A stretch of DNA of 64,000 bases, taken from contig JAKAKR010000014.1 of the NCBI GenBank assembly GCA_021813435.1, positions 1 through 64,000 on the forward strand, in the 5' to 3' direction. The translations under genes were made by a program, and so were the position numbers. Positions 1 through 64,000 of the stretch are shown in pieces. The stretch comes from Nanobdellota archaeon. Its GTDB lineage: Archaea; Nanobdellota; Nanobdellia; Woesearchaeales; UBA9642. Within the stretch, counting starts at the first letter, position 1. The number at the start of each line of letters is the position of its first letter. The notes beneath the pieces are model-generated. The model was not told the DNA's origin. It did not search any database and saw only the letters and a program-made list of their open reading frames with translations.

Positions 1-114
1 TTCAATAAAAGGAAGACGCGCAGAAGTAACAACAAAAATATTAGCACATAACTTATGGAGAAGATTAATTCTCAAAATCTACGAGCTTTGCAATATCGCC
101 TAAGTATAGAAATA

Positions 115-123
115 TTTATAAAT
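115..123 (+). promoter_or_regulatory. TATA box for the first pilin-like gene
   Basis: TTTATAAAT lies about 40 nt before the ATG at 162, so transcription should start near 145-150 and leave a short leader carrying the GAGGTG ribosome binding site at 150-155. Positions 1-110 show no gene I can support. Confidence 0.5.
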
Positions 124-161
124 GGCTGTATCCGGATGATGCATATAAAGAGGTGTTCATC

Positions 162-650
162 ATGAATAAGAAAGGTTCTATGGAATTGAGTGTCAATTCT
201 ATTGTCATATTAGTGATTGCGATTGTCATTATGGGTTTGATCCTGGCGTTTGTCCGATCAAAATTTACTGATCTCTCTTCAAGTCTTGAGCAGCAGGAAC
301 CGGATGCTGCGACTGCAATCTCTGCTGATCCTATCTCATTATCACGCACGACAATCGGTGCAACACCGGGCGCGACTGCAGTGATCAAGACAAATGTGAT
401 GAATGTCAATGGGACTTCGGGAACAGTAAGTGTTTTTATTCCTGGTTGCAATGCATTCACAGGTGGAGTAATGCCGAAAGGCATTGATAAGATTATTGCT
501 CCTGGAAGCACTGAATCATTTGTATTGACATTAACTGTTCCTGGTACTGTCGCGAAAGGAACTTATCTGTGTGCAGTACACGCAAACATTACTGCTAGTG
601 GAAATACCGGCGAGATGGCAGTAAAGGACATTGTCATTAAGGTACAATAA
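162..650 (+). CDS. Type IV pilin-like protein (class III signal peptide)
   Basis: The protein of 162 residues begins MNKKGSMELS and continues with a hydrophobic helix of about 22 residues, the layout of archaeal prepilins cleaved after the Gly by an EppA/PibD-type peptidase. The mature part would be an extracellular beta-rich domain with two cysteines, anchored or assembled through the N-terminal helix. An in-frame GTG at 153 is possible, but GAGGTG at 150-155 is spaced 6 nt from the ATG at 162, which decides the start. The 2-TM gene at 663 and a second pilin-like gene at 914 follow on the same strand, so this is probably a small surface-structure operon. The subunit's exact role is unknown. 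Confidence 0.8.
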   Translation: MNKKGSMELSVNSIVILVIAIVIMGLILAFVRSKFTDLSSSLEQQEPDAATAISADPISLSRTTIGATPGATAVIKTNVMNVNGTSGTVSVFIPGCNAFTGGVMPKGIDKIIAPGSTESFVLTLTVPGTVAKGTYLCAVHANITASGNTGEMAVKDIVIKVQ

Positions 651-662
651 AAGGTGATACTC

Positions 663-884
663 ATGAAACGACACTTAACACGACAAGAGGAATTCGACAT
701 CCTTAAGATTGTAATCGATAAATTCCTATTGCTGGGCGTATTCCTCCTCGCATTAGGGATATACCTATTGATATCATCAACTGCAAATTTTGTGGTCAGC
801 CTCTCTGTTCTGCTCGGCGGCGTGATATTGCTTGTCATCCTTTCGATCATTCTTGTCCGCGAGTATGAATTCATCAAATCATAA
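663..884 (+). CDS. Small two-TM membrane protein
   Basis: The product is 73 residues: a charged N-terminus (MKRHLTRQEEFDILK) and two hydrophobic segments at about residues 20-38 and 44-64. The start is the ATG at 663, with GGTGAT at 653-658 as ribosome binding site; an upstream GTG in frame at 654 lies inside that site. It begins 12 nt after the pilin-like gene and probably shares its transcript. I do not recognise the family. A membrane partner of the flanking pilin-like proteins is a contextual guess. Confidence 0.65.
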   Translation: MKRHLTRQEEFDILKIVIDKFLLLGVFLLALGIYLLISSTANFVVSLSVLLGGVILLVILSIILVREYEFIKS

Positions 885-913
885 GGCTATGATCTCTTTT
901 TATTTTTTTTACC

Positions 914-1453
914 ATGAATACTAAGGCAGCGATTGAACTTTCTGTAAACGTCATTGTGGTAATAGTTATATCAGTCGTGATTATCGTTGCAGGATTTGCA
1001 CTGCTTGCAAAGATGCGCAGCGGCGCGCAGAATTATGTCGATACAGTCGACAGCCAGACGCAGGAGAAGATCAAGGCGATGATGCTCAATTCTGACCAGC
1101 GTGTGGCAGTCTACCCGCGCGATCTGACGCTCAGTCGCGGTGATTCACAATTGGTCGGTGTCGGCATCAGCAATGACGCAAACACTAAAGATAATTTCAC
1201 CATTGACGCGAGCGCTTGTAAATATTTTGATTCTGCAGGCAAAGAAATTGCTACAGGATGCGGAACGAACATTCAGATCCAACCTGTAGCTAAGATAGAC
1301 GTTGATGTTGGTGCAAAATCGCAGGAATCAAAGGGCATACTTTTCAGTGTTGCAAAAAGTGCTCCTTCAGGAGAATATGTATACACGATTAGTGTTAAGA
1401 ATAGTACGAGTGCGGATTATGGTGTCTCGAAAGTGTATATTATCGTGAACTAG
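914..1453 (+). CDS. Second type IV pilin-like protein
   Basis: The 179-residue product starts MNTKAAIELSVNVIVVIVIS: a short basic N-terminus, then a hydrophobic helix with the Glu typical of pilin position +5 after a cleavable Ala/Gly. It differs from the first copy in having Ala where Gly is usual at -1. The C-terminal domain has two cysteines (C-K-Y and G-C-G contexts), which may form a disulfide outside the cell. The gene lies 29 nt after the 2-TM gene. A minor pilin, adhesin filament or surface protein is likely. Which one cannot be told from sequence. Confidence 0.75.
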   Translation: MNTKAAIELSVNVIVVIVISVVIIVAGFALLAKMRSGAQNYVDTVDSQTQEKIKAMMLNSDQRVAVYPRDLTLSRGDSQLVGVGISNDANTKDNFTIDASACKYFDSAGKEIATGCGTNIQIQPVAKIDVDVGAKSQESKGILFSVAKSAPSGEYVYTISVKNSTSADYGVSKVYIIVN

Positions 1454-1497
1454 ATTTCTTGTTGTTATTGTCGTTCGTATTCGTTAATTTTTCGAAA

Positions 1498-1557
1498 GAA
1501 ATTTCTACCACTTGCAATCCTGTAGAAATTTCCTGATCTAGAATCGCAGATACTCGC
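1498..1557. repeat. Hairpin element, copy 1 (shared 13-nt loop)
   Basis: A perfect 11-bp stem (1498-1508 with 1522-1532) closes the loop CACTTGCAATCCT. Sixteen nt further on is GATACTCGC (1549-1557). Copy 2 near 5.7 kb has the same loop and the same spacing to GACACTCGC, with base-pair changes in the stem that keep pairing. It sits between convergent genes, so it could be a terminator, a small RNA or a REP-like mobile repeat. Confidence 0.7.
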
Positions 1558-1601
1558 ACAGTGACACTAACAACACTTTTTGTGGAGAGAATAACAATAT
1601 C

Positions 1602-2315
1602 TTATATTCCTTGTACCAGATCCAAGAGCCATTTTTCAGGATCCTTTGAGAGGACAAAGTGTGAGGATAAGATGACGCCCCTAGCGCCATGCTGCAATAC
1701 GATCTTGAGGTCATTATTCTCTTTTATCCCCGCGCCGATGAGGGTCGGAACGCCATTGCATGCCTTGACTGCCTTGGGAATGATCTGGGGTTTTGCAGTG
1801 CTGACTGACACTTCCCCGCCGATGAGTTCTGGCGGCTCAACTGCAATAAAATCCGGCTTTACGGGTTGCATTTTTGCAATACCTGCTGCTTCCCTATCAT
1901 CTTTTGCGCAGACAATGCTCTGCATGCCGATCTCTTTTAATTTCAGGACTGCATCCTTGATATCCTTGAGCAGTATGCGGCGTTCAGAATGGTTCAATAA
2001 TGATCCATGGACATTATTGTCCGCAAGATTTTCTGCAATGATCTGGCCAGTGCTCTTGCCGACAGGTTTTGCATCGACATGCTGGCTATAGACCGGAATC
2101 TTGACTGCTGCTGCAACTTCCCTGATATCGATTGCCTGCGGCGTGATGATGATATTGACGCGGGTCTTTTGTTGGACTCTTTCTGCAATCCGTGCAAGTC
2201 GTACTGCATTGGCGCCGCTCGACTCTTTATACGTCTTGAAGTTGAGGATAATGACTGGCCGCACAGGGTCCAATTGCATGACTACAGGTTCTCTTTTTTT
2301 GGTGAAGAATGCCAT
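1602..2315 (-). CDS. tpiA: Triosephosphate isomerase (archaeal type)
   Basis: The enzyme interconverts dihydroxyacetone phosphate and glyceraldehyde 3-phosphate in glycolysis and gluconeogenesis. Catalytic residues are visible: Asn25 and Lys27 in LNFKTYK, His109 in LLNHSERR and Glu160 in AVEPPE, followed by a phosphate-binding GAGI segment. At 237 residues it is near the usual archaeal length of about 225 (shorter than the bacterial form), with about 12 extra residues at the N-terminus. A TTTAAA box at 2338-2344 lies about 26 nt upstream of the ATG at 2315, indicating a leaderless transcript and supporting this start over the internal Met13. It is a single-gene unit here. Confidence 0.93.
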   Translation of the reverse strand: MAFFTKKREPVVMQLDPVRPVIILNFKTYKESSGANAVRLARIAERVQQKTRVNIIITPQAIDIREVAAAVKIPVYSQHVDAKPVGKSTGQIIAENLADNNVHGSLLNHSERRILLKDIKDAVLKLKEIGMQSIVCAKDDREAAGIAKMQPVKPDFIAVEPPELIGGEVSVSTAKPQIIPKAVKACNGVPTLIGAGIKENNDLKIVLQHGARGVILSSHFVLSKDPEKWLLDLVQGI

Positions 2316-2376
2316 GCATTTCTCAAACCGTTATTGTTTTTAAATCTTTTTCACTTCTCCAGAATTACTCCACTTG

Positions 2377-2567
2377 TGTCGAAATCATAATCACCATCTT
2401 CAGGGCAAACTGTCTCTGAATCATTGAACAAATGCGTTGCGAGGTTTGGTCACTAGCGTTCTCAAATCTCTGTGAGAGGAAACTCCCTACGGGAACGCAG
2501 CATCATTTATGACTGATGCGAGCAGTTTGCAGATGGTGACCGCAGCGAAGCGAGGATGATTTCGACA
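2377..2567. ncRNA. Candidate structured noncoding RNA
   Basis: No ORF is credible here, but the ends pair: 2377-2388 with 2556-2567 (12 bp, perfect), 2391-2399 with 2531-2539 (9 bp, perfect) and 2405-2412 with 2523-2530 (8 bp, perfect). The core holds further helices: 2441-2448/2463-2470 (one G-U pair), 2434-2438/2494-2498 and the hairpin 2500-2519. TTTAAA boxes lie about 25-35 nt outside each end, so either strand could be transcribed; those boxes also serve tpiA and the next gene. The RNA class is not recognised. It lacks the signature motifs of SRP RNA and a full RNase P core. Confidence 0.5.
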
Positions 2568-2613
2568 TAACCCATTACTCCGTCATATTTTTAAATCAGG
2601 GGCTGCTCGTTGC

Positions 2614-3252
2614 ATGATGACCATGCCCATGACTCATCCTGTGGCGCAAACTTCCCCTAAGAAATTCTGGCAATGCGCAAAATGCGGCGCATGCTGCCAT
2701 ATCAGAGAACAGAATAAACTCAGCGCTGAAGAAGAGAAATCATATAAGGACTATATGAAGAAACATTTTGGGATCTTTTACCTTGCATCATTATCAGAAG
2801 TCACGATCAATGTCTGGCCTGAAGAGGCAGAACGACTGCGTGATGAGGCAAAACGACGCGGCATGGATGTTCGCATCAGACCAAAACGCGCCCTGGTCAC
2901 CCCTAATCATGATCTGATAGTCATGGATTACTTTATCGACCATGACATCTGTCCGTTTTTTGATAAAGAAAAACGTCAATGTACAGTCTACGCGTTGCGC
3001 CCACTCATCTGCAGGGCATATCCCTTGACGAGCGCCAAAACCTACGGGAAATGCAAGTACAAAAGTACAAACCTCTCTGATTATGGAAGCGAGATGGATC
3101 ATGCCCAAGAACTTGACTTGCGCATTGCAAAAGAGAAGGCAATCATCACTGATCTTATGCTGCGGGGTTCAATCATCAGGGATTTTGATGAATCAAAACT
3201 GCGCTCTCAACTTGCGAATATGCAACTCAAGGAATTACGGATAAAATTGTGA
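2614..3252 (+). CDS. YkgJ-family cysteine-cluster protein (CxxCxxCC)
   Basis: The N-terminal CAKCGACC motif and later CPFFDKEKRQC and C-R-A-Y-P segments are the cysteine clusters of the YkgJ/UPF0153 family (DUF, zinc or iron-sulfur chelating). Its molecular role is not settled; some members act near protein modification or metal handling. It has 212 residues. A TTTTTAAAT box at 2588-2596 is about 25 nt from the ATG pair at 2614/2617, so the transcript is probably leaderless. The gene stands alone between the candidate RNA and a convergent zinc-finger gene. Confidence 0.8.
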   Translation: MMTMPMTHPVAQTSPKKFWQCAKCGACCHIREQNKLSAEEEKSYKDYMKKHFGIFYLASLSEVTINVWPEEAERLRDEAKRRGMDVRIRPKRALVTPNHDLIVMDYFIDHDICPFFDKEKRQCTVYALRPLICRAYPLTSAKTYGKCKYKSTNLSDYGSEMDHAQELDLRIAKEKAIITDLMLRGSIIRDFDESKLRSQLANMQLKELRIKL

Positions 3253-3303
3253 CGATAATTCAAGAAAAAATAGTATAAATAAAAAAAATCATAACTATAA
3301 CAA

Positions 3304-3621
3304 TTATATTTCAAAGACACTTGGATCGACTTTCTTTTTGTTCGGAAGTTCAATGCGCTGTTTTTCTGCGATCTTCGGATCAAGTGTTGTGTCGACATTG
3401 CGTATGGGCGTGCGTGGCGCTGCTGTTTTTGGCGCGCTGCTCTCATGGACTTGCGCTGATCCCAACTGCTGTTTTTTTGTCCAGCACTTATCGCAATATT
3501 TCTTTCCGCTTGCCGCGCTAAGGCACTCTTCGCAGATGGGTTTGCCGCACCATCCACAATTATATGTGCATTCGATCTGGTGTTTTAGGCATCGTGGTCC
3601 GCTTGCTGTTTTTATTGGCAT
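3304..3621 (-). CDS. Small zinc-finger protein (B-box-like)
   Basis: The 105-residue protein has the cysteine/histidine series C-x2-H ... C-x3-C-x2-C ... C-x2-C ... C-x2-C in its first 50 residues (for example CGWCGKPIC and YCDKCW), resembling a B-box or small treble-clef zinc domain. A charged, Pro/Ala-rich tail of about 50 residues follows. The ATG at 3621 is preceded by GGTGA; the GTG at 3630 is part of that site. The binding partner and function are unknown. Confidence 0.65.
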   Translation of the reverse strand: MPIKTASGPRCLKHQIECTYNCGWCGKPICEECLSAASGKKYCDKCWTKKQQLGSAQVHESSAPKTAAPRTPIRNVDTTLDPKIAEKQRIELPNKKKVDPSVFEI

Positions 3622-3753
3622 AGATTTCACCCTTTATTGTTAGTTATATGATTTGCTATTAGTTATAGTACTGGATTACTGGTATCACTTATTTATTAAT
3701 TTTGTGGATTTTACTATACTGGTATATAAAAAGAAGGGTGTCTTTCTTGTTTT

Positions 3754-4524
3754 TCAATCCTTCTTATGGATATTCCACAGGAGTATGATTCCCAGGATAA
3801 GTGTGAGGATTGAGAGGAATTGTCCCATACTGATACCGAGGTATCGCGGGTCATCCCTGAAGATGTCTGAGAGGAATCGCAATGCGCCATACAGGATAAG
3901 AAATATCGCTGAGATCGTCCCTTTCTTGAACGCAGACTTTTTTCTGCGCATAACCAAAAGCACACTGAATGTAAACAGGTGGGTGATGCTCTCATATAAT
4001 TGTGAAGGGTGCCTGCAATACTGATCGACTCTCTGGAATACGACGCACCAGGGGGTCTTTGCAGGGTCAGTGATGGTCCCGACAAGCTCTGAATTGGTGT
4101 AATTGGCAATCCTTCCAATGGCGAGTGCAAGCGCTGCAGGTAGTGCAATAACATCCGCAAGATCATAGAATGTAATATGATATTTCCTGCTGTACAGGTA
4201 AGTGACGAGGATTACCCCGGCAAGCCCGCCATGAAAACTCATCCCGCCGTTCCAGATCATGAACATCGCGAGCGGATGGCTAAAATAGTATGATGGTTCG
4301 TAGAATATAATCTCAAACAATCGCGCGCCGACAACAACTCCGACAATGAGCCAGAGCAGATAACTGTCAATGGCGTCATACGTGAGTTTGATCCTGCCTT
4401 TCTTTACTGCATACCGCAAGAGAACATAGGCAAGTATGAATCCGAGCGCATAGACGAGGCCATAATATTTTATCGCAAAAGGCCCGATAGTGAAAAGAAC
4501 AGGATTGATGTTATTAATGAACAT
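3754..4524 (-). CDS. lgt: Prolipoprotein diacylglyceryl transferase
   Basis: Lgt moves a diacylglyceryl group from a membrane phospholipid to the lipobox cysteine of prolipoproteins. The 256-residue protein has about seven TM segments and the diagnostic motifs in order: WNGGMSFHGGL (essential His), GRIANYTNSE (Lgt signature, essential Arg), RHPSQLYE, and a C-terminal YGALRFLSDIFR with the second conserved Arg. All essential residues recognised in bacterial Lgt are present. This is a bacterial-type enzyme; archaeal membranes mostly use ether lipids, so its donor here is an open question. A TTTATAAAC box lies about 26 nt before the ATG, so the transcript is leaderless. A candidate substrate lipoprotein is at 51621. 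Confidence 0.93.
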   Translation of the reverse strand: MFINNINPVLFTIGPFAIKYYGLVYALGFILAYVLLRYAVKKGRIKLTYDAIDSYLLWLIVGVVVGARLFEIIFYEPSYYFSHPLAMFMIWNGGMSFHGGLAGVILVTYLYSRKYHITFYDLADVIALPAALALAIGRIANYTNSELVGTITDPAKTPWCVVFQRVDQYCRHPSQLYESITHLFTFSVLLVMRRKKSAFKKGTISAIFLILYGALRFLSDIFRDDPRYLGISMGQFLSILTLILGIILLWNIHKKD

Positions 4525-4578
4525 GAAAAGAAAAAAAGAATCCTGGTTTATAAATTTTTATCAAGTAAGCAGCACGCT

Positions 4579-5064
4579 CTAGATGAGGAATTTCCGGTCA
4601 ATAGGCGTATAATCATCAGCGACTTCCAGAAGCCGTGAACTGGTGGTCTTTTCAAAACCGATGACCTCGACACGGCATCCGAGCCCTTTGAGATAGACGA
4701 CAAGGTCCGCAAAATCCCCGTCGCCAGAGACCAGGACAATGGTGTCGACCTTGGGCGCAATGCGGATAGTATCCATTGCGATGCCGACATCCCAATCGCC
4801 TTTCTTACTTCCGCCATAGAATACCTGGAGATCCTTGGATTTTACCTCATAGCCGATGTTATGGAGTGCATCACGAAAATTCTGTTCTTCAGCGACATCA
4901 GCCTTGATCACATACGCGATTGCGCGCACCAGTTTGCGCCCGCTCACGCCTGCTTTCAGGATTGATGCGAAATTGACCTTGCGCTTGAAGAGATTCTTTC
5001 CCGAATAATACATGTTCTGCACGTCAATAAAAACCGCGACCCGTTGTTCCTTGTGTTTTGTCAT
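4579..5064 (-). CDS. NYN-domain (LabA-like) nuclease
   Basis: The 161-residue protein has the NYN/PIN-like acidic pattern: AVFIDVQNMYY at the N-terminus, KGDWDVGIAMD in the middle and LVSGDGDFADLV near residue 110. These acidic residues bind metal in predicted RNases of the LabA/DUF88 family. The start is the ATG at 5064, preceded by AAAGGTGAAT; a longer reading to 5340 only overlaps the upstream zinc gene. It follows that gene by 46 nt and may share its transcript. The RNA target is unknown. Confidence 0.82.
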   Translation of the reverse strand: MTKHKEQRVAVFIDVQNMYYSGKNLFKRKVNFASILKAGVSGRKLVRAIAYVIKADVAEEQNFRDALHNIGYEVKSKDLQVFYGGSKKGDWDVGIAMDTIRIAPKVDTIVLVSGDGDFADLVVYLKGLGCRVEVIGFEKTTSSRLLEVADDYTPIDRKFLI

Positions 5065-5110
5065 ATATTCACCTTTTGCCTTAGTAGTAGCGCAAATGCG
5101 CATGATCCTA

Positions 5111-5551
5111 TCATCCCACGCATCTGCATCGCGTGTAGCCTTTTGCATCATCAAGCGAGGGGAATCGGATACGATTCTTTGCCTTGATATTCTTGCCGTA
5201 CGGACAATTGGATGCGTGGACCTTGTCGGATTCCTTGGATGCAAAATAATAGATCTTTTTTTCAATGACTCGTTGAGGCGTCTTTTCGGCAATGGGCTTA
5301 AGCTCATCTGTCTTTTCTGCAATGAGAGGATTTGTCTCAAGCTTTTTTACGATTTTTTCCTTCATGATGCTCTCGATATGCTCGGGGCTGACGCGCAGAT
5401 CATCGCGTTTGTAAAGGATGTTGCAGTGCGCGCAAAAAAAGAGGTATTCATCGTTGCCCTTGACGTCGCCCTTGCAGATTGGGCATCCTGCCTTGACTGT
5501 TGCGATGCCGCGCTTCTCCTCCTCAGTCATCTGATTGCGAAAAAGACTCAT
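5111..5551 (-). CDS. Zinc-ribbon protein with Ada-like metal-binding tail
   Basis: The 146-residue protein has a CPxC...CxxC zinc ribbon (residues about 23-46), a charged linker, and a C-terminal module with the spacing YFASKESDKVH-x3-C-x12-F-x8-C-x-C. That module resembles the Cys4 DNA-phosphate-sensing domain of Ada and similar tails on other archaeal and bacterial proteins. A nucleic-acid-associated role is inferred from this and from its place upstream of the NYN nuclease. The start is the ATG at 5551; no ribosome binding site decides it. Confidence 0.6.
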   Translation of the reverse strand: MSLFRNQMTEEEKRGIATVKAGCPICKGDVKGNDEYLFFCAHCNILYKRDDLRVSPEHIESIMKEKIVKKLETNPLIAEKTDELKPIAEKTPQRVIEKKIYYFASKESDKVHASNCPYGKNIKAKNRIRFPSLDDAKGYTRCRCVG

Positions 5552-5653
5552 AGCACTGCTCTGGGAAGCAGGAGTTTAAATGTGTTGTGGAATTTCATGA
5601 TCACTTTTCACCCTGCTTCCTCAATAGCGTGATGTCGTAAAATAAACTTGCGT

Positions 5654-5764
5654 TTTTAGCATCGCTCGTGTATTGCGCTGCACTCGCGTGAAAAATCTGC
5701 CACTTGCAATCCTGCAGATTTTTCCCGACGTATTAACGAAGACACTCGCCTTAAGATGCTAAAA
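5654..5764. repeat. Hairpin element, copy 2, with outer stem
   Basis: An outer 10-bp perfect stem (5654-5663 with 5755-5764) encloses an inner 11-bp perfect stem (5690-5700 with 5714-5724) whose loop, CACTTGCAATCCT, is identical to copy 1. GACACTCGC (5741-5749) lies 16 nt after the inner stem, as in copy 1. It fills most of the gap between the divergent zinc-ribbon gene and ileS, upstream of the ileS TATA box. Confidence 0.7.
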
Positions 5765-5826
5765 CTATTTTCCGATAACTCCTCTCAATAATAAACTATT
5801 TAAACCACCCTTTTATTCGTAGAGGG

Positions 5827-8800
5827 ATGCAAAATTATGTTTTTTCTGAGATAGAATCAGCGACACTCAAATTCTGGGAAGAAAGCGGGATCTATCCTCA
5901 GATCAAGAAAAGAAATCATGGCAAGGAAAAATTCTACTTCCTTCAGGGGCCGCCTTATACTTCCGGGCGCATTCACCTTGGCACTGCATGGAACCACATG
6001 CTCAAAGACCAGATCCTGCGCTACAAGCGCATGCAGGGTTTTGATGTCTGGGACCGCAATGGCTATGACATGCATGGACTTCCGACAGAGAATAAGGTGC
6101 AGAAAAAATTCGATCTGCAGACAAAAAAGGATATTGAGGATTTTGGCGTGGAGAAATTCGCGCATGAATGCCTTAAGTTCTCCCGTGAAAACGCTGCAAT
6201 CATGAGCGATGATCTCTGGAAGATGGGCGTGTGGATGAACCATGCAGAGGCGTATATGCCGATCCATAACTCGTTTATCGAGGGAGAATGGATGCTCATC
6301 AAGAAAGCGCACGAGAAGAACCGCCTCTATAAGGGAAACAAGGTCATGACATGGTGCAAGTCCTGCGAGACTGCGCTTGCAAAACACGAACTCGAATACC
6401 AGACAGTCGAGGATAATTCTATCTTTGTCAAATTCAAGGTCAACGGAAAACAGGATGAGTACCTCATCATCTGGACGACAACACCCTGGACCATCCCATT
6501 CAACCTTGCAGTGATGGTGAATCCTGAACTGCAATACCTGCGTGCAAAAGTGCTTGTTGACGAAAAGACAGAAAAATACGAGACCTGGATTGTCTCGACC
6601 GCACTTGCAACGGCATTCATCTCGGGGGTTGCAGGAAAATCCTTTGAGATCATCGAAGAATTTTTGGGAGAAAAACTTAAAGGAGTCTCCTATACCCATC
6701 CATTCCATGCGATCCTTCCGCAATACGCTGCATTGAAAACGCATCATGCCAATGTCCATACCGTCATCCTCAGCGAGGAATATGTCGACACCAGCGCAGG
6801 CACTGGACTTGTCCACTGCGCCCCGGGCTGCGGTCCAGAGGATTATGAGGTTGGTCGCGCATTCAACATCCCTCCATTCAATACGATCGATGAACTCGGC
6901 GCTTTCCCACTGGATATGAATGCATTTTCCGGCATGGTTGCAAAAAAAGACGACAATCTCTTTATCGATAAACTGCGTGAATCCGGCGCGCTCATCGAGA
7001 CCACATTTGTCGAGCACGAATACGCACATTGCTGGCGCTGCAAGAATCCCGTCATCTTCAGGCTTACTGAACAATGGTTTTTCAAGACAGAAGATATCAA
7101 GGATCGCATGCTTGCATTCAATAAGGATATCAATTGGATCCCGGGCACTGCAAAGAACGCCTTTGATTCCTGGCTGAAAAATCTTAAGGATAATTCGATC
7201 ACGAAACAACGATTCTGGGGAACGCCAGTTCCGATATGGGTCTGCAATGATGCTCACTGCAATAAATACCGCGTCTTTGGGTCAGTTGCAGAATTGCGCG
7301 AACACGCGATAACTCCTATCCCTGACAATCTGCATAAGCCCTGGATTGACAGTGTGCACTGCTCTTGCATCTGCGGCGGCACAATGACGCGCATCCCTGA
7401 CGTCCTTGATGTCTGGATCGATGCAGGGACCACTTCATGGAATTGCCTTGATTACCCGCACCAGACTGTGCTTTTCGAGAAATATTTCCCGGCAGATTTT
7501 ATTGTCGAGGGAAAAGACCAGATCAGGGGATGGTTCAATCTTCTCATGGTCGCTTCGACCCTGGCATTCGACAGGCCTCCGTTCAAAAATGTCTCGATGC
7601 ACGGATTCATCACTGATGTTGAGGGCGAGAAGATGTCAAAGTCGCTCGGCAATATCATTTCGCCATACGAGATCATCGACAAGTATGGGGTTGATACCCT
7701 GCGCTATTACGCTATCGACATCACGATCGGCGATGATATGAGTTTTTCCTGGGATGAAGTCCTCCTGAAGCACAAGAACCTTATTATTTTCTGGAATCTC
7801 CACCAGTTCCTTATTGATTACCAGTCGCATCAGGCGCTCAGCCTGCCTAAGCATCCTGTCTTTGGGGATGAAGAAAAATATATGCGCTCACGGCTCCACT
7901 CGACGATAAAGTCACTCACTGCAGCGCTTGAAGGGTATCGCCTGGATGCTGCGCCCAGCGCTGTCGAAAATCTGTTTATGGATCTCTCACGGGTGTATAT
8001 CCAGCTTATCCGCGAAAAATCCGTCGTGGGAACAGAAGAGGAGAAAGAGGCGATCCTTGCTGTGCTCTACGAAACAATCCTTTCTGCGCTTAAGATGTTC
8101 AGTATTGTCTGCCCGTTCATCACCGAGCGCATGTATCAGAACCTGAAGGCAGTTCCAGCATTCAATCTTACTGAAGAGTCTATCCATGCATATTCCTGGC
8201 CGCATCATGATGAATCATGCATCAATCCGCAGATTGAGACTGCTATGCAGCAGGTGCAGGATGTTATGCAGGCAGTGCTCAGTTGCCGCGATAAATTAAA
8301 ACTCGGTGTCCGCTGGCCGCTGGCCGAAGTCATAGTCGATACTGGTGATGCAGAAGTCTCCCGCGCAGTAAACGATCTTTCTGAACTTATCGCGCGTCAG
8401 GTCAATGTCAAAAAAATAACTCTTAAGGCAATGGATGCAGAATTAAAAGTCAAACCGAATTACAAAGCGCTCGGCAAGGATTTCGGCAATGAGACGCATC
8501 GCATCATCGAGGCGATCACTGCGCATGCCGGAGAGATCATTGCGCATATCAAGGCAAATAAGGGGTTCAGGTTTGAACAGTTTGAAATAACTTCAAACCA
8601 TGTGGTTCTTGAACGGCTCTGTCCGCAGGGTTATGAGATGGCTGAGTTCCGCGGCGGGATAGTCTATCTTGAGAAAGCAGTGACCAAGGAATTGGAACTT
8701 GAGGGATTCGCGCGCGAGATTACAAGGCGCGTCCAGCAATTGCGCAAGGACAAGAACCTGAATAAGAAAGATGTTATTGCACTCACGATCGTCGGCGGTC

Positions 8801-8952
8801 ATGAATTGCAAAAATTCGAGCATCTCATTAAAGAAAAAGTCGGCGCAGATACGCTTTCCTTTGAGAAATCCAATCCCACTTCTGATTATTTTGCGTCATC
8901 AATTGAAAAAATAAAGGGCAGGGAATTCGAGATACTCTTCAATACATTATAA
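5827..8952 (+). CDS. ileS: Isoleucyl-tRNA synthetase
   Basis: This class Ia synthetase charges tRNA-Ile. At 1041 residues it has the full-length archaeal/eukaryotic form. The HIGH motif appears as HLGT (residues 50-53) after GPPYTSG, KMSKS lies at about 602-606, the CP1 editing domain lies between them, and WWTTPWTIP-like sequence (IIWTTTPWTIP) marks the editing region. The anticodon-binding domain fills the C-terminal third. A TATTTAAAC box about 26 nt upstream of the ATG plus GAGGG just before it fix the start. It is monocistronic. A tRNA-Ile(UAU) gene in the same window is one of its substrates. Confidence 0.97.
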   Translation: MQNYVFSEIESATLKFWEESGIYPQIKKRNHGKEKFYFLQGPPYTSGRIHLGTAWNHMLKDQILRYKRMQGFDVWDRNGYDMHGLPTENKVQKKFDLQTKKDIEDFGVEKFAHECLKFSRENAAIMSDDLWKMGVWMNHAEAYMPIHNSFIEGEWMLIKKAHEKNRLYKGNKVMTWCKSCETALAKHELEYQTVEDNSIFVKFKVNGKQDEYLIIWTTTPWTIPFNLAVMVNPELQYLRAKVLVDEKTEKYETWIVSTALATAFISGVAGKSFEIIEEFLGEKLKGVSYTHPFHAILPQYAALKTHHANVHTVILSEEYVDTSAGTGLVHCAPGCGPEDYEVGRAFNIPPFNTIDELGAFPLDMNAFSGMVAKKDDNLFIDKLRESGALIETTFVEHEYAHCWRCKNPVIFRLTEQWFFKTEDIKDRMLAFNKDINWIPGTAKNAFDSWLKNLKDNSITKQRFWGTPVPIWVCNDAHCNKYRVFGSVAELREHAITPIPDNLHKPWIDSVHCSCICGGTMTRIPDVLDVWIDAGTTSWNCLDYPHQTVLFEKYFPADFIVEGKDQIRGWFNLLMVASTLAFDRPPFKNVSMHGFITDVEGEKMSKSLGNIISPYEIIDKYGVDTLRYYAIDITIGDDMSFSWDEVLLKHKNLIIFWNLHQFLIDYQSHQALSLPKHPVFGDEEKYMRSRLHSTIKSLTAALEGYRLDAAPSAVENLFMDLSRVYIQLIREKSVVGTEEEKEAILAVLYETILSALKMFSIVCPFITERMYQNLKAVPAFNLTEESIHAYSWPHHDESCINPQIETAMQQVQDVMQAVLSCRDKLKLGVRWPLAEVIVDTGDAEVSRAVNDLSELIARQVNVKKITLKAMDAELKVKPNYKALGKDFGNETHRIIEAITAHAGEIIAHIKANKGFRFEQFEITSNHVVLERLCPQGYEMAEFRGGIVYLEKAVTKELELEGFAREITRRVQQLRKDKNLNKKDVIALTIVGGHELQKFEHLIKEKVGADTLSFEKSNPTSDYFASSIEKIKGREFEILFNTL

Positions 8953-8966
8953 TGTGATTATCATAA

Positions 8967-9045
8967 CGCGATTATCATCGCGTGATATTCTTCTTTCTCA
9001 TCACATGATATTCTTCTTCTCTATTACATGATATATCATTCTTCT
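8967..9045. repeat. Hairpin and imperfect 23-nt tandem repeat after ileS
   Basis: CGCGAT-TATC-ATCGCG (8967-8982) forms a 6-bp hairpin 14 nt after the ileS stop and may help termination. It runs into two similar 23-nt units, 8981-9003 and 9004-9026, and a partial third (from 9027), each of the type CRTGATATTCTTCTTYT. The rest of the gap to 9227 is AT-rich, with a repeated ATAATACACTAT and a TATA box near 9150-9158. Confidence 0.5.
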
Positions 9046-9226
9046 TAAATTACTCTACTATAATAATACACTATACTATCATAATACACTATTTTACGCT
9101 AGTTATTCTTCTCAAATTCTTTAATCAATTTTCACGTCCTTTTATCAAAACATTTATATAGTAGTTATTTCTATATATTTTTTATATTATACTCGATTTA
9201 TAGTATGTTGGAGTTGGGGGATAGTA

Positions 9227-9694
9227 ATGAGTAAGCTTATTGCAGTCGATACGCCACTTGCGGAAATCACACTGCGTAAATATGAGAAGCCAGACGCATT
9301 AAAAGACCGTGACCTCGTCAGAAAACTCTGCCTGAGTATCGGACTTCTGCAGCCTGGAGATTCGCGCGATGTGATCGTTGATATCCTGTATGTCATTCTC
9401 AAGGCAAAAGAGCCGCTCAGTTCTATTGATGTCGAACGCGAAGTCATTGATTTCCGGCGGATCAACAAATTGCCGCTCCAAGGGATTGCGTCAAGCAATA
9501 TCAGAAGGCAACTCTTGCGCCTGCGCGACCTCTTCATTGTCGAGAAAGTGAAGAATGTCTATCGCATCACTGAAAACTCAGCACTCATCGAGACATTCAA
9601 TGAAAAGATCGAGAAATATTATCTCTCATCGATTGTTGAACGTGTCAAGGAATACGTCCAGGAAGTCGATACCCGTTTTCTGCATAAAGACTAA
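9227..9694 (+). CDS. Winged-helix-type protein, unknown
   Basis: The 155-residue protein is rich in charged helices. The middle (about residues 55-110: VILKAKEPLSSIDVEREV ... SNIRRQLLRLRDLFIVEKV ... YRITE) looks like a winged helix-turn-helix with a beta wing, and the C-terminus is a helical extension. A DNA-binding role is therefore likely but the target is unknown. GGGGGAT at 9216-9222 gives the ATG at 9227 a good ribosome binding site. The methyltransferase-kinase gene follows after 39 nt. Confidence 0.6.
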   Translation: MSKLIAVDTPLAEITLRKYEKPDALKDRDLVRKLCLSIGLLQPGDSRDVIVDILYVILKAKEPLSSIDVEREVIDFRRINKLPLQGIASSNIRRQLLRLRDLFIVEKVKNVYRITENSALIETFNEKIEKYYLSSIVERVKEYVQEVDTRFLHKD

Positions 9695-9733
9695 TCAGGC
9701 GCATTCATCCGCAACTGCGCTGCAGGCAATGCA

Positions 9734-10912
9734 ATGAACAAGACCGTCTATGAACCGCAGGAGGATTCACTGCTGCTTCTTGCCGCAGTAAAAAAATATG
9801 CACGCGGTACAGTCCTTGACATGGGATGCGGCTCGGGGATCCAGGGCATCACGGCATTGATGAACAGGAATGTGACTGCAATCACTTTTGCAGACATCAA
9901 TCCTTCAGCAATCACGCATGCAAAAACCGCGGCAACAGCTGCCGCTGCAACTGCTGCAATCCGCACTCCACTCTCATTCGTTCACTCTGATCTCTTTGCT
10001 ACTATCCCGCGCGAAGCGCTGTTTGACACCATCATCTTCAACCCGCCGTACCTTCCTGACGACGAGTACGATGCAGAAAAACACATCACCACCGGCGGAA
10101 AAGAAGGATACGAGACCATCCTCCGATTCTTGCAGGAAGCAAAAGATCATCTTGCGCGTGACGGGATCATACTGCTCCTCTTCAGTTCATTATCAAGAAA
10201 ATCTGTCATCGATAAAGCACTGCGGGAATTATCCTATGAAAAAAATCTTGTGGGGAAAACGCATGTCTTCATGGAGAATCTTTACGTCTATCTTCTCAAG
10301 CGATTGCAGGACCCGGACGTCATATTCAAGGGACACCGTGGAATCGTCGAGAAAAAACAAATCCTGCATCATGGAAAACCGCTCGTCGTGGCAGTCAAGC
10401 GGCCGCGGGGAACAAGTTATCAGGGAAAGAAAGAAGCAGCGTTCCTGCAACTGCTCAACACGCATCATATCGGGCCGCAATTCATCGCCTATGATGCGGT
10501 GTCAAACACGCTGACCATGGCATTCATCGAGGGTGATCGGATCGTTGACTATCTGGAAAAGTCATCGACCACAAAAAAAGACATTATGACGTTTTTAAGG
10601 GAAATACTTGGCCAAATCGCTACCCTGGACGCCCTGCACATCAATAAACAGGAACTCACCAATCCCTATAAGCATATCATTGTGACAAAATCCCGCGACC
10701 CGGTATTCATTGATTTTGAACGCTGCCATTACACGCCGCTCCCCAAAAACATCACGCAATTCATCCAATTCCTCGCATCAAAGCGCATGAATACTATCCT
10801 CAAGAAAAAAATGATCGACGTAGATACTCAAACATTGCATGACATTGCACGTAAATACAAACGTCACCCCACGCAGAACGTTGCAGCTGACATCATGCAG
10901 TGCATGCGCTAG
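9734..10912 (+). CDS. Mtq2-type methyltransferase fused to COG2112-like kinase
   Basis: Residues 1 to about 195 form a SAM methyltransferase: DMGCGSG at 29-35 and the catalytic NPPY at 103-106, the HemK/Mtq2 pattern used to methylate glutamine of the GGQ loop in peptide release factors. Residues about 200-392 look like the small archaeal Ser/Thr kinase family COG2112: a basic AVKRPRG segment (ATP-binding Lys), KEAAFLQLL, FIEGDRIVDYL, a HIIV catalytic-loop-like segment and IDFE, the DFG counterpart. The two parts are in one uninterrupted frame. Archaeal Mtq2 normally stands alone and works with Trm112. The kinase substrate is unknown. Confidence 0.8.
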   Translation: MNKTVYEPQEDSLLLLAAVKKYARGTVLDMGCGSGIQGITALMNRNVTAITFADINPSAITHAKTAATAAAATAAIRTPLSFVHSDLFATIPREALFDTIIFNPPYLPDDEYDAEKHITTGGKEGYETILRFLQEAKDHLARDGIILLLFSSLSRKSVIDKALRELSYEKNLVGKTHVFMENLYVYLLKRLQDPDVIFKGHRGIVEKKQILHHGKPLVVAVKRPRGTSYQGKKEAAFLQLLNTHHIGPQFIAYDAVSNTLTMAFIEGDRIVDYLEKSSTTKKDIMTFLREILGQIATLDALHINKQELTNPYKHIIVTKSRDPVFIDFERCHYTPLPKNITQFIQFLASKRMNTILKKKMIDVDTQTLHDIARKYKRHPTQNVAADIMQCMR

Positions 10913-10977
10913 ACCGGACAATACCTGGCATTGCCTGCAGTATGTCGTTTGTATGGTATATACTCAGTATACTCATG

Positions 10978-11889
10978 TTATGCTGCAGCGTGCAGAATGC
11001 GATATTCTTTCTGTGCGGCGCGCCTGCTTTGTATGGGTTTTTGCTGCGCAAAAGAGAGGTATTCACGCGCGTACTTGCTGAACGTTGCCTCTGCGATATG
11101 GATGCCGTACTGCTGTTCAAAATTTGCAGAGAGTTCGCGCAGTGATTTTCCTGATTCCACATACCCCTTGACAAGATACGTTCTCATCTCGTCACTGACG
11201 AGATCCCGATGGAATCTGATCTGCGGCAAGCGTGCATAGGATGGCTCGCAGGTCTTGTACTGCGATGCAACCTGCAGTATTGTGGAAAGATCATCCTGTA
11301 GTGCATGCGTTTTCCCGATGTACTGCGCAACTCTTGTCAATGATTTTCCCCGATACTTTTGCACATCAGTGATGAGTGTGGTCAGATAATCAAGACTGTA
11401 TGTTCCCGATGCCTGTTTTCCTAGTGATTGTTTTCCCGGTGATTGTTTCTCCTGCGATACAGGACTCCCGAGATATTCGTCGATAGTCTTGTGCGGAGAA
11501 AAAATACTTTGGGGTGTAACCGGCGATGCGATACCTGAAGCGTGAGTCATCACTGTTCTTGTCATGGTATTTACACCACTCTTGTCCTTATTCCTGTCCC
11601 TGTTCCAATCCCCATTTTTTAATACACTGCGTACATATCCCCAATCGCGCTTGACCTTCTTCCATTGATCAGTGATGAGCGTATGATAATCAGTCGAATA
11701 CTCGCAGGCTGCTGCAACTGCAGTCTTGAATGTATGTTTCCGGAATACTTTGTCGTACAAGAATTCATCGAGAGTCGATGCAAGTGATTTGACATTCGCA
11801 GAGAGCGAGCGTACAGTCCTTTTGGTAAGCGCATAATCAATTCCACGGCGTTCGAAGATTTTTTTAACGATGCGATCGAGTAATGGCAT
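10978..11889 (-). CDS. Unknown protein with C-terminal helix-turn-helix
   Basis: The product is 303 residues when started at the ATG 11889, which follows AGGGTGAAAGCC; this overlaps the 3' end of the L,D-transpeptidase gene by 26 nt, suggesting translational coupling. The N-terminal half is helical and basic. The middle has a low-complexity stretch with repeated SPGKQS/LGKQ units. Near the C-terminus, SGKSLRELSANFEQQYG-x-HIAEATFSKYARE reads as a resolvase-like helix-turn-helix. I do not recognise the family. It is the last gene of the minus-strand cluster. Confidence 0.55.
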   Translation of the reverse strand: MPLLDRIVKKIFERRGIDYALTKRTVRSLSANVKSLASTLDEFLYDKVFRKHTFKTAVAAACEYSTDYHTLITDQWKKVKRDWGYVRSVLKNGDWNRDRNKDKSGVNTMTRTVMTHASGIASPVTPQSIFSPHKTIDEYLGSPVSQEKQSPGKQSLGKQASGTYSLDYLTTLITDVQKYRGKSLTRVAQYIGKTHALQDDLSTILQVASQYKTCEPSYARLPQIRFHRDLVSDEMRTYLVKGYVESGKSLRELSANFEQQYGIHIAEATFSKYAREYLSFAQQKPIQSRRAAQKEYRILHAAA

Positions 11890-13291
11890 GGCTTTCACCC
11901 TGATATGCAACAGTATCCTTGACCCCTGAAGGGAATAGTGCGTGTTTCTGGGTATACGCGCGCATATACGCGCGAGTTGTTGCATGCAGTTTTTCAGACG
12001 CATGATTTGTCATATATGATTTGTACGGTTTTTTTGCAGTTGCCACTGCGATGCTGTCATGGGACGCCTGATGTGTTATGGTATAATACTTGCGCAGTAA
12101 TTTTGTCATTTCTTTGTTCTCAAATATGATGATCGGCGTTCCTTCAGTAATGATCCCTTCCTCAATAAACGTCTTCATCTGCGCATTGTCAAATCTGGTA
12201 CATCCATGGGAGCGCCCATACCCAAAATTATACACTGTCTTGTTTTTTTCATCTTGCGGCGTTATCCCTAAAGGCTCAGGAGGCTGGTACGTGCGAGGGT
12301 CTCCCTTGAATGATGAACCATTGCCGTGCCCCCATATATGATCAAGGATTGTGAACACATACGGACCATAGGCGCGTTTTCCGTCGAAAAGCAGCCGGTC
12401 CCCTCTGCGGATGTCCTGCGCAGGATATACACCTTCAGGAGTCTTTCCATCACCGCTATGATGTTTTTTCCCATATATTTTTGCAGTGGAACAATCAACT
12501 TCACCGACCGGATAATATGGCATGAATCTCTGGCCCGGATCATTACGAAAGATTCCTGCTTTCTGGAATGTTTTATTGATTACAATGGCATACGGCGTTG
12601 ATGCATCGTTGAGTGCAAAGAGTTCTTCCAATGCGTCCTCTAATCTGCGCTCTTTGAAATATGCATTATCACTATAACGCCTTCCTGTTGCCCGCGCGTA
12701 TGCTGCGATCTGTTCCTCAGCATCACCGGGCAGGATGAGTTGCGGCAACGTGTACTCTTTTTTTGATGGAATTTTTGACGGCAGGGTTAGTCGAGTGAGC
12801 ACCTCTGGAACAGCTGTGACTGTCATCTGCGGTTTGAGCGCGCTCGGTTTGAGTATATCTTCAAGTACTCGTGGTGTGATATCCTCCGGCAACCTTTCCT
12901 CTTGTCCCTGGAGCAACTGCTCTTTGCGGCGCGCATTCTTTGCAATGTTCTCTTCCCAAAATTCTGGAGGAACAAATGGGTGATACGGGAGTTGCGTTAC
13001 CGTGTCAACAATTGCAGTAGCGGCAAGGACATTCTTGTCAGGGAAAGATGCAGGATTTTTTGCATTGCCAAATATCCCTTTAAGTTCAGTGTTCGCATAC
13101 AGCACGACTGAAGCGACTGTAGCGATGCTGATGGCGCTTGCCACTGTACTCATCAAAAAACTGCGGTGGGGACGTTGATGCAGCTGTTCTGTTCCTCCCC
13201 TTTTCTGCGGTGCGCGCTGATATGTTTGCGCTGCTGCGCGTTCATCGCTCTCGAGCGCTTGCGCTATCTGCGCATTGGTGTGATATTCCAT
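11864..13291 (-). CDS. L,D-transpeptidase (YkuD) domain protein, membrane anchored
   Basis: The 475-residue protein has one TM segment at about 50-70, a long Pro-rich extracellular linker, and a YkuD-type domain at about 250-400. Diagnostic pieces are DGKTPEGVY, a conserved ILDHIWGHGNG region with the first His, and SHGCTRFDNAQM, the canonical SHGCxR motif with the nucleophilic Cys. About 70 residues follow the domain. YkuD enzymes cross-link peptidoglycan stem peptides in bacteria; an archaeon lacking murein must use it on something else, or it is an acquired cell-wall-acting enzyme. It belongs to a minus-strand cluster with a degenerate paralogue just upstream. Confidence 0.82.
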   Translation of the reverse strand: MEYHTNAQIAQALESDERAAAQTYQRAPQKRGGTEQLHQRPHRSFLMSTVASAISIATVASVVLYANTELKGIFGNAKNPASFPDKNVLAATAIVDTVTQLPYHPFVPPEFWEENIAKNARRKEQLLQGQEERLPEDITPRVLEDILKPSALKPQMTVTAVPEVLTRLTLPSKIPSKKEYTLPQLILPGDAEEQIAAYARATGRRYSDNAYFKERRLEDALEELFALNDASTPYAIVINKTFQKAGIFRNDPGQRFMPYYPVGEVDCSTAKIYGKKHHSGDGKTPEGVYPAQDIRRGDRLLFDGKRAYGPYVFTILDHIWGHGNGSSFKGDPRTYQPPEPLGITPQDEKNKTVYNFGYGRSHGCTRFDNAQMKTFIEEGIITEGTPIIIFENKEMTKLLRKYYTITHQASHDSIAVATAKKPYKSYMTNHASEKLHATTRAYMRAYTQKHALFPSGVKDTVAYQGESHAITRSHR

Positions 13292-13347
13292 AGTATACTC
13301 CTGCTTATTTTGCCGGCGTCTTACCGGTGTTACTCTTGTCGGTGTTA

Positions 13348-14361
13348 TTACTCTTGGACCCGTACCATGAGTCGGTATTGCAATGCTTTCCTATAGACAG
13401 TGTTGAATGCAGCGTTATTGATGCGCCAGCCATTGCGGTTGGTGACCAATCGCTCATCGATCTCGCCTTGATGCTCATTATTCAATCCTGCACCGGCAAT
13501 GCCGCAGTTCGGATTGCTCTTATTGAAAAAAAGGTATCCGGGCGCGCGATCATTCGACAGCTGCATGGTCTTGTAGACCTCGTAGATACCATTAGGTGTG
13601 GTATTGACAGGCTGCGATGCGGCATACTCGCCGACAATTTCAGCCTGCTTATTGCTGTATATCGCGCGCAGCACTGCCTCACCCTCAGACTTGTCAAGCG
13701 TGAGTTCATAGCCGACAAGTGACGCGACTGGCGCGCGTTGCGTCGCGTTGACTCTTGTATCGACTGAAGCCTGCGCAGGAATGATGCGCGGCTGACGGTA
13801 TGTTTCTGATGCTGCGCCCTCGGGCATCTGCAACTGGACCTGGACAGTCTTCGGCTTATTCATCTCTTCTTTGATCTTACTCAATTCATTGGTGACTTTC
13901 TCAAGATCCTGCTTGTTCTGCTGTTGACTGTTGTAGATGGACTCCACTCTTTCTTTGACTGCGTTCTGGGTTTCATAGATCGGATCCATTTTTTTTACAA
14001 TAACATCCTGGCCCTCATAGATGGGCGCGATCTTTTCATCGATACTGGACTTGATCTTATCAGTCTCTGTGGAAGACAGTCCCCTCTTGATCTTCATGGT
14101 ATCACGGATAAAATCGCGATCCAACTGCCGCTGCTCTATCTGCTGTTTTCCATTCAGGTAAGTCTTTGTCAGTTCATTGCATGACGGCACGATATTGTGG
14201 AATGTCATGTAAGTTGCAAAGATGAGCGCGCTTCCCTTGAATATGCCGATGCGTGCGCGCTTATACTCTTCCTTGTCGCGGTATGCACGAAAAAAATATC
14301 CTGCGGTTGCACCGATACCGATTTTTGTTAATTCCCAAATCTTGCTTTTAAGTTCTGTCAT
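13348..14361 (-). CDS. Membrane coiled-coil protein with degenerate YkuD-like C-terminus
   Basis: The 337-residue protein (ATG at 14361 preceded by AGGAGG) has a membrane-proximal N-terminus with a hydrophobic segment near 40-60, a coiled coil at about 75-165 (IDEKIAPIYEGQDV and similar repeats), a Pro/Gln linker and a C-terminal domain of about 130 residues. That domain contains TTPNGIYEV, GIAGAG and NRNGWRINNAAF, which line up with the TPxGxY, IHGT and SHGCxRxxN motifs of L,D-transpeptidases but lack the catalytic Cys and His. I infer an inactive paralogue of the downstream gene. It overlaps the upstream gene by 14 nt. Confidence 0.55.
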   Translation of the reverse strand: MTELKSKIWELTKIGIGATAGYFFRAYRDKEEYKRARIGIFKGSALIFATYMTFHNIVPSCNELTKTYLNGKQQIEQRQLDRDFIRDTMKIKRGLSSTETDKIKSSIDEKIAPIYEGQDVIVKKMDPIYETQNAVKERVESIYNSQQQNKQDLEKVTNELSKIKEEMNKPKTVQVQLQMPEGAASETYRQPRIIPAQASVDTRVNATQRAPVASLVGYELTLDKSEGEAVLRAIYSNKQAEIVGEYAASQPVNTTPNGIYEVYKTMQLSNDRAPGYLFFNKSNPNCGIAGAGLNNEHQGEIDERLVTNRNGWRINNAAFNTVYRKALQYRLMVRVQE

Positions 14362-14647
14362 CTTGGACCTCCTGGAGGAGTTTTTGCGCGTATGCTGGCT
14401 GCGCTTCTGATGGCGCTTCGGGCGATACTTCGCTGCCGCGTTTTGCAAAATACTTGAAATACGCGACCTTCATCCGCTCGTAGGTCTCACGCCCGAATTT
14501 ATTGACGAGCGCTTTCTCTGCTTCGGGCGCCTCGAGCGCGTCATGTTCTCCGCGCAATATCTTCTTGAAGACGCCGCCATATGTGTGGATGCTGCCTGCG
14601 GCAGCGGAGAAATCTTCGACGAGTTCTGTGATCTCCTCAAGTTTCAT
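14348..14647 (-). CDS. Small charged protein, unknown
   Basis: The 99-residue protein starts MKLEEITELVEDF and is mostly helical and charged, ending in an Ala/Glu/Pro-rich tail. No known family is evident. Its 3' end overlaps the coiled-coil gene by 14 nt and it begins 14 nt after the preceding small gene, so it is part of the same transcript. Confidence 0.5.
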   Translation of the reverse strand: MKLEEITELVEDFSAAAGSIHTYGGVFKKILRGEHDALEAPEAEKALVNKFGRETYERMKVAYFKYFAKRGSEVSPEAPSEAQPAYAQKLLQEVQDDRT

Positions 14648-14661
14648 TTGCTGTTGATCGC

Positions 14662-14892
14662 TTATTTGGTGAACTTCTCTGCGCCATAGATAACTGCGCC
14701 GGCACCGACGACCTTTTCAGTGACTTTGGAGTATTTCTCCCCGTTCTTTGTTTTTTCCTTGAGATAGTTGTCGATTTCTGGCTTGAGCCCCTCGTAGATT
14801 GTTGCGCTGAGCGGCACGATTGCGCGCTTGAGTCTTCCGAGTATCCCTACTTTTTGTTCAAGGTTCTCTTGCTTATTCTCTTCGGTTCCCAT
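14662..14892 (-). CDS. Small charged protein, first gene of YkuD cluster
   Basis: The 76-residue product has acidic and basic helices and a weakly hydrophobic Gly/Ala segment near the end (VVGAGAVIYGAE). GGGGTG lies 8-13 nt before the ATG at 14892, and an AT-rich TTTATTAAAA box near 14962-14971 could be its promoter. No homologue is recognised. It leads the run of five minus-strand genes ending at 10978. Confidence 0.5.
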   Translation of the reverse strand: MGTEENKQENLEQKVGILGRLKRAIVPLSATIYEGLKPEIDNYLKEKTKNGEKYSKVTEKVVGAGAVIYGAEKFTK

Positions 14893-15119
14893 TCAAAACA
14901 CCCCACGTATTGTTGTATGCGTTCTTGCCCTGATTGGCAATGCTGTTATGAAGCGAATTGTTTTTAATAAATTGTCGACGAGAAATCCGGAAGACTTGCG
15001 GCGCATTCCGCAAGAATTTCGATTATGACATACCGTGACTGCGTTGGAGAGAGAGAAATTTTGCGCTGATACACTCGCTGTAGACGCCACGTATAACGGC
15101 GCGTTTTAATGATATGGTA

Positions 15120-15641
15120 TTATCGGGTATAATTATCGATCTGCCGATCGAGGGGGAGAAGACGCGGGAACACATAATTGATGACACCAAGCACTCCTTT
15201 TTTATTATAGGCGTCCAGTCCGCGGTAGCACATGATGGCAAGCGAGAAATCCTTCTTGCGTGTTGATTCCATCTCTGTCAATTGTTTTCCGTCGATGAGT
15301 TGGATTCCTTTTTCCTTGGCAAATGCCTGCGCAGGACTGCTATATCCTTGATTAGTGATCATCTCTGCGTGGATAGTGTCGATGAGAAAGAGCCGGAGCT
15401 TTGCATAGAACTCCTCGACTTCTGCAATCCCCACATTGGTCTTGCAATGATACTTGCATTCAGTATATCGCTTCTCGAACATGCGATAATATACAATATC
15501 GAATTCACGGGTGATGATTTCTCGATGGACAGTTTTTTTATAGAATTGGTTTGTCTTTACATTCCAGTATCCGCGGTCGCGATAGATTTCTGCGACATTC
15601 TGCTCCAGTCCATGTCCTTTATGCTGCGGTTTCTTGTTCAT
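15120..15641 (-). CDS. PD-(D/E)XK (Mrr-like) endonuclease-fold protein
   Basis: The 173-residue protein reads KGHGLEQNVAEIYRDRGYWNV ... REFDIVYY ... YTECKYH, matching the restriction-endonuclease fold: a conserved Glu in helix 1, Asp in the second strand and E-x-K in the third. A predicted DNA nuclease of the Mrr_cat type is likely. It starts 3 nt after the upstream gene's stop, with GGTGAATC as ribosome binding site, so the two are coupled. The target is unknown. Confidence 0.7.
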   Translation of the reverse strand: MNKKPQHKGHGLEQNVAEIYRDRGYWNVKTNQFYKKTVHREIITREFDIVYYRMFEKRYTECKYHCKTNVGIAEVEEFYAKLRLFLIDTIHAEMITNQGYSSPAQAFAKEKGIQLIDGKQLTEMESTRKKDFSLAIMCYRGLDAYNKKGVLGVINYVFPRLLPLDRQIDNYTR

Positions 15642-15644
15642 GAT

Positions 15645-16025
15645 TCACCAGCTATGGGAGAAGAAGAGCCGACGGGTATTGCCGAGATCTGCAGTGATAA
15701 TGTATCGTTTTATCCGGCTCACGCGGTACGCATCATGGAGCGCAGCGATGAATGCGCGATATTCCTTGGCGCTGCAGAATTGCGCGCGCAAAAGGATTCC
15801 GCAGTCAGTGATGCAGACCCTTTTGACTTGCGGATGCATCTTAAGGTAGGTGATGAGTCTTTTTGCCGGCGTAGTGTCCATAAACATGAATTCCCTTCTC
15901 GGACGCATCGAGACGACATGGAGCGGCTCCTGGCGTGTCATCTGCAGATTCATGAAGACATCACTGTACTTTGTATCCTCACCCACTTGCGATTTCATCA
16001 CTGCATATAATGGCGCAATATTCAT
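15645..16025 (-). CDS. Hypothetical protein coupled to PD-(D/E)XK gene
   Basis: With the ATG at 16025 the product is 126 residues, begins MNIAPLYAVMKSQVGEDTKY and has alternating beta and basic segments. No family is recognised. An upstream in-frame ATG at 16067 would add 14 residues. It is translated just ahead of the nuclease-fold gene (3-nt gap), so a shared task is likely. Confidence 0.5.
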   Translation of the reverse strand: MNIAPLYAVMKSQVGEDTKYSDVFMNLQMTRQEPLHVVSMRPRREFMFMDTTPAKRLITYLKMHPQVKRVCITDCGILLRAQFCSAKEYRAFIAALHDAYRVSRIKRYIITADLGNTRRLFFSHSW

Positions 16026-16175
16026 AAGCCTTTGGCAAAAAAAACCGGAAGATTTTCGGAGAAACAATCGCTCTATGTCATGTAAACTGACATCATAGCA
16101 GAATTAATCATGATAGGATTATGCTGATTATAACAATAGAATGATAATAAAAAATAAAAATGTAAAATTATGCGC

Positions 16176-17102
16176 TTATTCCTTGCGCTTCTTCTTGCTC
16201 TTCTTGATCTCTTTTTCGAGCTCGAGTTCGTCAAGGAGTTCCTTGTAACGGTTTCGGATAGTGACTTCAGTTACGCCTGCAACATCAGCGACCTCGCGTT
16301 GGGTGCGCTTCTCGCCGTTCATGAGCGCTGCAACATAGAGCGCGGCAGCAGCGATTCCTGTCGGGCCGCGACCGCTCGTGAGTTCAATGCCCTGCGCTTC
16401 CTCGATGATTTCGACTGCGCGTGATTGGGTCTCTGGTCCGAGCTTGAGTGTTGATGCGAATCGCGCGATATAATCTGATGGATTGCTCGGCAGGATAGTG
16501 ATCCCGAGTTCCCGGGTGATGAACCGGTATGTTCGTCCGATCTCTTTCTTTTCAATGTTTGAGGCTTCGGAGAGTTCATCAAGCGTACGCGGAACATCAT
16601 GTCTGCGGCAGGCGGCATAGAGCGCTCCTGCAACGACTGACTCCATGGATCTTCCCCGGACAAGTCCTTTACGGACTGCAAGGGTGTAGATGCGTGAACC
16701 TTCTTCCTCGACAGATTGCGGTAATTTGAGATAGGATGAGACTCTTTTTAATTCTGCAAGTGCAAGTTTGAGGTTTCGCTCGATTGCAGTTGAGATCCTG
16801 TTCTGCCATTTTCTGAGCCTGAAGAATTTGTTCTTTCCTGCTTCGTCGAGCTGGTAGAGGTCTGCTTTACGGCCGACATCAGTCCCCAGACCCTGGTCGA
16901 ATTGGGTGTAGGAGATTGGCGCGCCGGTCCTGCGTTTTCTTGCAGCGGCTTCACTGTCGACTTCGCGCCATTCCTGGTCGAAATCGACCATCTTTTCTTC
17001 GACGACAAGTCCACAGTCACGACAAGAGATTTCTCCCTTTTCCTTGTTCCACGCGAGATTTGTCCCTCCGCATTCTGGACATTTTTTGACATACATGGAC
17101 AT
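16176..17102 (-). CDS. tfb: Transcription initiation factor TFB
   Basis: TFB bridges TBP-bound promoter DNA and RNA polymerase. The 308-residue protein has the N-terminal zinc ribbon (CPEC ... CRDCG), the B-reader/linker region (RRTGAPISYTQFDQGLGT), and two cyclin-fold repeats, each with a recognisable helix series (VVAGALYAACRRHDVPRTL and TGIAAAALYVAALMNGEKRTQ), ending in a helix-turn-helix and Lys-rich tail. GGGGGTG 6 nt ahead of the ATG at 17102 chooses that start over the GTG at 17111. Its product acts at the many TATA-box promoters seen in this window. The gap to 17395 contains several AT-rich boxes and GGTTGTTAATAACC, a near-palindrome. Confidence 0.97.
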   Translation of the reverse strand: MSMYVKKCPECGGTNLAWNKEKGEISCRDCGLVVEEKMVDFDQEWREVDSEAAARKRRTGAPISYTQFDQGLGTDVGRKADLYQLDEAGKNKFFRLRKWQNRISTAIERNLKLALAELKRVSSYLKLPQSVEEEGSRIYTLAVRKGLVRGRSMESVVAGALYAACRRHDVPRTLDELSEASNIEKKEIGRTYRFITRELGITILPSNPSDYIARFASTLKLGPETQSRAVEIIEEAQGIELTSGRGPTGIAAAALYVAALMNGEKRTQREVADVAGVTEVTIRNRYKELLDELELEKEIKKSKKKRKE

Positions 17103-17394
17103 CTTGAGCACCCCCTGCTCGCTGATTGTATACTATCGACGACAAATGAGGTTGTTAATAACCTTTAATCAATGATTAATGCCTTTTTGTCCCCCAACAT
17201 CAGCATATTTTGATTAAATTTATAAAAAAATGCTTCGATTATTTATAAAGTTTACTCTTTTTTTGCAAAGTTTTTTAAATTTTTCCGTTATCTCTGCATC
17301 ATTGTTTTTGGTTTTTTTTGCGGGTCAGGAACTGCGGGTTCTCGGATGCTGCTCTTTCAAAACATTTTTATAGGAGTGATTCCCTGAATGTTCC

Positions 17395-17799
17395 ATGTTG
17401 AAAAAAAGAGGGGCGCAGTCGTGGTCATTTGACCTTATTCTTGCATTCGTGGTGTTTCTTCTTGTCGTCGGTATCATCTATGCATTGCTGAGTACCAAGA
17501 AAAATACCAAGACTGAGCAGCTCCAGCTTGAGGCCTCAACGCTCTCCAGCAACATCGATGCGCAGACCGCGATCAATACTGATCTTGCAGTCATCGACAA
17601 GGGTTCGGTGGACAAATCCAAGGTAGAACAATTGTATACTATGGATTATACTTCGCTCAAAGAACGTCTTGGCCTTCGGGGGGATTTCTGCATCTATATG
17701 ATTGACCAACACGGCTATGTGATTCCCGTCAATGGAACGCTCGGATATGGTAATGGGAATCTGACGATCAATGGGATCAGTTGCGGCACCAAGGTGTAA
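17395..17799 (+). CDS. Pilin-like secreted protein
   Basis: The 134-residue protein begins MLKKRGAQSWSFDLILAF and continues hydrophobic to about residue 33, a class III-like N-terminus. The rest is polar, with two cysteines (DFCIY and SCGTK) that could pair outside the cell. A CATTTTTATAGG box about 27 nt before the ATG indicates a leaderless transcript. It resembles the pilin-like genes at 162 and 914 in layout only. Confidence 0.65.
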   Translation: MLKKRGAQSWSFDLILAFVVFLLVVGIIYALLSTKKNTKTEQLQLEASTLSSNIDAQTAINTDLAVIDKGSVDKSKVEQLYTMDYTSLKERLGLRGDFCIYMIDQHGYVIPVNGTLGYGNGNLTINGISCGTKV

Positions 17800-17863
17800 T
17801 GCTAAGATTTGTTTTCTTTCTGAACTGATACATTTTTAAATAAGTGATTATTTTTCTTTTGTT

Positions 17864-18346
17864 ATGGACGTATGGATATACCTTTTGGCGCTCATCAGCG
17901 TATATATCGGGACGCTTGCAGGTTTTGTCCTTACCCGGATGACCCGTGACGAATTGTCAAGTGTTCATCCGTATGTATGGTATGGATCAGCAATCCTTTT
18001 TGGGGGGATGGCGGGAATCATTGTTGCAGCATACTCGCTTATCGCTGCAATCTTTGCAGGACTCATCATGGCCATTGGCCACGTCCTTTTGCGCAAGAAA
18101 TATTATTATCCCTACACGTATGGACTTATCGGAGTGCTTTTCGGCGTTGCGGCGTTGCAGAGTAATTTTTATGTTTTCGCGCTTTTGGCATTCCTGTACA
18201 GTGTATTTATGATGACCTACCAACTGGCGCATTCCTCTTTGTCCTGGAAAGCGTATGGACAGGTCATGCGGCGCGCGTGGTATCTTTTTGCAGCAGCGAT
18301 TGTGATGCTGCTCGGATATCTTGGATATACCCATTACATATTTTAG
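17864..18346 (+). CDS. Multi-pass membrane protein, unknown
   Basis: The 160-residue product has about six hydrophobic segments with short loops and conserved-looking basic turns (RKKYYYPY, MRRAW). No family is recognised. TTTTTAAATAAG lies about 30 nt upstream, consistent with its own promoter. Its stop is 2 nt before the tRNA-Arg gene. Confidence 0.6.
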   Translation: MDVWIYLLALISVYIGTLAGFVLTRMTRDELSSVHPYVWYGSAILFGGMAGIIVAAYSLIAAIFAGLIMAIGHVLLRKKYYYPYTYGLIGVLFGVAALQSNFYVFALLAFLYSVFMMTYQLAHSSLSWKAYGQVMRRAWYLFAAAIVMLLGYLGYTHYIF

Positions 18347-18348
18347 AC

Positions 18349-18459
18349 GGGGGTATGGTATAGTGGATAGCATACGGGCTTGCGGTGACGTAAATCTGGG
18401 ATTTACCGGATTTGCGGAGCAAACAGCCTGGGACCGGGGTTCGATTCCCCGTACCTCCG
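18349..18459 (+). tRNA. tRNA-Arg(GCG) with 39-nt intron
   Basis: GGGGGTA (18349-18355) pairs with TACCTCC (18452-18458, one G-U), followed by discriminator G. The T arm is CGGGG-TTCGATT-CCCCG, and the anticodon stem CGGGC/GCCTG (18375-18379/18426-18430). The loop TTGCGG gives anticodon GCG (18382-18384). An intron at 18386-18424, after position 37, fits bulge-helix-bulge splicing: TTGC (18380-18383) pairs with GCAA (18419-18422), flanked by 3-nt bulges GGT and ACA. The intron contains the hairpin GTAAATC/GATTTAC. Mature length is 72 nt; CCA is not encoded. The D stem is weak. Confidence 0.78.
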
Positions 18460-18655
18460 TTTTTTTATTTTCTGTTTTCTTTTTTTTGCCGCATGTTTTT
18501 TTTGTTCCTTATTTTTTTTGATGTTTTTTTTTGTTTTGCATTTTTCATCCATCTCTTTTTTTCCGTCGATGGCTTGCATGCGTGTTTTACTTCTGCGATG
18601 TTTCTCGTCGATTCTTAAAATCAGCAACTATTTAAAGAACAAATCCAATAGCAAT

Positions 18656-18702
18656 GATTGGGGTGTATCGAGAGTGCATTGTTTGCGCTTGGTTGCCCAA
18701 TC
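18656..18702 (+). other. Possible small RNA or hairpin
   Basis: GATTGGG (18656-18662) and CCCAATC (18696-18702) can pair around a 33-nt loop, and CTATTTAAAG at 18628-18637 is the right distance upstream to start a transcript here. The rest of the 349-nt gap (18460-18808) is T-rich after the tRNA and holds AATTTATAAAT (18707-18717), probably the promoter of the next gene. Confidence 0.25.
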
Positions 18703-18808
18703 AAAAAATTTATAAATAACCTGTCATTTACAAAATATAGTTTTAATCATGTTTTTTGAAATATAATGTTTCAAGAGCATATATTTATCGTCGAGAGGGG
18801 GAGTCAAA

Positions 18809-19087
18809 TTGGCTAAAAACAAGAAAATCTTTGATGTGTTTCTTCGTGAAAAACCAGCCATGATGCTCGTCCATCTTCTCAATGGAAACACCAATACTGA
18901 AAGTTATGCTTCAACACTTGCAAAATCTGTCGATTGCACTTACAGCCACGTCGTCAAGATCCTGCAGGAGATGGAAGATGCGGGCCTTGTCACATTCGAA
19001 AAAACCGGTCGGTTGAAGATTCTCAAATTGACCAAGAAAGGCGAAGAGATCGCAAAACACATCGATGCGATCAATAACGCATTGTAA
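18809..19087 (+). CDS. MarR/ArsR-like winged-helix regulator
   Basis: The 92-residue protein is one winged-helix domain: MLVHLLNGNTN ... STLAKSVDCTYSHVVKILQEM (helix-turn-helix) ... GLVTFEKTGRLKILKLTKKG (wing). Such single-domain proteins bind DNA as dimers. The start is a TTG, supported by GGGGGAG at 18797-18803 and by the absence of a better ATG. No adjacent target gene is obvious. Confidence 0.75.
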   Translation: MAKNKKIFDVFLREKPAMMLVHLLNGNTNTESYASTLAKSVDCTYSHVVKILQEMEDAGLVTFEKTGRLKILKLTKKGEEIAKHIDAINNAL

Positions 19088-19202
19088 ATGACCGTGTCAT
19101 TATGACCCTGTCATCATGATTCTTATCTGTTGATTCTTCTTCTTGAGCGATTCATCTTACCGAATCCCAAAATTTATATACTGTACTTGCCAACACTGCG
19201 AT

Positions 19203-19700
19203 ATGATCATACCTGTTGTCGATAAAAAAGACCATATCATCGGATACAAGAACCGCAAAGATGTCACAACAAGTGATATCTATCGCGTCTCGGCATTATG
19301 GCTCATCAATGACCGCGGAGAATTTCTTATTGCGCAACGCGCATTCACAAAAAAACACGATCCGGGAAAATGGGGTCCGGCGGTTGCAGGCACTGTCGAA
19401 AAAGGAGAGACATACACGCAAAACATCATCAAGGAAGCCCTCGAAGAGATCGGATTGCAAGGACTTGTCTTAAAGAAGGGACCGAAATTCTTCAGGCATA
19501 GTCACTGGAAATATTTTACTCAATGGTATATCGGCATCGTCGTAGGAAGACCGAAGATACGATTCCAGAAAAAAGAAGTTGCCGCAGTGCAATGGTTGAC
19601 CTATAAAGAATTCTTGCGCTTATACCAGAAGGATCCGGATCAATTCTTGCGTCGAATGCTTTACACTGCTCGGCGCTTCAAATTTTATTTAAAAACATAA
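19203..19700 (+). CDS. NUDIX hydrolase
   Basis: The 165-residue enzyme carries the Nudix box G-TVEKGE-x7-KEALEEIGL (Lys in place of the usual Arg), which binds metal for cleavage of nucleoside diphosphate-X compounds. The N-terminus (VVDKKDHIIGYKNR) resembles the IPP-isomerase/Nudix branch, so the substrate could be a prenyl or nucleotide diphosphate. AAATTTATATAC at 19169-19180 is about 27 nt before the ATG at 19203, so I prefer this leaderless start to the in-frame TTG at 19143. Confidence 0.85.
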   Translation: MIIPVVDKKDHIIGYKNRKDVTTSDIYRVSALWLINDRGEFLIAQRAFTKKHDPGKWGPAVAGTVEKGETYTQNIIKEALEEIGLQGLVLKKGPKFFRHSHWKYFTQWYIGIVVGRPKIRFQKKEVAAVQWLTYKEFLRLYQKDPDQFLRRMLYTARRFKFYLKT

Positions 19701-19735
19701 TCTATATAAATGGTTCAAAGTTTCAATGGACTAAC

Positions 19736-19808
19736 GGGCTCGTGGTTTAGTGGTTATGACGTCTCCCTTACACGGAGAAGGTCGCCAGTTCGAATCTGGC
19801 CGGGCCCA
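19736..19808 (+). tRNA. tRNA-Val(UAC)
   Basis: Acceptor GGGCTCG pairs with CGGGCCC, followed by discriminator A. The anticodon stem TCTCC/GGAGA holds loop CTTACAC with anticodon TAC at 19769-19771. The T arm is GCCAG-TTCGAAT-CTGGC. No intron is present. It heads a four-tRNA group. Confidence 0.93.
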
Positions 19809-19812
19809 GGCT

Positions 19813-19898
19813 GCGATCGTGGTTAAATGGTATAATACGGCCTTGCCAAGATTCCACGCAAAGAGGCTGTGTCCCGGGTTCGATTCCCGGCGATCGCA
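19813..19898 (+). tRNA. tRNA-Gly(GCC) with 15-nt intron
   Basis: Acceptor GCGATCG pairs with CGATCGC, then A. The anticodon stem CGGCC/GGCTG is 19838-19842/19865-19869, and the anticodon GCC is 19845-19847. A 15-nt intron, 19849-19863, follows position 37: TTGC (19843-19846) pairs with GCAA (19858-19861), leaving 3-nt bulges CAA and AGA. Mature length is 71 nt. Confidence 0.88.
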
Positions 19899-19907
19899 TA
19901 CTGGTGC

Positions 19908-20014
19908 GAGCCCGTAGCTCAGCCTGGTTAGAGTGCTGGTCTTATAAGACCACCATCCACTTGAGGATGGTCTAAGCGAGCCAGTGGTCCGGGGTTCAAA
20001 TCCCCGCGGGCTCA
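19908..20014 (+). tRNA. tRNA-Ile(UAU) with 32-nt intron
   Basis: Acceptor GAGCCCG pairs with CGGGCTC, discriminator A, and CCA is encoded (20015-20017 completes it). Anticodon stem CTGGT/GCCAG (one T-G pair) holds loop CTTATA-A, so the anticodon is TAT (19943-19945). The intron 19947-19978 sits in a complete bulge-helix-bulge: CTTA/TAAG central helix, bulges TAA and CGA, inner helix GACC/GGTC. Most archaea read AUA with a CAU anticodon carrying agmatidine, so a genuine UAU tRNA is unusual. Confidence 0.85.
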
Positions 20015-20041
20015 CCATTTTATTTTATTCCGGACAGATAC

Positions 20042-20116
20042 GCTCTGGTGGTGTAGTCCGGCCAATCATCTCGGATTTTCGATCCGATGACCCGGGTTCA
20101 AATCCCGGCCAGAGCA
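20042..20116 (+). tRNA. tRNA-Glu(UUC)
   Basis: Acceptor GCTCTGG pairs with CCAGAGC, then A. Anticodon stem TCGGA/TCCGA holds loop TTTTCGA, anticodon TTC at 20078-20080. The T arm is CCGGG-TTCAAAT-CCCGG. No intron is present. Its 3' end is repeated 42 nt downstream. Confidence 0.94.
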
Positions 20117-20170
20117 TCAACAGATGCTCGGACGGTTTCAGAACGCAGGTTCTGTTATCGGCCAGAGCAT
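20106..20170 (+). repeat. Duplicated tRNA-Glu 3' end (attachment-site-like)
   Basis: CGGCCAGAGCAT, the end of tRNA-Glu, occurs at 20106-20117 and again at 20159-20170. The intervening sequence can fold (GAGCATC-AACA-GATGCTC at 20112-20129, and CAGAAC-GCAG-GTTCTG further on) and is followed by a T-rich run. This is what integration at a tRNA 3' end leaves behind, though at 12 nt it is short; a terminator that reuses the sequence is the alternative. Confidence 0.45.
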
Positions 20171-20202
20171 TTTTATTTTTCTTTAAAAAAAGGGCATAGT
20201 AG

Positions 20203-20706
20203 ATGGATAAAGCCGAACAGCAATTAAAAACAGGAATCCTTGAGCTGAAAAAAATTTTTTTTGAGTTACAAATTAAACCTATTAAACTGATAGGAAGAGT
20301 TAAAGATAAAAAGAGTGTGCGATCTAAATCAATGAGCATGCATAAAGGATCAATTCCTAATAAGATCAATCTTTCTGACTCGATAGGCATGCGTGCAATA
20401 TTTAAAACAGATACTGACCTGAATAAAGCATATAATGGGATTATTAAAAAAGAGCACATCATCTACATCAAAGACTATGTAAATAATCCGCGAAGAGATG
20501 GTTTGATACTAAAAACAGACCCTTCTGAAGTATATCAGTCATATCATATCTTCACAGATTCCCTGAATGGGACTCTAACAGAAGTTCAATTAAGGACATT
20601 AAAGATGGAAAAACATAGGCTCAGACTCAAAAATAAATATGGTGATGGATATTGGAAAACGAAAGAATTTAGAAAACTCAAATATATGCTCGGAGACAAG
20701 AGATAA
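20203..20706 (+). CDS. Small RelA/SpoT-like (p)ppGpp synthetase-domain protein
   Basis: The 167-residue protein matches the RelA_SpoT fold in order: GRVKDKKS (the GRxKxxxS ATP-site pattern), LSDSIGMRAIF (the Asp-containing D-x-IG-x-R segment), IKDYVNNPRRDG, YQSYHIF, and TEVQLRTLKME (the Glu-Gln-Arg strand). No hydrolase, TGS or ACT domain is present, so it is a single-domain alarmone-synthetase-like protein or a toxSAS-type enzyme. RelA/SpoT proteins are rare in archaea. It is AT-richer than its neighbours and sits directly after a duplicated tRNA-Glu end, both signs of acquisition. No antitoxin-like ORF is evident. Confidence 0.75.
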   Translation: MDKAEQQLKTGILELKKIFFELQIKPIKLIGRVKDKKSVRSKSMSMHKGSIPNKINLSDSIGMRAIFKTDTDLNKAYNGIIKKEHIIYIKDYVNNPRRDGLILKTDPSEVYQSYHIFTDSLNGTLTEVQLRTLKMEKHRLRLKNKYGDGYWKTKEFRKLKYMLGDKR

Positions 20707-20810
20707 GTATCTATAACAATAACATTAATAAACAGCACAAATTCTCTATAGACTATAAAAAATAATATGGAGGTTAACGTAACACGGCCTGAATCTGTGT
20801 GAAGTGTAAT

Positions 20811-20915
20811 TTGAAGCGAAGTTCACGTCGATGGAAAAAGAAGAAGCAGATGCGATGGAAATGGCAGCGCAAGCGCATCAAGAAAGAAAAGCGTAAGCGA
20901 AACGCACGCAAGTAA
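20811..20915 (+). CDS. rpl41e: Ribosomal protein eL41
   Basis: This 34-residue, extremely basic peptide reads MKRSSRRWKKKKQMRWKWQR and continues Lys/Arg-rich to RNARK. The MKR-x3-(K/R)W-KKK-x2-MRWKW pattern is that of archaeal eL41, a single helix at the subunit bridge of the ribosome. The start is inferred to be a TTG, because it reproduces the family N-terminus; a GTG at 20799 and an ATG at 20850 are alternatives. The gene is too small for usual gene calling. No clear ribosome binding site is seen. Confidence 0.75.
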   Translation: MKRSSRRWKKKKQMRWKWQRKRIKKEKRKRNARK

Positions 20916-21063
20916 AACGTTTTTTTGATTTTTTTTATTAACTTATTCTTATTCTCCTAAGAATTTTTATTCTCTACAATAAGTTTTGTTCTTTTATAAT
21001 AACCGCTTGCATCCACTGCTCAATACCAAAATATTTATATATTCTGCAGCAGCGATTGGCATT

Positions 21064-22107
21064 ATGGCCCGTAAGGCATTATCTCTTGAGGAGAAGGAAG
21101 CGCGTGAACGCAAGAAAGAGGCTGTTACAGTCACGAATGACAAGATTTTCAACATCCTTTTTGTCGAGGACGAACTCTCATGGAAAGATGTCATCTATTC
21201 GCTGATCGATCAGGAACAGATGGACCCCTGGGACATTGACGTGACGATTATCGCCCAGAAATTTCTTGAGATGCTCCGCAAATTAAAGGAGCTGGATTTT
21301 CGCGTATCAGGAAAGATGGTGCTTGCGGCAGCAATACTCTTGAAGATGAAATCCGACCGACTGGTCGACGAGGATATTGCGCATTTTGACCACATGATGA
21401 ATGCCGTCGAGGAAAACCTGCCGCTTGAAGAGGACGGGCGGCAGCGGATGTCTCTTGATGGCAAGCCCGAGATCTTTGCGCGCACGCCGCAGCCGCGCAA
21501 ACGCAAGGTCTCAATCTTTGATCTGGTCAAAGCGCTCGAAAAGGCCCTTGAAGTCGAATCACGCCGGAAAAAACTGTACAAGCCAAACGCAAAAAAGATC
21601 ACGCTCGTGATGCCGGAAAAGAAATTCGATCTCGGAAAATCCATGGATGAGATCTATGGAAAAGTCGAAAAGCATTATCATGGGAAAAAGACCAAGGACA
21701 CTGTCCTCACGTTCGATGATCTGGTCATGAGCTATTCCAAACGGGACAAAGTGCTCACTTTCATCCCGCTGCTGCACCTTGATACCTTCCGCAGGGTCGA
21801 TCTTGAGCAGGAAAAACATTTCGAGACCATCGCGATACATCTTGCAAAGCAATTGACTCCTGAGGATTATGCAGAGTTGAAGCGCATCATGGAAGAGGAG
21901 CAGAAGGCAGAAGAGGCAAAACTGCAGGCATCGCTTGCCGGCACTGATACGCAACCTGTTGCTGAACAACAAGCACAAATGCGTGCCAGTAGCACTGCTG
22001 AAAAGATCATTGCAGCGCAAGAATCCGCTGTTGCCCCGCAAAAAAAACCGCGCCAGAACAGAAAGAATATCTCACCTTCAACCGACGGTCATGCATCACC
22101 TTTATAA
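21064..22107 (+). CDS. scpA: Segregation and condensation protein A (kleisin)
   Basis: ScpA is the kleisin that closes SMC rings in chromosome organisation. The 347-residue protein has the N-terminal SMC-binding part (FVEDELSWKDVIYSLIDQ, MDPWDIDV, KMVLAAAILLKMKSDRL), a variable linker, and a C-terminal winged-helix with FIPLLHLDTFRRVDLEQE, then a Gln/Ala-rich tail of about 70 residues. AATATTTATATATT (21029-21042) is about 28 nt before the ATG at 21064, so the transcript is leaderless and the longer reading from 20986 is rejected. The aIF6 gene follows. Confidence 0.9.
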   Translation: MARKALSLEEKEARERKKEAVTVTNDKIFNILFVEDELSWKDVIYSLIDQEQMDPWDIDVTIIAQKFLEMLRKLKELDFRVSGKMVLAAAILLKMKSDRLVDEDIAHFDHMMNAVEENLPLEEDGRQRMSLDGKPEIFARTPQPRKRKVSIFDLVKALEKALEVESRRKKLYKPNAKKITLVMPEKKFDLGKSMDEIYGKVEKHYHGKKTKDTVLTFDDLVMSYSKRDKVLTFIPLLHLDTFRRVDLEQEKHFETIAIHLAKQLTPEDYAELKRIMEEEQKAEEAKLQASLAGTDTQPVAEQQAQMRASSTAEKIIAAQESAVAPQKKPRQNRKNISPSTDGHASPL

Positions 22108-22126
22108 ATCCTCTCTTGTTCTTTTG

Positions 22127-22825
22127 ATGATGGCATCATCCAAGAAAACACGTGATCATATCCTTATCACGAATTTTAACAGCAATCCGAATGTCGGACT
22201 CTATGGATACGCTACAGATAAGTATTGCCTTTTGGGACGCGAAGTGCCGGAAAAAGAGGCTCAGGCAATCGCAAAAATCCTTGATGTCCCGATCATCCCA
22301 TTGACTATTGCAGGAACATCGCTTCTCGGGATATTTCTTACAGGAAACAAGCACTGTCTTCTGGTCCCGGGTGTCGCATTCCCGCAGGAACTTGAGATCC
22401 TTAAAAAACACAAGATCAATTATCGGCTTATTGACACAAAGCTTACGTGCCTGGGGAATAATGTCATCTGCAATGATCATGGCGCGCTCATCAGCAATGA
22501 GTATGGCGAGCGTGAATTGAAGGCAATGCATGATGCGCTTAAAGTCGAGGTTGTTCGCGCAAAGATCGCGTCAATGAATACATTAGGAAGTCTTGCAGTC
22601 CATACCAAGAAAGGCATGCTCTGCCATCATGATATCCTGGAGCATGAGGCAGCGCTCATCACTCAGATTATGAAAGTTGAGGTCATGACTGGAACAGTCA
22701 ATTTGGGCGTTCCATTCGTGGGCTCAGGAATCCTTTGTAATAATCATGGATTTGTCATCGGTGACGCATCAGGCGGTCCTGAGATCATGAATGCTGATGA
22801 GGCATTGGGATTTATCAAACGATAA
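22127..22825 (+). CDS. eif6: Translation initiation factor aIF6
   Basis: aIF6 binds the large ribosomal subunit and blocks premature joining with the small subunit. The 232-residue protein shows the five-fold pseudo-repeat: NSNPNVGLYGYATDKYCLLG at the start, then LTIAGTSLLGIFLTGN, the NDHGALIS motif, LGSLAVHTKKG and NNHGFVIGD. The TTTATAAAT box at 22101-22109 is 20-25 nt before the ATGs at 22127 and 22130, so the start is leaderless and the overlap with scpA read further upstream is not real. The order aif6-pfdA-ftsY is conserved in archaea. Confidence 0.95.
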   Translation: MMASSKKTRDHILITNFNSNPNVGLYGYATDKYCLLGREVPEKEAQAIAKILDVPIIPLTIAGTSLLGIFLTGNKHCLLVPGVAFPQELEILKKHKINYRLIDTKLTCLGNNVICNDHGALISNEYGERELKAMHDALKVEVVRAKIASMNTLGSLAVHTKKGMLCHHDILEHEAALITQIMKVEVMTGTVNLGVPFVGSGILCNNHGFVIGDASGGPEIMNADEALGFIKR

Positions 22826-22894
22826 GCAGTCAGATCCATTAATGATTGGAGACGAATCATTCAAACATGAACAGTATTTGAGAGGTATGCGCTT

Positions 22895-23269
22895 ATGAAT
22901 CAGGAACAGTACCAGGAATTGCAGATGCTTGACGCGCAATTGCGTCAGATGCAGCAGGTTGTTGAAAATCTTGACAATCAATTGGCGCAGATCGCAGAGA
23001 TCAAGGAGGCACTCGCTGTCTTTGAAAAGACGAAGGAAGACGCTGTGCTGATACCTCTTGCAAACGGGATATTTGCTCAAGGCACTTTATCCAAGGACAA
23101 GACGCTTGCAGTGAATGTCGGAAGCAATGTGGTTGTGGAAAAAAGCGTTTCAGAGACAGCCAAGATGATGGATGATCAGATCATAGAATTGCAGAATTAT
23201 CGCCACGAGATCATGGCACAGATGGAGCCGCTCGTCGAAAAATTACAGTCCTACCAGTCAGGTGAATGA
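22895..23269 (+). CDS. pfdA: Prefoldin alpha subunit
   Basis: Prefoldin alpha subunits form the centre of the hexameric chaperone that hands unfolded proteins to the thermosome. The 124-residue protein has N- and C-terminal coiled-coil helices around a beta-hairpin core with VLIPLANGIFAQGTL and VNVGSNVVVEKS, the family signature. It ends overlapping the ftsY start region (ATGA), so the two are translationally coupled. Confidence 0.93.
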   Translation: MNQEQYQELQMLDAQLRQMQQVVENLDNQLAQIAEIKEALAVFEKTKEDAVLIPLANGIFAQGTLSKDKTLAVNVGSNVVVEKSVSETAKMMDDQIIELQNYRHEIMAQMEPLVEKLQSYQSGE

Positions 23270-23271
23270 TC

Positions 23272-25368
23272 ATGTTCGGATTTCTCAAGGATAAGCTGAA
23301 AGGCGCACTCGGAAAATTCAAGAAGGATGTGGAAAAAGAGGCTGTTGTCGAAAAAAAAGGAGTCGTCATTGAAGAAAAGCCCGAACCCAAGTCTCAACCC
23401 GCACCGAAATCAAAACCCGCAGAATCACTGCCTCAATCAAAATCTCAACCTGAACAAAAATCTCCAGCAGAATCAAAGCCTCAACGCGAAACGCGTCCTG
23501 AACCTGAACCGATCATTGCAGTGGAGCCTGCAGAAAAAAAAGAGGAAAAGAAAGGATTCTTCGCAAAGATCTTCGGCAAGAAAGAGGTTGAAGAGCAGAT
23601 TGAGGAGAAGGAAGAACTTCGCGAAAAACTCGAAGGTGTTGCGGTAGAATCAATCGAAGAGAGTGCGTCAGTCCCTCAGGCAACGTCAACGCCTGCGCCG
23701 GCTGCTGCTCCTGCAAAACATAAAGTGCCAGTCGCTGAAAGTAAGATTGCTGGAGTAAAGATAACTTATTTTGTCCATGGGACAACAACAGACAATGAAG
23801 AGGATCTTGCGACAGGATGGGAGCAAGGGACGCTTTCAAAAAAAGGTGTTGCGCAATCTAAGCAATTGCCTGAACAGATTACTGACGCGGATTTTGCAGT
23901 CGTCTTCTGCTCTGATTTGAAACGCGCGATTGATTCAGCGGAATTAGCATTCAAAGGGAAATATCCTATTATCATTGATAAGCGTTTGCGCGAGGCAGAT
24001 TATGGCGAGTATACCCGCGCAAAATCCTCGACATTCAAAAACCAGTTGGCTGCATTTATCATCACCCCATTCCCTGACGGCGAAAGCTACCATGATGTTG
24101 AAGAGCGCATGGCAGAATTCTTGAACGAACTCTATGACAAGTATTATGGCAAGCATGTGGCGATTGTCGCGCATCAGGCGCCCCAACTTGCACTTGATGT
24201 ATTGGTGAAGCGCAAGAGTTGGACTGATGCTATACGTGATGATTGGAGAAATACCAAGGCATGGAAGCCGGGATGGGTGTATCTTGTCACGCAAAAATTC
24301 GACCTCAAGGCTTATGCGGCAAAAAAATCTCAAGAAAAACCCGTCATCAATAAAAAACCAGAACCTGTTTTGAAAACACCTGCAACATCTGCAACACCTG
24401 CAATAGTTGCATCATCGCAGCCTGCGCCTTCTCCGCCAAAACCTGTGAAGACGCCTATTCCTGTCGAGGAACCTGAGGAGAAAAAAAGGTTCTTCACTAA
24501 GATCACTGAGACATTCACCAAATTCAACCTTTCTGAAGAAAAGTTCGAGGAATTATTCTGGGACCTGGAAGTGGTCATGCTCGAGAATAATGTCGCGGTC
24601 GAAGTCATTGAGAAGATCAAGACAGACATGAAAAAAGAGCTTCTTGCAGGAAAGATCTCGCGCAAGGGCGTTGATGAACTCATCATGACCACACTGCGCA
24701 ATTCCATCATCGATCTCTTTGATGTCCAGGGGCGCGACCTCATCGCAGAGATCAAGAAAAAGAACAAGACCGGAAAACCCTACATCATCACTATCATTGG
24801 TGTCAATGGTTCAGGAAAGACGACCTCTATTGCAAAACTCACCCACTTATTCCAAAAATCCGGATTGAGCGCGGTCCTTGCAGCATCAGACACCTTCAGG
24901 GCTGCAGCAATTCAGCAGCTTGAAGAGCACGCAACACGGCTCAATACCAAACTCATCAAGCATGATTACCATTCTGATCCTGCAGCAGTCGCATTCGACG
25001 CCATAAAATATGCCGAAGCAAAGAATATGAATGTCGTCATCGTCGACACTGCGGGTCGATTGCACTCCAATACTAATCTCATGCGTGAACTTGAGAAAGT
25101 GGTCAGGGTATGCAATCCTGACATCAAGATATTTGTGGGCGAATCCATTACCGGCAATGATTGTGTCGAGCAGGCAAAAGAGTTTGACCGGGTCGCAGGG
25201 ATTGATGCGATCATTCTTGCAAAGGCAGATATTGATGAGAAGGGCGGGGCAGCAATATCAGTATCCTATGTGACGGGTAAACCGATCCTTTACTTAGGGA
25301 CAGGACAGACCTATGATGACTTAAAGGTCTTTGACGCAAACATTATCATCGAAAGCCTCGAATTATGA
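23272..25368 (+). CDS. ftsY: SRP receptor FtsY with inserted histidine-phosphatase domain
   Basis: The C-terminal 300 residues are a standard archaeal FtsY: N domain (about 405-500), then G-domain motifs GVNGSGKTT, DTFRAAA, DTAGR and LAKADIDEKGG. FtsY docks ribosome-SRP complexes at the membrane. The N-terminal 160 residues are a Pro/Lys/Glu-rich acidic-basic linker. Between, at about 160-345, is a histidine-phosphatase-like domain: FVHGTT (RHG with Arg replaced by Val), CSDLKRAIDSAE, LREADYGEY, PDGESY and IVAHQAP, so both catalytic histidines, one Arg and the Glu are kept. A second Pro-rich linker follows. The frame is uninterrupted over 698 residues. GGTGA spacing favours the ATG at 23272. 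Confidence 0.9.
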   Translation: MFGFLKDKLKGALGKFKKDVEKEAVVEKKGVVIEEKPEPKSQPAPKSKPAESLPQSKSQPEQKSPAESKPQRETRPEPEPIIAVEPAEKKEEKKGFFAKIFGKKEVEEQIEEKEELREKLEGVAVESIEESASVPQATSTPAPAAAPAKHKVPVAESKIAGVKITYFVHGTTTDNEEDLATGWEQGTLSKKGVAQSKQLPEQITDADFAVVFCSDLKRAIDSAELAFKGKYPIIIDKRLREADYGEYTRAKSSTFKNQLAAFIITPFPDGESYHDVEERMAEFLNELYDKYYGKHVAIVAHQAPQLALDVLVKRKSWTDAIRDDWRNTKAWKPGWVYLVTQKFDLKAYAAKKSQEKPVINKKPEPVLKTPATSATPAIVASSQPAPSPPKPVKTPIPVEEPEEKKRFFTKITETFTKFNLSEEKFEELFWDLEVVMLENNVAVEVIEKIKTDMKKELLAGKISRKGVDELIMTTLRNSIIDLFDVQGRDLIAEIKKKNKTGKPYIITIIGVNGSGKTTSIAKLTHLFQKSGLSAVLAASDTFRAAAIQQLEEHATRLNTKLIKHDYHSDPAAVAFDAIKYAEAKNMNVVIVDTAGRLHSNTNLMRELEKVVRVCNPDIKIFVGESITGNDCVEQAKEFDRVAGIDAIILAKADIDEKGGAAISVSYVTGKPILYLGTGQTYDDLKVFDANIIIESLEL

Positions 25369-25416
25369 TTCCCCAGAAGGCAAGATAGGCGTTCTGACGA
25401 TCGGTATATATTGTTT

Positions 25417-25683
25417 CTAGAACATGCTCCATAACCCTTTCAGCACAAGATACCCGAGCGCGATAAAACTGACGGTTTCGATCCGGATAAAGAACATGAG
25501 CAGCATCACTATCCCGATGATCCCATCGATGATGCTGAAAAAATCCCCGAAAAAAAGGATTGCCTTCAGGATAAGGAATGCTGCGCCTGCAAGGACAATG
25601 TGAAAGGGGATGACACTGTACTGGTAGAGGATGATGATGACTGCGCAGGTGATGTCCAAAAAACCCATGAGTTTTCCGATCAT
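25417..25683 (-). CDS. Small membrane protein (three TM segments)
   Basis: The 88-residue protein starts MIGKLMGFLDITCAVIIIL and has three hydrophobic segments separated by short loops, ending LVLKGLWSMF. Similar proteins are widespread in archaea but unassigned. TTTTATATCC about 28 nt before the ATG at 25683 marks a leaderless promoter and favours this start over 25731. Confidence 0.65.
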   Translation of the reverse strand: MIGKLMGFLDITCAVIIILYQYSVIPFHIVLAGAAFLILKAILFFGDFFSIIDGIIGIVMLLMFFIRIETVSFIALGYLVLKGLWSMF

Positions 25684-25816
25684 ATGTTCCACGCATGATT
25701 CTGGATATAAAAATGTATTGCAGTCATGCACTGTATTTCAAAAATATGCCATGCCAATGTGCGAGTGCCGTGTTATCATGCATAACATTTAAATATGGTT
25801 CCTCTTGCCTCCCTGC

Positions 25817-26605
25817 ATGATTGATGTTTCTCATCTTACAAAAAAGTTCAAGGATTTCACTGCAGTAGACGATATCTCATTCCATGTGAACGAAGGGGAA
25901 ATCTTTGCATTCCTCGGACCGAACGGAGCGGGAAAGACCACGACCATAAAGATGCTCACGACACTGCTCAAGCCCACACATGGCGTATTGAAGGTGAATG
26001 GGCATAGTGTTGCAACACACCAACTTCTTGCACGGCAATCATTCGGGATTGTATTCCAGGACCCCAGCCTTGATGATGATCTTACAGCATATGAGAATAT
26101 GGACCTGCACGCGACACTCTACCATGTTCCGGTGCAGGAGAAAAAGCAGCGCATCATGGAACTCTTGAAGTTTGTTGAACTCGATACCCGCAAAGATGAT
26201 CTGGTCAAGACATTCTCTGGCGGCATGAAACGCAGGCTTGAGATCGCGCGCGGCCTATTGCATCATCCTAAAGTATTATTCTTGGATGAACCGACTGTAG
26301 GGCTTGACCCGCAGACACGCAACCATATCTGGGAATATATCCAGAACCTGAGCAAAAAAGAGAAGATCACGATATTCTTTACCACGCATTACATGGAAGA
26401 GGCTGAAAAGGTCGCTGAACGCGTCGTAATCATTGACCATGGGACAATCATCGCTGAAGAGACAAGCGCAGAATTAAAAGAAAAAACCGGTACACATTCA
26501 CTTGAAGACGCATTCCTTAAACTTACAGGAAAGACCATCCGAGATGAGGATGCAAGCCCTATGGATCATATGCGGCAACACCGCAGGATGTGGAGTAGAC
26601 GATGA
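25817..26605 (+). CDS. ABC transporter ATP-binding protein (DrrA-type)
   Basis: The 262-residue ATPase has Walker A GPNGAGKTTT (34-43), Q-loop FQDPS, signature FSGGMKRRLEIA, Walker B VLFLDEPT and the switch His in FFTTHYMEEAE. Its closest pattern is the DrrA/multidrug or polysaccharide exporter class. TTTAAATATGG box about 25 nt before the ATG at 25817 decides the start. Its stop overlaps the permease start (ATGA), so they form an exporter with one ATPase and one permease type. The substrate is unknown. Confidence 0.92.
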   Translation: MIDVSHLTKKFKDFTAVDDISFHVNEGEIFAFLGPNGAGKTTTIKMLTTLLKPTHGVLKVNGHSVATHQLLARQSFGIVFQDPSLDDDLTAYENMDLHATLYHVPVQEKKQRIMELLKFVELDTRKDDLVKTFSGGMKRRLEIARGLLHHPKVLFLDEPTVGLDPQTRNHIWEYIQNLSKKEKITIFFTTHYMEEAEKVAERVVIIDHGTIIAEETSAELKEKTGTHSLEDAFLKLTGKTIRDEDASPMDHMRQHRRMWSRR

Positions 26606-27345
26606 ATACAATCACTGGCTTATGGCTAAGGCAATTGAAACGCTACTTCAGATCACGTGCACGAATCATCGGATCACTCGGACAACCAATACTTTTCTTA
26701 TTAGTCTTCGGTTTCGGTTTCGGGCCGATATTCCAGAAAGCTGGTGCAGGAGATTATATGCAATTCCTCATCCCGGGCGTCATTGCGATGAGCATACTGT
26801 TTACTGCGATGTTTGCAGGACTAGAGATCATCTGGGATAAGCAATTCGGATTTTTGAAAGAGACACTCGTCGCGCCTGTCTCACGCCTTGAAATCATGTT
26901 CGGCAGGACTCTTGGCGGCGCAACAGTCGCGCTCATCCAGGGACTCATCGTATTTGCAATCGCATTATGCTTCGGATTCCATCCCAATTGGGCAATGCTC
27001 CCCCTCGCGCTCCTCTTCATGTTCCTTATCGCAATACTCTTCACTGCGCTCGGAACAGCGATCGCATCAACACTTGACGACATGCAGGGATTCCAATTGA
27101 TCATGAACTTCTTGATTATGCCAATATTCTTTCTTTCCGGAGCATTATTCCCTATCCAGACACTGCCGGTTGCCATACGATTCATCAGCACCATCAATCC
27201 ACTCACTTATGGGGTTGATGGACTGCGCGACGCATTCATCAGGTCAGGAGTATTTAGCGTCCTTACAAACCTGACTGTACTCATCATTGTGACCGGAGTA
27301 TTCCTTGCCGTCGGAAGCTATCTATTCTCGAAGATAGAAATCTAA
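26602..27345 (+). CDS. ABC-2 type transporter permease
   Basis: The 247-residue protein has six hydrophobic segments with the ABC-2 membrane layout and the family-typical FFLSGALFPIQTLP and NPLTYGVDGLR segments near residues 170-215. It pairs with the ATPase through a 4-nt overlap and, as a DrrB-like half transporter, would dimerise. It ends convergently with the MazG-like gene, overlapping it by 4 nt. Confidence 0.9.
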   Translation: MNTITGLWLRQLKRYFRSRARIIGSLGQPILFLLVFGFGFGPIFQKAGAGDYMQFLIPGVIAMSILFTAMFAGLEIIWDKQFGFLKETLVAPVSRLEIMFGRTLGGATVALIQGLIVFAIALCFGFHPNWAMLPLALLFMFLIAILFTALGTAIASTLDDMQGFQLIMNFLIMPIFFLSGALFPIQTLPVAIRFISTINPLTYGVDGLRDAFIRSGVFSVLTNLTVLIIVTGVFLAVGSYLFSKIEI

Positions 27346-27704
27346 TACTCGTTATATTTCTTGTTAGAACCACGGGATTTTTCTATCGGAAGGCGTAATG
27401 CATTCTTTTTTATCTTACGGGTTATTTCTTTGCTTAAATCAAACCCGTACATTTGAGAGAATCTAAGAATGAAAAACATGATATCAGCGAGTTCCTCACC
27501 GATCTCTGCACGCTTCTTTTCGTCCTTTAGGATTTCTTCCATCTCCTTATCGGATTTGAAACGGAAATGTTCTAAGAGTTCAGCAGATTCAGTGATCGCG
27601 CCGATCGCCAATTCTTTAGGGCTATGGAACTGTCCCCAATCCCTGTCCTCAGAAAACTTCTTGACTTTATCCTTCAATTCCTCAAATGTTACATGATCAT
27701 CCAT
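27342..27704 (-). CDS. MazG-like nucleotide pyrophosphohydrolase
   Basis: The 120-residue protein has the all-alpha NTP-pyrophosphatase metal-binding pattern E-SAELLEHF and EIGEELADIMFFILR, close to the dCTPP1/RS21-C6 branch, which removes non-canonical or excess dCTP. The overlap of 8 nt with the upstream isochorismatase-like gene suggests coupled translation. Confidence 0.85.
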   Translation of the reverse strand: MDDHVTFEELKDKVKKFSEDRDWGQFHSPKELAIGAITESAELLEHFRFKSDKEMEEILKDEKKRAEIGEELADIMFFILRFSQMYGFDLSKEITRKIKKNALRLPIEKSRGSNKKYNEY

Positions 27705-28260
27705 GGTTTATCGCATCAATCACTTCTTGGGTCGTTCTGACCTTTCCGATACGCTTGAATATCTGCTGGATACTTGTCGCATGACCAGTACTATTCCCTG
27801 CAGTCATGGCATCCTCAACAAATACCTGGTTGAACCCGTACTCATAGGCAAAACGTGCAGTACTCTCCACACCGATATTGGTCGAGATGCCGCAAAGGAT
27901 GATGGTTGTGATATCTCTTCTCCGCAATTGGAGTTCAAGATCTGTACCATAGAATGCGCCCCACTGCTTTTTAGTAATAAGGATGTCTTCGGGTTTGACT
28001 GTGATGACAAGATCTGCCCAGTCCGGACCAGGGGTTGCATGCATGACTTCATCAGCGTCAGGTTTGAGTCCAGGATTCGGCTTCACATTCACTAAGATCA
28101 CCGGGATATGCTCTTTTCTGCATGCATCTGCTAATAGATTCGCATTCTTGAGCACTGCCTCGCCTGTATAAGGCCCCTGCGTTCTTCCGAACACAATACC
28201 CTTCTGGAGATCAATGACCACAAGCGCTGTCGAAGATTTGTTTATGTCAAGATTTGCCAT
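27697..28260 (-). CDS. Isochorismatase-family hydrolase (Cys-lacking variant)
   Basis: The 187-residue protein has the cysteine-hydrolase-fold motifs: the catalytic Asp in LVVIDLQKG, the Lys in ILITKKQWGAFYGT, and CGISTNIGVESTAR. In classic members the last motif has Cys at the position held here by Gly (NI-G-VESTAR), as in the YecD-like subgroup. Its activity may therefore differ from amidohydrolysis. GTGGTG and TTATAAAATA upstream support the ATG at 28260. Confidence 0.82.
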   Translation of the reverse strand: MANLDINKSSTALVVIDLQKGIVFGRTQGPYTGEAVLKNANLLADACRKEHIPVILVNVKPNPGLKPDADEVMHATPGPDWADLVITVKPEDILITKKQWGAFYGTDLELQLRRRDITTIILCGISTNIGVESTARFAYEYGFNQVFVEDAMTAGNSTGHATSIQQIFKRIGKVRTTQEVIDAINHG

Positions 28261-28302
28261 AACACCACGAATATGCCATATTTTATAAGGGTTGTGAAAG
28301 AT

Positions 28303-28334
28303 TTGCGGAAAACATACCCCAAAGTATATGAAGA
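28303..28334 (+). repeat. Direct repeat, left copy, at toxin-antitoxin pair
   Basis: TTGCGGAAAACATACCCCAA is identical to the right copy at 28868-28887, and TATGAAGA follows in both after four or five variable bases. The two copies bracket the toxin-antitoxin genes. Read as protein, both encode LRKTYP-x2-YEE, so the left copy looks like a displaced piece of a coding sequence. Confidence 0.7.
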
Positions 28335-28354
28335 ATTTTTTGTTTTCTGGCGTG

Positions 28355-28675
28355 ATGGTCTATATTGTTAAGACTACTGCACTTTTTAATGCGGATTTTC
28401 CGAAGATCATCCCCCGACAGTTTCAGAGTGATGTGAGAAGGCGCTTATTGAAGCTCAGGGACAATCCCTTTGTGGGCAGGCCCCTGGGCGACAAATACTT
28501 TCGTGAACTCAAACTGGATAAGTTCAGGATATATTTCATCATATTCGAGCAGGAAGTCATCGTGTTCGTGGTTGCCGTAAGCGATAAGAAAAGGCAGAAA
28601 GAGACTATCCTGCTCATTAAGAAGAAATATCCTGAATTACGAAAGTTAGTAAAAAATATAAACCAAGACATATAA
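28355..28675 (+). CDS. RelE/ParE-family toxin
   Basis: The 106-residue product reads VYIVKTTALFNADFPKI ... RRLLKLRDNPFVGRPLG ... FRELKLDKFRIYFIIF ... VVAVSDKKRQ. This is the RelE/ParE fold: N-terminal helices, then a beta-sheet with the conserved L-x(D/N)NP-x-GxPL turn and R-x2F. It probably cleaves mRNA on the ribosome or inhibits gyrase; the catalytic set cannot be settled by eye. The start MVYIVK at 28355 matches the family; the ATG at 28328 lies in the repeat. The antitoxin ORF follows after 9 nt. Confidence 0.78.
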   Translation: MVYIVKTTALFNADFPKIIPRQFQSDVRRRLLKLRDNPFVGRPLGDKYFRELKLDKFRIYFIIFEQEVIVFVVAVSDKKRQKETILLIKKKYPELRKLVKNINQDI

Positions 28676-28684
28676 TGGTGTATT

Positions 28685-28789
28685 ATGACGAGAAAAGAAA
28701 GACTGATCCAGGAACAGAATGAGCTGTTATCAAAGTTGGTCCAAGGAATAGAAGACATAAAGGCAGGAAGAGTAACAACACTTGAATGA
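28685..28789 (+). CDS. Small antitoxin-like protein
   Basis: This 34-residue ORF reads MTRKERLIQEQNELLSKLVQ and then GIEDIKAGRVTTLE. The ending KGIEDIKAGR-like pattern is common in short antitoxins partnering RelE-type toxins, which usually wrap the toxin surface with a helix. The toxin-first order is like HigBA. It is too short for ordinary gene calling. No DNA-binding domain is present, so regulation of the pair is unclear. Confidence 0.6.
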   Translation: MTRKERLIQEQNELLSKLVQGIEDIKAGRVTTLE

Positions 28790-28867
28790 ATAGGATAGCT
28801 TGAGCGAAAACTACTTCTATGGTCAATTATTTCTCGAATATCACCTGTACCTGCTCCAACGGAAAAC

Positions 28868-28899
28868 TTGCGGAAAACATACCCCAATGCTTATGAAGA
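28868..28899 (+). repeat. Direct repeat, right copy, before radC
   Basis: The right copy begins TTGCGGAAAACATACCCCAA, as at 28303, 565 nt away, and lies in frame just ahead of radC. About 28 of 32 bases match. The gap from 28790 to 28867 shows no gene. Confidence 0.7.
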
Positions 28900-28921
28900 G
28901 ATACGTCCTCACCAAGCACGC

Positions 28922-29575
28922 ATGAGAATAAGAGACATCCCCCAAGAGAACAGGCCACGGGAACGGATGAAGAAACTAGGGCTTGGAGCGTTATCTGATG
29001 CTGAAGTACTTGCGCTGATCTTGCAAAAAGGCACTCGTTCTGATAATGTTATTGATATGAGCAATAAACTGATTGCTAAATATGAATTGTCTAAATTATC
29101 TTCTTTATCTCTTACCGAACTATCTACAATTAATGGAATTGGTGAAGCAAAAGCAACACAGATACTTGCTGCATTTGAACTGAATAGAAGAATACCTTTG
29201 TTTACAGGCAGTAAGATCAGTTGCGCTAAGGATGTGTTTGATAAATATCATTTACGTATGAAGGATTTAAAACAAGAAACATTTATGGTACTGGTATTAG
29301 ATACAAAACACACAATTATTAAGGAAGAAATTATTAGTATTGGCACATTAAACTCCGCGCTCATTCATCCTCGTGAAATATTTAAGACCGCAATACGCGA
29401 AAGTGGGCATGCAATAATCATTTTACACAATCATCCCTCAGGGGATTGTATGCCTTCTGATGAAGATTTAAAAATAACAAAAATTTTAAAAGATGGCAGT
29501 GTTATCATGAATATCGCGTTATTAGATCATATCATTATTGGCACCGATACTTTTTGGAGTTGGGCTAATGCTTAA
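28922..29575 (+). CDS. radC: RadC-family JAB/MPN protein
   Basis: The 217-residue protein begins MRIRDIPQENRPRERMKKLG and has the RadC order: a UPF0758 helix-hairpin-helix part (LTELSTINGIGEAKA) and the C-terminal MPN domain with HNHPSGDCMPSDED, the metal-binding H-x-H-x7-S-x2-D set. The old name 'DNA repair RadC' is not well supported biochemically; in many genomes it is carried by mobile elements. It is bacterial-like. The in-frame LRKTYP extension to 28868 belongs to the repeat. Its end overlaps the PIN gene by 8 nt. Confidence 0.88.
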   Translation: MRIRDIPQENRPRERMKKLGLGALSDAEVLALILQKGTRSDNVIDMSNKLIAKYELSKLSSLSLTELSTINGIGEAKATQILAAFELNRRIPLFTGSKISCAKDVFDKYHLRMKDLKQETFMVLVLDTKHTIIKEEIISIGTLNSALIHPREIFKTAIRESGHAIIILHNHPSGDCMPSDEDLKITKILKDGSVIMNIALLDHIIIGTDTFWSWANA

Positions 29576-29972
29576 AATATATTGTGATACGAATGTATTT
29601 CTTGATTTTCTTAATAATAGAAGTGATCATTTACGTCCACTCGGGTTGTTTGCGTTCGAGTTCTTTTCTCGAGGGTGGGGGTGTTCATTCCACTTAGTGG
29701 TTTCTGAATGGAATATTGAAGAATTAAGAAATTATGCTTCTGAAGATTCTATAAATGAATTATTGGGGTATTTTGAAGAGAAACAGAAATTGATTCGAGT
29801 CGGTTATACTGCTCAAGAGAAAACTGCTGCTATGGCGCAATCTTCCCATTGGCAAGATGCATTGCATTTAATTATTGCTACGCGAGAAAAATGTGATAAG
29901 CTTGTGACTAGGAATGTTTCTGATTTCCCTTCTTCTTCCACGATTGATATCTGCTATCCTGAGAATGTTTAG
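29568..29972 (+). CDS. PIN-domain (VapC-like) RNase
   Basis: The 134-residue protein has the PIN pattern: first Asp in IYCDTNVFLDFL, a middle acidic residue near SEWNIEEL, and SHWQDALHLIIATREKCDKLVTRNVSDF with two late Asp residues. Most such proteins are toxins that cleave tRNA or rRNA. No antitoxin ORF lies next to it, but translation is coupled to radC by an 8-nt overlap, so it may not be a classical VapBC pair. Its 3' end overlaps the convergent HTH gene by 65 nt. Confidence 0.75.
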   Translation: MLKIYCDTNVFLDFLNNRSDHLRPLGLFAFEFFSRGWGCSFHLVVSEWNIEELRNYASEDSINELLGYFEEKQKLIRVGYTAQEKTAAMAQSSHWQDALHLIIATREKCDKLVTRNVSDFPSSSTIDICYPENV

Positions 29973-30819
29973 AATCCATGTACGTTTTTACAGTATTTAA
30001 AATAGTCGATTGTGCATCTTTTTTTGCTTTTATTATTTTGTTATCCATATATACAGAGATATTTTCGTGATAAAATGTTAATGTGTCTTTGTAATTTATC
30101 ATGGTTATGTATTTCCATAGATCATTAAAGCATTCTTTTGTTTCTCTATCCCATCCTACGAGCAGAACTGCTCTGACAAAATCAGTAGTTGCTTCTATGG
30201 ACTCTTTAGGGGAATATTTAATAAGATCCATTAGTATTTCATTCGGCTTAGTATCTTGTGTACTGAGCAGGTTTTCTTTTGTTAGATACAATTTATTATC
30301 ATCTTCGGTATAAATCATTCTTTGTAATGCAAAATTATCCATTTCAACATATTTTTCTGTGGTTTCTTTGATGAATGAGATCTGATTCTTAGGAAAATCA
30401 TATTGTGATTCTTCATCACCCTGATATATTATTTCGCAGCACGGACCAAACCGATACCATCCGATGGGGAGACCTAGGTTGAATTGCTTATTTACTTTCC
30501 ATATGATTTTGTAAACTTGTGTTTTTGTCGGTTCCTTATTAGAGAATTTTTTTATTAATGCATATATTGATTTTATTATTTTTTCATCTTTAGGTTTTAC
30601 GGGAAGGCCGAAATAGTTGTTTTTGTCTTTGTAGAAAAATATTCGCGAATTAGAATCTGCTTCTTCTTTTACAAGATCTAATGTGCGCAATAATGTTAAG
30701 TATGATTCTGCTGTACGCCAATTGATTTCTAATGCGGTAGCTATCTCATTGATTGAACGCGGTTTTTCTTTGAGAATTTCAATGAGTTTGTAAAAATTCT
30801 TATCCCTAACATCTGCCAT
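29908..30819 (-). CDS. Helix-turn-helix regulator, large
   Basis: The 303-residue protein starts with a winged helix-turn-helix (about 8-65: LIEILKEKPRSINEIATALEINWRTAESYLTLLR..., with the usual wing). The remaining 230 residues are helical with no recognised family; a ligand- or protein-binding role is likely. The ATG at 30819 is leaderless: TTTAAATATATG lies about 26 nt upstream. The palindrome between box and start suggests autoregulation. It probably controls the PIN/radC group or the cassette that follows. Confidence 0.65.
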   Translation of the reverse strand: MADVRDKNFYKLIEILKEKPRSINEIATALEINWRTAESYLTLLRTLDLVKEEADSNSRIFFYKDKNNYFGLPVKPKDEKIIKSIYALIKKFSNKEPTKTQVYKIIWKVNKQFNLGLPIGWYRFGPCCEIIYQGDEESQYDFPKNQISFIKETTEKYVEMDNFALQRMIYTEDDNKLYLTKENLLSTQDTKPNEILMDLIKYSPKESIEATTDFVRAVLLVGWDRETKECFNDLWKYITMINYKDTLTFYHENISVYMDNKIIKAKKDAQSTILNTVKTYMDSKHSQDSRYQSWKKKGNQKHS

Positions 30820-30850
30820 TGTATGTACGTGTGTATATACATATATTTAA
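30820..30850 (-). promoter_or_regulatory. Promoter and palindromic operator of the HTH gene
   Basis: On the minus strand a TATA-like TTTAAATATATG (30841-30852) is followed by the perfect palindrome TGTATATACA (30832-30841) and TGTATGTAC, right up to the start codon at 30819. A repressor bound there would block transcription, so the HTH protein probably regulates itself here. Confidence 0.45.
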
Positions 30851-30965
30851 ATGTTTGGATTGATAGATACATAAAACCGCCATAATTGTGTATAAAAATA
30901 CATAACATTTATAAACCCGGAGGTATTCTTCGCTTTGTCTGTACATCCAGACGGAGAAGATAAAA

Positions 30966-31154
30966 ATGACTCAAAGCATTTTTGGACTGGGGTTAGGCGG
31001 AACTGGCATTGTCGCCGTCTTAATCGTTGCGGGAATATTGTTAAATGCCTTTAACGTAGCAAGTTGGGGGACTATTGCTATAGGTGGTGGAGTAGTGATT
31101 GGAATAGTGTTTGGACTACTCGGAATATTCGGCATATTGAGCAGATTTTTATAA
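30966..31154 (+). CDS. Small Gly-rich membrane protein
   Basis: The 62-residue product is almost entirely hydrophobic and Gly-rich, with two TM helices (about 12-32 and 36-58) and a very short turn. TTTATAAACC at 30909-30918 and GGAGA 8 nt before the ATG mark promoter and ribosome binding site. Holin-like or small-membrane-toxin roles are possible; nothing decides it. Confidence 0.55.
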   Translation: MTQSIFGLGLGGTGIVAVLIVAGILLNAFNVASWGTIAIGGGVVIGIVFGLLGIFGILSRFL

Positions 31155-31227
31155 ACCAGAATACACCTTCATCGAATACGTATTTGATGAAGAATGGTTT
31201 AAATTAAGTCGTTAAAGAAAGACTTAA

Positions 31228-33930
31228 CTATTTCTTTGCATATTTCCCTTTCTTTTCTGCAACAGCCCAATTTGCTGATTCAGAAATATATCCCTTGTCA
31301 TTTGAAATTGTATCTATTGCACTAAGTAATTCATCTTTAAATTTATTTTCATCAGCTTGATTGAAGAATGGAACGCCTATGATCTTATATTTTCTTGTTT
31401 CTATGAATTTTATTAAGTCATTGGTCTCAAACATGTCTTTGATCTGTATGAGCAATTTCTCTTTCCACTCGTCTGTTTGTTCAAGGAATTTACCTTTTGG
31501 CTCAATGAAGATTTGATATGTTATCTCTTTTCCTGCTTTATCCTTCATAAACATTACAAAGTCTGGAGCAAATGCTCTTCCATCTTCAAAGTTATAGATA
31601 ACAAAATGAAGTTCATTTCTCAACAAAAATATTTCTTTATATTTGCTTGAAAAGTCTTCTCTTATTAATCGATCTACAAACTCAACACATGCTTTTTCCT
31701 CAGATGTTCCATAATTTGCAGTAAACGCATACCAATCCTTATCTTCTAAGAAATCTTCTTGACCTTTTGATCGTTCTGATCCTATCTCGACCTTAATTAA
31801 TTTATTATGGAATATTTCATTGATTCTGCTGGAGAAGAATTGTTTTGTTCCTTTAAAGTCTACAAGATTATTTTTGAGTTTTTCCTCAATTTCGTCTAGA
31901 ATATGGACTATGGCTTTGAATTTATGTTCGTTTGAGAGATTGGTCACATCCTCCTTAGATCCAGAAAAATTTATTTTAACATCGGCCAAAAAGTCTTTCT
32001 TATCAATTAAATCAGTTACTGAAACTAATTCAGGAAAATATCTCTTTATATTTTCAAACTTGTAAAACTCCTTTCTGGAGATGGCATTCATGAAAATATG
32101 CCGTTCTATTTTCCCAACATTCAAAGTGACTGATTCTTTTGAAATATACATATTGTCATATTTATCATCAGTTAGTGCTTCAGTTACTGAACCCTTAACT
32201 GTTGCAACTTCATATTTGAAATCTTTATCTTTGACGCCCAGATCTGCAAATGATTTAACATTAGAATAATCATTCGCAATTTTCTTATTTGTAAAAATAA
32301 CTCCATTTTTATAGAAATTAGTTCTCTTAAAATCTTCTTTTAGTCGTAGTTCTTTCTCTTCAGTTTTATCATCCATAATCCCTTCTTGAACCAGTGCATT
32401 CTTCAATTCAGCAATGTATCTATGTTCGTTTGGGCTGTGGAAGTGTAATTCTTCAAGTATGCGTAATTCATTGTTGAGATCATCATCAAACTTGCGTAAA
32501 AATCTTTCCTGTTCCTTACCAGCGATCTTAAATGGAAAATATCTCGCTCCTCTACCTATCAGTTGGGCTTCAGAAATGGTAGATGGTGCTATCTCTCCTT
32601 TATAACCACCTCCTCCTGCCTGTCCTTCATATAATCTGACAATATCAAATAAGTTTAATACGTCCCATCCTTCATTTAGTTTTTGAACAGCAAAAATAGC
32701 TCGAATTTGGTTATCTGTATTCTCCAGAGAATTAATTAATATCTGATTCTTTTCTTTGGATTGTTCATCGTTAACACTTATGCACTTGTTCTCTGCAAAA
32801 TTTAGCTTTAATTTTTGAACAAGAATTTCTGTGTTGATTCCACTAGATTCAAAAAAGGCAAACGCACTTCGTATTTCGGGTATATCTGTTTTTTTCTTAA
32901 TCTCTTCAATATCTTTTTTCGATAATTTTTCAATTAATTCATGAAATAATATTTTGTTTTCCTCTGATTGTGCGATTGTCTGATGTGCTTTAAACAATAT
33001 TACTGGTTTAAGTTGGATTCCGTGTTTACTTGCAACATCTTGCCTGTATTGGTTAAGTATCAAAGCTAAAAGAATACGCCCTTTTGTATCTGTATCAGAA
33101 CGCAGGATCTCAACTTCTTTGGAATATCTGTCGTTTCTGAATTGTTTTAAATCATATTTGAATATGGTTTTTGCAGTGTATTTTTTTGCAACTTCAGGTA
33201 TGGCAAAATCCATCGTTGCTGTAAATTCAAGCATGATATTCTCTTTGTTCGACATAAATATGTTGTTTACTGTATGTTCCCAAGTATTCAATTCTATTTC
33301 TTCATCCTTGCCAAGCTTCTTCTTTGTTAATGTGTTTATGTGATGTGCTTCATCGGAAATTATTACTATTTTCTTGTCTTTGAAGTCCTCGTAAGTTAAA
33401 CTATTCTCTCTATAAGTATTGAGTAAGCTGTGCAATCCTTGAATTGTTGTAAAGCAAATGTTAATATCATCATTACTTACTCCCTCAAAATTATCAACTT
33501 TCACAATCTTAATATTTTTGTTATTAATGATTATCTTCTGATTAAAAAGATATTTCATAGATAAATTATCTAGAAAATTATTTTTGGTTTTCTCGATTAT
33601 ATTTGTGGAATTTACAAAAAACAAGAAGTTTCTATACCCTCTTTCGTATAAGTATAGAATCAAACCAGCCATTACAAGAGTTTTTCCGCTTCCAGTCGCC
33701 ATGTTATATAGCAGGTGAACTGGTTGCTCCTTGTCTGGGTATTCATTTAAGTAATAAAAAAATCTAGCAAACGCTTCGATCTGATACGGTCTCAACTCAA
33801 AATTTGGATTTAGATTCTCTTTTACAAATTTCGGAGTTTGCATGTGTGGTCGTAGAACACCAAACTTCTTTGCTGTATCTAACTCATCATAAAGCCACTT
33901 TCTGTGTTGAGCGAGTGTAGTCTGCGTCAT
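31228..33930 (-). CDS. res: Type III restriction enzyme, Res subunit
   Basis: Res carries the helicase and nuclease of type III restriction-modification systems. The 900-residue protein has Walker A NMATGSGKT (about 80-90), DEAH box IISDEAHHI, helicase motif VI-like QLIGRGARY, and a C-terminal nuclease with FAPDFVMFM and IEPKGK, the D-(D/E)XK pair. It begins 4 nt after the mod gene. The enzyme looks intact. It is the last gene of a long minus-strand cassette. Confidence 0.92.
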   Translation of the reverse strand: MTQTTLAQHRKWLYDELDTAKKFGVLRPHMQTPKFVKENLNPNFELRPYQIEAFARFFYYLNEYPDKEQPVHLLYNMATGSGKTLVMAGLILYLYERGYRNFLFFVNSTNIIEKTKNNFLDNLSMKYLFNQKIIINNKNIKIVKVDNFEGVSNDDINICFTTIQGLHSLLNTYRENSLTYEDFKDKKIVIISDEAHHINTLTKKKLGKDEEIELNTWEHTVNNIFMSNKENIMLEFTATMDFAIPEVAKKYTAKTIFKYDLKQFRNDRYSKEVEILRSDTDTKGRILLALILNQYRQDVASKHGIQLKPVILFKAHQTIAQSEENKILFHELIEKLSKKDIEEIKKKTDIPEIRSAFAFFESSGINTEILVQKLKLNFAENKCISVNDEQSKEKNQILINSLENTDNQIRAIFAVQKLNEGWDVLNLFDIVRLYEGQAGGGGYKGEIAPSTISEAQLIGRGARYFPFKIAGKEQERFLRKFDDDLNNELRILEELHFHSPNEHRYIAELKNALVQEGIMDDKTEEKELRLKEDFKRTNFYKNGVIFTNKKIANDYSNVKSFADLGVKDKDFKYEVATVKGSVTEALTDDKYDNMYISKESVTLNVGKIERHIFMNAISRKEFYKFENIKRYFPELVSVTDLIDKKDFLADVKINFSGSKEDVTNLSNEHKFKAIVHILDEIEEKLKNNLVDFKGTKQFFSSRINEIFHNKLIKVEIGSERSKGQEDFLEDKDWYAFTANYGTSEEKACVEFVDRLIREDFSSKYKEIFLLRNELHFVIYNFEDGRAFAPDFVMFMKDKAGKEITYQIFIEPKGKFLEQTDEWKEKLLIQIKDMFETNDLIKFIETRKYKIIGVPFFNQADENKFKDELLSAIDTISNDKGYISESANWAVAEKKGKYAKK

Positions 33931-33934
33931 TTTA

Positions 33935-35850
33935 TCACTTGTAGAAATTCTTGTTCAATTCTTTATCTTCTTTGCTTACCTTGAATTGTGAATCATCAAT
34001 CTCTGAAAGATTGACATACAATTGATTCTTATTAAGCATTTCTGCTAATACTTTCTTCTGTTTATCTAGAGAGAGTTCCTTGAAAGCATCATGATTGTCA
34101 TTAAACTTCTTAATATCTACATCATAATTCAAGAAGTAATGTTCAACCATCTCTTTCCAGATTTTTAAAAGTGCATCTGTCGACTTTGCAGATTCGATTT
34201 TATTAATAGCTTCTTCATTATGCTTCATTAATTCACAATAGATAAATGAAGCGTCGCTTTTATGATTGCGGATGACTTTTTGAACTCTTTTAACAGTTAC
34301 AGTTTCCACATAATCCATCTGTTCAGCAAGAATAAACCGTCTTTGGCCGCCATCTTCTTTATTTAGATCAAGCAAAGCATGGCCTGTTGTTCCAGATCCT
34401 GCATGGTAATCTAGACAATTGCGTTTTTATCCTCAGCTACAACCGCGTATATACAGTCATAAACATTGTATATTGATTTTGGGAAACTAAACTGACAACC
34501 AGGAACTAAGTCTTTGACTAATTTTGTTCCATATTCATTTGCGTCGTATTTGTTATCAACCCATACAGTTCTATACATTCCAAAATTCTTACCAATTTCT
34601 ATTTCATAGCCTGTTTTTGTTTTTTTAACTCGAAGAAAATTCTTTATTTCTTCTACACTTTGTCTAGCATATCTCCATTTTCGTTCATTGCCCTTAACAT
34701 CAATAGGCCACACATGAAACTCTCCTTTTTTTTCTTCGGTTTGGGATTTTGGATGATAACTGTTGTCAGGAACATCTCCAAATCCGACAATCTGATCATT
34801 CTTAATAATTACGGGGTAAAAACAATTTTTAGCGTCAGATCTAAGGGATTCACCACCCCAATTTCTCAAATTACTCCAATATATTTCCTCTTCATCTATT
34901 TTTCTAGAACCAATTAATTTTTTACCTCGTGGTATAACGAAATAAGTGTATTCATGTGAGTAAGAAAAGTTTGTTCCTTGAACTCCTCTAGGATTATGCA
35001 CTATCGTAACACAATGCTTCTCATATTCATCAAATATTTCATCCAAAAGAACTCCTAAATACGCCTGTTCATTATCATCAATAGCAACAATTAGAACGCC
35101 GTTTTCTGAAAGCAATTGTTTGGCTACCTCTAATCTATTTTTCATAAATGTTAACCAAGACGAATGCTTGAAATTATTATTGTAAGTAAATGTATCTCCC
35201 ATTCCACCACTATTATATGGGGGATCAATATAGATGCACTTAATTTTTTTCTGAAATTCTTTTTTTAAAGAATGCAATGTAAGAAGATTATTTCCTTTTA
35301 TTACGAGATTCTCTCTAATATTTCCTTCGGTATCTCTTTTTAAATCTGTAACTTTCTCAACACCTTTTGCAGTGAATTTTTTGAAGCCAGTTAAAACCTT
35401 CGGATCAAATAATCTATCAATTTCGTCTTGTGCTAGTATTTCATTAAAAAATATTTCATTTCTTTTTTGATCTTCTAAAGTCATTCCTCCTTCCAGAACA
35501 CAATCCTTGAAAGGCCATACCAATGCAACTTCTTTTCTTTCATTTAAGAATTTACCATCGATGTTTAACCCGATTTTATTTTTAAATTTAGTATATGAAT
35601 CACTGAGGAAGTTTTTATCTTGAATGTAATCTATGAATTTATTGATCTCGAAAACCCAATGATTTTTTATTTCTGTAAAGAATTTCTCTTTGATATCTTT
35701 ATCATCCAAAAGTGCTTCAATTAATTTTTTATCAATTTTAAGTGCTTCATTGATAACTTCGCTTCGTAATAATTCGCCTGATTCTTCATCAACGAAACGT
35801 AAGTCTTTTTTTAATAAGGTGGTAAGCTTTTTGTTAAAATCTTGTGTCAT
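33935..35850 (-). pseudogene. mod: Type III DNA methyltransferase Mod, frameshifted
   Basis: The first part (35850 to 34411, residues 1-479) has the N-terminal Mod region and catalytic IDPPYNSG (motif IV), and ends NAIV followed by TAG at 34411-34413. One base later in frame, [19 protein letters not shown] (the SAM-binding motif I) resumes and runs to 33935. Restoring one missing base after GTC rejoins the family sequence. Both parts look otherwise intact. Either Mod is inactive through a recent 1-nt deletion, or it is a sequencing error; no homopolymer is at the site. The ATG at 35850 follows GGGGT. Confidence 0.85.
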
Positions 35851-35901
35851 TTTTATACCCCGCAATGTTTCAATATGCTGTCTTTTTAATGTTTTCTTTT
35901 T

Positions 35902-36411
35902 TTATCTTAATCCAGATAGAACCATCGCTGCGAATTCGTGGCTTTGATTTAGTTGAGATTCATCGCCGTACAGATTCATATCTATAGTGGTATTTTTCCA
36001 TTCCGTCAAATCTTCTCTTTTATCTAAATTTGACACTAATGTATGTGCTAAGTGATTTCTTATATTATTTATTCTATATAAGTGTTTTATCAACTCGCTA
36101 ATTTTAAAGGATTTTCCTTCTGTTATTTCTACATTTACTATTGATTTTTTATTATTAAATATGAATTTGTTAGAGTATATCTTTGTTAAGAATTGATTAT
36201 ATCTTGATTCCTTAAAGATATCTTCTATTATGTGGATCTTCCTTCCAAAATCCATGTTGTCTAAAATTAGTGCATTGAGAAATGAACCTCCAGAATATGT
36301 TTCAGAAGCAGTTTTAAAGATGAAATGTGATATTATCATATCCATATAATTGTCTATATTCAAATGGCAGTGTATTGCTCTAAGTCTAAATGAATTAACA
36401 TCGTCACCCAT
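35902..36411 (-). CDS. HEPN-like protein
   Basis: The 169-residue helical protein contains INNIRNHLAHTL, an R-x4-H motif in the position typical of HEPN RNases, with an N-terminal helical bundle. HEPN proteins are toxins or effectors in many defence modules. It begins 2 nt after the RecB-like gene's stop, and GGAGAATAATC precedes the ATG. I infer a nuclease or sensor role in the cassette. The family is not identified further. Confidence 0.55.
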   Translation of the reverse strand: MGDDVNSFRLRAIHCHLNIDNYMDMIISHFIFKTASETYSGGSFLNALILDNMDFGRKIHIIEDIFKESRYNQFLTKIYSNKFIFNNKKSIVNVEITEGKSFKISELIKHLYRINNIRNHLAHTLVSNLDKREDLTEWKNTTIDMNLYGDESQLNQSHEFAAMVLSGLR

Positions 36412-36413
36412 GA

Positions 36414-37604
36414 TTATTCTCCGTCATTCTTTCCCAAACTTATTCTATGATTCTTCTCAATCTCGAAGTATTTTTCAACTTTTCGTCGTATATCCGAAGG
36501 CCAATCATCGACCGCTTTCTTTAGTGCGTTCGTGTCCAATCCAGATACTTCTTGCCACTTCTTTAATTTATGTAATAACTCTTCTAATTCTGTACGTTCA
36601 GGAGTACCTTTCGAAGGAACAGATACCGATTCATACTCCTTCACAGAGACTTTTTTATCTGAACCAAATATAGTATTTACTTCATGGTCTTTAGAATACT
36701 TAATCAACGCCTCTTTCAGGTCTTCTAGTTCTTTATCGAGTTCTTGTTCAACTTTCTTCTTTTGAGCATAGACTTCAGCGTATTTATTGACTAATTTTAC
36801 GCCGTCTTCCTTTAGATATTTATTTGCCGGCAATTCCATTGTTTTGTATTTATGTTTCCATGCAGGACAGATCTGCTGATATTCACACCAATTACATAGA
36901 CCGCTAACTGTTGGCTCGAACTTCTTCTCTTTCTCAACTTGAGAGATTACCCCCAATATCTCTTTCTTTAACTCTTTTAATTCGGAAACAGTCCTCTCAG
37001 TAGTGAGTTCTTTGTCAAACACTACTAGATGCCACACTAGCTTAACTTTCTTGGCATCCTTGAAATTCTCTCTAACCCATATAGAATATAGTGCTAATTG
37101 TCTATCCTCTTCGAGCTTTGATTGTACCGGCATCTTAGAATACGTCTTATAATCATGTATCTCATAATGACCTTTGGATTTTTCTAATAATAAGTCAATT
37201 CTTACATGATACCAATAATCCGGCTTCAATTCTAGCTTATATTCAGTCTCAACACCTATTATTCGCCCTTGATTGAATGGATGATATGTTTTATAATAGT
37301 CTCGGATGAATCTTTCTCCTTGCTTCTTATAATGCTCCTGCTTAAAGCCAGGATCCATCTTAACATCTTTATGCCATGTCTTATCCCACAAATCATTATA
37401 GAAATCAATGAGTTCATCAACAGTATCAAGCTTTTCCTTCAACAAATCTCGGTAAAGCTTCTCAAACACTTCGTGAACACGCTTACCGAGAAAAAGACTA
37501 ATCGCTTCAGGCAATTCGATATCCTCTTTATCCACATATTTAAATTTATACTTAAGTTTACAATCTTCAAAACATGTTAATTTGGAGTGAGAGTAGTCGG
37601 TCAT
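36414..37604 (-). CDS. RecB/Cas4-like PD-(D/E)XK nuclease
   Basis: The 396-residue protein has the RecB-family set: YSHSKLTCFEDCKLKYKFKYV at the start (S-x4-F-x2-C), HVRIDLLLE and EIHDYKT (Asp and D-x-K), and CNWCEYQQICPAW, which with the first cysteine gives a Cys4 cluster for iron-sulfur. This pattern is shared by AddB/Cas4 and other single-domain exonucleases. A charged coiled segment forms the C-terminal 120 residues. No helicase partner of RecBCD type is present. It is 4 nt from the GIY-YIG gene. Confidence 0.82.
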   Translation of the reverse strand: MTDYSHSKLTCFEDCKLKYKFKYVDKEDIELPEAISLFLGKRVHEVFEKLYRDLLKEKLDTVDELIDFYNDLWDKTWHKDVKMDPGFKQEHYKKQGERFIRDYYKTYHPFNQGRIIGVETEYKLELKPDYWYHVRIDLLLEKSKGHYEIHDYKTYSKMPVQSKLEEDRQLALYSIWVRENFKDAKKVKLVWHLVVFDKELTTERTVSELKELKKEILGVISQVEKEKKFEPTVSGLCNWCEYQQICPAWKHKYKTMELPANKYLKEDGVKLVNKYAEVYAQKKKVEQELDKELEDLKEALIKYSKDHEVNTIFGSDKKVSVKEYESVSVPSKGTPERTELEELLHKLKKWQEVSGLDTNALKKAVDDWPSDIRRKVEKYFEIEKNHRISLGKNDGE

Positions 37605-37608
37605 TTTT

Positions 37609-38070
37609 TTATTTACTCGAGTGTTTGCTAAACTTGTGTGTTGTTTTATTATTGAATTCTGGAAGTCTTCGGAACTTATCTAAATATTTTGCAATCATAA
37701 CATATTCATGTTTAGCCACTTCCCCCATTTTTTTCCAATCCCCTGTTTTTGGATTGGTGGTATCTGCATCGATGTACGAAACGGACGTGTATAATTTGCT
37801 TATTAATTTATTATACTGCGGGTACTTATATCTTACGCGATCAGCACCGCCATGTTGTAATTTTCCTTTGATAGTATTATCAAATTGCTTTAATCGCGCT
37901 TTTAGTCCACCTTTGGAATTAGTCATCCCTATATATATTATCTCTTTTATTAGGGAAAATTTTTTCCCTGTAATATTTTTATCGGTTTTTGCAATAATAT
38001 ATACCCCGGGATAATTGATTTGGGGGATATTGTCTCTGTTGTTCCAATCGGTCCATCTTGAAAATGGCAT
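37609..38070 (-). CDS. GIY-YIG nuclease-family protein
   Basis: The 153-residue protein has YPGVYIIAKT followed by EIIYIGMTNSKGGLKARLKQF, the GIY-YIG core with its Arg, and a Glu in AKHEYVMIAKY. A large insertion lies between the last two. GGTGAT 8 nt before the ATG at 38070 selects this start over 38082. It is followed within 4 nt by the RecB-like gene, in the same transcript. Confidence 0.78.
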   Translation of the reverse strand: MPFSRWTDWNNRDNIPQINYPGVYIIAKTDKNITGKKFSLIKEIIYIGMTNSKGGLKARLKQFDNTIKGKLQHGGADRVRYKYPQYNKLISKLYTSVSYIDADTTNPKTGDWKKMGEVAKHEYVMIAKYLDKFRRLPEFNNKTTHKFSKHSSK

Positions 38071-38095
38071 CACTTTTATCACCGCGCAATTTTTT

Positions 38096-38509
38096 TCACG
38101 TTTTATCTTCTCTTTGTATCTTATCCAATACGAGGTTAATTATAACTAAAACTATTGTAAACAAAAGAATAAAAAGACCGCTTCCTCTGAATCCACGAAG
38201 ACTTATAATGACACTCATAATTACCCCAATAGATACTGGGGCGAGTATGGCTGCTATAACTAATTTTTGGGCGCCCTCTTTTCTGTTCGACATATGTCTG
38301 AACTTATTAAACTCTTCTTCTATCTGTGTGAAATATTTAGCACGTTCCTTTTTGATTAGCTTATTGAAAATTATTTTTACACTAAAAAATATAAATAAGA
38401 TTGGATACGTGATATAAATAACAAACCAGAATAGGAGATGGAGAAGTATCGCTAATTGACCGATTCTTTTAAAAAAATTAATAATATCGTGATCTTGGTT
38501 TGTATTCAT
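38096..38509 (-). CDS. Membrane protein, four hydrophobic segments
   Basis: The 137-residue protein has TM segments at about 17-50 (probably two), 82-104 and 109-130, with a basic cytoplasmic stretch between. No family is recognised. It lies 12 nt after the zinc-ribbon gene and 25 nt before the GIY-YIG gene. A membrane effector of the cassette is possible. Confidence 0.5.
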   Translation of the reverse strand: MNTNQDHDIINFFKRIGQLAILLHLLFWFVIYITYPILFIFFSVKIIFNKLIKKERAKYFTQIEEEFNKFRHMSNRKEGAQKLVIAAILAPVSIGVIMSVIISLRGFRGSGLFILLFTIVLVIINLVLDKIQREDKT

Positions 38510-38521
38510 TCTGTGTGGTCT

Positions 38522-38665
38522 CTAAACATGTTTTCTTTCACAGTATCCATTGCCGCATTTAGGGCACTTGCTAAAAAAACAAATATTACATCCTACATAG
38601 CCGCATTTTTTGCAAATGTTTTCTGTTGTAGTATATCTCTTACAACTTTTACAGCTTTTGCTCAT
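38522..38665 (-). CDS. Small zinc-ribbon protein
   Basis: The 47-residue product is nearly all zinc ligands: CKSC ... CKKCG ... CNICF ... CPKCG ... C. Spacing suggests two ribbons. GAGGTG 5 nt before the ATG at 38665 sets the start. It begins 26 nt after the glycosylase gene. A nucleic acid or protein adaptor role is likely. Confidence 0.6.
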   Translation of the reverse strand: MSKSCKSCKRYTTTENICKKCGYVGCNICFFSKCPKCGNGYCERKHV

Positions 38666-38691
38666 AGTCACACCTCGTGTTGTGTCGGCGT

Positions 38692-39165
38692 TTATGTATT
38701 TATCTTCTCCCATTCATCTAATTTCTTCTTGAACGGCGTAGCGTTCGCAGATGATGTTGAAGGCATAATGAAGTACTTAACTCCATCGAATCGTTCGATA
38801 TGCTTATCGTACTCCTCAGCAGATTTTTTTCCGTTGAAAACAATCGTATTGATAGATAGATAATTATCTAATAATTTACCAATCTCGTTTGGTGTACCAT
38901 CAGTTATTGCAGAATCTGAACTCCCCTTTCGTTCACACGATTCTAAAGAATCCCACAGTCCGACATGATTCCTAAGCAATTGCTCAACGCGCGCAGCATA
39001 ACTGATCGTGGGATCAAAATCATATAATTGTCCCATGATCTTCCAGAATTGGTTTCTGGGATTCGCGTAATATTCCTGTTTTTTTATTGACTCATCGCTC
39101 GGCATTGATCCTAATATGAGAATTTCTGTCTTATCATTGACTACGGGTTCTAATGACTTTTTCAT
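38692..39165 (-). CDS. DNA-deoxyinosine glycosylase (UDG family 6)
   Basis: The 157-residue enzyme has ILILGSMPSDES, YYANPRNQFWKIMG, GLWD and a C-terminal PSTSSANA, the family 6 (HDG/MUG-like) pattern that removes hypoxanthine and perhaps other deaminated bases. GGGGGA 3-9 nt ahead of the ATG at 39165 and a TATA box at 39196-39203 (about 35 nt upstream) fix the start; the ATG at 39183 would lie before the transcript. It leads an eight-gene minus-strand cassette. Confidence 0.85.
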   Translation of the reverse strand: MKKSLEPVVNDKTEILILGSMPSDESIKKQEYYANPRNQFWKIMGQLYDFDPTISYAARVEQLLRNHVGLWDSLESCERKGSSDSAITDGTPNEIGKLLDNYLSINTIVFNGKKSAEEYDKHIERFDGVKYFIMPSTSSANATPFKKKLDEWEKINT

Positions 39166-39195
39166 GAATCCCCCAGTATCCATTTCTATATCTTC

Positions 39196-39203
39196 CTTTA
39201 TAT
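39196..39203 (-). promoter_or_regulatory. TATA box of the eight-gene cassette
   Basis: On the minus strand the sequence reads CTATATAAAGG, about 26 nt before the predicted transcript start. It is the only strong TATA-like box seen ahead of any gene from here down to res (31228), which supports one long transcript. Confidence 0.5.
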
Positions 39204-39250
39204 AGTTAACGCAAATATTCTATATGTTTTGTGCTCACTCCCCGCACGAA

Positions 39251-39321
39251 AAAATCCGACTTGCGGATTTTAGCGTCCTAAAAATTCGCTTTTCTGGGCA
39301 GAATCCTCTTTGCGAATTTTT
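39251..39321. repeat. Tandem hairpins between divergent genes
   Basis: AAAATCCG/CGGATTTT (39251-39258/39264-39271) closes loop ACTTG. AAAAATTCGC/GCGAATTTTT (39280-39289/39312-39321) is a perfect 10-bp stem around 22 nt that contain GCAGAATCCT. The pieces ACTTGC and AATCCT recall the loop of the hairpin element at 1.5 and 5.7 kb, so this may be a diverged relative. Confidence 0.45.
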
Positions 39322-39387
39322 TTGACTCTCCACTGCTGCATAAACTATATAAGGAGTGTATTGTTCTTTATAGTTGGAGCGAGAGCT

Positions 39388-42300
39388 ATGACGATTAGCT
39401 TTATGGATAAGCCCTATGCGGAAGATGAAACGTTAGAGATATTCATACCGCTCGTAAAAACCTGGTTTCAGAGCAAATTCGGCCATTTCTCCCCGCCGCA
39501 GACATTCTCGGTCAATCATATCCATAAAAAAAAGAACACCTTGATCTCAAGCCCCACAGGCTCTGGCAAGACGCTTTCTGCGTTTGCAGCAATCCTGAAT
39601 GAACTCATCGCTTTATCGTCTAAAGACCAATTGGAGAACAGGGTCTATTGCATCTATATCTCTCCATTAAAGGCCCTTGCAAACGACATTGAACGAAACC
39701 TTAACACGCCATTAGAAGAGATCAAGTCCTTAGCAGAAGAAAAGGTCAAGGGCGCTTCAAAAAAGATCAATCTCAAAGTCGCCATCAGGACAGGCGACAC
39801 CACTACCTCTGAAAAAGCGGCAATGCTCAAAAAGACCCCGCACATACTGATAACGACCCCGGAATCATTCACGATCATGCTCACCAGCCAAAAATTTCGT
39901 GAAAAGATGCGCGCAGTCGACTGGGTCATTGTCGACGAGATCCATGCATTAGCATCCTCCAAGCGGGGAACACAATTAATGGTCGGGCTTGAACGATTGC
40001 ACGCATTAGTACAACAAAACACCCCGGAAAAGGCATTCACGCGCATAGGACTATCAGCAACTGTTTCACCACTGGAAAAGATTGCGCAATTTCTTGTCGG
40101 AATGGAACACGCAGGGTTAGGACAGTTCCGTGACTGCGACATCATTGATGTCCAGGCAATAAAAAAATTAGACCTCAAGGTCTTAAGCCCAGTGCCTGAC
40201 CTTATCGCTTCAGACTATACCACGACCTCAACAGCACTCTACAAACTTCTGGACTCACTCATCCAAAGCCATAAGACCACACTCATATTTACCAATACCC
40301 GGTCAGCAACAGAGCGCATAGTCCACCACTTAAAGGACCGGTTCCCCCAGAATTATACTAAACTTGAAGAGGGAGAGGATGTCAGGACCGCTAAGGACGC
40401 AACTGATATTGATGAACTCCAGAAGATCACTGCGCAATCCTATATCGGCGCGCACCATTCATCATTAAGCAAGGAACACCGGCTCAATATCGAGAGGCGA
40501 TTGAAAGAAGGCAAACTCAAATGCGTAGTCTCAAGTACAAGCCTCGAACTCGGAATAGACATCGGCTACATTGACCTTGTCATTCTTTTAGGAAGCCCGA
40601 AGAGTGTCGCGCGCGCATTGCAGCGCATCGGACGATCAGGACATAAACTCCATGATGTCAGCAAGGGACGCATCATAGTCCAGGACCGGGATGATCTTGT
40701 CGAATGCGCAGTACTCCTGAAGGCAGCGATTGAAAAAAAGATCGACAAGGTGTCAATCCCAGAAAATGCTCTTGACGTACTCGCGCAGGAAATCTACGGC
40801 ATGGCAATAGAGGATCCCAAGCATATCGACGAGATATTTCGCATCATCACTGCAGCATACCCTTACCGCAATCTCAAACGCGAATCATTCACCGGAATCA
40901 TCAACTACCTTGCAGGACAATACGTCTCTTTAGAAGAGCGTCACGTCTACGCCAAGATCTGGTTTGACCCGGATACTGGAATGATCGGCAAGAAAGGAAA
41001 ACTTGCACGCATGCTCTACCTGACAAACCTGGGCACAATCCCTGACGAATCATTCGTCACAGTAAAATTGCAAGGGTCAGGAACTGATGAGAAAGGAGCA
41101 TTCATCGGAAAGATCGACGAACAATTCCTGGAACGATTAAAAAAAGGTGACGTATTCGTTTTAGGAGGAAACACGTACGAGTATATCCACAGCCAGGGCA
41201 TGACTGCATTCGTCAAATCATCAATCAATCGCCCGCCCACTGTTCCAAGTTGGGTCTCAGAGACACTCCCACTCTCATTTGATCTTGCCCATGAGATCGG
41301 AAGATTTCGCAGGTACATGAATGAATACTTTGAGAAAGACGCCCCGCGAATAGAGATCGAGCGATTCATCAACACCTACCTTTATGTCGACGAATACGGT
41401 GCAAAGGCAATCTATAATTATTTTCGTGACCAATACGCATTCTCAAAGATCCCGACAGACAAAAGACTGCTCATAGAATACTTCAATGACGGGCAGCATA
41501 AATACATCCTCTTCCACGCATTATACGGCAGAAGGGTCAATGATGTCTTAAGCCGCGCGCTCGGCTATGTCATCAGCAGGATGCAGCACAAGGATGTAGA
41601 GATCAATATCAATGACAATGGATTCTATATCAGAACGCAGGACACCATCCAGGCGTCACGCGCATTCAAACTCATCAAATCACAGGACTTGCGCAAGATT
41701 GCAGAATTATCCTTAGACAAGACTGAAGTTCTTGCGCGAAGATTCAGGCATTGCGCTGCGCGCTCACTCATGATCCTGCGCAGTTATATGGGCAAACGAA
41801 AGACTGTCAGCCGCCAGCAGTTGAACTCAAAATTCTTAATCAGCAGTGTTCGAAGGATAAGCGAAGATTTCCCTATCCTTAAAGAGGCAAAGCGCGAAGT
41901 CCTTGAGGACTTGATGGATATTGCGCATGCAACACAGGTCTTTGCAGAGATAGAATCAGGACGGATACACATCGAAGAATATTCAACAGACATCCCCAGT
42001 CCCTTTGCATTCAACCTCATCACCATGGGCTATACTGACATCATGAAAATAGAGGATCGGATAGCATTCGTAAAGCGCATGCATGAGATGGTCCAGGCAA
42101 AGATCTCACTAAAAAATGGTCGGGAAAAACCCTTGACCATAACACCGCAAGAATTTGATTATGACACCTTCTGGAAGGATGAGACTGCGCAGCGTGAAGA
42201 ACTCGAATCCGAGAAACTTGAACAATTAAAGCGCATGGCGTGGTCGCTTGAAAACATTCCTTATCCCCTGCGCGAGCACATGGTTGAAATCCTTGAAGGA

Positions 42301-42453
42301 AAGACTGCGGTGCGCGAGGACTTTATCAGCGCATTGAAACTTCTGAAACAGGACATCATGCAGCACTGGCCAAAAGAACTCTGGAAGGCGCTCTACGCGC
42401 GGCTCATTGCATTAGGGGAACTTGAGAAAGATTTTCTGGACAATCACTCATGA
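39388..42453 (+). CDS. lhr: Lhr-type superfamily 2 DNA helicase
   Basis: Lhr helicases unwind branched DNA and RNA:DNA hybrids in repair. The 1021-residue protein has motif I SSPTGSGKT, Ia SPLKALAND, DEIH box (VIVDEIHAL), motif III LSATV, and motif VI QRIGRSGH, followed by a winged helix and the long Lhr core/C-terminal beta domain. Its size fits an Lhr core of about 900 residues with a tail. GGAG 8 nt before the ATG at 39388 and TATATAAGG about 40 nt upstream fix the start. Its end overlaps the convergent next gene by 6 nt. Confidence 0.93.
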   Translation: MTISFMDKPYAEDETLEIFIPLVKTWFQSKFGHFSPPQTFSVNHIHKKKNTLISSPTGSGKTLSAFAAILNELIALSSKDQLENRVYCIYISPLKALANDIERNLNTPLEEIKSLAEEKVKGASKKINLKVAIRTGDTTTSEKAAMLKKTPHILITTPESFTIMLTSQKFREKMRAVDWVIVDEIHALASSKRGTQLMVGLERLHALVQQNTPEKAFTRIGLSATVSPLEKIAQFLVGMEHAGLGQFRDCDIIDVQAIKKLDLKVLSPVPDLIASDYTTTSTALYKLLDSLIQSHKTTLIFTNTRSATERIVHHLKDRFPQNYTKLEEGEDVRTAKDATDIDELQKITAQSYIGAHHSSLSKEHRLNIERRLKEGKLKCVVSSTSLELGIDIGYIDLVILLGSPKSVARALQRIGRSGHKLHDVSKGRIIVQDRDDLVECAVLLKAAIEKKIDKVSIPENALDVLAQEIYGMAIEDPKHIDEIFRIITAAYPYRNLKRESFTGIINYLAGQYVSLEERHVYAKIWFDPDTGMIGKKGKLARMLYLTNLGTIPDESFVTVKLQGSGTDEKGAFIGKIDEQFLERLKKGDVFVLGGNTYEYIHSQGMTAFVKSSINRPPTVPSWVSETLPLSFDLAHEIGRFRRYMNEYFEKDAPRIEIERFINTYLYVDEYGAKAIYNYFRDQYAFSKIPTDKRLLIEYFNDGQHKYILFHALYGRRVNDVLSRALGYVISRMQHKDVEININDNGFYIRTQDTIQASRAFKLIKSQDLRKIAELSLDKTEVLARRFRHCAARSLMILRSYMGKRKTVSRQQLNSKFLISSVRRISEDFPILKEAKREVLEDLMDIAHATQVFAEIESGRIHIEEYSTDIPSPFAFNLITMGYTDIMKIEDRIAFVKRMHEMVQAKISLKNGREKPLTITPQEFDYDTFWKDETAQREELESEKLEQLKRMAWSLENIPYPLREHMVEILEGKTAVREDFISALKLLKQDIMQHWPKELWKALYARLIALGELEKDFLDNHS

Positions 42454-42768
42454 TTGCGATGCTTGCCGTTGAGAGACTGCAATATAATGCGTGATGCGCT
42501 CATCAATAGAAGGACGCTTCTGCTGTAGGGTATCCTCGATTTTTGCGCATAATGACTGCACTTCAGCGCTTAACCGTCGGGGGAACTGATTACGTATCTT
42601 TGTGATGCTGCTATACAGTTCATCCGCGGCATAATAATCCATCCCCGGATCATATGCGTTCTGGAATGATTCCAATTGTGCGCGCGCCTTTTTCTCGTGA
42701 TGAGTCTGGTACGCCTTGCGAAGAAAATATCCTGCACCAATGAGCACAGGAATGCCAATCCAGTTCAT
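42448..42768 (-). CDS. Small membrane-anchored protein
   Basis: The 106-residue protein has one TM segment at residues 3-18, then a helical, charged cytoplasmic or external domain. TTTTATATATC about 28 nt before the ATG at 42768 indicates leaderless transcription. No family is recognised. The 188-nt gap to 42957 holds that promoter and the palindrome GCATTGCAATGC. Confidence 0.55.
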   Translation of the reverse strand: MNWIGIPVLIGAGYFLRKAYQTHHEKKARAQLESFQNAYDPGMDYYAADELYSSITKIRNQFPRRLSAEVQSLCAKIEDTLQQKRPSIDERITHYIAVSQRQASQS

Positions 42769-42956
42769 GCACTACCCGAGACATGTAGATATATAAAATT
42801 TACGCTTTACTGCGGTGTCACGTTGAGAATTTTTGCATTGCAATGCCGCGCTCACATCGCGTAGAGTATCGCGTTTGATGACGAGTCATTTGGAGCATGT
42901 ATGGTTATCAGAAAGTTCGCTGGGCGGCATTGTTGCTGTGGTTGACATAATCCGTT

Positions 42957-43298
42957 TTACCACTTATCAACACTTGCATTCACTGATTCATACCAGGATC
43001 TTACAATATCCTTGATCTTTTGCTTGAGCAGTTCCTTGTTGCGCAGTTTATAGGTAAAGATGTATCCGCCGCCATCAAGATTTTCCTGGTAGCGCTCGAC
43101 AAGCTCTTTGGAAAAGAATCGCTTCATCATCTTCTGGACTGTAGTGCGGTCAAGACTGAGCTTTTTGGAGATGTCCTGGATTGTGATCGGCTGCTTTTCC
43201 TTGATCATGAACTCGATCAGTTTATACTCTGACTTGCGCAAATCAAGACTGCAGCGTATGACTTCCTCGATCTTGATCGGTTTGCAGGCAAATTCCAT
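42957..43298 (-). CDS. Winged-helix transcriptional regulator (TrmB/MarR-like)
   Basis: The 113-residue protein has the helix-turn-helix EKQPITIQDISKKLSLDRTTVQKMMKRF with a wing (GGGYIFTYKLRN) and a basic C-terminal helix. It starts 4 nt after the thioredoxin stop and is co-transcribed with it, so redox-linked regulation of that pair is possible. Confidence 0.78.
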   Translation of the reverse strand: MEFACKPIKIEEVIRCSLDLRKSEYKLIEFMIKEKQPITIQDISKKLSLDRTTVQKMMKRFFSKELVERYQENLDGGGYIFTYKLRNKELLKQKIKDIVRSWYESVNASVDKW

Positions 43299-43302
43299 AG
43301 GT

Positions 43303-43629
43303 TCACTTCAATAGCGATGATATCTTGGCTTTCATCACTGGCTTTGGCGCAAATCCTACAATACGGTTCACTTCCTTGCCGCCCTTGATAAGGATCAGGC
43401 AGGGGATTCCCTGGACATTGAACTCCTCAGCATATTCCGGGTAATCTTCAGTATTGATCTTTCCAAAGCGCAGTTTTCCCTCAAAATCCTTATCTTTGGA
43501 TAATTCCTCAAAGATTGGCTTGAGCATCATGCAAGGCCCGCACCAGTTCGCATAGAAATCAACAATGATCGGGACCTTGGCGTCTGTAGTTTCTTTCTTG
43601 AATGTTTGTGCAGTAAGTTCAGTAACCAT
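43303..43629 (-). CDS. trxA: Thioredoxin
   Basis: The 108-residue protein has the WCGPC active site (ANWCGPCMML), cis-Pro segment VQGIPCLIL and G-x-VNRIVGF, all in the thioredoxin order. It reduces protein disulfides in the cytoplasm. AGGAGG 7-12 nt before the ATG is a strong ribosome binding site. The regulator gene follows in the same transcript. Confidence 0.95.
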   Translation of the reverse strand: MVTELTAQTFKKETTDAKVPIIVDFYANWCGPCMMLKPIFEELSKDKDFEGKLRFGKINTEDYPEYAEEFNVQGIPCLILIKGGKEVNRIVGFAPKPVMKAKISSLLK

Positions 43630-43749
43630 ACGATTTCCTCCTGTGAATGTTTAGTTCACTAGTGAAGAAACGCTGCACAAATATATAAACCTTGTGGAGG
43701 TGTGATTCAGAACAAAAGAAAAAGGCACTACCAAGAATATAACGTGGAT

Positions 43750-43911
43750 CTATACAAAGACATCTTCCTCAAAATCATCATCAGAATCCTTCTTCTCCTC
43801 TTTCTTGTGCTGGAATATCTTGGTATCGCGACGCGCAGGGATGGGCTCGTCATCTCTATCTTCATCGCCTAAATCAATGTCATCCGGGTCATCAGTGCTC
43901 CCTTTCGGCAT
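43750..43911 (-). CDS. Small acidic protein
   Basis: This 53-residue ORF reads MPKGSTDDPDDIDLGDEDRD and continues through PIPARRDTKIFQHKKEEKKD to an acidic end. It is disordered by composition. TTTTTAAATG about 26 nt before the ATG at 43911 makes it leaderless and supports it as a gene. A broken copy with the same promoter block is at 44335-44420. Confidence 0.6.
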   Translation of the reverse strand: MPKGSTDDPDDIDLGDEDRDDEPIPARRDTKIFQHKKEEKKDSDDDFEEDVFV

Positions 43912-43980
43912 GATACTCTTGTAGAATAGACATTTAAAAAGGTTGTTATTTTAGTGGTGATACGTTAAAATTTCTGTGGA

Positions 43981-44241
43981 TTATAACCCGCATTTTCTTA
44001 TGCAATTAACTAGGCATGTCTGATCTTCTGTACCTCTACCGCCACATTCATTATTTCTGCAATCTAATGCGCACTGCCATTTTGGTGGTAATCTCTTAGC
44101 GTCTCCTGATATATCGTTTAAGTTAGCAGCATTCACTGCTGTTGTCTGAACATGTTTTTCATTGATTACAACATATGTTAAGAATACTATGGCTATTATC
44201 CCCATTATCGCAACTATAGTCAGCGTGAAACTTTCTTTCAT
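43981..44241 (-). CDS. Membrane-anchored Cys-rich protein
   Basis: The 86-residue protein has an N-terminal TM segment (about 8-27) and an extracellular part with six cysteines in CALDCRNNECGG ... CLVNCIRKCG. The spacing suggests disulfides or a small knot outside the membrane. No family is recognised. Confidence 0.6.
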   Translation of the reverse strand: MKESFTLTIVAIMGIIAIVFLTYVVINEKHVQTTAVNAANLNDISGDAKRLPPKWQCALDCRNNECGGRGTEDQTCLVNCIRKCGL

Positions 44242-44334
44242 CTTTTACTCTATAATTATCCTTTTGAGCGGTTTAGAATATTTCAGGGTGAAATCTGTTC
44301 ATTTCAGTTTGTTCATGACAGTTATCCCGACATT

Positions 44335-44420
44335 CTAGCGGTCTTCATCAAGCTCCATCCGGATCACTACCTTCAGGCAAATGATCCATTAGAATTTAAA
44401 TTTAAAAAGGTTGTTATTTT
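44335..44420 (-). pseudogene. Decayed duplicate of the small acidic gene
   Basis: An ATG at 44389 opens MDHLPEGSDPDGA and stops at 44348. A one-base shift gives LDEDR followed by a stop, matching the DPDDIDLGDEDR region of the intact gene. The 21-nt promoter block at 44400-44420 is identical to that at 43932-43952. So a copy of the gene and its promoter was made, then lost its frame. Confidence 0.6.
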
Positions 44421-44498
44421 TTGAGCACCCTCTTTTCATGCTATGCCTTTTTATCGCAGTGCAAAGCTTTAAATAATCAAGGATTGTTTATGATAGCA

Positions 44499-44966
44499 AT
44501 GACAGATTTATCGTTCAAAGAAGCGTTCTTTACACGCGACACATTCAATTTTAATAAACAGATACTCCTGGGCGAGATCGGTGCAGTCATCGGCGCCCCA
44601 CTCTCCGGGCATATCGCTTCACTCTTCACGCATGCGTCATACATTATTTCAAGTGTTGCAGTCATCGGCGCAATCGTCGGATCAGGGATAGTGTTTCTGG
44701 GAACGCGCGCGTACGATAAGGCAAAACAGAACGCACTCTCAAAAAAAGAGTTTGCACGCGACCTCCTGTTCTTCACGCCAGTTGCATTTGCAATCGCCTG
44801 CTGCATCTCATACCCGACACTCTATTTCCTCTCAAAACACCTCATATCCTATTATCCGGTCGCTCTTGCCATAGCTGTCTCTGAAATTGCAGCATTCATG
44901 CTCTTTCTTATCGCAATAAATTACTACCGCTACCTTCTCATGAAACATCACGGCAAAGTGCTTTAA
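44499..44966 (+). CDS. Membrane protein, four TM segments
   Basis: The 155-residue protein begins MTDLSFKEAFFTRDTF and has four hydrophobic helices with short loops, the last followed by a basic tail. GCTTTAAATAATC lies about 25-30 nt ahead of the ATGs at 44490 and 44499, so the transcript is leaderless and either start is possible. No family is recognised. Confidence 0.6.
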   Translation: MTDLSFKEAFFTRDTFNFNKQILLGEIGAVIGAPLSGHIASLFTHASYIISSVAVIGAIVGSGIVFLGTRAYDKAKQNALSKKEFARDLLFFTPVAFAIACCISYPTLYFLSKHLISYYPVALAIAVSEIAAFMLFLIAINYYRYLLMKHHGKVL

Positions 44967-44991
44967 GGAAAAGATGCAGTAGAGAAAAAAA

Positions 44992-45198
44992 TTATCTCAG
45001 CTTATTCATGACATTCATCTCGACTGATTGCCGGTCATCATCAGCCTCATCCTCTTTGCGCAGATCCTCAATAGTGTCACGGGCTTGCTTGATCTTCTCA
45101 AGCGCAGCAGCATACTTTTTTGCTTCGAGTGCTTCTTCTGCTTCTGCAAGGACTTCGTCTAATTCCATGATACAGTCAATCAAGTCTTCGTCAGTCAT
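44992..45198 (-). CDS. Small acidic coiled-coil protein
   Basis: The 68-residue protein is one long helical pair (MELDEVLAEAEEALEAKKYAAALEKIKQARDTI...), of TPR- or coiled-coil-like composition. No family is recognised. It lies between a membrane protein gene and the zinc-ribbon gene at 45225. Confidence 0.6.
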   Translation of the reverse strand: MTDEDLIDCIMELDEVLAEAEEALEAKKYAAALEKIKQARDTIEDLRKEDEADDDRQSVEMNVMNKLR

Positions 45199-45224
45199 GT
45201 GAAAAAAGAGAAAAAAAGGTATGC

Positions 45225-45377
45225 TTATTTCTTTGCAATACCCAAGATTTTATACATTCCTGTACCGCACTTCTTACACTTGCCTTTCATTGCTTTGCGG
45301 CCATTCTTCATCGTGACTTCTTTTGCGTCAATCATCTCTGCCTTAGATTTGCATTTTACACAATATCCTTCTGCCAT
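45225..45377 (-). CDS. DUF5679-type zinc-ribbon protein
   Basis: This 50-residue ORF reads MAEGYCVKCKSKAEMIDAKE and continues to KGKCKKCGTGMYKILG. The CVKC ... CKKCG ribbon around a basic helix-turn is the widespread archaeal DUF5679 pattern. Its function is unknown, but nucleic acid association is plausible. It is short enough to be missed. It lies 15 nt after the coiled-coil gene. Confidence 0.82.
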   Translation of the reverse strand: MAEGYCVKCKSKAEMIDAKEVTMKNGRKAMKGKCKKCGTGMYKILGIAKK

Positions 45378-45392
45378 GTTGTATCACCTGCA

Positions 45393-45917
45393 TTATTTTT
45401 TTCCAAAATAAAACATCTTATCGATCGCGACATCACTGGTTTCATAATTGCCGGTACGCTGATTAGTGGCGTACTCATCCTGCTTAGGCGCAGGTTTCTG
45501 TACTGGCTCTGTTCTTGATTCTTCATGCACGCTTAGCGTTTCACGCTTGGGTTCCTCACGCACAACCTGCCGTTCAATCACGCGTTCAGCCGGTCTGTTC
45601 TTGATATCCTTTAACCGCGCATCAAGATCATTGATTGCAGTGATGATCTCATTCATCTTCTTGGTAAGTGTATCAATATTTTCAGTCAATTGCTGGATCT
45701 TAGGGTGCTCTTGCGGCATCGCTGCCTCTGCTGCATTGGTAATCCGCTCATGCGGACTATTCCTGATGACTCCGTGCTTGACATCGGCAGACACTTCATC
45801 CTCGCCATAAATCTGATTTGCCTGCTGGATTGCTTCAAGGCTGGATTCCGCAAAACCATGGGATTTCAACTCCTTGGTCAGATCATTCAATCGTCTCATC
45901 TTTTCAATAGAATCCAT
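45393..45917 (-). CDS. Coiled-coil protein, unknown
   Basis: The 174-residue protein has an N-terminal helical part (MDSIEKMRRLNDLTKELKSH), a coiled coil at about 75-115 (QQLTENIDTLTKKMNEII...), and a disordered Glu/Arg/Pro-rich C-terminus. GGTGATT at 45922-45928 favours the ATG at 45917. It and the next gene are minus-strand neighbours. A scaffold or structural role is likely. Confidence 0.6.
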   Translation of the reverse strand: MDSIEKMRRLNDLTKELKSHGFAESSLEAIQQANQIYGEDEVSADVKHGVIRNSPHERITNAAEAAMPQEHPKIQQLTENIDTLTKKMNEIITAINDLDARLKDIKNRPAERVIERQVVREEPKRETLSVHEESRTEPVQKPAPKQDEYATNQRTGNYETSDVAIDKMFYFGKK

Positions 45918-46132
45918 AATCAATCACCATATCTTCTATATGCCACTCTATAATCACTACTCCCGGGCATGCTTATTTATAAAATTTATGGTTTTTTGTG
46001 CGGGAGCAGTCTATGTTTGTGTGGAAATTGCGCGATAACACCCTATTTTTCCAGCAATTCAAACCTTTTTGATACTATTATATAGTAATCAATTATGGTA
46101 AACTTTATAAATATCTTGCGCTGCGACACTGC

Positions 46133-46996
46133 ATGCTGTTCAAGAAAAAAACCTATGATGAAACACTTGTAGAGACGCTCAATCTCTCTGAACATGCAGA
46201 CACAATGCATGGAGCACCAATCAATACCTATTTTCGAAATCTTGCACCGGATATTGCATTATGTATGAATTACTGTTGGCGTGTACACTACGATTACAGT
46301 AGGGATTTTTGGCATGGTACAGAAGGGAATTATGCGCAGGTACGTGTCAAAGAGATATCTTTTCGCGCAAAGAATCATGCAAGTACTAAAACTACCCCGC
46401 TCACTGCAGAAAACACACTGGTGCTTGTACACCCGTTTTTCCTGCATCTTTCGAATTGGGATTATATGCATCCATTCATCGCCCCTCACGCCACAAATTA
46501 CATCCTTGCGCTCACCACAGTATTTAACCACCGGGCAAAAAACAATGCCTTGGATATTGTTGTTTTTGATACAGCACACCATTATACTTCGATAAGCAGT
46601 ATCTTTGTAGAACGTGGAGCTATTAATAAGGTGATGTTTACCCATGCTAATGCAGGGTCATTAATCGATTATGATGCTCTCAAGATGCTTGATGCAAAAA
46701 ATATTTTTGTTGCAGGAATGTATAATAGCACAGAAACCATGTATGGAAATGATAATGGTTGTCTTTCCGGAGCGCTGAGCGCCATAGTCCGTGATGTAAA
46801 GGATCGCAAAAATCTTTATGTTATCCGCGACCTCTGTCTTGACTCTCCGCAGGGCATCAATCGATTAAAGCCGCTGGTGCACTCACTTCAGCCGCAGGAT
46901 ATCTATTATTGGGAGAATGATTCACGCACAGTATGGCCGCAGGAACAGACCATCAATCTCAAACAATTTATAGAACTCACCACAAATCGCTCATAA
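46133..46996 (+). CDS. Hypothetical protein, 287 residues
   Basis: I do not recognise this protein. It alternates beta and helical segments (LVLVHPFFLHLS, ILALTTVF, DIVVFDTAHHY, VMFTHANAGS, NIFVAGMYNS, LYVIRDLCLDSP), suggesting an alpha/beta domain that could bind nucleotide or metal. TTTATAAATATC about 28 nt before the ATG at 46133 supports a leaderless start. It stands alone between divergent and convergent neighbours. Confidence 0.6.
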   Translation: MLFKKKTYDETLVETLNLSEHADTMHGAPINTYFRNLAPDIALCMNYCWRVHYDYSRDFWHGTEGNYAQVRVKEISFRAKNHASTKTTPLTAENTLVLVHPFFLHLSNWDYMHPFIAPHATNYILALTTVFNHRAKNNALDIVVFDTAHHYTSISSIFVERGAINKVMFTHANAGSLIDYDALKMLDAKNIFVAGMYNSTETMYGNDNGCLSGALSAIVRDVKDRKNLYVIRDLCLDSPQGINRLKPLVHSLQPQDIYYWENDSRTVWPQEQTINLKQFIELTTNRS

Positions 46997-47014
46997 ACAG
47001 GATATTATAGCGTC

Positions 47015-48100
47015 TTATTTCTTCGGGAGAATCCTGATAAGTACAATCTCATTCTGCGAGCCAAGGCGCATGGGCGGGCCCCACCAACCTGTACCCTGGG
47101 ACACATACAAGGTCATATTCCCATACGTGTGCAATCCCGTAAGCGGCTGGACAAATGCTCCAGTAATATAATGGAATGGCCAGATCTGCCCATTATGCGT
47201 ATGACCAGAAAGCATCAGGTCAATACCGCTGCGTGCAGCATCATCATGTCCTGTGGGCCTATGATACATGAGGATAGTATACTTGGATTTGTTCACTGGA
47301 ATGTTTGCGAGCACTCCTGCTACCTGATTCCTGTTTTCAGCATCATCAATAGCGATAAGATCAACCCCAAGGCCTCGCAATGATTGTTTCTCATTTGAAA
47401 GCAGCGTGATTGCAGTCTGTTTCAGCAATCGGTCAACAAGCGATCTTCCCGCATACTCTTCATGATTGCCAATACTCACATACATCGGCACCTTTATGGC
47501 ATCAAGTTTGGAGAGCGCATCATCAGGATACTTGTGCGGTCCATCAATAAGATCACCGGTGATGAGCACAATATCCGGCTGCAATGCATTGGTCTTTGCC
47601 GCAACCTTATCAAGAAACTGCGGTCCCTGGGTTGAGCCGATATGCAAGTCTGATAAGTGTGCAATCCGTAATTCCTCAGTGACCTTATCAGAATGGAGCG
47701 TGATGGTCTTGGTCGTGATATGATTTACCGTATATATTGAGAAGATAGTCACCAGTACGACCGCGATAATAAAACCGAATAATATATTCGCAGATCCCAT
47801 GCCCAGGGTCCAGCGGAGAAGGTCATAGACTGCAAATGCAATAGTAAAAAGAAACACCATCCCCATCCAGAGACTTGCAAAAAGCATGAATCCTTCAGTG
47901 AATCCATTATAATATTTTCCTGAAAAGTATGATGCGATGATATAGGAGAATGTTGCAAGCGCCCAGAGGATATAGAGATTATAATACTTGTTCTTGTTGA
48001 ACTCAAAGGTCTTATACACTTTATTCAGTACATAGTGGTTCATTGCGCCGTATAAGAGCACAAACACCACTAAGAATAATATCATTCCCCAATTAGCCAT
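47015..48100 (-). CDS. Membrane-anchored metallophosphoesterase
   Basis: The 361-residue protein has four TM segments in the first 140 residues, then a calcineurin-like domain: AHLSDLHIGS, ITGDLIDG, GNHEEYAG, MYHRP and LSGHTHNGQIWP. Those five motifs supply the two-metal ligands. YaeI-like relatives hydrolyse phosphodiesters or UDP-sugars. It begins 2 nt after the AlaX stop and is probably coupled to it. Confidence 0.9.
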   Translation of the reverse strand: MANWGMILFLVVFVLLYGAMNHYVLNKVYKTFEFNKNKYYNLYILWALATFSYIIASYFSGKYYNGFTEGFMLFASLWMGMVFLFTIAFAVYDLLRWTLGMGSANILFGFIIAVVLVTIFSIYTVNHITTKTITLHSDKVTEELRIAHLSDLHIGSTQGPQFLDKVAAKTNALQPDIVLITGDLIDGPHKYPDDALSKLDAIKVPMYVSIGNHEEYAGRSLVDRLLKQTAITLLSNEKQSLRGLGVDLIAIDDAENRNQVAGVLANIPVNKSKYTILMYHRPTGHDDAARSGIDLMLSGHTHNGQIWPFHYITGAFVQPLTGLHTYGNMTLYVSQGTGWWGPPMRLGSQNEIVLIRILPKK

Positions 48101-48102
48101 AG

Positions 48103-48831
48103 TTATCCCGCCGGTACTGTTTCTGGAATCCTAAAATAGATTCTTCTGCGATCCTTGCCCTTATTCTCCAGTTCATAGATTTCAATATGCCCTATCTCGC
48201 GGGTATTTTTCAGGTGCGTTCCACCGCATGCCTGATGATCAAAATCCCCGATATCAACAATCCGTATTGCCGTGATTGATTCAGGAAATGCCTTGCGTAA
48301 TTTTACCAGTTGCGGGATCTTGAATGCCTCCTCGCGTTCAAGAATTCTGAATGATACTGCAAGATTCTGGTCTATGATTGCATTGACCTTGTCCTGGAAG
48401 CTGTTCATGAGCGATCGGTCAAATTGTTCAAGACTAAAATCCACGCGCGCCTTATCCAGATACAATTGATTGCCAGTGATCTCTGCGCTAGTCTCATTAT
48501 GGATGAGTGTTGCAAGAATGTGCGATGCAGTATGATAGCGCATGAGCCGGTATCTGCGATCCCAATCAACACTGCATAAGACCTTTGCGCCAACCTTCAA
48601 TCCGGGCCTCTCAACAATATGGCCAATAGCGCCGTCTTTCTTGACTACATCAGTGACTGCGAATACCTCAACGCCGCTTGCGATTGTACCGTAATCATTC
48701 GGTTGGCCGCCAGAAGTTGGATAGAAATAAGTCGTATCAAGCATGATGATTGTTCCTGTCTCATCAACATGCACAACCATTGCCTCAAACTCTTTTGTAT
48801 AACAGTCAAGAAGATATGCGGCATTACCCAT
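48103..48831 (-). CDS. alaX: Alanyl-tRNA editing protein AlaX-M
   Basis: AlaX proteins clear Ser or Gly wrongly attached to tRNA-Ala. The 242-residue protein has YPTSGGQPNDYG, HTASHILATLIH (HxxxH) and CGGTHLKNT (CxxxH), the zinc-binding set of the AlaRS editing domain, plus the N-terminal C-Ala-like subdomain that marks AlaX-M. It is a stand-alone editing factor. The metallophosphoesterase gene follows directly. Confidence 0.93.
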   Translation of the reverse strand: MGNAAYLLDCYTKEFEAMVVHVDETGTIIMLDTTYFYPTSGGQPNDYGTIASGVEVFAVTDVVKKDGAIGHIVERPGLKVGAKVLCSVDWDRRYRLMRYHTASHILATLIHNETSAEITGNQLYLDKARVDFSLEQFDRSLMNSFQDKVNAIIDQNLAVSFRILEREEAFKIPQLVKLRKAFPESITAIRIVDIGDFDHQACGGTHLKNTREIGHIEIYELENKGKDRRRIYFRIPETVPAG

Positions 48832-48849
48832 GAGTACAGATAAAAACCG

Positions 48850-49395
48850 CTATTTAAGAATTTTGTTTTTTTCTGCTAATACATTCCGTTCATTCCACAG
48901 AAAATCCTTTACGCTTGCTGATTTGAAATCAGGATAGGTCCATGCAAAATCCTGCGGTCCATCCTTCTTGAACATTAGGGTCAGTTCTGCATAGATTCCC
49001 TTGCCCAGATAGATGCGGTGCGTAAAATTTTTTGTGCTCACCAGTATCACGTTGGTGATAGTAAGATATCCGGGGTCAAGATTGATCTGGCGTTTGCTAT
49101 TAATGCTAAACCCTTTCTCAAGCGTATTGGTGTATATCTTGATTGCAGCAATGTCTTCAGGGTTGATCAATCGCTCAAACACCACAATCTGTTTGTACAC
49201 CTTGCCCTGCATCTCTGCATCATAATACTTCGTATACGCAGAAAATTCGTATTCTGGAAAAATATCTTTTACCGGACCATACTGCATGCAGAGCGCATTC
49301 TGCGCTTCAAGCGCAAAGCTTCTGGATTTTTCTGTATACATGATACTGACAAACAATCGCGCCTTTCGGTCCGCATGAAGATGTGATTGCGACAT
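48850..49395 (-). CDS. DUF4416-family protein
   Basis: The 181-residue protein matches DUF4416: ARLFVSIMY near the start, KQIVVFERLI, INLDPGYLTITNVILVSTKN, HRIYLGKGIYAELTL and FAWTYPDFKS. Its function is unknown. GGGGT 6 nt before the ATG at 49395 fixes the start. AlaX follows 18 nt downstream, so they may share a transcript. Confidence 0.85.
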   Translation of the reverse strand: MSQSHLHADRKARLFVSIMYTEKSRSFALEAQNALCMQYGPVKDIFPEYEFSAYTKYYDAEMQGKVYKQIVVFERLINPEDIAAIKIYTNTLEKGFSINSKRQINLDPGYLTITNVILVSTKNFTHRIYLGKGIYAELTLMFKKDGPQDFAWTYPDFKSASVKDFLWNERNVLAEKNKILK

Positions 49396-49447
49396 ATTAT
49401 ACCCCAAAGAATGCTTCTGTATCATCATACACTGATTTACACTGATT

Positions 49448-50140
49448 CTACTCTTTGACAAATACTAGTATATTCCCGCGTCCTTTCTTGATCTTTTTGA
49501 TCTTTCCTTCATGTTCAAGATGCGAGACAATAAGGCTTATCTTTCCTTCGGAGAGTGGGATTTGTTTGCGCAGATCCTTTTGGGTCATGCGCTTCTCTTT
49601 CTTGATAAGATGCAATACTTTTTTACCATACTCGTCACTGATCTGTTCTTCATGATGATGCGCGTGTTGTCTGGATTTTTTATGCTTGAAAAGATAGAAC
49701 GCGGCAACACCTACTGCAATGATTGCAATAACTCCTAGGAGGATGCTTAGCCAATTGATCGGATTTTCTTTCGGCTCAATTGCAGGTTCAGTGAAGTTTG
49801 TCTCAATAATGACTGGCTTATGGATTGATGGCGCAAGAACCATATCAATAATGTACTCTCCATTATTATCTGTGACTGTAATGTTCTCTTCAGCATAACC
49901 TTCTTGCGCGTACGCCTTTAGCGCGTATTCACCAGGCGGCACATTGAATCCATAGGTGCCATTCTTTGCAATAAATATTTGGTTAGGCACAGTATTGATC
50001 TCTATACGTACATCATTCACTTTTTGCAACGCAAGATCATATACTGCCCCATGGATGAGTGCTGCATGGACTGCAGGGGTCATGAATAGCGCCAGAACAA
50101 GCAATACACTAATTATCCCCTTTAGTCCCGAATAACGCAT
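49448..50140 (-). CDS. Membrane-anchored HTH regulator with carboxypeptidase-like domain
   Basis: The 230-residue protein has a signal peptide (to about 26), a CarboxypepD_reg-like beta domain outside the membrane (VYDLALQKVNDVRIEINT...), one TM at about 128-148, and a cytoplasmic winged helix-turn-helix (MTQKDLRKQIPLSEGKISLIVSHLEHEGKIKK). Such one-component membrane regulators are known in archaea. TTTATATATTTT upstream of the ATG at 50140 makes it leaderless. Confidence 0.8.
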   Translation of the reverse strand: MRYSGLKGIISVLLVLALFMTPAVHAALIHGAVYDLALQKVNDVRIEINTVPNQIFIAKNGTYGFNVPPGEYALKAYAQEGYAEENITVTDNNGEYIIDMVLAPSIHKPVIIETNFTEPAIEPKENPINWLSILLGVIAIIAVGVAAFYLFKHKKSRQHAHHHEEQISDEYGKKVLHLIKKEKRMTQKDLRKQIPLSEGKISLIVSHLEHEGKIKKIKKGRGNILVFVKE

Positions 50141-50387
50141 GGGTGCATGAATGATGCTCTATTTATATATTTTCTTAAATAATATTCGCGACTACTGTAG
50201 GAATGATGACGCGTTTATTTTGTAAAATAATAAAAATACGCATTTGAAACAAAGATGTGTTAATATCTCCCCTGGAAAAGTAAAAAGAGTTCAAATTAAG
50301 CGTCGTAAAGCTTTAAAAGGATTAATAAACTTTTAAAAAAAACGTTCTGGAAGTATGTTTATAAATAAGATGCACGTTAGTGGCAGT

Positions 50388-50472
50388 ATTGCGTATCAAC
50401 ACTGATGTTGCAAGAGATTGTTAAGTGGGTGGGGAAACCCCGATAAGTTAAAACAAAAAACAGAGGAAACCA
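50388..50472 (+). promoter_or_regulatory. Structured 5' leader of the secreted coiled-coil gene
   Basis: GTTTATAAATAAG at 50356-50368 predicts a start near 50388-50395. The 80-nt leader contains the hairpin GGGG-AAA-CCCC (50431-50441 region) and ends with GAGGAAACC as ribosome binding site. The long gap 50141-50387 is otherwise AT-rich, with the promoter of the divergent gene. Confidence 0.4.
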
Positions 50473-51606
50473 ATGAAAACAAACGATTTGTTGAAAACAA
50501 CAATGCTCGCATTCGTGGTGATGCTTGCATTGGTAAGTGTCGGATTTGTACGTGCAGACAATAATAGCACTGATCCGGTCAATACCACACTCAATCAGGC
50601 ATTGAATGTCCGCCACGACCATCTTGCTTGTAAGGTTGACTATTCTAACACCCAACTCGACCTTATCCAGAAATATGTGACTGTGGATCCCGCATTTGAT
50701 GCTGCAAAAACGCAACTTGATGCAGACATGACCACATTAAAGACGTATCTTGACGCAGGGAACCAGACTGCATTCGATGCATTCGTGTCAACAACACTGC
50801 GCAAGGATATCCAGGATGCAAACAGCAAGGCGCAGGATGTCAAGAAGAATTTCAAGAATTACAATATCACTGATGATGCGCGCGCTAGATTCAGGACAGA
50901 TTTGAAGGCCGCAGTTGCAAACTACAACGATTGCATCAGCGACAAGGAAAAGAAGATGTCTGAAGTCATGCTGAACCATTATGAAAATGTAGAGTCAAAG
51001 TGGGCAAAGGACACTGCAAACCTTGAGGCCAAAAATATCAGCACTGATGACATGAACGCAGTGAACGCTGAATTCCAGACAAAGCTTGATACATTAAAAG
51101 GACTTATCGATGCAGGCAACTGGAGCGGCGCTAAAGACTATCTTGAGACATTGCGCCAGGATCATCTCCATTTCTGGGCGAGATTTGAAGAAGGACGATT
51201 GAAAGGGTACATCCAGAAGGTCGAGCCGCTTGCAGAAAAATACAACCAAACGCAAAACATCGATGATATGAAAGAGCGACTCTCTGAAATCGAGAATTAT
51301 ACTGCGCCCGAATACCAATTCCAGGAAGGGGATCAGGACAGGGTCTGGGACACATTAAAGAATACTACCAAAGAACTCCAGAACACCAACAAGGAGCTTC
51401 TCAAGCAGCAGCGCGAGCAGGAACGCGAGGATCGTAAGGACCAGCAGGAAGAAGTAAAGCAGCAGCGCGAACAGCAACGTGAGGCGGCAAAGCAACAGCA
51501 GGAAGAAGTAGAACAGCAGCGTGAACAAAACAAGGAAGCAAATGGCAATGGTTCTGAACCGCAAGGACAGGGCAATGGTTCGAATGGTTCGCGATCTGAA
51601 GAATAA
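50473..51606 (+). CDS. Secreted coiled-coil protein
   Basis: The 377-residue protein has a signal peptide (TTMLAFVVMLALVSVGFVRA, cleavage near 29) and a helical extracellular region with repeated D-x3-A/A-x2-L units, then a Gln/Glu/Arg-rich C-terminal coiled coil (about 300-350) and a Gly/Asn/Ser-rich end. Many Asn-x-Ser/Thr sites are present for N-glycosylation. A surface or filament-forming role is likely. The lipoprotein gene follows 14 nt after its stop. Confidence 0.7.
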   Translation: MKTNDLLKTTMLAFVVMLALVSVGFVRADNNSTDPVNTTLNQALNVRHDHLACKVDYSNTQLDLIQKYVTVDPAFDAAKTQLDADMTTLKTYLDAGNQTAFDAFVSTTLRKDIQDANSKAQDVKKNFKNYNITDDARARFRTDLKAAVANYNDCISDKEKKMSEVMLNHYENVESKWAKDTANLEAKNISTDDMNAVNAEFQTKLDTLKGLIDAGNWSGAKDYLETLRQDHLHFWARFEEGRLKGYIQKVEPLAEKYNQTQNIDDMKERLSEIENYTAPEYQFQEGDQDRVWDTLKNTTKELQNTNKELLKQQREQEREDRKDQQEEVKQQREQQREAAKQQQEEVEQQREQNKEANGNGSEPQGQGNGSNGSRSEE

Positions 51607-51620
51607 GAGGTGCAATGAAC

Positions 51621-51863
51621 ATGAAAACCGCAACAACACTCTTCGTTATCGGCATCTTTGCCCTCGCAATCCTGGTATCTGCATGCAGCAAGGCTACACC
51701 GCCTGCAACAAACGGAAATACTGCAGCTTCCGGAAACGCTGCAACCGCAACCGGCAATGGCAACACATCTACCCTTGATGCCGGCGCAGATTCGCAGGCA
51801 AATGCCCCGTCTGACCCCGGAACACTCGACAATACCTCTGTATCGACGAGCGTTCCGCAATAA
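51621..51863 (+). CDS. Small lipoprotein (lipobox)
   Basis: The 80-residue protein begins MKTATTLFVIGIFALAILVS and continues AC, so V-S-A-C forms a lipobox, then a disordered Thr/Ala/Asn-rich mature part. This is a plausible Lgt substrate, in a window that also encodes Lgt. GAGGTG at 51607-51612 spaced 8 nt from the ATG at 51621 selects that start over the ATG at 51615. It follows the coiled-coil protein gene by 14 nt. Confidence 0.8.
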   Translation: MKTATTLFVIGIFALAILVSACSKATPPATNGNTAASGNAATATGNGNTSTLDAGADSQANAPSDPGTLDNTSVSTSVPQ

Positions 51864-51948
51864 ACACCAGAATTTTTTCTTTTTATCTTTTTATTCTTTC
51901 ATTCTTTCTTTCCACTACTTTTTTATATGCATGCATGTTGCAGGGTTC

Positions 51949-52395
51949 ATGGTCAAGGGAAAATTCGGGCGATTCTGGACTCATGCAGTCGAGCGATTGT
52001 TTGACCTTGACAAGATCACTTTCGAGGATATCCTCATCAGGGAATCAGTGATCGGAGATATCATGGATTTTGCGCAGGAAAACCATCCCAAAGAATTTGT
52101 CGCATTCTTCCATGGCATCATCAGAAAAAAGCAGCTCATCATCGATGCTCTGGTCTATAATGAATTCTCTGCCTCAGAGAATTCTGCAGCGCCGATCTTC
52201 CACTTTGCAGACAAGAGCTTTTATGGCAGTGTCCACAGCCATCCTGGCCCGAGCAACAGGCCTTCGCGCGCAGACATCAGTTTTTTTCACAAGACCGGAA
52301 TAATCCATGCCATTATCTGCAGGCCTTACACGCGCGAATCAGTGCGATTCTACACGCAAAATGGCGAACCAGTAACTATTAAAACAATCCCTTAA
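51949..52395 (+). CDS. JAMM/MPN metalloprotease-like protein
   Basis: The 148-residue protein has the JAMM motif HSHPGPSNRPSRADISFF with an upstream Glu, the zinc set of MPN+ isopeptidases. Archaeal members can process SAMP- or ubiquitin-like conjugates, though no partner is in the window. TTTTATATG (51920-51928) about 25 nt before the ATG at 51949 makes it leaderless. The U32 gene follows 13 nt later. Confidence 0.85.
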   Translation: MVKGKFGRFWTHAVERLFDLDKITFEDILIRESVIGDIMDFAQENHPKEFVAFFHGIIRKKQLIIDALVYNEFSASENSAAPIFHFADKSFYGSVHSHPGPSNRPSRADISFFHKTGIIHAIICRPYTRESVRFYTQNGEPVTIKTIP

Positions 52396-52408
52396 TCGGT
52401 ACGGTATC

Positions 52409-53695
52409 ATGAAACAAAAAACCCGTGCATCCCTGCAATCCTGTCCGAAGATTCTTGCGCCTGCCGGGGATTTCATTGCACTGCAGGCAGCACTTGCCGC
52501 AGGTGCTGACGAGATCTATTTTGGCATCAAGGGACTCAATATGCGTGCAGGCGCAAAAAATTTCTCATTGCAGGATATGAAGACCATTGCAGCGCAATGC
52601 CATGCGCGAGGGGCAAAAGCGCTTCTTGCGCTCAACACCATTGTCTACGAACATGAGGAACGCATGGTCGCAAAAATATTGCGCGCAGCAAAATCTGCAG
52701 GAATCGATGCAGTGATCGCCTGGGACCAAAGCGTCATCCAGGAATGTGTCGCGCGCAAAATCCCTGTCCATCTCTCGACGCAAAACAGCATCAGCAATTA
52801 CGCATCCCTTGCATTTGCAAAAAAGAACATCCGAACGCTCAGACGAGTGGTGCTTGCGCGCGAATGCAACCTTAAGGATATTAAATCCATCATCGCAAAG
52901 ATCAGGAAGAACAGGCTCAATGTCGAGATCGAGGTCTTTATCCATGGCGCGATGTGCATTGCAGTATCCGGGCGATGTTTCATGAGTCACGAACTGTTCA
53001 ACAAAAGCGCAAACCGCGGGGAATGCCTGCAACCCTGCAGGAGAAAATACACTGTCACGCTCCATGATCGTGAAGAGCAGCACGCGATCGAACTCGGCGA
53101 TGATTATGTCATGAGCCCTAAGGATCTTTGCACCATTGATTTTATCGATCAGTTGATCGATGCAGGAATCGAGGTCTTCAAGATCGAGGGCAGAAACCGC
53201 AGCCCGGAATATGTCGCGACAACAGTTGAAGAATACCGCAGAATCATCGAGTATTATCTTGCGCATCGCGCAGAAATAAAACGCAACGCAGATGCGCGTC
53301 GCGCGTTTACTGCGCTCAAGAAATCCGCGCGTATGCAGCTGGAAACTGTCTATCATCGCGGCTTTTCATCAGGATTTTATCTGGGAAAACCCGTCGATGA
53401 ATACACGAAAGAATATGGGAGCAGCGCTGCAGAGAAAAAAGATTATGTCGGAAAAATCATCAATTACTATGCAAAACCCGGTGTTGCGCTTGTCAAGATA
53501 GAATCTACATCCATTGCTGCAGGGGATGCAGTGATGATTCAAGGAACAACAACTGGCGTTTTCCGGCAGAAATTAGGAACAGTGCTCCATGATGCTGTGG
53601 CAGTGCCCAAAGCAGTGAAGGGTATGGAGGTCAGTTTCAAGACTGAAAAACTCGCGCGCAAGAATGATCTCGTCTATAAGATCAGCAGACGATAA
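52409..53695 (+). CDS. Peptidase U32-family protein (TrhP/RlhA-like)
   Basis: The 428-residue protein starts LAPAGDFIALQAALAAGADEIYFG and has the U32 signature E-VFIHGAMCIAVSGRCFMS-x9-NRGECLQPCR with its cysteine cluster. Bacterial relatives add hydroxyl groups to tRNA wobble uridine (TrhP) or to 23S rRNA (RlhA), so RNA modification is the better guess than proteolysis. The C-terminal beta domain (about 340-425) is present. It lies just after the JAMM gene on the same strand. Confidence 0.9.
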   Translation: MKQKTRASLQSCPKILAPAGDFIALQAALAAGADEIYFGIKGLNMRAGAKNFSLQDMKTIAAQCHARGAKALLALNTIVYEHEERMVAKILRAAKSAGIDAVIAWDQSVIQECVARKIPVHLSTQNSISNYASLAFAKKNIRTLRRVVLARECNLKDIKSIIAKIRKNRLNVEIEVFIHGAMCIAVSGRCFMSHELFNKSANRGECLQPCRRKYTVTLHDREEQHAIELGDDYVMSPKDLCTIDFIDQLIDAGIEVFKIEGRNRSPEYVATTVEEYRRIIEYYLAHRAEIKRNADARRAFTALKKSARMQLETVYHRGFSSGFYLGKPVDEYTKEYGSSAAEKKDYVGKIINYYAKPGVALVKIESTSIAAGDAVMIQGTTTGVFRQKLGTVLHDAVAVPKAVKGMEVSFKTEKLARKNDLVYKISRR

Positions 53696-53745
53696 TTGCA
53701 AAAGAACTATGCCGTATGCGTTTGATCCCCACGTTTGTTATGGCA

Positions 53746-54105
53746 TTATTGCCGTTTCTCGACAAGATGCTGGTATCCCTTGATAACTATTTTTGTGCCT
53801 TCGTGGGTGATAAAGATTTCCTCGAGATCATTGACGACAATATCATTGCCCTCAAGATAATAGGATACATTGAGTCCGATGATGCGGATCTTTTCAGTAT
53901 TAGTGAATTCATAGGTGAGTGCCGGAAATTCCCCTGTCTTGTGGGGGTTATTGACAGTGTAGAGCCTGATGGTTGCAGTCTTGTATTCTGCGCCATCGGC
54001 CGAGGGAGTCCTGCTGATAAGAACGCTTGTTGTTTTCTGTTTGATAACAGGATCTTTTGGATTTTTGATAATTTTTAATTTTGGTCCGAATAATTTTTTG
54101 AGCAT
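53746..54105 (-). CDS. Hypothetical protein, 119 residues
   Basis: The protein is mostly beta strands (ATIRLYTVNNP, PALTYEFTNTEKIRIIGLNVSYYLEGNDIVVNDLEEIFITHEGTKIVI), with a basic N-terminus that could be membrane-associated. No family is recognised. GTTTATATG close to the ATG and CTATTTAAAC further up could be promoters. The 204-nt gap to 54310 shows no gene I can support. Confidence 0.5.
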   Translation of the reverse strand: MLKKLFGPKLKIIKNPKDPVIKQKTTSVLISRTPSADGAEYKTATIRLYTVNNPHKTGEFPALTYEFTNTEKIRIIGLNVSYYLEGNDIVVNDLEEIFITHEGTKIVIKGYQHLVEKRQ

Positions 54106-54309
54106 AACATCTTCATATAAACTTTGTTTAAATAGTTTATGATTATTCGACAGCTATGAAGTGGTGGTGGCAGTAAGGAAATAATGCTGTGAAACCAGAG
54201 TATGACAGATATCGCAGTAGAGATAGTGTAAACGGAATGGAAAGGCCCGGACTTAGTTGTATGAGCAATTCTCAAGTATGTTCCAAGTATCTTCTTGGTG
54301 AAATTTTTT

Positions 54310-56136
54310 TTATCTACGTGATTTTCCTATCTGCTCATTCCATAATCGCGCGTAGAGTCCGCTTTTGCGGATAAGTTTCTGATGGGTCCCTATTTCACAA
54401 ATTTTCCCATGCTCAAGAACGTGGATAGTGTCTGCATGCGCAATCGTTGATAAGCGATGCGCAATCATGATAATAATGATGTGCGGTCGCTCCTTTCTGA
54501 TCCGCTCGATTGTTCTTGTGATGGTACGTTCAGTGATTGAATCTAGACTGCTTGTCGCTTCGTCAAAGATGAGAATGTCAGGATTTCTTAAGAGTGCTCG
54601 GGCGATTGCAAGGCGTTGACGTTCTCCGCCGGAAATCTTAATGCCGCCCTCACCAATTTTAGTGTTTAATCCTTTGCCTCCCCGTTCAATGATTGAAGTG
54701 ATTGATGCAAGCCTTAACGCTTCAAGACACGCCGCATCTGTCGCATCAGGCTGGATAAATAATAGGTTTTCCCTGATGGTTCCTGCAAAAAGTTGCGTAT
54801 CCTGTGATACAATACCGACATGCTTTCTGAACGCATCATAATCAATGGTTTTGGCATCAATCGCATTGATAAGGATTTTTCCACTGTTTGGCGTATAGAG
54901 TCCGATGAGTAATTTGATAATAGTGCTCTTGCCTGACCCGGATTGTCCTGCAAACGCAACAGTTGTCCCGCGCTTGATGGTAAATGTCACATGAGTGATT
55001 GACGCATCAAGACTGCTCGGATAATGGAATGAAACATCCTTGAATACAATCTCATCTGCGCTGGAAAGGATCCTTGCATTCTTTGGTTTTCGTTCTGGGG
55101 GTATACGTAATGTCTCTTCAAGTTGGTCATAACTTGCACGCGCTTCCTGATATTGTTGCAGAACATCGCCAAGATTTCCGAGCGGCCCGAATACAAAAAA
55201 GGAGTAGATCATGAGCGTAAAGAACGCGCCGATTGTGATCCCGTGGTAATAGATCAGTGCAAGCATAATCAGGAGGATGACTGATCGCGTAAGATTCACG
55301 ATTGTTCCTTGGATGAAACTGAGTTTGCGTACAAGTTTTATCTTTTTCAATTCGAGATGCATGATCTTGTCATTGCTGCTGTTGAGACGATGGATCTCTT
55401 GAGTTTCAAGCCCTAAGCTTTTTACAAGCTCTACATTACGTAATGTTTCAGTCGTCATTCCTGCAAGTTCACGCGATTCGGCAAGGATGCTTTTTTGCGC
55501 TTCGCGGATGCGTTTGCTGATGACAATTGACGCGATCGCGATAATTGGGATGCTGCACAAAAATGCGACTCCGATGACCCAATGGGTTGCAAATGAATAG
55601 ATGAGAACAAAAATCACGCCGATCATTGAGAAAAAAACTACATTGATGAGTCCAGTAATCGCGTTTTGCATGTCAAGCTTTGCTTTCTGGAGTATCTGGA
55701 GCAATTCTCCGGACCGTTGATCCTCAAAGATCGCGTAGGGCAATGAAAGCACATGATGCACACTTTTTGCGTAGAGCGATGTCCCAACTTTTTGGCTCAT
55801 GACATTGACATAATAGTCCTGAAAATTTTTTGCGATACGGGACACTAATGCTGCCCCAACTGCTGCAAGGAGCAGTAACATGACGCCTCGAAAGAACGCT
55901 GATCGGGTAAGATTTGCAAAATTAGTCGCATAATTATCGACGATTATTCGTAGGATGAGCGGGTCAAGTAATGAGAATACCTGATTTATCGTCGCAAGAA
56001 GTAACGCAAGAGCTAATAGCCAGCGGTATTCTTTCAGATATGAAAAAATTTTTCGTAAATGACTCTGCTTTTGGTCTGGTCGGGTTTTCAGATTTTTCTG
56101 AGTTTTTTGGTCCTTCGAGGTTTTGCGGTCTTGCAT
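54310..56136 (-). CDS. ABC exporter, fused permease and ATPase
   Basis: The 608-residue half-transporter has six TM segments (about 35-310) and a nucleotide-binding domain with Walker A GQSGSGKSTI, Q-loop VSQD, signature KISGGERQRLAIARALL, Walker B LIFDEATSSLD and H-loop IAHRLS. It works as a dimer and exports lipids, peptides or drugs. The first 25 residues are Lys/Gln-rich and unusual. It appears monocistronic. Confidence 0.92.
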   Translation of the reverse strand: MQDRKTSKDQKTQKNLKTRPDQKQSHLRKIFSYLKEYRWLLALALLLATINQVFSLLDPLILRIIVDNYATNFANLTRSAFFRGVMLLLLAAVGAALVSRIAKNFQDYYVNVMSQKVGTSLYAKSVHHVLSLPYAIFEDQRSGELLQILQKAKLDMQNAITGLINVVFFSMIGVIFVLIYSFATHWVIGVAFLCSIPIIAIASIVISKRIREAQKSILAESRELAGMTTETLRNVELVKSLGLETQEIHRLNSSNDKIMHLELKKIKLVRKLSFIQGTIVNLTRSVILLIMLALIYYHGITIGAFFTLMIYSFFVFGPLGNLGDVLQQYQEARASYDQLEETLRIPPERKPKNARILSSADEIVFKDVSFHYPSSLDASITHVTFTIKRGTTVAFAGQSGSGKSTIIKLLIGLYTPNSGKILINAIDAKTIDYDAFRKHVGIVSQDTQLFAGTIRENLLFIQPDATDAACLEALRLASITSIIERGGKGLNTKIGEGGIKISGGERQRLAIARALLRNPDILIFDEATSSLDSITERTITRTIERIRKERPHIIIIMIAHRLSTIAHADTIHVLEHGKICEIGTHQKLIRKSGLYARLWNEQIGKSRR

Positions 56137-56345
56137 AGAGTTACGATTTTTTTATGATTTTATTGAATTTTTTGTTTTACAGATTTTTTCCCCTAAGAGG
56201 ATACTTGCGATAGTTGGTATCTTTTATATAGTTTTTCATAAGATTTAAAAAACATACAGAATTTACCATACTATAACAGCAGCATCACAAAAAATAGACC
56301 CCAAAAAAGATAGAATAGGTTCAATAAAAGACAAGTTCAAAAAAG

Positions 56346-57122
56346 ATGACAAAACTCATTTCATGGAATGTGAATGGACTGCGCGCAGTGCTCCAGAAAG
56401 GATTTCTTAAATATCTTGAGAAAGAGGACGCGGATATCGTCTGCCTGCAGGAGACAAAACTGGACCATGAAAAAACCATCCCCTTCAAGGATTATCCCTA
56501 TGTCTATTGGAGCTGTGCAGACAAGAAAGGATACAGCGGGACTGCCGTACTCTCGAAGATAAAACCGCTCCACGCGTATTACGGGATAACACTGCAGGAC
56601 CATGATCATGATGATCCTGATGATCCTGAAGGACGCATCATCACCCTTGAGTTTGCAGCATATTTTCTCGTCACAGTCTATACGCCGAACTCGCAGCGCG
56701 GGCTTTTGCGCCTTGCATACCGCAAGAAATGGGACAAGGAATTCCTGGCGTTTCTCAAACAGCTGGAAAAGAAAAAACCCATCATCTTTTGCGGTGATCT
56801 GAATGTTGCGCATCAACCGATCGATCTTGCGCATCCTGCGTCAAACTATAACAAGACCGCAGGGTACACCCAGACAGAGATCGACGGCTTTGATCAGCTC
56901 ATCGCTGCCGGATTCATCGATACATTCCGCGTGTTCCACAAAGAATCCGGACAGTACTCTTGGTGGAGTTATATGTTCAATGCGCGGCAGAAGAATGTCG
57001 GGTGGCGGATTGACTATTTTTGCGTCTCAAAAACGCTTAAGCCAAAACTTGTCGACGCATTTATTCGTCCTGAGATCATGGGCTCGGATCATGCGCCTGT
57101 CGGACTCATACTCAAAGATTAA
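56346..57122 (+). CDS. xth: Exodeoxyribonuclease III / AP endonuclease
   Basis: The 258-residue enzyme has the EEP motifs: ISWNVNGLRA, CLQETKLD, GYSGTAVLSK, CGDLNVAHQPIDLA, GWRIDYF and GSDHAPVGL, which supply the catalytic Asp, Glu, Asn and His of base-excision-repair AP endonucleases. The length is the usual one. The upstream gap (56137-56345) contains TTTTATATAG near 56222 as a probable promoter. Confidence 0.96.
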   Translation: MTKLISWNVNGLRAVLQKGFLKYLEKEDADIVCLQETKLDHEKTIPFKDYPYVYWSCADKKGYSGTAVLSKIKPLHAYYGITLQDHDHDDPDDPEGRIITLEFAAYFLVTVYTPNSQRGLLRLAYRKKWDKEFLAFLKQLEKKKPIIFCGDLNVAHQPIDLAHPASNYNKTAGYTQTEIDGFDQLIAAGFIDTFRVFHKESGQYSWWSYMFNARQKNVGWRIDYFCVSKTLKPKLVDAFIRPEIMGSDHAPVGLILKD

Positions 57123-57170
57123 CTCTCTTTCTTTCTCTTTCCTTCTTGTTATTTTTCTTTATCCTTCCTG

Positions 57171-57671
57171 TTATTTTCGATTTTTTGTTTTCAGACTTTT
57201 GGGACGCACTGAGACATGCTGGAATTGTTTTTTTAGTTTCTCGTGGAGTGCAAGGAATTTTTTTCTGTTGATTGCGACACGCTTCCAGCGTTCGATCTCA
57301 ATATGGTCCTTTGCGTCACGCGGGATGATATGGAAATGTGCGTGAAAGACGTATTGTCCTGCGCTCTTCCCATTATTGAGCAGAACATTGCACCCGCCGT
57401 GGGTCTTGGTGATAATGCGCGCTGCAAGCTGCACGTGGTCAATAACATCATGCAGTACTTCTGGTGGCATGTTTGTCAGTTCAGGATAATGCGCTTTGGG
57501 AATGACAAGAATATGCGCGTCCTTGCCCTGGGGCAAATCCTCGGATTGGAATGCGATCGAGTGTCTGGTCCTGTGCAGTGTGAGAAAGGGGAGTCCGTTG
57601 GCGTGCGTCTGGCTCTTTCCTTTCACGAATCTGCAGAATTTGCAGGTGGTTTGCTTGTTTTTTGGCAGCAT
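57171..57671 (-). CDS. HIT-family hydrolase
   Basis: The 166-residue protein has an N-terminal CKFC zinc-like pair, ILVIPKAHYPEL, GCNVLLNNG and the HIT triad HAHFHIIPR, as in Hint/Fhit-like nucleotidyl hydrolases. GAGGT 6 nt before the ATG at 57671 selects this start over longer ones. It begins 4 nt after the LMW phosphatase stop, so the two are coupled. Confidence 0.9.
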   Translation of the reverse strand: MLPKNKQTTCKFCRFVKGKSQTHANGLPFLTLHRTRHSIAFQSEDLPQGKDAHILVIPKAHYPELTNMPPEVLHDVIDHVQLAARIITKTHGGCNVLLNNGKSAGQYVFHAHFHIIPRDAKDHIEIERWKRVAINRKKFLALHEKLKKQFQHVSVRPKSLKTKNRK

Positions 57672-57675
57672 CTTT

Positions 57676-58185
57676 TTACCTCTTCTCTTCATTATTTGCG
57701 GTATTATTATTTTCTTGATACGCGCCAATATGCGCAAAAAATGCCGGCATAGCGTCGTTGATATATGTCACGGTTTTTTGCAGATGCGCCTGGCGTTTCG
57801 GGATGTTGGTGTTCGGGTCGTCCATGACATCTCCTAAATCCAATACTGATGTTTCGGTGTTATAACAGATCTTATTGAATAGTGGCGCGTGGATTCCGAA
57901 TTCTTCTTTGAGCAGTTCCTGATGATAGGACGCCATTGCAACGACAATATCGGCGGCATGCACTATTTCTGCAGTGATCTGGCGTTGGATATGGTCTGTC
58001 GGGTCGATATCAAATGTATGAAGAGTCGCAAGCGTTGTAGGATCTATGGGTTCAGGAGTTGCGATAGTTCCTGCAGAACTTATGGAGAATTCGTTGAGAT
58101 GATGCGCGGTGCAGTAGTGTTTTGCGCAGTACTCAGCGCTCATGCTCCGGAATATGTTTCCCGTGCAGATAAAAAGAATATTCAT
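57676..58185 (-). CDS. Low-molecular-weight protein phosphatase
   Basis: The 169-residue protein begins MNILFICTGNIFRS with the CX5R loop (CTGNIFR), and has DIVVAMASYHQELL and VMDDPNTN, where the DP Asp is the general acid. It dephosphorylates tyrosine or arsenate-like substrates. The HIT gene follows in the same transcript. Confidence 0.9.
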   Translation of the reverse strand: MNILFICTGNIFRSMSAEYCAKHYCTAHHLNEFSISSAGTIATPEPIDPTTLATLHTFDIDPTDHIQRQITAEIVHAADIVVAMASYHQELLKEEFGIHAPLFNKICYNTETSVLDLGDVMDDPNTNIPKRQAHLQKTVTYINDAMPAFFAHIGAYQENNNTANNEEKR

Positions 58186-58305
58186 ATCCGATTATTCTAT
58201 GCAACTTTTATAAAGGTATTCTTTTGGTTCTGGATTTTTTGCGGGAAAGAATGCGATGATCAAATGCACCAGAATCGCGTTATTGCGCTATGAAGATGAT
58301 TCTCA

Positions 58306-58482
58306 TCAATGCCTGCCGCAGGAACAGACACCATATTTCTGGCAGGTTCCCCTACAGAGTTGCGGACTTTCTTCGCTATATCCGACGACTGTACTTTGAT
58401 AGATGGAGCTACTGCTTGCATGGCTAGCATGATAGCTTGATTGCTGATATACTCCACTGCCGCTGCGTTGGTATTCGACCAT
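58306..58482 (-). CDS. Ser/Tyr-rich small protein with Cys4 end
   Basis: This 58-residue ORF has a Ser/Tyr/Gln-rich body and ends CRGTCQKYGVCSCGRH, a likely metal-binding Cys4 cluster. ATTTATAAATT about 26 nt before the ATG at 58482 marks a leaderless start in this frame and disfavours the overlapping 78-residue frame. No family is recognised. Confidence 0.5.
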   Translation of the reverse strand: MVEYQRSGSGVYQQSSYHASHASSSSIYQSTVVGYSEESPQLCRGTCQKYGVCSCGRH

Positions 58483-58589
58483 GCTGAAGTTAACAATTGT
58501 TAATTTATAAATGTTGTGGTGCTGTTGCAATATACTATCCTTTACCCCACTCAAAACCCTCAGGGATACCGCAGTGATGCCGATCCTAT

Positions 58590-59018
58590 TCAATCAAAAT
58601 GATCCTCGTAAGAAAAATTCTTGCGGAATCCCTCAAAAGTGCAACCCTGCTTTTTCTCGATGATATTTCCGTCGAGAAAATCACGGTAGCGATTGACGAG
58701 ATTGCAGCAGTCGGTGCATCGCCGGAAATCTGTTCCGATCTCGATCTGGAATTCCTTCTCATTGATCTTGACCAATCGCGTCGGTGTTGTCGATTCCTGC
58801 GTGAAGTAATTATGGATATTTTCGACAAACCGATTGTCAGTGATGGCCTCAGAAAGCGTCAAATGCAGGATGCATCTTTTCGGCGCAGTCATCTGCACGA
58901 ATTCCTTGGTGGCATGCATGCACCTTCCAGTCTTCATCTTCCGGATATTCTCTTCTTTTGCCTGCAAAGCGGATTTTGATATCTTGAGGCTCCCGTCAGG
59001 ATTGAATGCAAACATCAT
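58590..59018 (-). CDS. Cys-containing protein, unknown
   Basis: The 142-residue protein begins MMFAFNPDGSLKISKSALQA, a start seen in other unassigned archaeal proteins. It is basic with beta segments and has cysteines in GRCMHA, KRCILH, RRCTDCC and GCTFEG. CTTTTATAGG about 23-30 nt before the ATG at 59018 supports this start over a longer reading. A nucleic acid role is possible. Confidence 0.6.
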   Translation of the reverse strand: MMFAFNPDGSLKISKSALQAKEENIRKMKTGRCMHATKEFVQMTAPKRCILHLTLSEAITDNRFVENIHNYFTQESTTPTRLVKINEKEFQIEIGTDFRRCTDCCNLVNRYRDFLDGNIIEKKQGCTFEGFRKNFSYEDHFD

Positions 59019-59080
59019 GGACGCGAGCAGTGGTCCTATAAAAGTGTTTTGGATCTGACGCAAGCTATTATCGCAAGGCG

Positions 59081-59545
59081 TCAATCACTGCGGCATGATT
59101 CGCGCGCATCATAATGCGCAGTGGTGTTGCGATAGATCTCAGTTGCGGTATGCACAAGAATTGTGGTCGCATTCATATCGATGATGTAGCGGTGCGTCGT
59201 AGTGTCGTTTGCAAGACAGGCCCGCAGTATCAGGATCGGATGATTCTCTTCATTTGCAAGCGTCAATTTTTTGGAGAATGTAGTATTGTAATGAGTGATA
59301 TTGTCCCCGGATTGCTGCAATGCCTGCGCGATAAGCGCTCTTGCAGCATCCAATTGGACCGCAGTCGGAGGGATTGCTTTGGATTCAGTGTAGGATTCCC
59401 GGATAAGATCAAGACCGATGATGACAATGAATATCATGACAATGATGATGGATGTTACCTTCAAGAGCTTACTTCGGGAAGGATTTTTTGCAGAAGCTGC
59501 CGGTGCAGTCCTCATGCGCTTTTTTTGTGCAGTGCTCTTGTTCAT
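59081..59545 (-). CDS. Membrane-anchored secreted protein
   Basis: The 154-residue protein has a basic Lys/Arg/Ala N-terminus, one TM segment at about 30-49 and a polar external domain with several Asn-x-Thr sites and two cysteines. It overlaps the PAP2-like gene by 4 nt and is probably co-transcribed with it. No family is recognised. Confidence 0.6.
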   Translation of the reverse strand: MNKSTAQKKRMRTAPAASAKNPSRSKLLKVTSIIIVMIFIVIIGLDLIRESYTESKAIPPTAVQLDAARALIAQALQQSGDNITHYNTTFSKKLTLANEENHPILILRACLANDTTTHRYIIDMNATTILVHTATEIYRNTTAHYDARESCRSD

Positions 59546-60192
59546 GTTCTCCTCGTTGTTTTTTGTTTTCTTCTTATCTTTTGGTCTTTTCCGCTGAATA
59601 AGGGATGGCCGATCATGAAAATGCCATAGGTGATAAAGTATGCACTGGCGACATCAATCGAGTAGTGGACATGCATGAAAAGGACTGTTATTGCAAGAAT
59701 GATCGACGCTGCAAGCATGAAGTATCGTATCCTGCTCTCCCGGAATACCAGAAATCCGAGAAAGGGAAGACCGGCGTGTCCGGAAAAGAATAAGTCATTG
59801 GAGTATGTCAGGAATTGGAGAAATCCCTGCGCAGCAACAGGTATTGCGCCGATTGGCGCCTTAAGATGTGTAAGGATGATGAATGCAGACCTGACGAGCA
59901 CAAAAAGGCTGAGCATACCGAGCGCGTAATGGAATTTTTTAGGATTGAATAATAAGGGGTATATGAGATATACCGCAAGGACAAGCAGGATTCCCCAGAC
60001 AAAAAGAAAACTTAAATCAATGGTCGGGATTGCGTCAAGGATAAGATCCGGTACTGACACTGCATTGACCTCGTCAACATACCTGCTCGAGACAGTGAGC
60101 GCCACAAAGGATATTGCAAGAAAGAGCATTGCAAGCAGGATCTTACTCTTGTGCTCGATGATATCTTTTTTCCATTCGCTGAATCGTGTCAC
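59542..60192 (-). CDS. PAP2-like (sphingomyelin-synthase type) membrane phosphatase
   Basis: The 216-residue protein has six TM segments and the late motif DLFFSGHAGLPFLGF ... HVHYSIDVASAYFI, with the two His and Asp of the PAP2_C/sphingomyelin-synthase family. It probably transfers or removes a lipid phosphate head group. GAGGAT spaced 5 nt favours a GTG start at 60192; a TTG at 60198 is possible. It lies 68 nt after zwf. Confidence 0.82.
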   Translation of the reverse strand: MTRFSEWKKDIIEHKSKILLAMLFLAISFVALTVSSRYVDEVNAVSVPDLILDAIPTIDLSFLFVWGILLVLAVYLIYPLLFNPKKFHYALGMLSLFVLVRSAFIILTHLKAPIGAIPVAAQGFLQFLTYSNDLFFSGHAGLPFLGFLVFRESRIRYFMLAASIILAITVLFMHVHYSIDVASAYFITYGIFMIGHPLFSGKDQKIRRKQKTTRRT

Positions 60193-60260
60193 GTGCAATC
60201 CTCTTGCACAGTCATATCCGGGTCATCATGATAGGCGTTCATTGTTCTTTGCAGTGGGGT

Positions 60261-61571
60261 TTATACTGCGGATTCTATCCGCGAACCCTTGGCGTAGATT
60301 ATGGGCTTTGGCATCTGTGTTCTGATGGTATCGACGAGTTTCCAGGCGCTTGCAAGTTCTGGTTCTGTGATGAAGAGTGTCTTTTGTCCCTTGATGCATT
60401 CTTCAAGGATGATTTCATAACTCTCCGGGCTGTTTGCGCTGAATGCGCATTCCTTGCAGAAGTTCATGTTGACATGAGCGATGTCCATATTGCTTGCAGG
60501 AACAAGCGTATTCATGTGAAAAGTGATGTCCTGCGTCGGCTGCACATGCAACACCAATCGGTTCGGGTTTGTCTTGATATCGCAGTAGATAGTGCAGGGC
60601 TCTTTCTTGTAATTGATCTCAATCAATGCATAGCGCTCTGCAAGGTTTTTTCCAGTCATGAGAATGATCTTTGTTCCTTTCCAGCGTTTTGATTTTGATG
60701 CAAGTTCAAGTTTGACAAGTGTCTCCGTATCTGAATGGGTTTTTCCATATTTCTGTATCTCATCAAGATACCCGGCGTATTGCCCCACGCTGATTTTTGC
60801 AAGCGACAATGCCTTGAGTGCATTGCGTTTTTTCTCATGGACATCCTCAGGCGTAATGCTTTGCGGCGCGTCCATGATGACTAGAGAGAGCATCTGGAGG
60901 AGATGGTTTTGGATCATGTCCCGCACTGCCCCGGAATTATCATAATATTCTATCCGATCGCCGACCCCCATATTCTCGCTGACAATGATCTTGATGGAGT
61001 CAATGAACGCAGAATTCCAGGTTCGCTCAAAGAAGGGATTGGCGAGTCGCAATGCAAGAATATTCTGCACAGTCTCCTTGCCCAAGTAATGATCGACCCT
61101 AAAGATGTCTTTCTCATCAAAATATTTGGTGAGGGATTTGTTTAATTGCTGTGATGATTTAAGGTCATAGCCGAAAGGCTTTTCAATCATAATCCTGTTG
61201 AATACTGCAGTATCAGTGCAGCAGTGCGAGATCTTTTTTGCGACATCCTTGAAATAGGACGGGCTGATGGCAAGATAGAACAATCTTCCGACAGTATCCG
61301 CGTCCTCGATTTGCGCAAGCAGCGGCCCAAGATCAGTAAGGCTCTTTTTTTGCGTGAAATCTGCCTGGAGATAATGGAGCGTGATATGCGCATTTGCCTC
61401 GAATCCGACAATTTCAGCATATGCTTTTGCGTCAAGCGGCCTTCTGCCGGTCGCGATGACCTGCACTCGGTCAATGACCTTGCGTTGGGTGAGCGCGAGG
61501 ATTGCAGGCAGAAGCTTTTTTTTGGCAAGATCGCCCGTCCCGCCGAGTATGACAATAGTGATGTTTTTCAT
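60261..61571 (-). CDS. zwf: Glucose-6-phosphate 1-dehydrogenase
   Basis: The enzyme oxidises glucose 6-phosphate to 6-phosphogluconolactone with NADP or NAD. The 436-residue protein begins with the nucleotide-binding IVILGGTGDLAKKKLLPAI and carries RVDHYLGKETVQN, the active-site His/Lys segment. It is shorter than the usual 480-510 residues, mainly at the C-terminus. It is bacterial type. Its start overlaps the pgl stop (ATGA), placing gnd-pgl-zwf in one operon. Confidence 0.93.
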   Translation of the reverse strand: MKNITIVILGGTGDLAKKKLLPAILALTQRKVIDRVQVIATGRRPLDAKAYAEIVGFEANAHITLHYLQADFTQKKSLTDLGPLLAQIEDADTVGRLFYLAISPSYFKDVAKKISHCCTDTAVFNRIMIEKPFGYDLKSSQQLNKSLTKYFDEKDIFRVDHYLGKETVQNILALRLANPFFERTWNSAFIDSIKIIVSENMGVGDRIEYYDNSGAVRDMIQNHLLQMLSLVIMDAPQSITPEDVHEKKRNALKALSLAKISVGQYAGYLDEIQKYGKTHSDTETLVKLELASKSKRWKGTKIILMTGKNLAERYALIEINYKKEPCTIYCDIKTNPNRLVLHVQPTQDITFHMNTLVPASNMDIAHVNMNFCKECAFSANSPESYEIILEECIKGQKTLFITEPELASAWKLVDTIRTQMPKPIIYAKGSRIESAV

Positions 61572-62272
61572 GTGTCCACCAACAGATTCGTATAGATAAC
61601 CGCGTTTTTCGCTTTTCCTGCAATCTTTGCAGGACAATCAATGATTGCAACAGTCTTATCATTAAATTTATGGAATGCTGCCTGTTTTCCATCACCGATA
61701 AATAAGAGCACGATGAATGCGTTTGCGATAAGTTCGACGCTTGCAGTCATCCGGTCCTGCGGGGGCTTTGGACTGTCATGCAGGGTGATGAATCTTCTTC
61801 CGGAAACGCTGAGCGCATGGTGATGCGGGTATAATGCGCCGATATGCCCGTCTTCGCCGCTCGAGACAAGGACAATATCAAACATCCCGCCATATGCTTC
61901 AAGAAGTTTTTGGTATTTTCCGCTGCCCTGATCATCAGTGTTTTTGTCTGTGATGAATGGGTGCAGGTTTTCCTGCGGCAATATCTTGCGCACGACAAGC
62001 TTTGCGGCAAATGACCCTTTGATGAGACGAAAATTGCTTTCAGGATCACTTGTCTCGACCAGGCGTTCATCGACAAGAAAGATGTGGATTTTTTTCCAAA
62101 CCGGATCTGTGCTTTGAGAGAATTCTTCGTAAACTCCGCTCACGCTTCTCCCGCCAGGAAGCGCCATGATAACTCTTTCTTTTTGTTCTGCGATGATTCT
62201 TGCCTGCGCAAGTATTGTTTCTGCTGTTTTTTTTGCAAGCGTCTTCTCGTCCTGTTCAAAGATGATGTTCAT
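61568..62272 (-). CDS. pgl: 6-Phosphogluconolactonase
   Basis: The 234-residue enzyme hydrolyses the lactone made by Zwf. It has ALPGGRSV, the FLVDERLV motif, and SSGEDGHIGALYPHH, the DevB/Pgl catalytic region. The start at 62272 has AGGAT upstream; an ATG at 62287 is possible. It lies 40 nt after gnd and overlaps zwf by 4 nt. Confidence 0.92.
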   Translation of the reverse strand: MNIIFEQDEKTLAKKTAETILAQARIIAEQKERVIMALPGGRSVSGVYEEFSQSTDPVWKKIHIFLVDERLVETSDPESNFRLIKGSFAAKLVVRKILPQENLHPFITDKNTDDQGSGKYQKLLEAYGGMFDIVLVSSGEDGHIGALYPHHHALSVSGRRFITLHDSPKPPQDRMTASVELIANAFIVLLFIGDGKQAAFHKFNDKTVAIIDCPAKIAGKAKNAVIYTNLLVDT

Positions 62273-62312
62273 GATGGAATCCTGCATAATACTCTGCAGT
62301 CAGAGGATATTG

Positions 62313-63203
62313 TCATTTTTTCTGGACTGCGTGGCCGCCGAATTCATTGCGGACTGCTGCAATGGTCCGTTTGCCGAGTGTGAATTTATTTGACTTGTCC
62401 CTTCTGATCCTTACTGCAACATCAAATGCTGGTGCGTAACCCTGCACGCTCTTCTTGGTTGCTTCAAGTTCCTCGATGGTGACACTGCCGATGGCTGTTC
62501 CGATATGCTTGAAATCCGGCCGCTCCAATGCCTTGGTCGTAAGTTCCAAAAGCCAGCTGCGTACGACTGACGCAGGCTCCCAGACTTTTGTAGCCTTTGC
62601 AATCTTGATGGGATGCTTGAATTTGCTTAAGAGTTCAACCCCTTCTGCAAGTCCCTGCAGGTAGGTATACTCGACGATATTATGTACGCTCTTGACAAAG
62701 TGTCCGCTGCCTGTAGGACCGAAATATCCATATCCATTCTTTGGCGCAAGCGCCTTGCATAATGGCTCAATGGTCTTGAATTCTTCTTTTGGCCCGCCGA
62801 CCATGAGTGTGTATCCATTCTTGAGTCCCCATACTCCTCCAGAGACTCCGCAATCAAAAAAATGTATCCCGGGTTTCTTGCACCATGCCGCGTGTTTTTC
62901 TGCATTCTTATAGAAATCGTTTGCCCCATCGATGATGATATCGCCTTTTCGTAATTGGGGGAGTAATTCCTTGATCATGTCATCAGTAGGTTTTCCTGCA
63001 GGAAGCATGAGCCAGATGATCTTTCGCGCAGGAAGTTTTGCAATAAATTCGCTCGGGGTTGCGGCGCCTATTGCGCCTTTTTTTACTGCCTCTTTGACTT
63101 TATCCTGCGACCGATTGTATGCTACGACCTGTATGCCGTGTTTGAGCAGTCGCTGGGTCATGGGCGCGCCCATGCGTCCAAGTCCGATGAATCCGATCTT
63201 CAT
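62313..63203 (-). CDS. gnd: 6-Phosphogluconate dehydrogenase, short form
   Basis: The enzyme makes ribulose 5-phosphate with CO2. The 296-residue protein begins MKIGFIGLGRMGAPMTQRLL, has the substrate motif FDCGVSGGVWG and GSGHFVKSVHNIVEYT with the catalytic Lys, and matches the short, usually NAD-dependent type rather than the 470-residue form. GGTGGA before the ATG at 63203 fixes the start. It is the first gene of the operon. Confidence 0.9.
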   Translation of the reverse strand: MKIGFIGLGRMGAPMTQRLLKHGIQVVAYNRSQDKVKEAVKKGAIGAATPSEFIAKLPARKIIWLMLPAGKPTDDMIKELLPQLRKGDIIIDGANDFYKNAEKHAAWCKKPGIHFFDCGVSGGVWGLKNGYTLMVGGPKEEFKTIEPLCKALAPKNGYGYFGPTGSGHFVKSVHNIVEYTYLQGLAEGVELLSKFKHPIKIAKATKVWEPASVVRSWLLELTTKALERPDFKHIGTAIGSVTIEELEATKKSVQGYAPAFDVAVRIRRDKSNKFTLGKRTIAAVRNEFGGHAVQKK

Positions 63204-63298
63204 AGTATCCACCTGCCATAATCCTTTTCTTTCTTGACATCACGATTATTTATAAAACTAATGAAAGAACAGTCCTACGCGTTGCACTAGGTATACGC

Positions 63299-63544
63299 TT
63301 ATTTCTCGATAAAGCAATAGAGCGCGTACACGACTGCAAGATATGCAAGTATCCTGATAATGATGAGGACTGTCGTGAGTCCTAGGCTAAGGATTGTTGC
63401 AAGATGCGAAAGTCCGAAAAACCCGAATGCAATCGCGATAAACAGCGGCACCTTATCCTTGCGTTTTGCATACCCCACGAACCCTAGTATCACGATAATG
63501 ATACAGAGTACAAGATTTACCAAAGAGACTGGATCCCAGTTCAT
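63299..63544 (-). CDS. Small membrane protein (three TM segments)
   Basis: The 81-residue protein has three TM segments (about 6-24, 33-52, 57-78) with the loop YAKRKDKVP. Similar proteins are common in archaea, without function. GGGGGTG lies 5-11 nt before the ATG at 63544, a strong ribosome binding site. It lies 95 nt from gnd on the same strand. Confidence 0.6.
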   Translation of the reverse strand: MNWDPVSLVNLVLCIIIVILGFVGYAKRKDKVPLFIAIAFGFFGLSHLATILSLGLTTVLIIIRILAYLAVVYALYCFIEK

Positions 63545-63698
63545 GATAACACCCCCACGATATACTATGGTATGTCACTTCTGGAAGCGCCGATATATAA
63601 ATTTACTGATGAAAAAGAAGAACAACTATTTTTTAGGGTCAGCGCATTACTGCACCGGTTTTGTGTGCGGGCAATATGTACTTGAACAGATGTTCATT

Positions 63699-64000
63699 TC
63701 ATTTTCCAGAATATGCGCGTTTCAGTTTTGCAATATCAATCTTCTTCATTTGAAGCAATGCCTGTGTTACACGCTGTGCCTTTTTTGGATCCTTATCAGA
63801 CGTGAGCTTTTCCACTATTTCAGGGACGATCTGCCATGATAGACCATATTTATCCTTTAGCCAGCCGCACTGCTCTGCTTCAGGTGCTGCCGAGAGTTTC
63901 GTCCAATAATAGTCTATCTCCTTTTGTGTCTTGCAAGATATGACGAACGATACTGCTTTGTTTAATTTGAAGAATGGTCCTGCACTCATCAGTGTTAATC
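63699..64000 (-). CDS. VOC-family (PhnB-like) protein, truncated by window end
   Basis: The visible part has AVSFVISCKTQKEIDYYWTK, then GWLKDKYGLSWQIVPEIV and the DPKKAQRVTQALLQMKKIDI end typical of PhnB/VOC proteins. The frame stays open through the window edge, so the N-terminal half lies beyond it; the Met at 63989 is internal. The substrate is unknown. Confidence 0.85.
   Translation of the reverse strand, partial: LTLMSAGPFFKLNKAVSFVISCKTQKEIDYYWTKLSAAPEAEQCGWLKDKYGLSWQIVPEIVEKLTSDKDPKKAQRVTQALLQMKKIDIAKLKRAYSGK

Follow-up and report, generated by a model that had tools for sequence, protein, structure and literature searches.

Cas4-like nucleases near restriction systems have been published before, and the parts of that report drawn on here place them beside restriction–modification genes in several DPANN archaeal genomes, with UvrD–Cas4 fusions as the link to type III systems (PMC5704561). 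One gene run in the window, by which we mean the whole 64,000-nucleotide stretch of DNA analysed, encodes a nuclease similar to the solo-Cas4 or pfam12705 nucleases covered there: it belongs to PF12705 with Cas4 matches, has conserved its four cysteines and nuclease residues and lies near restriction–modification genes. It differs from the UvrD–Cas4 fusions, as those parts of the report present them, in lacking a helicase and in carrying a C-terminal extension of its own.

As in type III restriction–modification systems, mod immediately precedes res in the run, Mod combines PF12564 and PF01555 with a DPPY motif, and Res joins a helicase to C-terminal nuclease motifs; unlike in those systems, mod is split before motif I and six further genes lie upstream. 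The A+T-rich variable spot, shared by genes for restriction, nucleases and toxin-like proteins, recalls defence islands with interchangeable modules, but the common theme here is one nuclease lineage adjoining several restriction types. Our reading, held with moderate confidence, is that the eight genes form no conserved system but a composite defence island, in which a Cas4-type nuclease predicted to degrade DNA ends lies in line with a split-mod type III module.

Layout and setting of the gene run

The first-pass annotation described eight collinear minus-strand genes, and the ORFs read directly from 39183 to 31228 agree with this in the order deoxyinosine glycosylase, zinc ribbon, membrane protein, GIY-YIG, RecB-like, HEPN-like, Mod and Res (Table 1). 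The gaps of about 26, 12, 25, 4, 2, 51 and 4 nt also stand, given the start codons chosen in that annotation, and the spacing makes a single transcript for the run plausible. The claim that the only strong TATA box lies ahead of the first gene did not hold. The sequence TATATAAA is found 21 bases upstream of the glycosylase ATG (39183), and a simple scan for an 8-base TATA consensus failed to single out this gene: the two exact matches were both intragenic, and TATA-like matches in the region were rarer than in mononucleotide shuffles (exact, 2 versus 5.0; one mismatch, 50 versus 70).

Table 1. Features of the gene run, listed from its head downward
Feature	Position	Strand	Basis
DNA-deoxyinosine (hypoxanthine) glycosylase, UDG superfamily, heads the run	38692..39183	-	TIGR04274, PF03167
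Zinc-ribbon-like small protein	38522..38665	-	Cysteine pairs read directly; later ATG used, ORF opens at 38713
Small membrane protein, 3–4 hydrophobic segments	38096..38509	-	Hydropathy
GIY-YIG nuclease-like protein	37609..38082	-	Conserved residues, homologues
RecB/Cas4-like nuclease, PD-(D/E)XK, four conserved cysteines, C-terminal extension	36414..37604	-	PF12705, Cas_Cas4
ORFan of 169 aa, earlier labelled HEPN-like	35902..36411	-	Self-match alone in protein search
mod 5' part, 484 aa, DPPY (motif IV) present, stops before motif I	34411..35865	-	PF12564, PF01555, MTase_III
mod 3' part, other frame, 146 aa	33935..34375	-	MTase_III; identity to intact relative
res, ORF intact, 900 aa, TGSGKT, DEAH and C-terminal PD...ExK motifs	31228..33930	-	REase_III; motif positions

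The run sits in an A+T-rich block, with a G+C content of 0.335 across 28.3–39.3 kb compared with 0.43 for the whole window. The block is located between ftsY-like and lhr-like genes, which are close together in related genomes, and the spacer between them is variable, its gene content differing among those genomes.

The labels given to the upstream genes fared unevenly. The deoxyinosine glycosylase was confirmed by TIGR04274 (E 2.8e-55, above the family cut-off) and by PF03167 (Pfam, E 2.8e-12), and profile searches with the zinc-ribbon-like protein gave no family match of weight. The protein described as having four transmembrane segments is indeed a membrane protein, the number of segments being three to four by hydropathy; a search of 278 further genomes of the phylum gave it two weak matches. 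The GIY-YIG protein had no Pfam match, and its label is based on residues that are invariant or nearly so across 30 aligned proteins, at G/Y, R, H, E and N positions in keeping with the core of a predicted GIY-YIG nuclease, and on one homologue named "GIY-YIG domain" in its source. Its homologues numbered 259 at E ≤ 0.01. Of 350 further genomes of the phylum, one had a degraded match; viral contigs and phages yielded none, and plasmids gave two weak partial matches, both within MT-A70 methyltransferase genes. The HEPN label is weak. Its sole motif, RNHLAH, is of a form that 11% of shuffled versions of the protein also contain, the best Pfam match is a family of unknown function (E 0.078) and a single-sequence AlphaFold model reached a mean pLDDT of 41.9. 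Among 14 candidates scored in a protein search, only the query's own entry was retained at E ≤ 0.01, and homologues were found in 0 of 78 relatives and in neither viral contigs nor plasmids.

The split mod gene and the intact res gene

Annotated earlier as a single gene, mod consists of two ORFs in different frames. They align to residues 1–479 and 493–638 of an intact relative whose motif I starts at 481, both parts being ~79% identical to it (79% over residues 493–638 for the 3' part). The 5' part matches PF12564 (E 2.2e-21) and PF01555 (E 1.1e-13) in Pfam and MTase_III (1e-98), and the 3' part matches MTase_III (1.2e-38). Type III domains and the DPPY motif are thus present, but motifs IV and I do not share an open frame: as the frame breaks just upstream of motif I, the 484-residue product lacks the SAM-binding motif and the C-terminus. 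Judged by its sequence, the truncated Mod is probably inactive, and because its mod gene is split the module is likely unable to methylate.

Res matches ResIII (Pfam, 1.7e-32) and REase_III (7.6e-137), and its TGSGKT, DEAH, PDF and EPKGK motifs are those of an SF2 helicase joined to a PD-(D/E)XK nuclease. It lies next to mod on the same strand after a 4-base gap, as expected for a type III pair. Type III Res proteins require Mod for both recognition and cutting, so Res would be idle if Mod is inactive; the Cas4-like and GIY-YIG nucleases would then be the parts of the run most likely to act.

It seems to us rather unlikely that mod is split through an assembly or sequencing fault and that Mod and Res are in truth an active pair. 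Res is open across 900 codons, both mod parts keep their similarity to the intact relative and single-base faults do occur in metagenome assemblies; on the other hand, one identical truncated Mod sequence is present on seven contigs, although these may represent repeated assemblies of the same reads, and an intact Mod of >79% identity was not found among the 120 best matches.

The RecB/Cas4-like nuclease and its neighbours

The RecB-like protein matches PF12705 (PDDEXK_1) with an E value of 8.8e-29 and Cas_Cas4 with 6.3e-05 (Pfam), and its PADLOC Cas4 matches are weak. Eight residues are retained in 54–55 of 55 aligned proteins: H44, D137, D151 and K153, the PD-(D/E)XK nuclease residues as in Cas4-like proteins, and C15, C237, C240 and C246, the four cysteines, placed as in Fe–S Cas4/AddB nucleases. 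By this analogy, the protein is predicted to bind an Fe–S cluster and would degrade DNA as Cas4 and AddB do. The gene has no cas genes adjacent to it: a PADLOC scan of ten proteins of the window gave no match to cas1, cas2 or effector genes. In PADLOC, the 303-aa gene gave weak regulator matches.

Of 278 further genomes of the phylum, 86 encode a match to the nuclease at E ≤ 1e-3, 71 of them at E ≤ 4.2e-35. Res, by contrast, had no full-length match in 78 relatives and full-length matches in only 6 of 350 further genomes of the phylum. In 13 of 54 sampled loci, the RecB-like gene has a restriction gene (type I, IIG or IV), a helicase gene or a CARF-regulator gene no more than five genes away, a seed-based count over high-scoring matches rather than a random draw; one further locus (L026), where the gene-calling script missed the RecB gene, was left out of the neighbour work.

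For a comparison of neighbouring families, we drew at random 140 genes within two places of RecB and 140 genes six or more places away, setting aside 8 of the 54 loci (seven of a short or partial class and L027). The near set matched 369 PADLOC families and the distant set 28, numbers that count families and not genes, as one large methyltransferase alone matched 34 of them, and that come from near and control sets of 46,189 and 37,442 residues, respectively. Among Pfam families, ResIII (7), Eco57I (5), N6_Mtase (5), HFX_2341_N (4), Bro-N (4), GmrSD_N (3), HsdM_N (3) and HSDR_N (3) were found near RecB, and none of them was among the top 25 Pfam families of the control set. The control set has defence matches too (mad2 4, SspA 3, DndA 3 and REase_I 1). 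The enrichment of the family near restriction genes is in line with the earlier defence reading for this one extra gene.

In a tree of the family, the window's protein groups with those of two loci (L023 and L134) with SH-aLRT support of 99. Both of these nearest relatives belong to the 13 loci and adjoin Eco57I-type (type IIG) and CARF genes, L023 having additionally a GmrSD (type IV) gene and L134 a T5orf172–ResIII protein. The restriction-adjacent label required 8 changes on the tree compared with 12.5 for shuffled labels, and none of 500 shuffles was as low.

These patterns weigh on the alternative that the genes are bystanders, that is, unrelated A+T-rich cargo gathered in an insertion hotspot, with the RecB-like protein a repair nuclease without ties to restriction. 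With the seeds used, 41 of the 54 loci had no restriction, helicase or CARF neighbour, which may point to a housekeeping role of the nuclease, and the ftsY–lhr spacer is filled by different genes in related genomes. The enrichment over control genes speaks against this alternative, as does the tree, on which the trait is clustered and the window falls within a restriction-adjacent clade; we consider it unlikely. The RecB-like nuclease probably serves several kinds of virus-defence genes as an interchangeable helper. In such a composite island, the Cas4-type nuclease would digest DNA from the ends that its restriction partner, of whatever type, has opened and, acting after the restriction cut, could cause wider damage to the invading DNA.

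To our knowledge, little is known about what destroys restriction-opened DNA pieces in small archaea. A tentative and broader proposal is that the Fe–S Cas4-type lineage is a general-purpose effector for type I, IIG, III and IV modules: frequently controlled by a CARF-type sensor, it would destroy whatever DNA they open. If so, the window would be the first observed example in which the partner is type III and a CARF gene is absent. One Cas4-type lineage serving several restriction types would link a nuclease fold of CRISPR adaptation to innate DNA defence.

Comparison with other type III loci

The first-pass annotation placed type III restriction genes at the centre of a defence-type cluster, which stands, and suggested an extended type III system, which does not. 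In that reading, the six upstream genes would be dedicated partners of Mod and Res, acting together on one transcript. We collected 49 res loci from named records (8 of them shorter than 8 kb) and 8 from the window's phylum. Mod was present in 48 and 7 of these, respectively, and relatives of the HEPN-like, RecB-like, GIY-YIG, membrane, zinc-ribbon and glycosylase proteins in 0 of 49 and 0 of 8, so the gene order and extra genes sought near res and mod elsewhere were absent from both sets. Homologues never lying beside type III loci had been named in advance as the outcome that would speak against an extended system, and this is largely what we found. The same row was present in no other genome stretch examined and, among 218 loci, two or more of the cassette's gene types (taking mod and res together as a single type) occurred exclusively in stretches of the window's own genome; the genome scan finds close relatives only, as it is based on short exact peptide patterns of Res.

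The tight collinear spacing would suit such a system, as would the UvrD–Cas4 fusions adjoining Mod and Res in the published account, in the parts of it drawn on here (PMC5704561). One unrelated locus of the phylum, with identical DNA in two genomes (L211/L212), points in part the same way: the gene immediately after res encodes a different RecB-type nuclease (DUF2779/RNase H-like), and mod is preceded by a zinc-ribbon-like gene. It is similar to the window in combining a RecB-type nuclease with type III genes and a zinc-ribbon-like gene, but the nuclease is of another family, with an RNase H-like C-terminal part, and placed after res, whereas that of the window is before mod. Besides the absence of the extra genes from all the res loci, the split in Mod, the ORFan status of the HEPN-like gene and the interruption of mod–res by other genes in 16 of 45 countable loci (two loci with mod after res left out) make an extended system improbable, and we rejected it as the main reading. 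Three of the inserted genes that we looked up were RhuM, Bro-N and Fic.

The known role of the deoxyinosine glycosylase family is repair. We also considered base-excision restriction, in which the glycosylase would strip bases from foreign DNA, leaving abasic sites for the GIY-YIG or Cas4-like nuclease to cut. The glycosylase gene, with its strong TIGR04274 match, comes first in the run, and both restriction glycosylases and the restriction of phages by uracil glycosylases are described in the parts of a published report used here (PMC10273834). This reading is very improbable given the family's repair role, the glycosylase's absence from every res locus examined and the lack of co-occurrence, its homologue being found in 1 of 78 relatives (G006) with no other cassette gene nearby.

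Returning to the composite island, the GIY-YIG protein, the ORFan, the membrane protein, the zinc ribbon and the glycosylase may be separately acquired cargo brought together on one transcript. Defence-type genes lying closely in line in a metagenome do not by themselves make a system. Toxin-like genes (ParE and PIN) share the A+T-rich variable spot with the restriction and nuclease genes.

Gene content and conservation of the cassette

Eight kinds of protein are encoded along the minus strand from 39183 to 31228 with small gaps between them, and the gaps listed in the first-pass annotation agree with the open reading frames (ORFs) that we read. Family searches back its labels of DNA-deoxyinosine glycosylase, RecB-like protein (a PD-(D/E)XK nuclease with Cas4 matches), type III Mod and type III Res. 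The protein described as having four transmembrane segments is a membrane protein, with three to four hydrophobic segments rather than firmly four. The GIY-YIG protein gave no Pfam match; a protein search found 259 homologues, and an alignment of 30 proteins retains the GIY-YIG-type core and shows R, H, E and N residues to be conserved. The HEPN label is weak: the form of its RNHLAH motif is also present in 11% of shuffles, the fold model was uninformative, and in a search of 5.77 billion sequences, with 14 candidates scored, the sole match was the protein's own entry. Neither the GIY-YIG nor the HEPN-like protein had a match in 78 related genomes. We take the organism to be archaeal from its genes, including the TFIIB-like ORF, and from its kinship with the relatives.

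Coordinates of features in the window and in loci fetched from other genomes
Feature	Sequence	Position	Strand
TFIIB-like ORF (by eye)	window	16176-17111	
Spacer between ftsY-like and lhr-like genes	window	25369-39309	
ParE-type toxin gene (PF05016, E 3.2e-07)	window	28328-28675	
RadC, PIN and 303-aa winged-helix gene set	window	28868-30819	
62-residue glycine-rich hydrophobic ORF	window	30966-31154	
res	window	31228-33930	-
mod, C-terminal part	window	33935-34375	-
mod, N-terminal part	window	34411-35865	-
RecB-like (Cas4-type) nuclease gene	window	36414-37604	-
Zinc-ribbon-like gene, type III genes and nuclease	L211	6771-13465	
Second type III mod-res pair	L214	5758-14784	

The cassette is not conserved. 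Among 49 res loci (48 from named genome records and one virus-like contig), a Mod match was present in 48, and relatives of the HEPN-like, RecB-like, GIY-YIG, membrane, zinc-ribbon and glycosylase proteins in none at E ≤ 0.01. Within the phylum, Res had a full-length match in 6 of 350 other genomes, a partial one in one and short ones in three, and no full-length match among the 78 relatives. The eight phylum res loci with a full-length or partial match, from seven genomes, contained Mod in seven cases and the remaining cassette genes in none. Recurrence of the extra genes beside res and mod, which the first-pass annotation set as a check on an extended system, was seen at none of the 49 and none of the eight loci. 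At least two kinds of cassette gene, counting mod and res as one kind, occurred together only in stretches of the window's own genome, among 218 loci. We read the type III mod-res pair itself as a transferable module. In 16 of 45 loci (L054-L091), genes of 190 residues or more separate mod from res, and the three inserted genes that we looked up encode RhuM, Bro-N and Fic. The second pair, in L214, adjoins an lhr-like helicase gene and a phage integrase gene.

The split mod gene

The window's Mod, first annotated as a single gene, is broken, its N- and C-terminal parts lying in different frames. The N-terminal ORF (484 residues) carries DPPY and ends at the position equal to residue 479 of an intact relative that is 79% identical and whose SAM-binding motif starts at 481; the C-terminal part aligns with residues 493-638. 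No intact Mod exceeded 79% identity among the best 120 of 7995 scored matches. Mod reached at least 580 residues in 33 of the 45 res loci counted, several of the shorter ones being cut by contig ends. The truncated form is one sequence present on seven contigs; these may all be assemblies of the same reads, in which case a single fault could lie behind the split. The Mod of this type III pair is likely dead.

The Cas4-type nuclease and restriction genes

Of the cassette genes, it is for the Cas4-type nuclease alone that there is evidence of a link to restriction genes that recurs; the enzyme is predicted to attack DNA ends created by its partner. Whereas Res lacks a full-length match in the relatives, the RecB-like protein has matches in 86 of the phylum's 278 other genomes searched at E ≤ 1e-3, and 71 of these reach E ≤ 4.2e-35. 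Nuclease residues H44, D137, D151 and K153 and cysteines C15, C237, C240 and C246 are kept in 54-55 of 55 members.

We compared two sets of 140 genes from the same 46 loci, one within two places of RecB and the other, the control, at least six places away. The near set matched 369 PADLOC families and the control 28, a difference exaggerated by single proteins that may match many families; the control also had a few defence matches. Pfam families near RecB included ResIII (7), Eco57I (5), N6_Mtase (5), CARF-type HFX_2341_N (4), Bro-N (4), GmrSD_N (3), HsdM_N (3) and HSDR_N (3), none of which was among the control's top 25. Restriction, helicase or CARF genes lay at most five places from RecB in 13 of 54 loci, a rough fraction as the loci are high-scoring matches and the search seeds came partly from them. 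On the tree of 55 members, restriction adjacency required 8 changes versus 12.5 in shuffles, and none of 500 shuffles was as low. The window's protein groups (SH-aLRT 99) with those of L023, a locus with CARF-wHTH, GmrSD and Eco57I-type genes, and L134, with CARF-wHTH, a NucS-like nuclease, two methyltransferases and a T5orf172-ResIII protein. L136 has a HepT-type toxin in one run with RecB and a type IIG gene.

A partial parallel is found in L211 and L212, which are counted as one case because the stretches, from two phylum genomes, are identical over 15,536 bases. A zinc-ribbon-like gene lies ahead of the type III mod. One base after res starts a nuclease whose C-terminal part, the only part named by Pfam, is DUF2779/RNase H-like; the N-terminal part resembles Cas4/RecB nucleases by eye. 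The pairing of RecB-type nucleases with type III genes thus has more than one origin in the phylum, this one involving a different family from the window's. PMC5704561 describes solo-Cas4 genes that adjoin restriction-modification genes in several DPANN genomes, as well as fusions of UvrD with Cas4 next to Mod and Res; further prior work includes PMC12988326, PMC10609329 and PMC10273834. In the literature searched, which largely excludes subscription papers, no listing described the window's gene set.

A probable composite island in a variable spot

We take the locus as a composite defence island and the remaining cassette genes as putative cargo. The A+T-rich block is bounded by ftsY-like and lhr-like helicase genes (named by eye), and the spacer between them is a variable spot: about 14 kb in the window, against 1.7, 2.6, 3.1 and 7.7 kb in four relatives, where it contains different genes; the contig of a fifth stops before ftsY. 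Cassette genes had no match in any spacer stretch of the relatives.

The RadC, PIN and winged-helix set resembles a recurring defence module of toxin-antitoxin-like type. In the window and all five relatives read (L193, L194, L195, L196 and L197), PIN and winged-helix genes are convergent and overlap at their 3' ends; RadC adjoins the pair in the window, L193 and L194, and methyltransferase, HsdR or GmrSD genes lie nearby in L194, L195 and L197. The ParE-type toxin gene adjoins the island, and the 62-residue ORF lies between the winged-helix gene and res.
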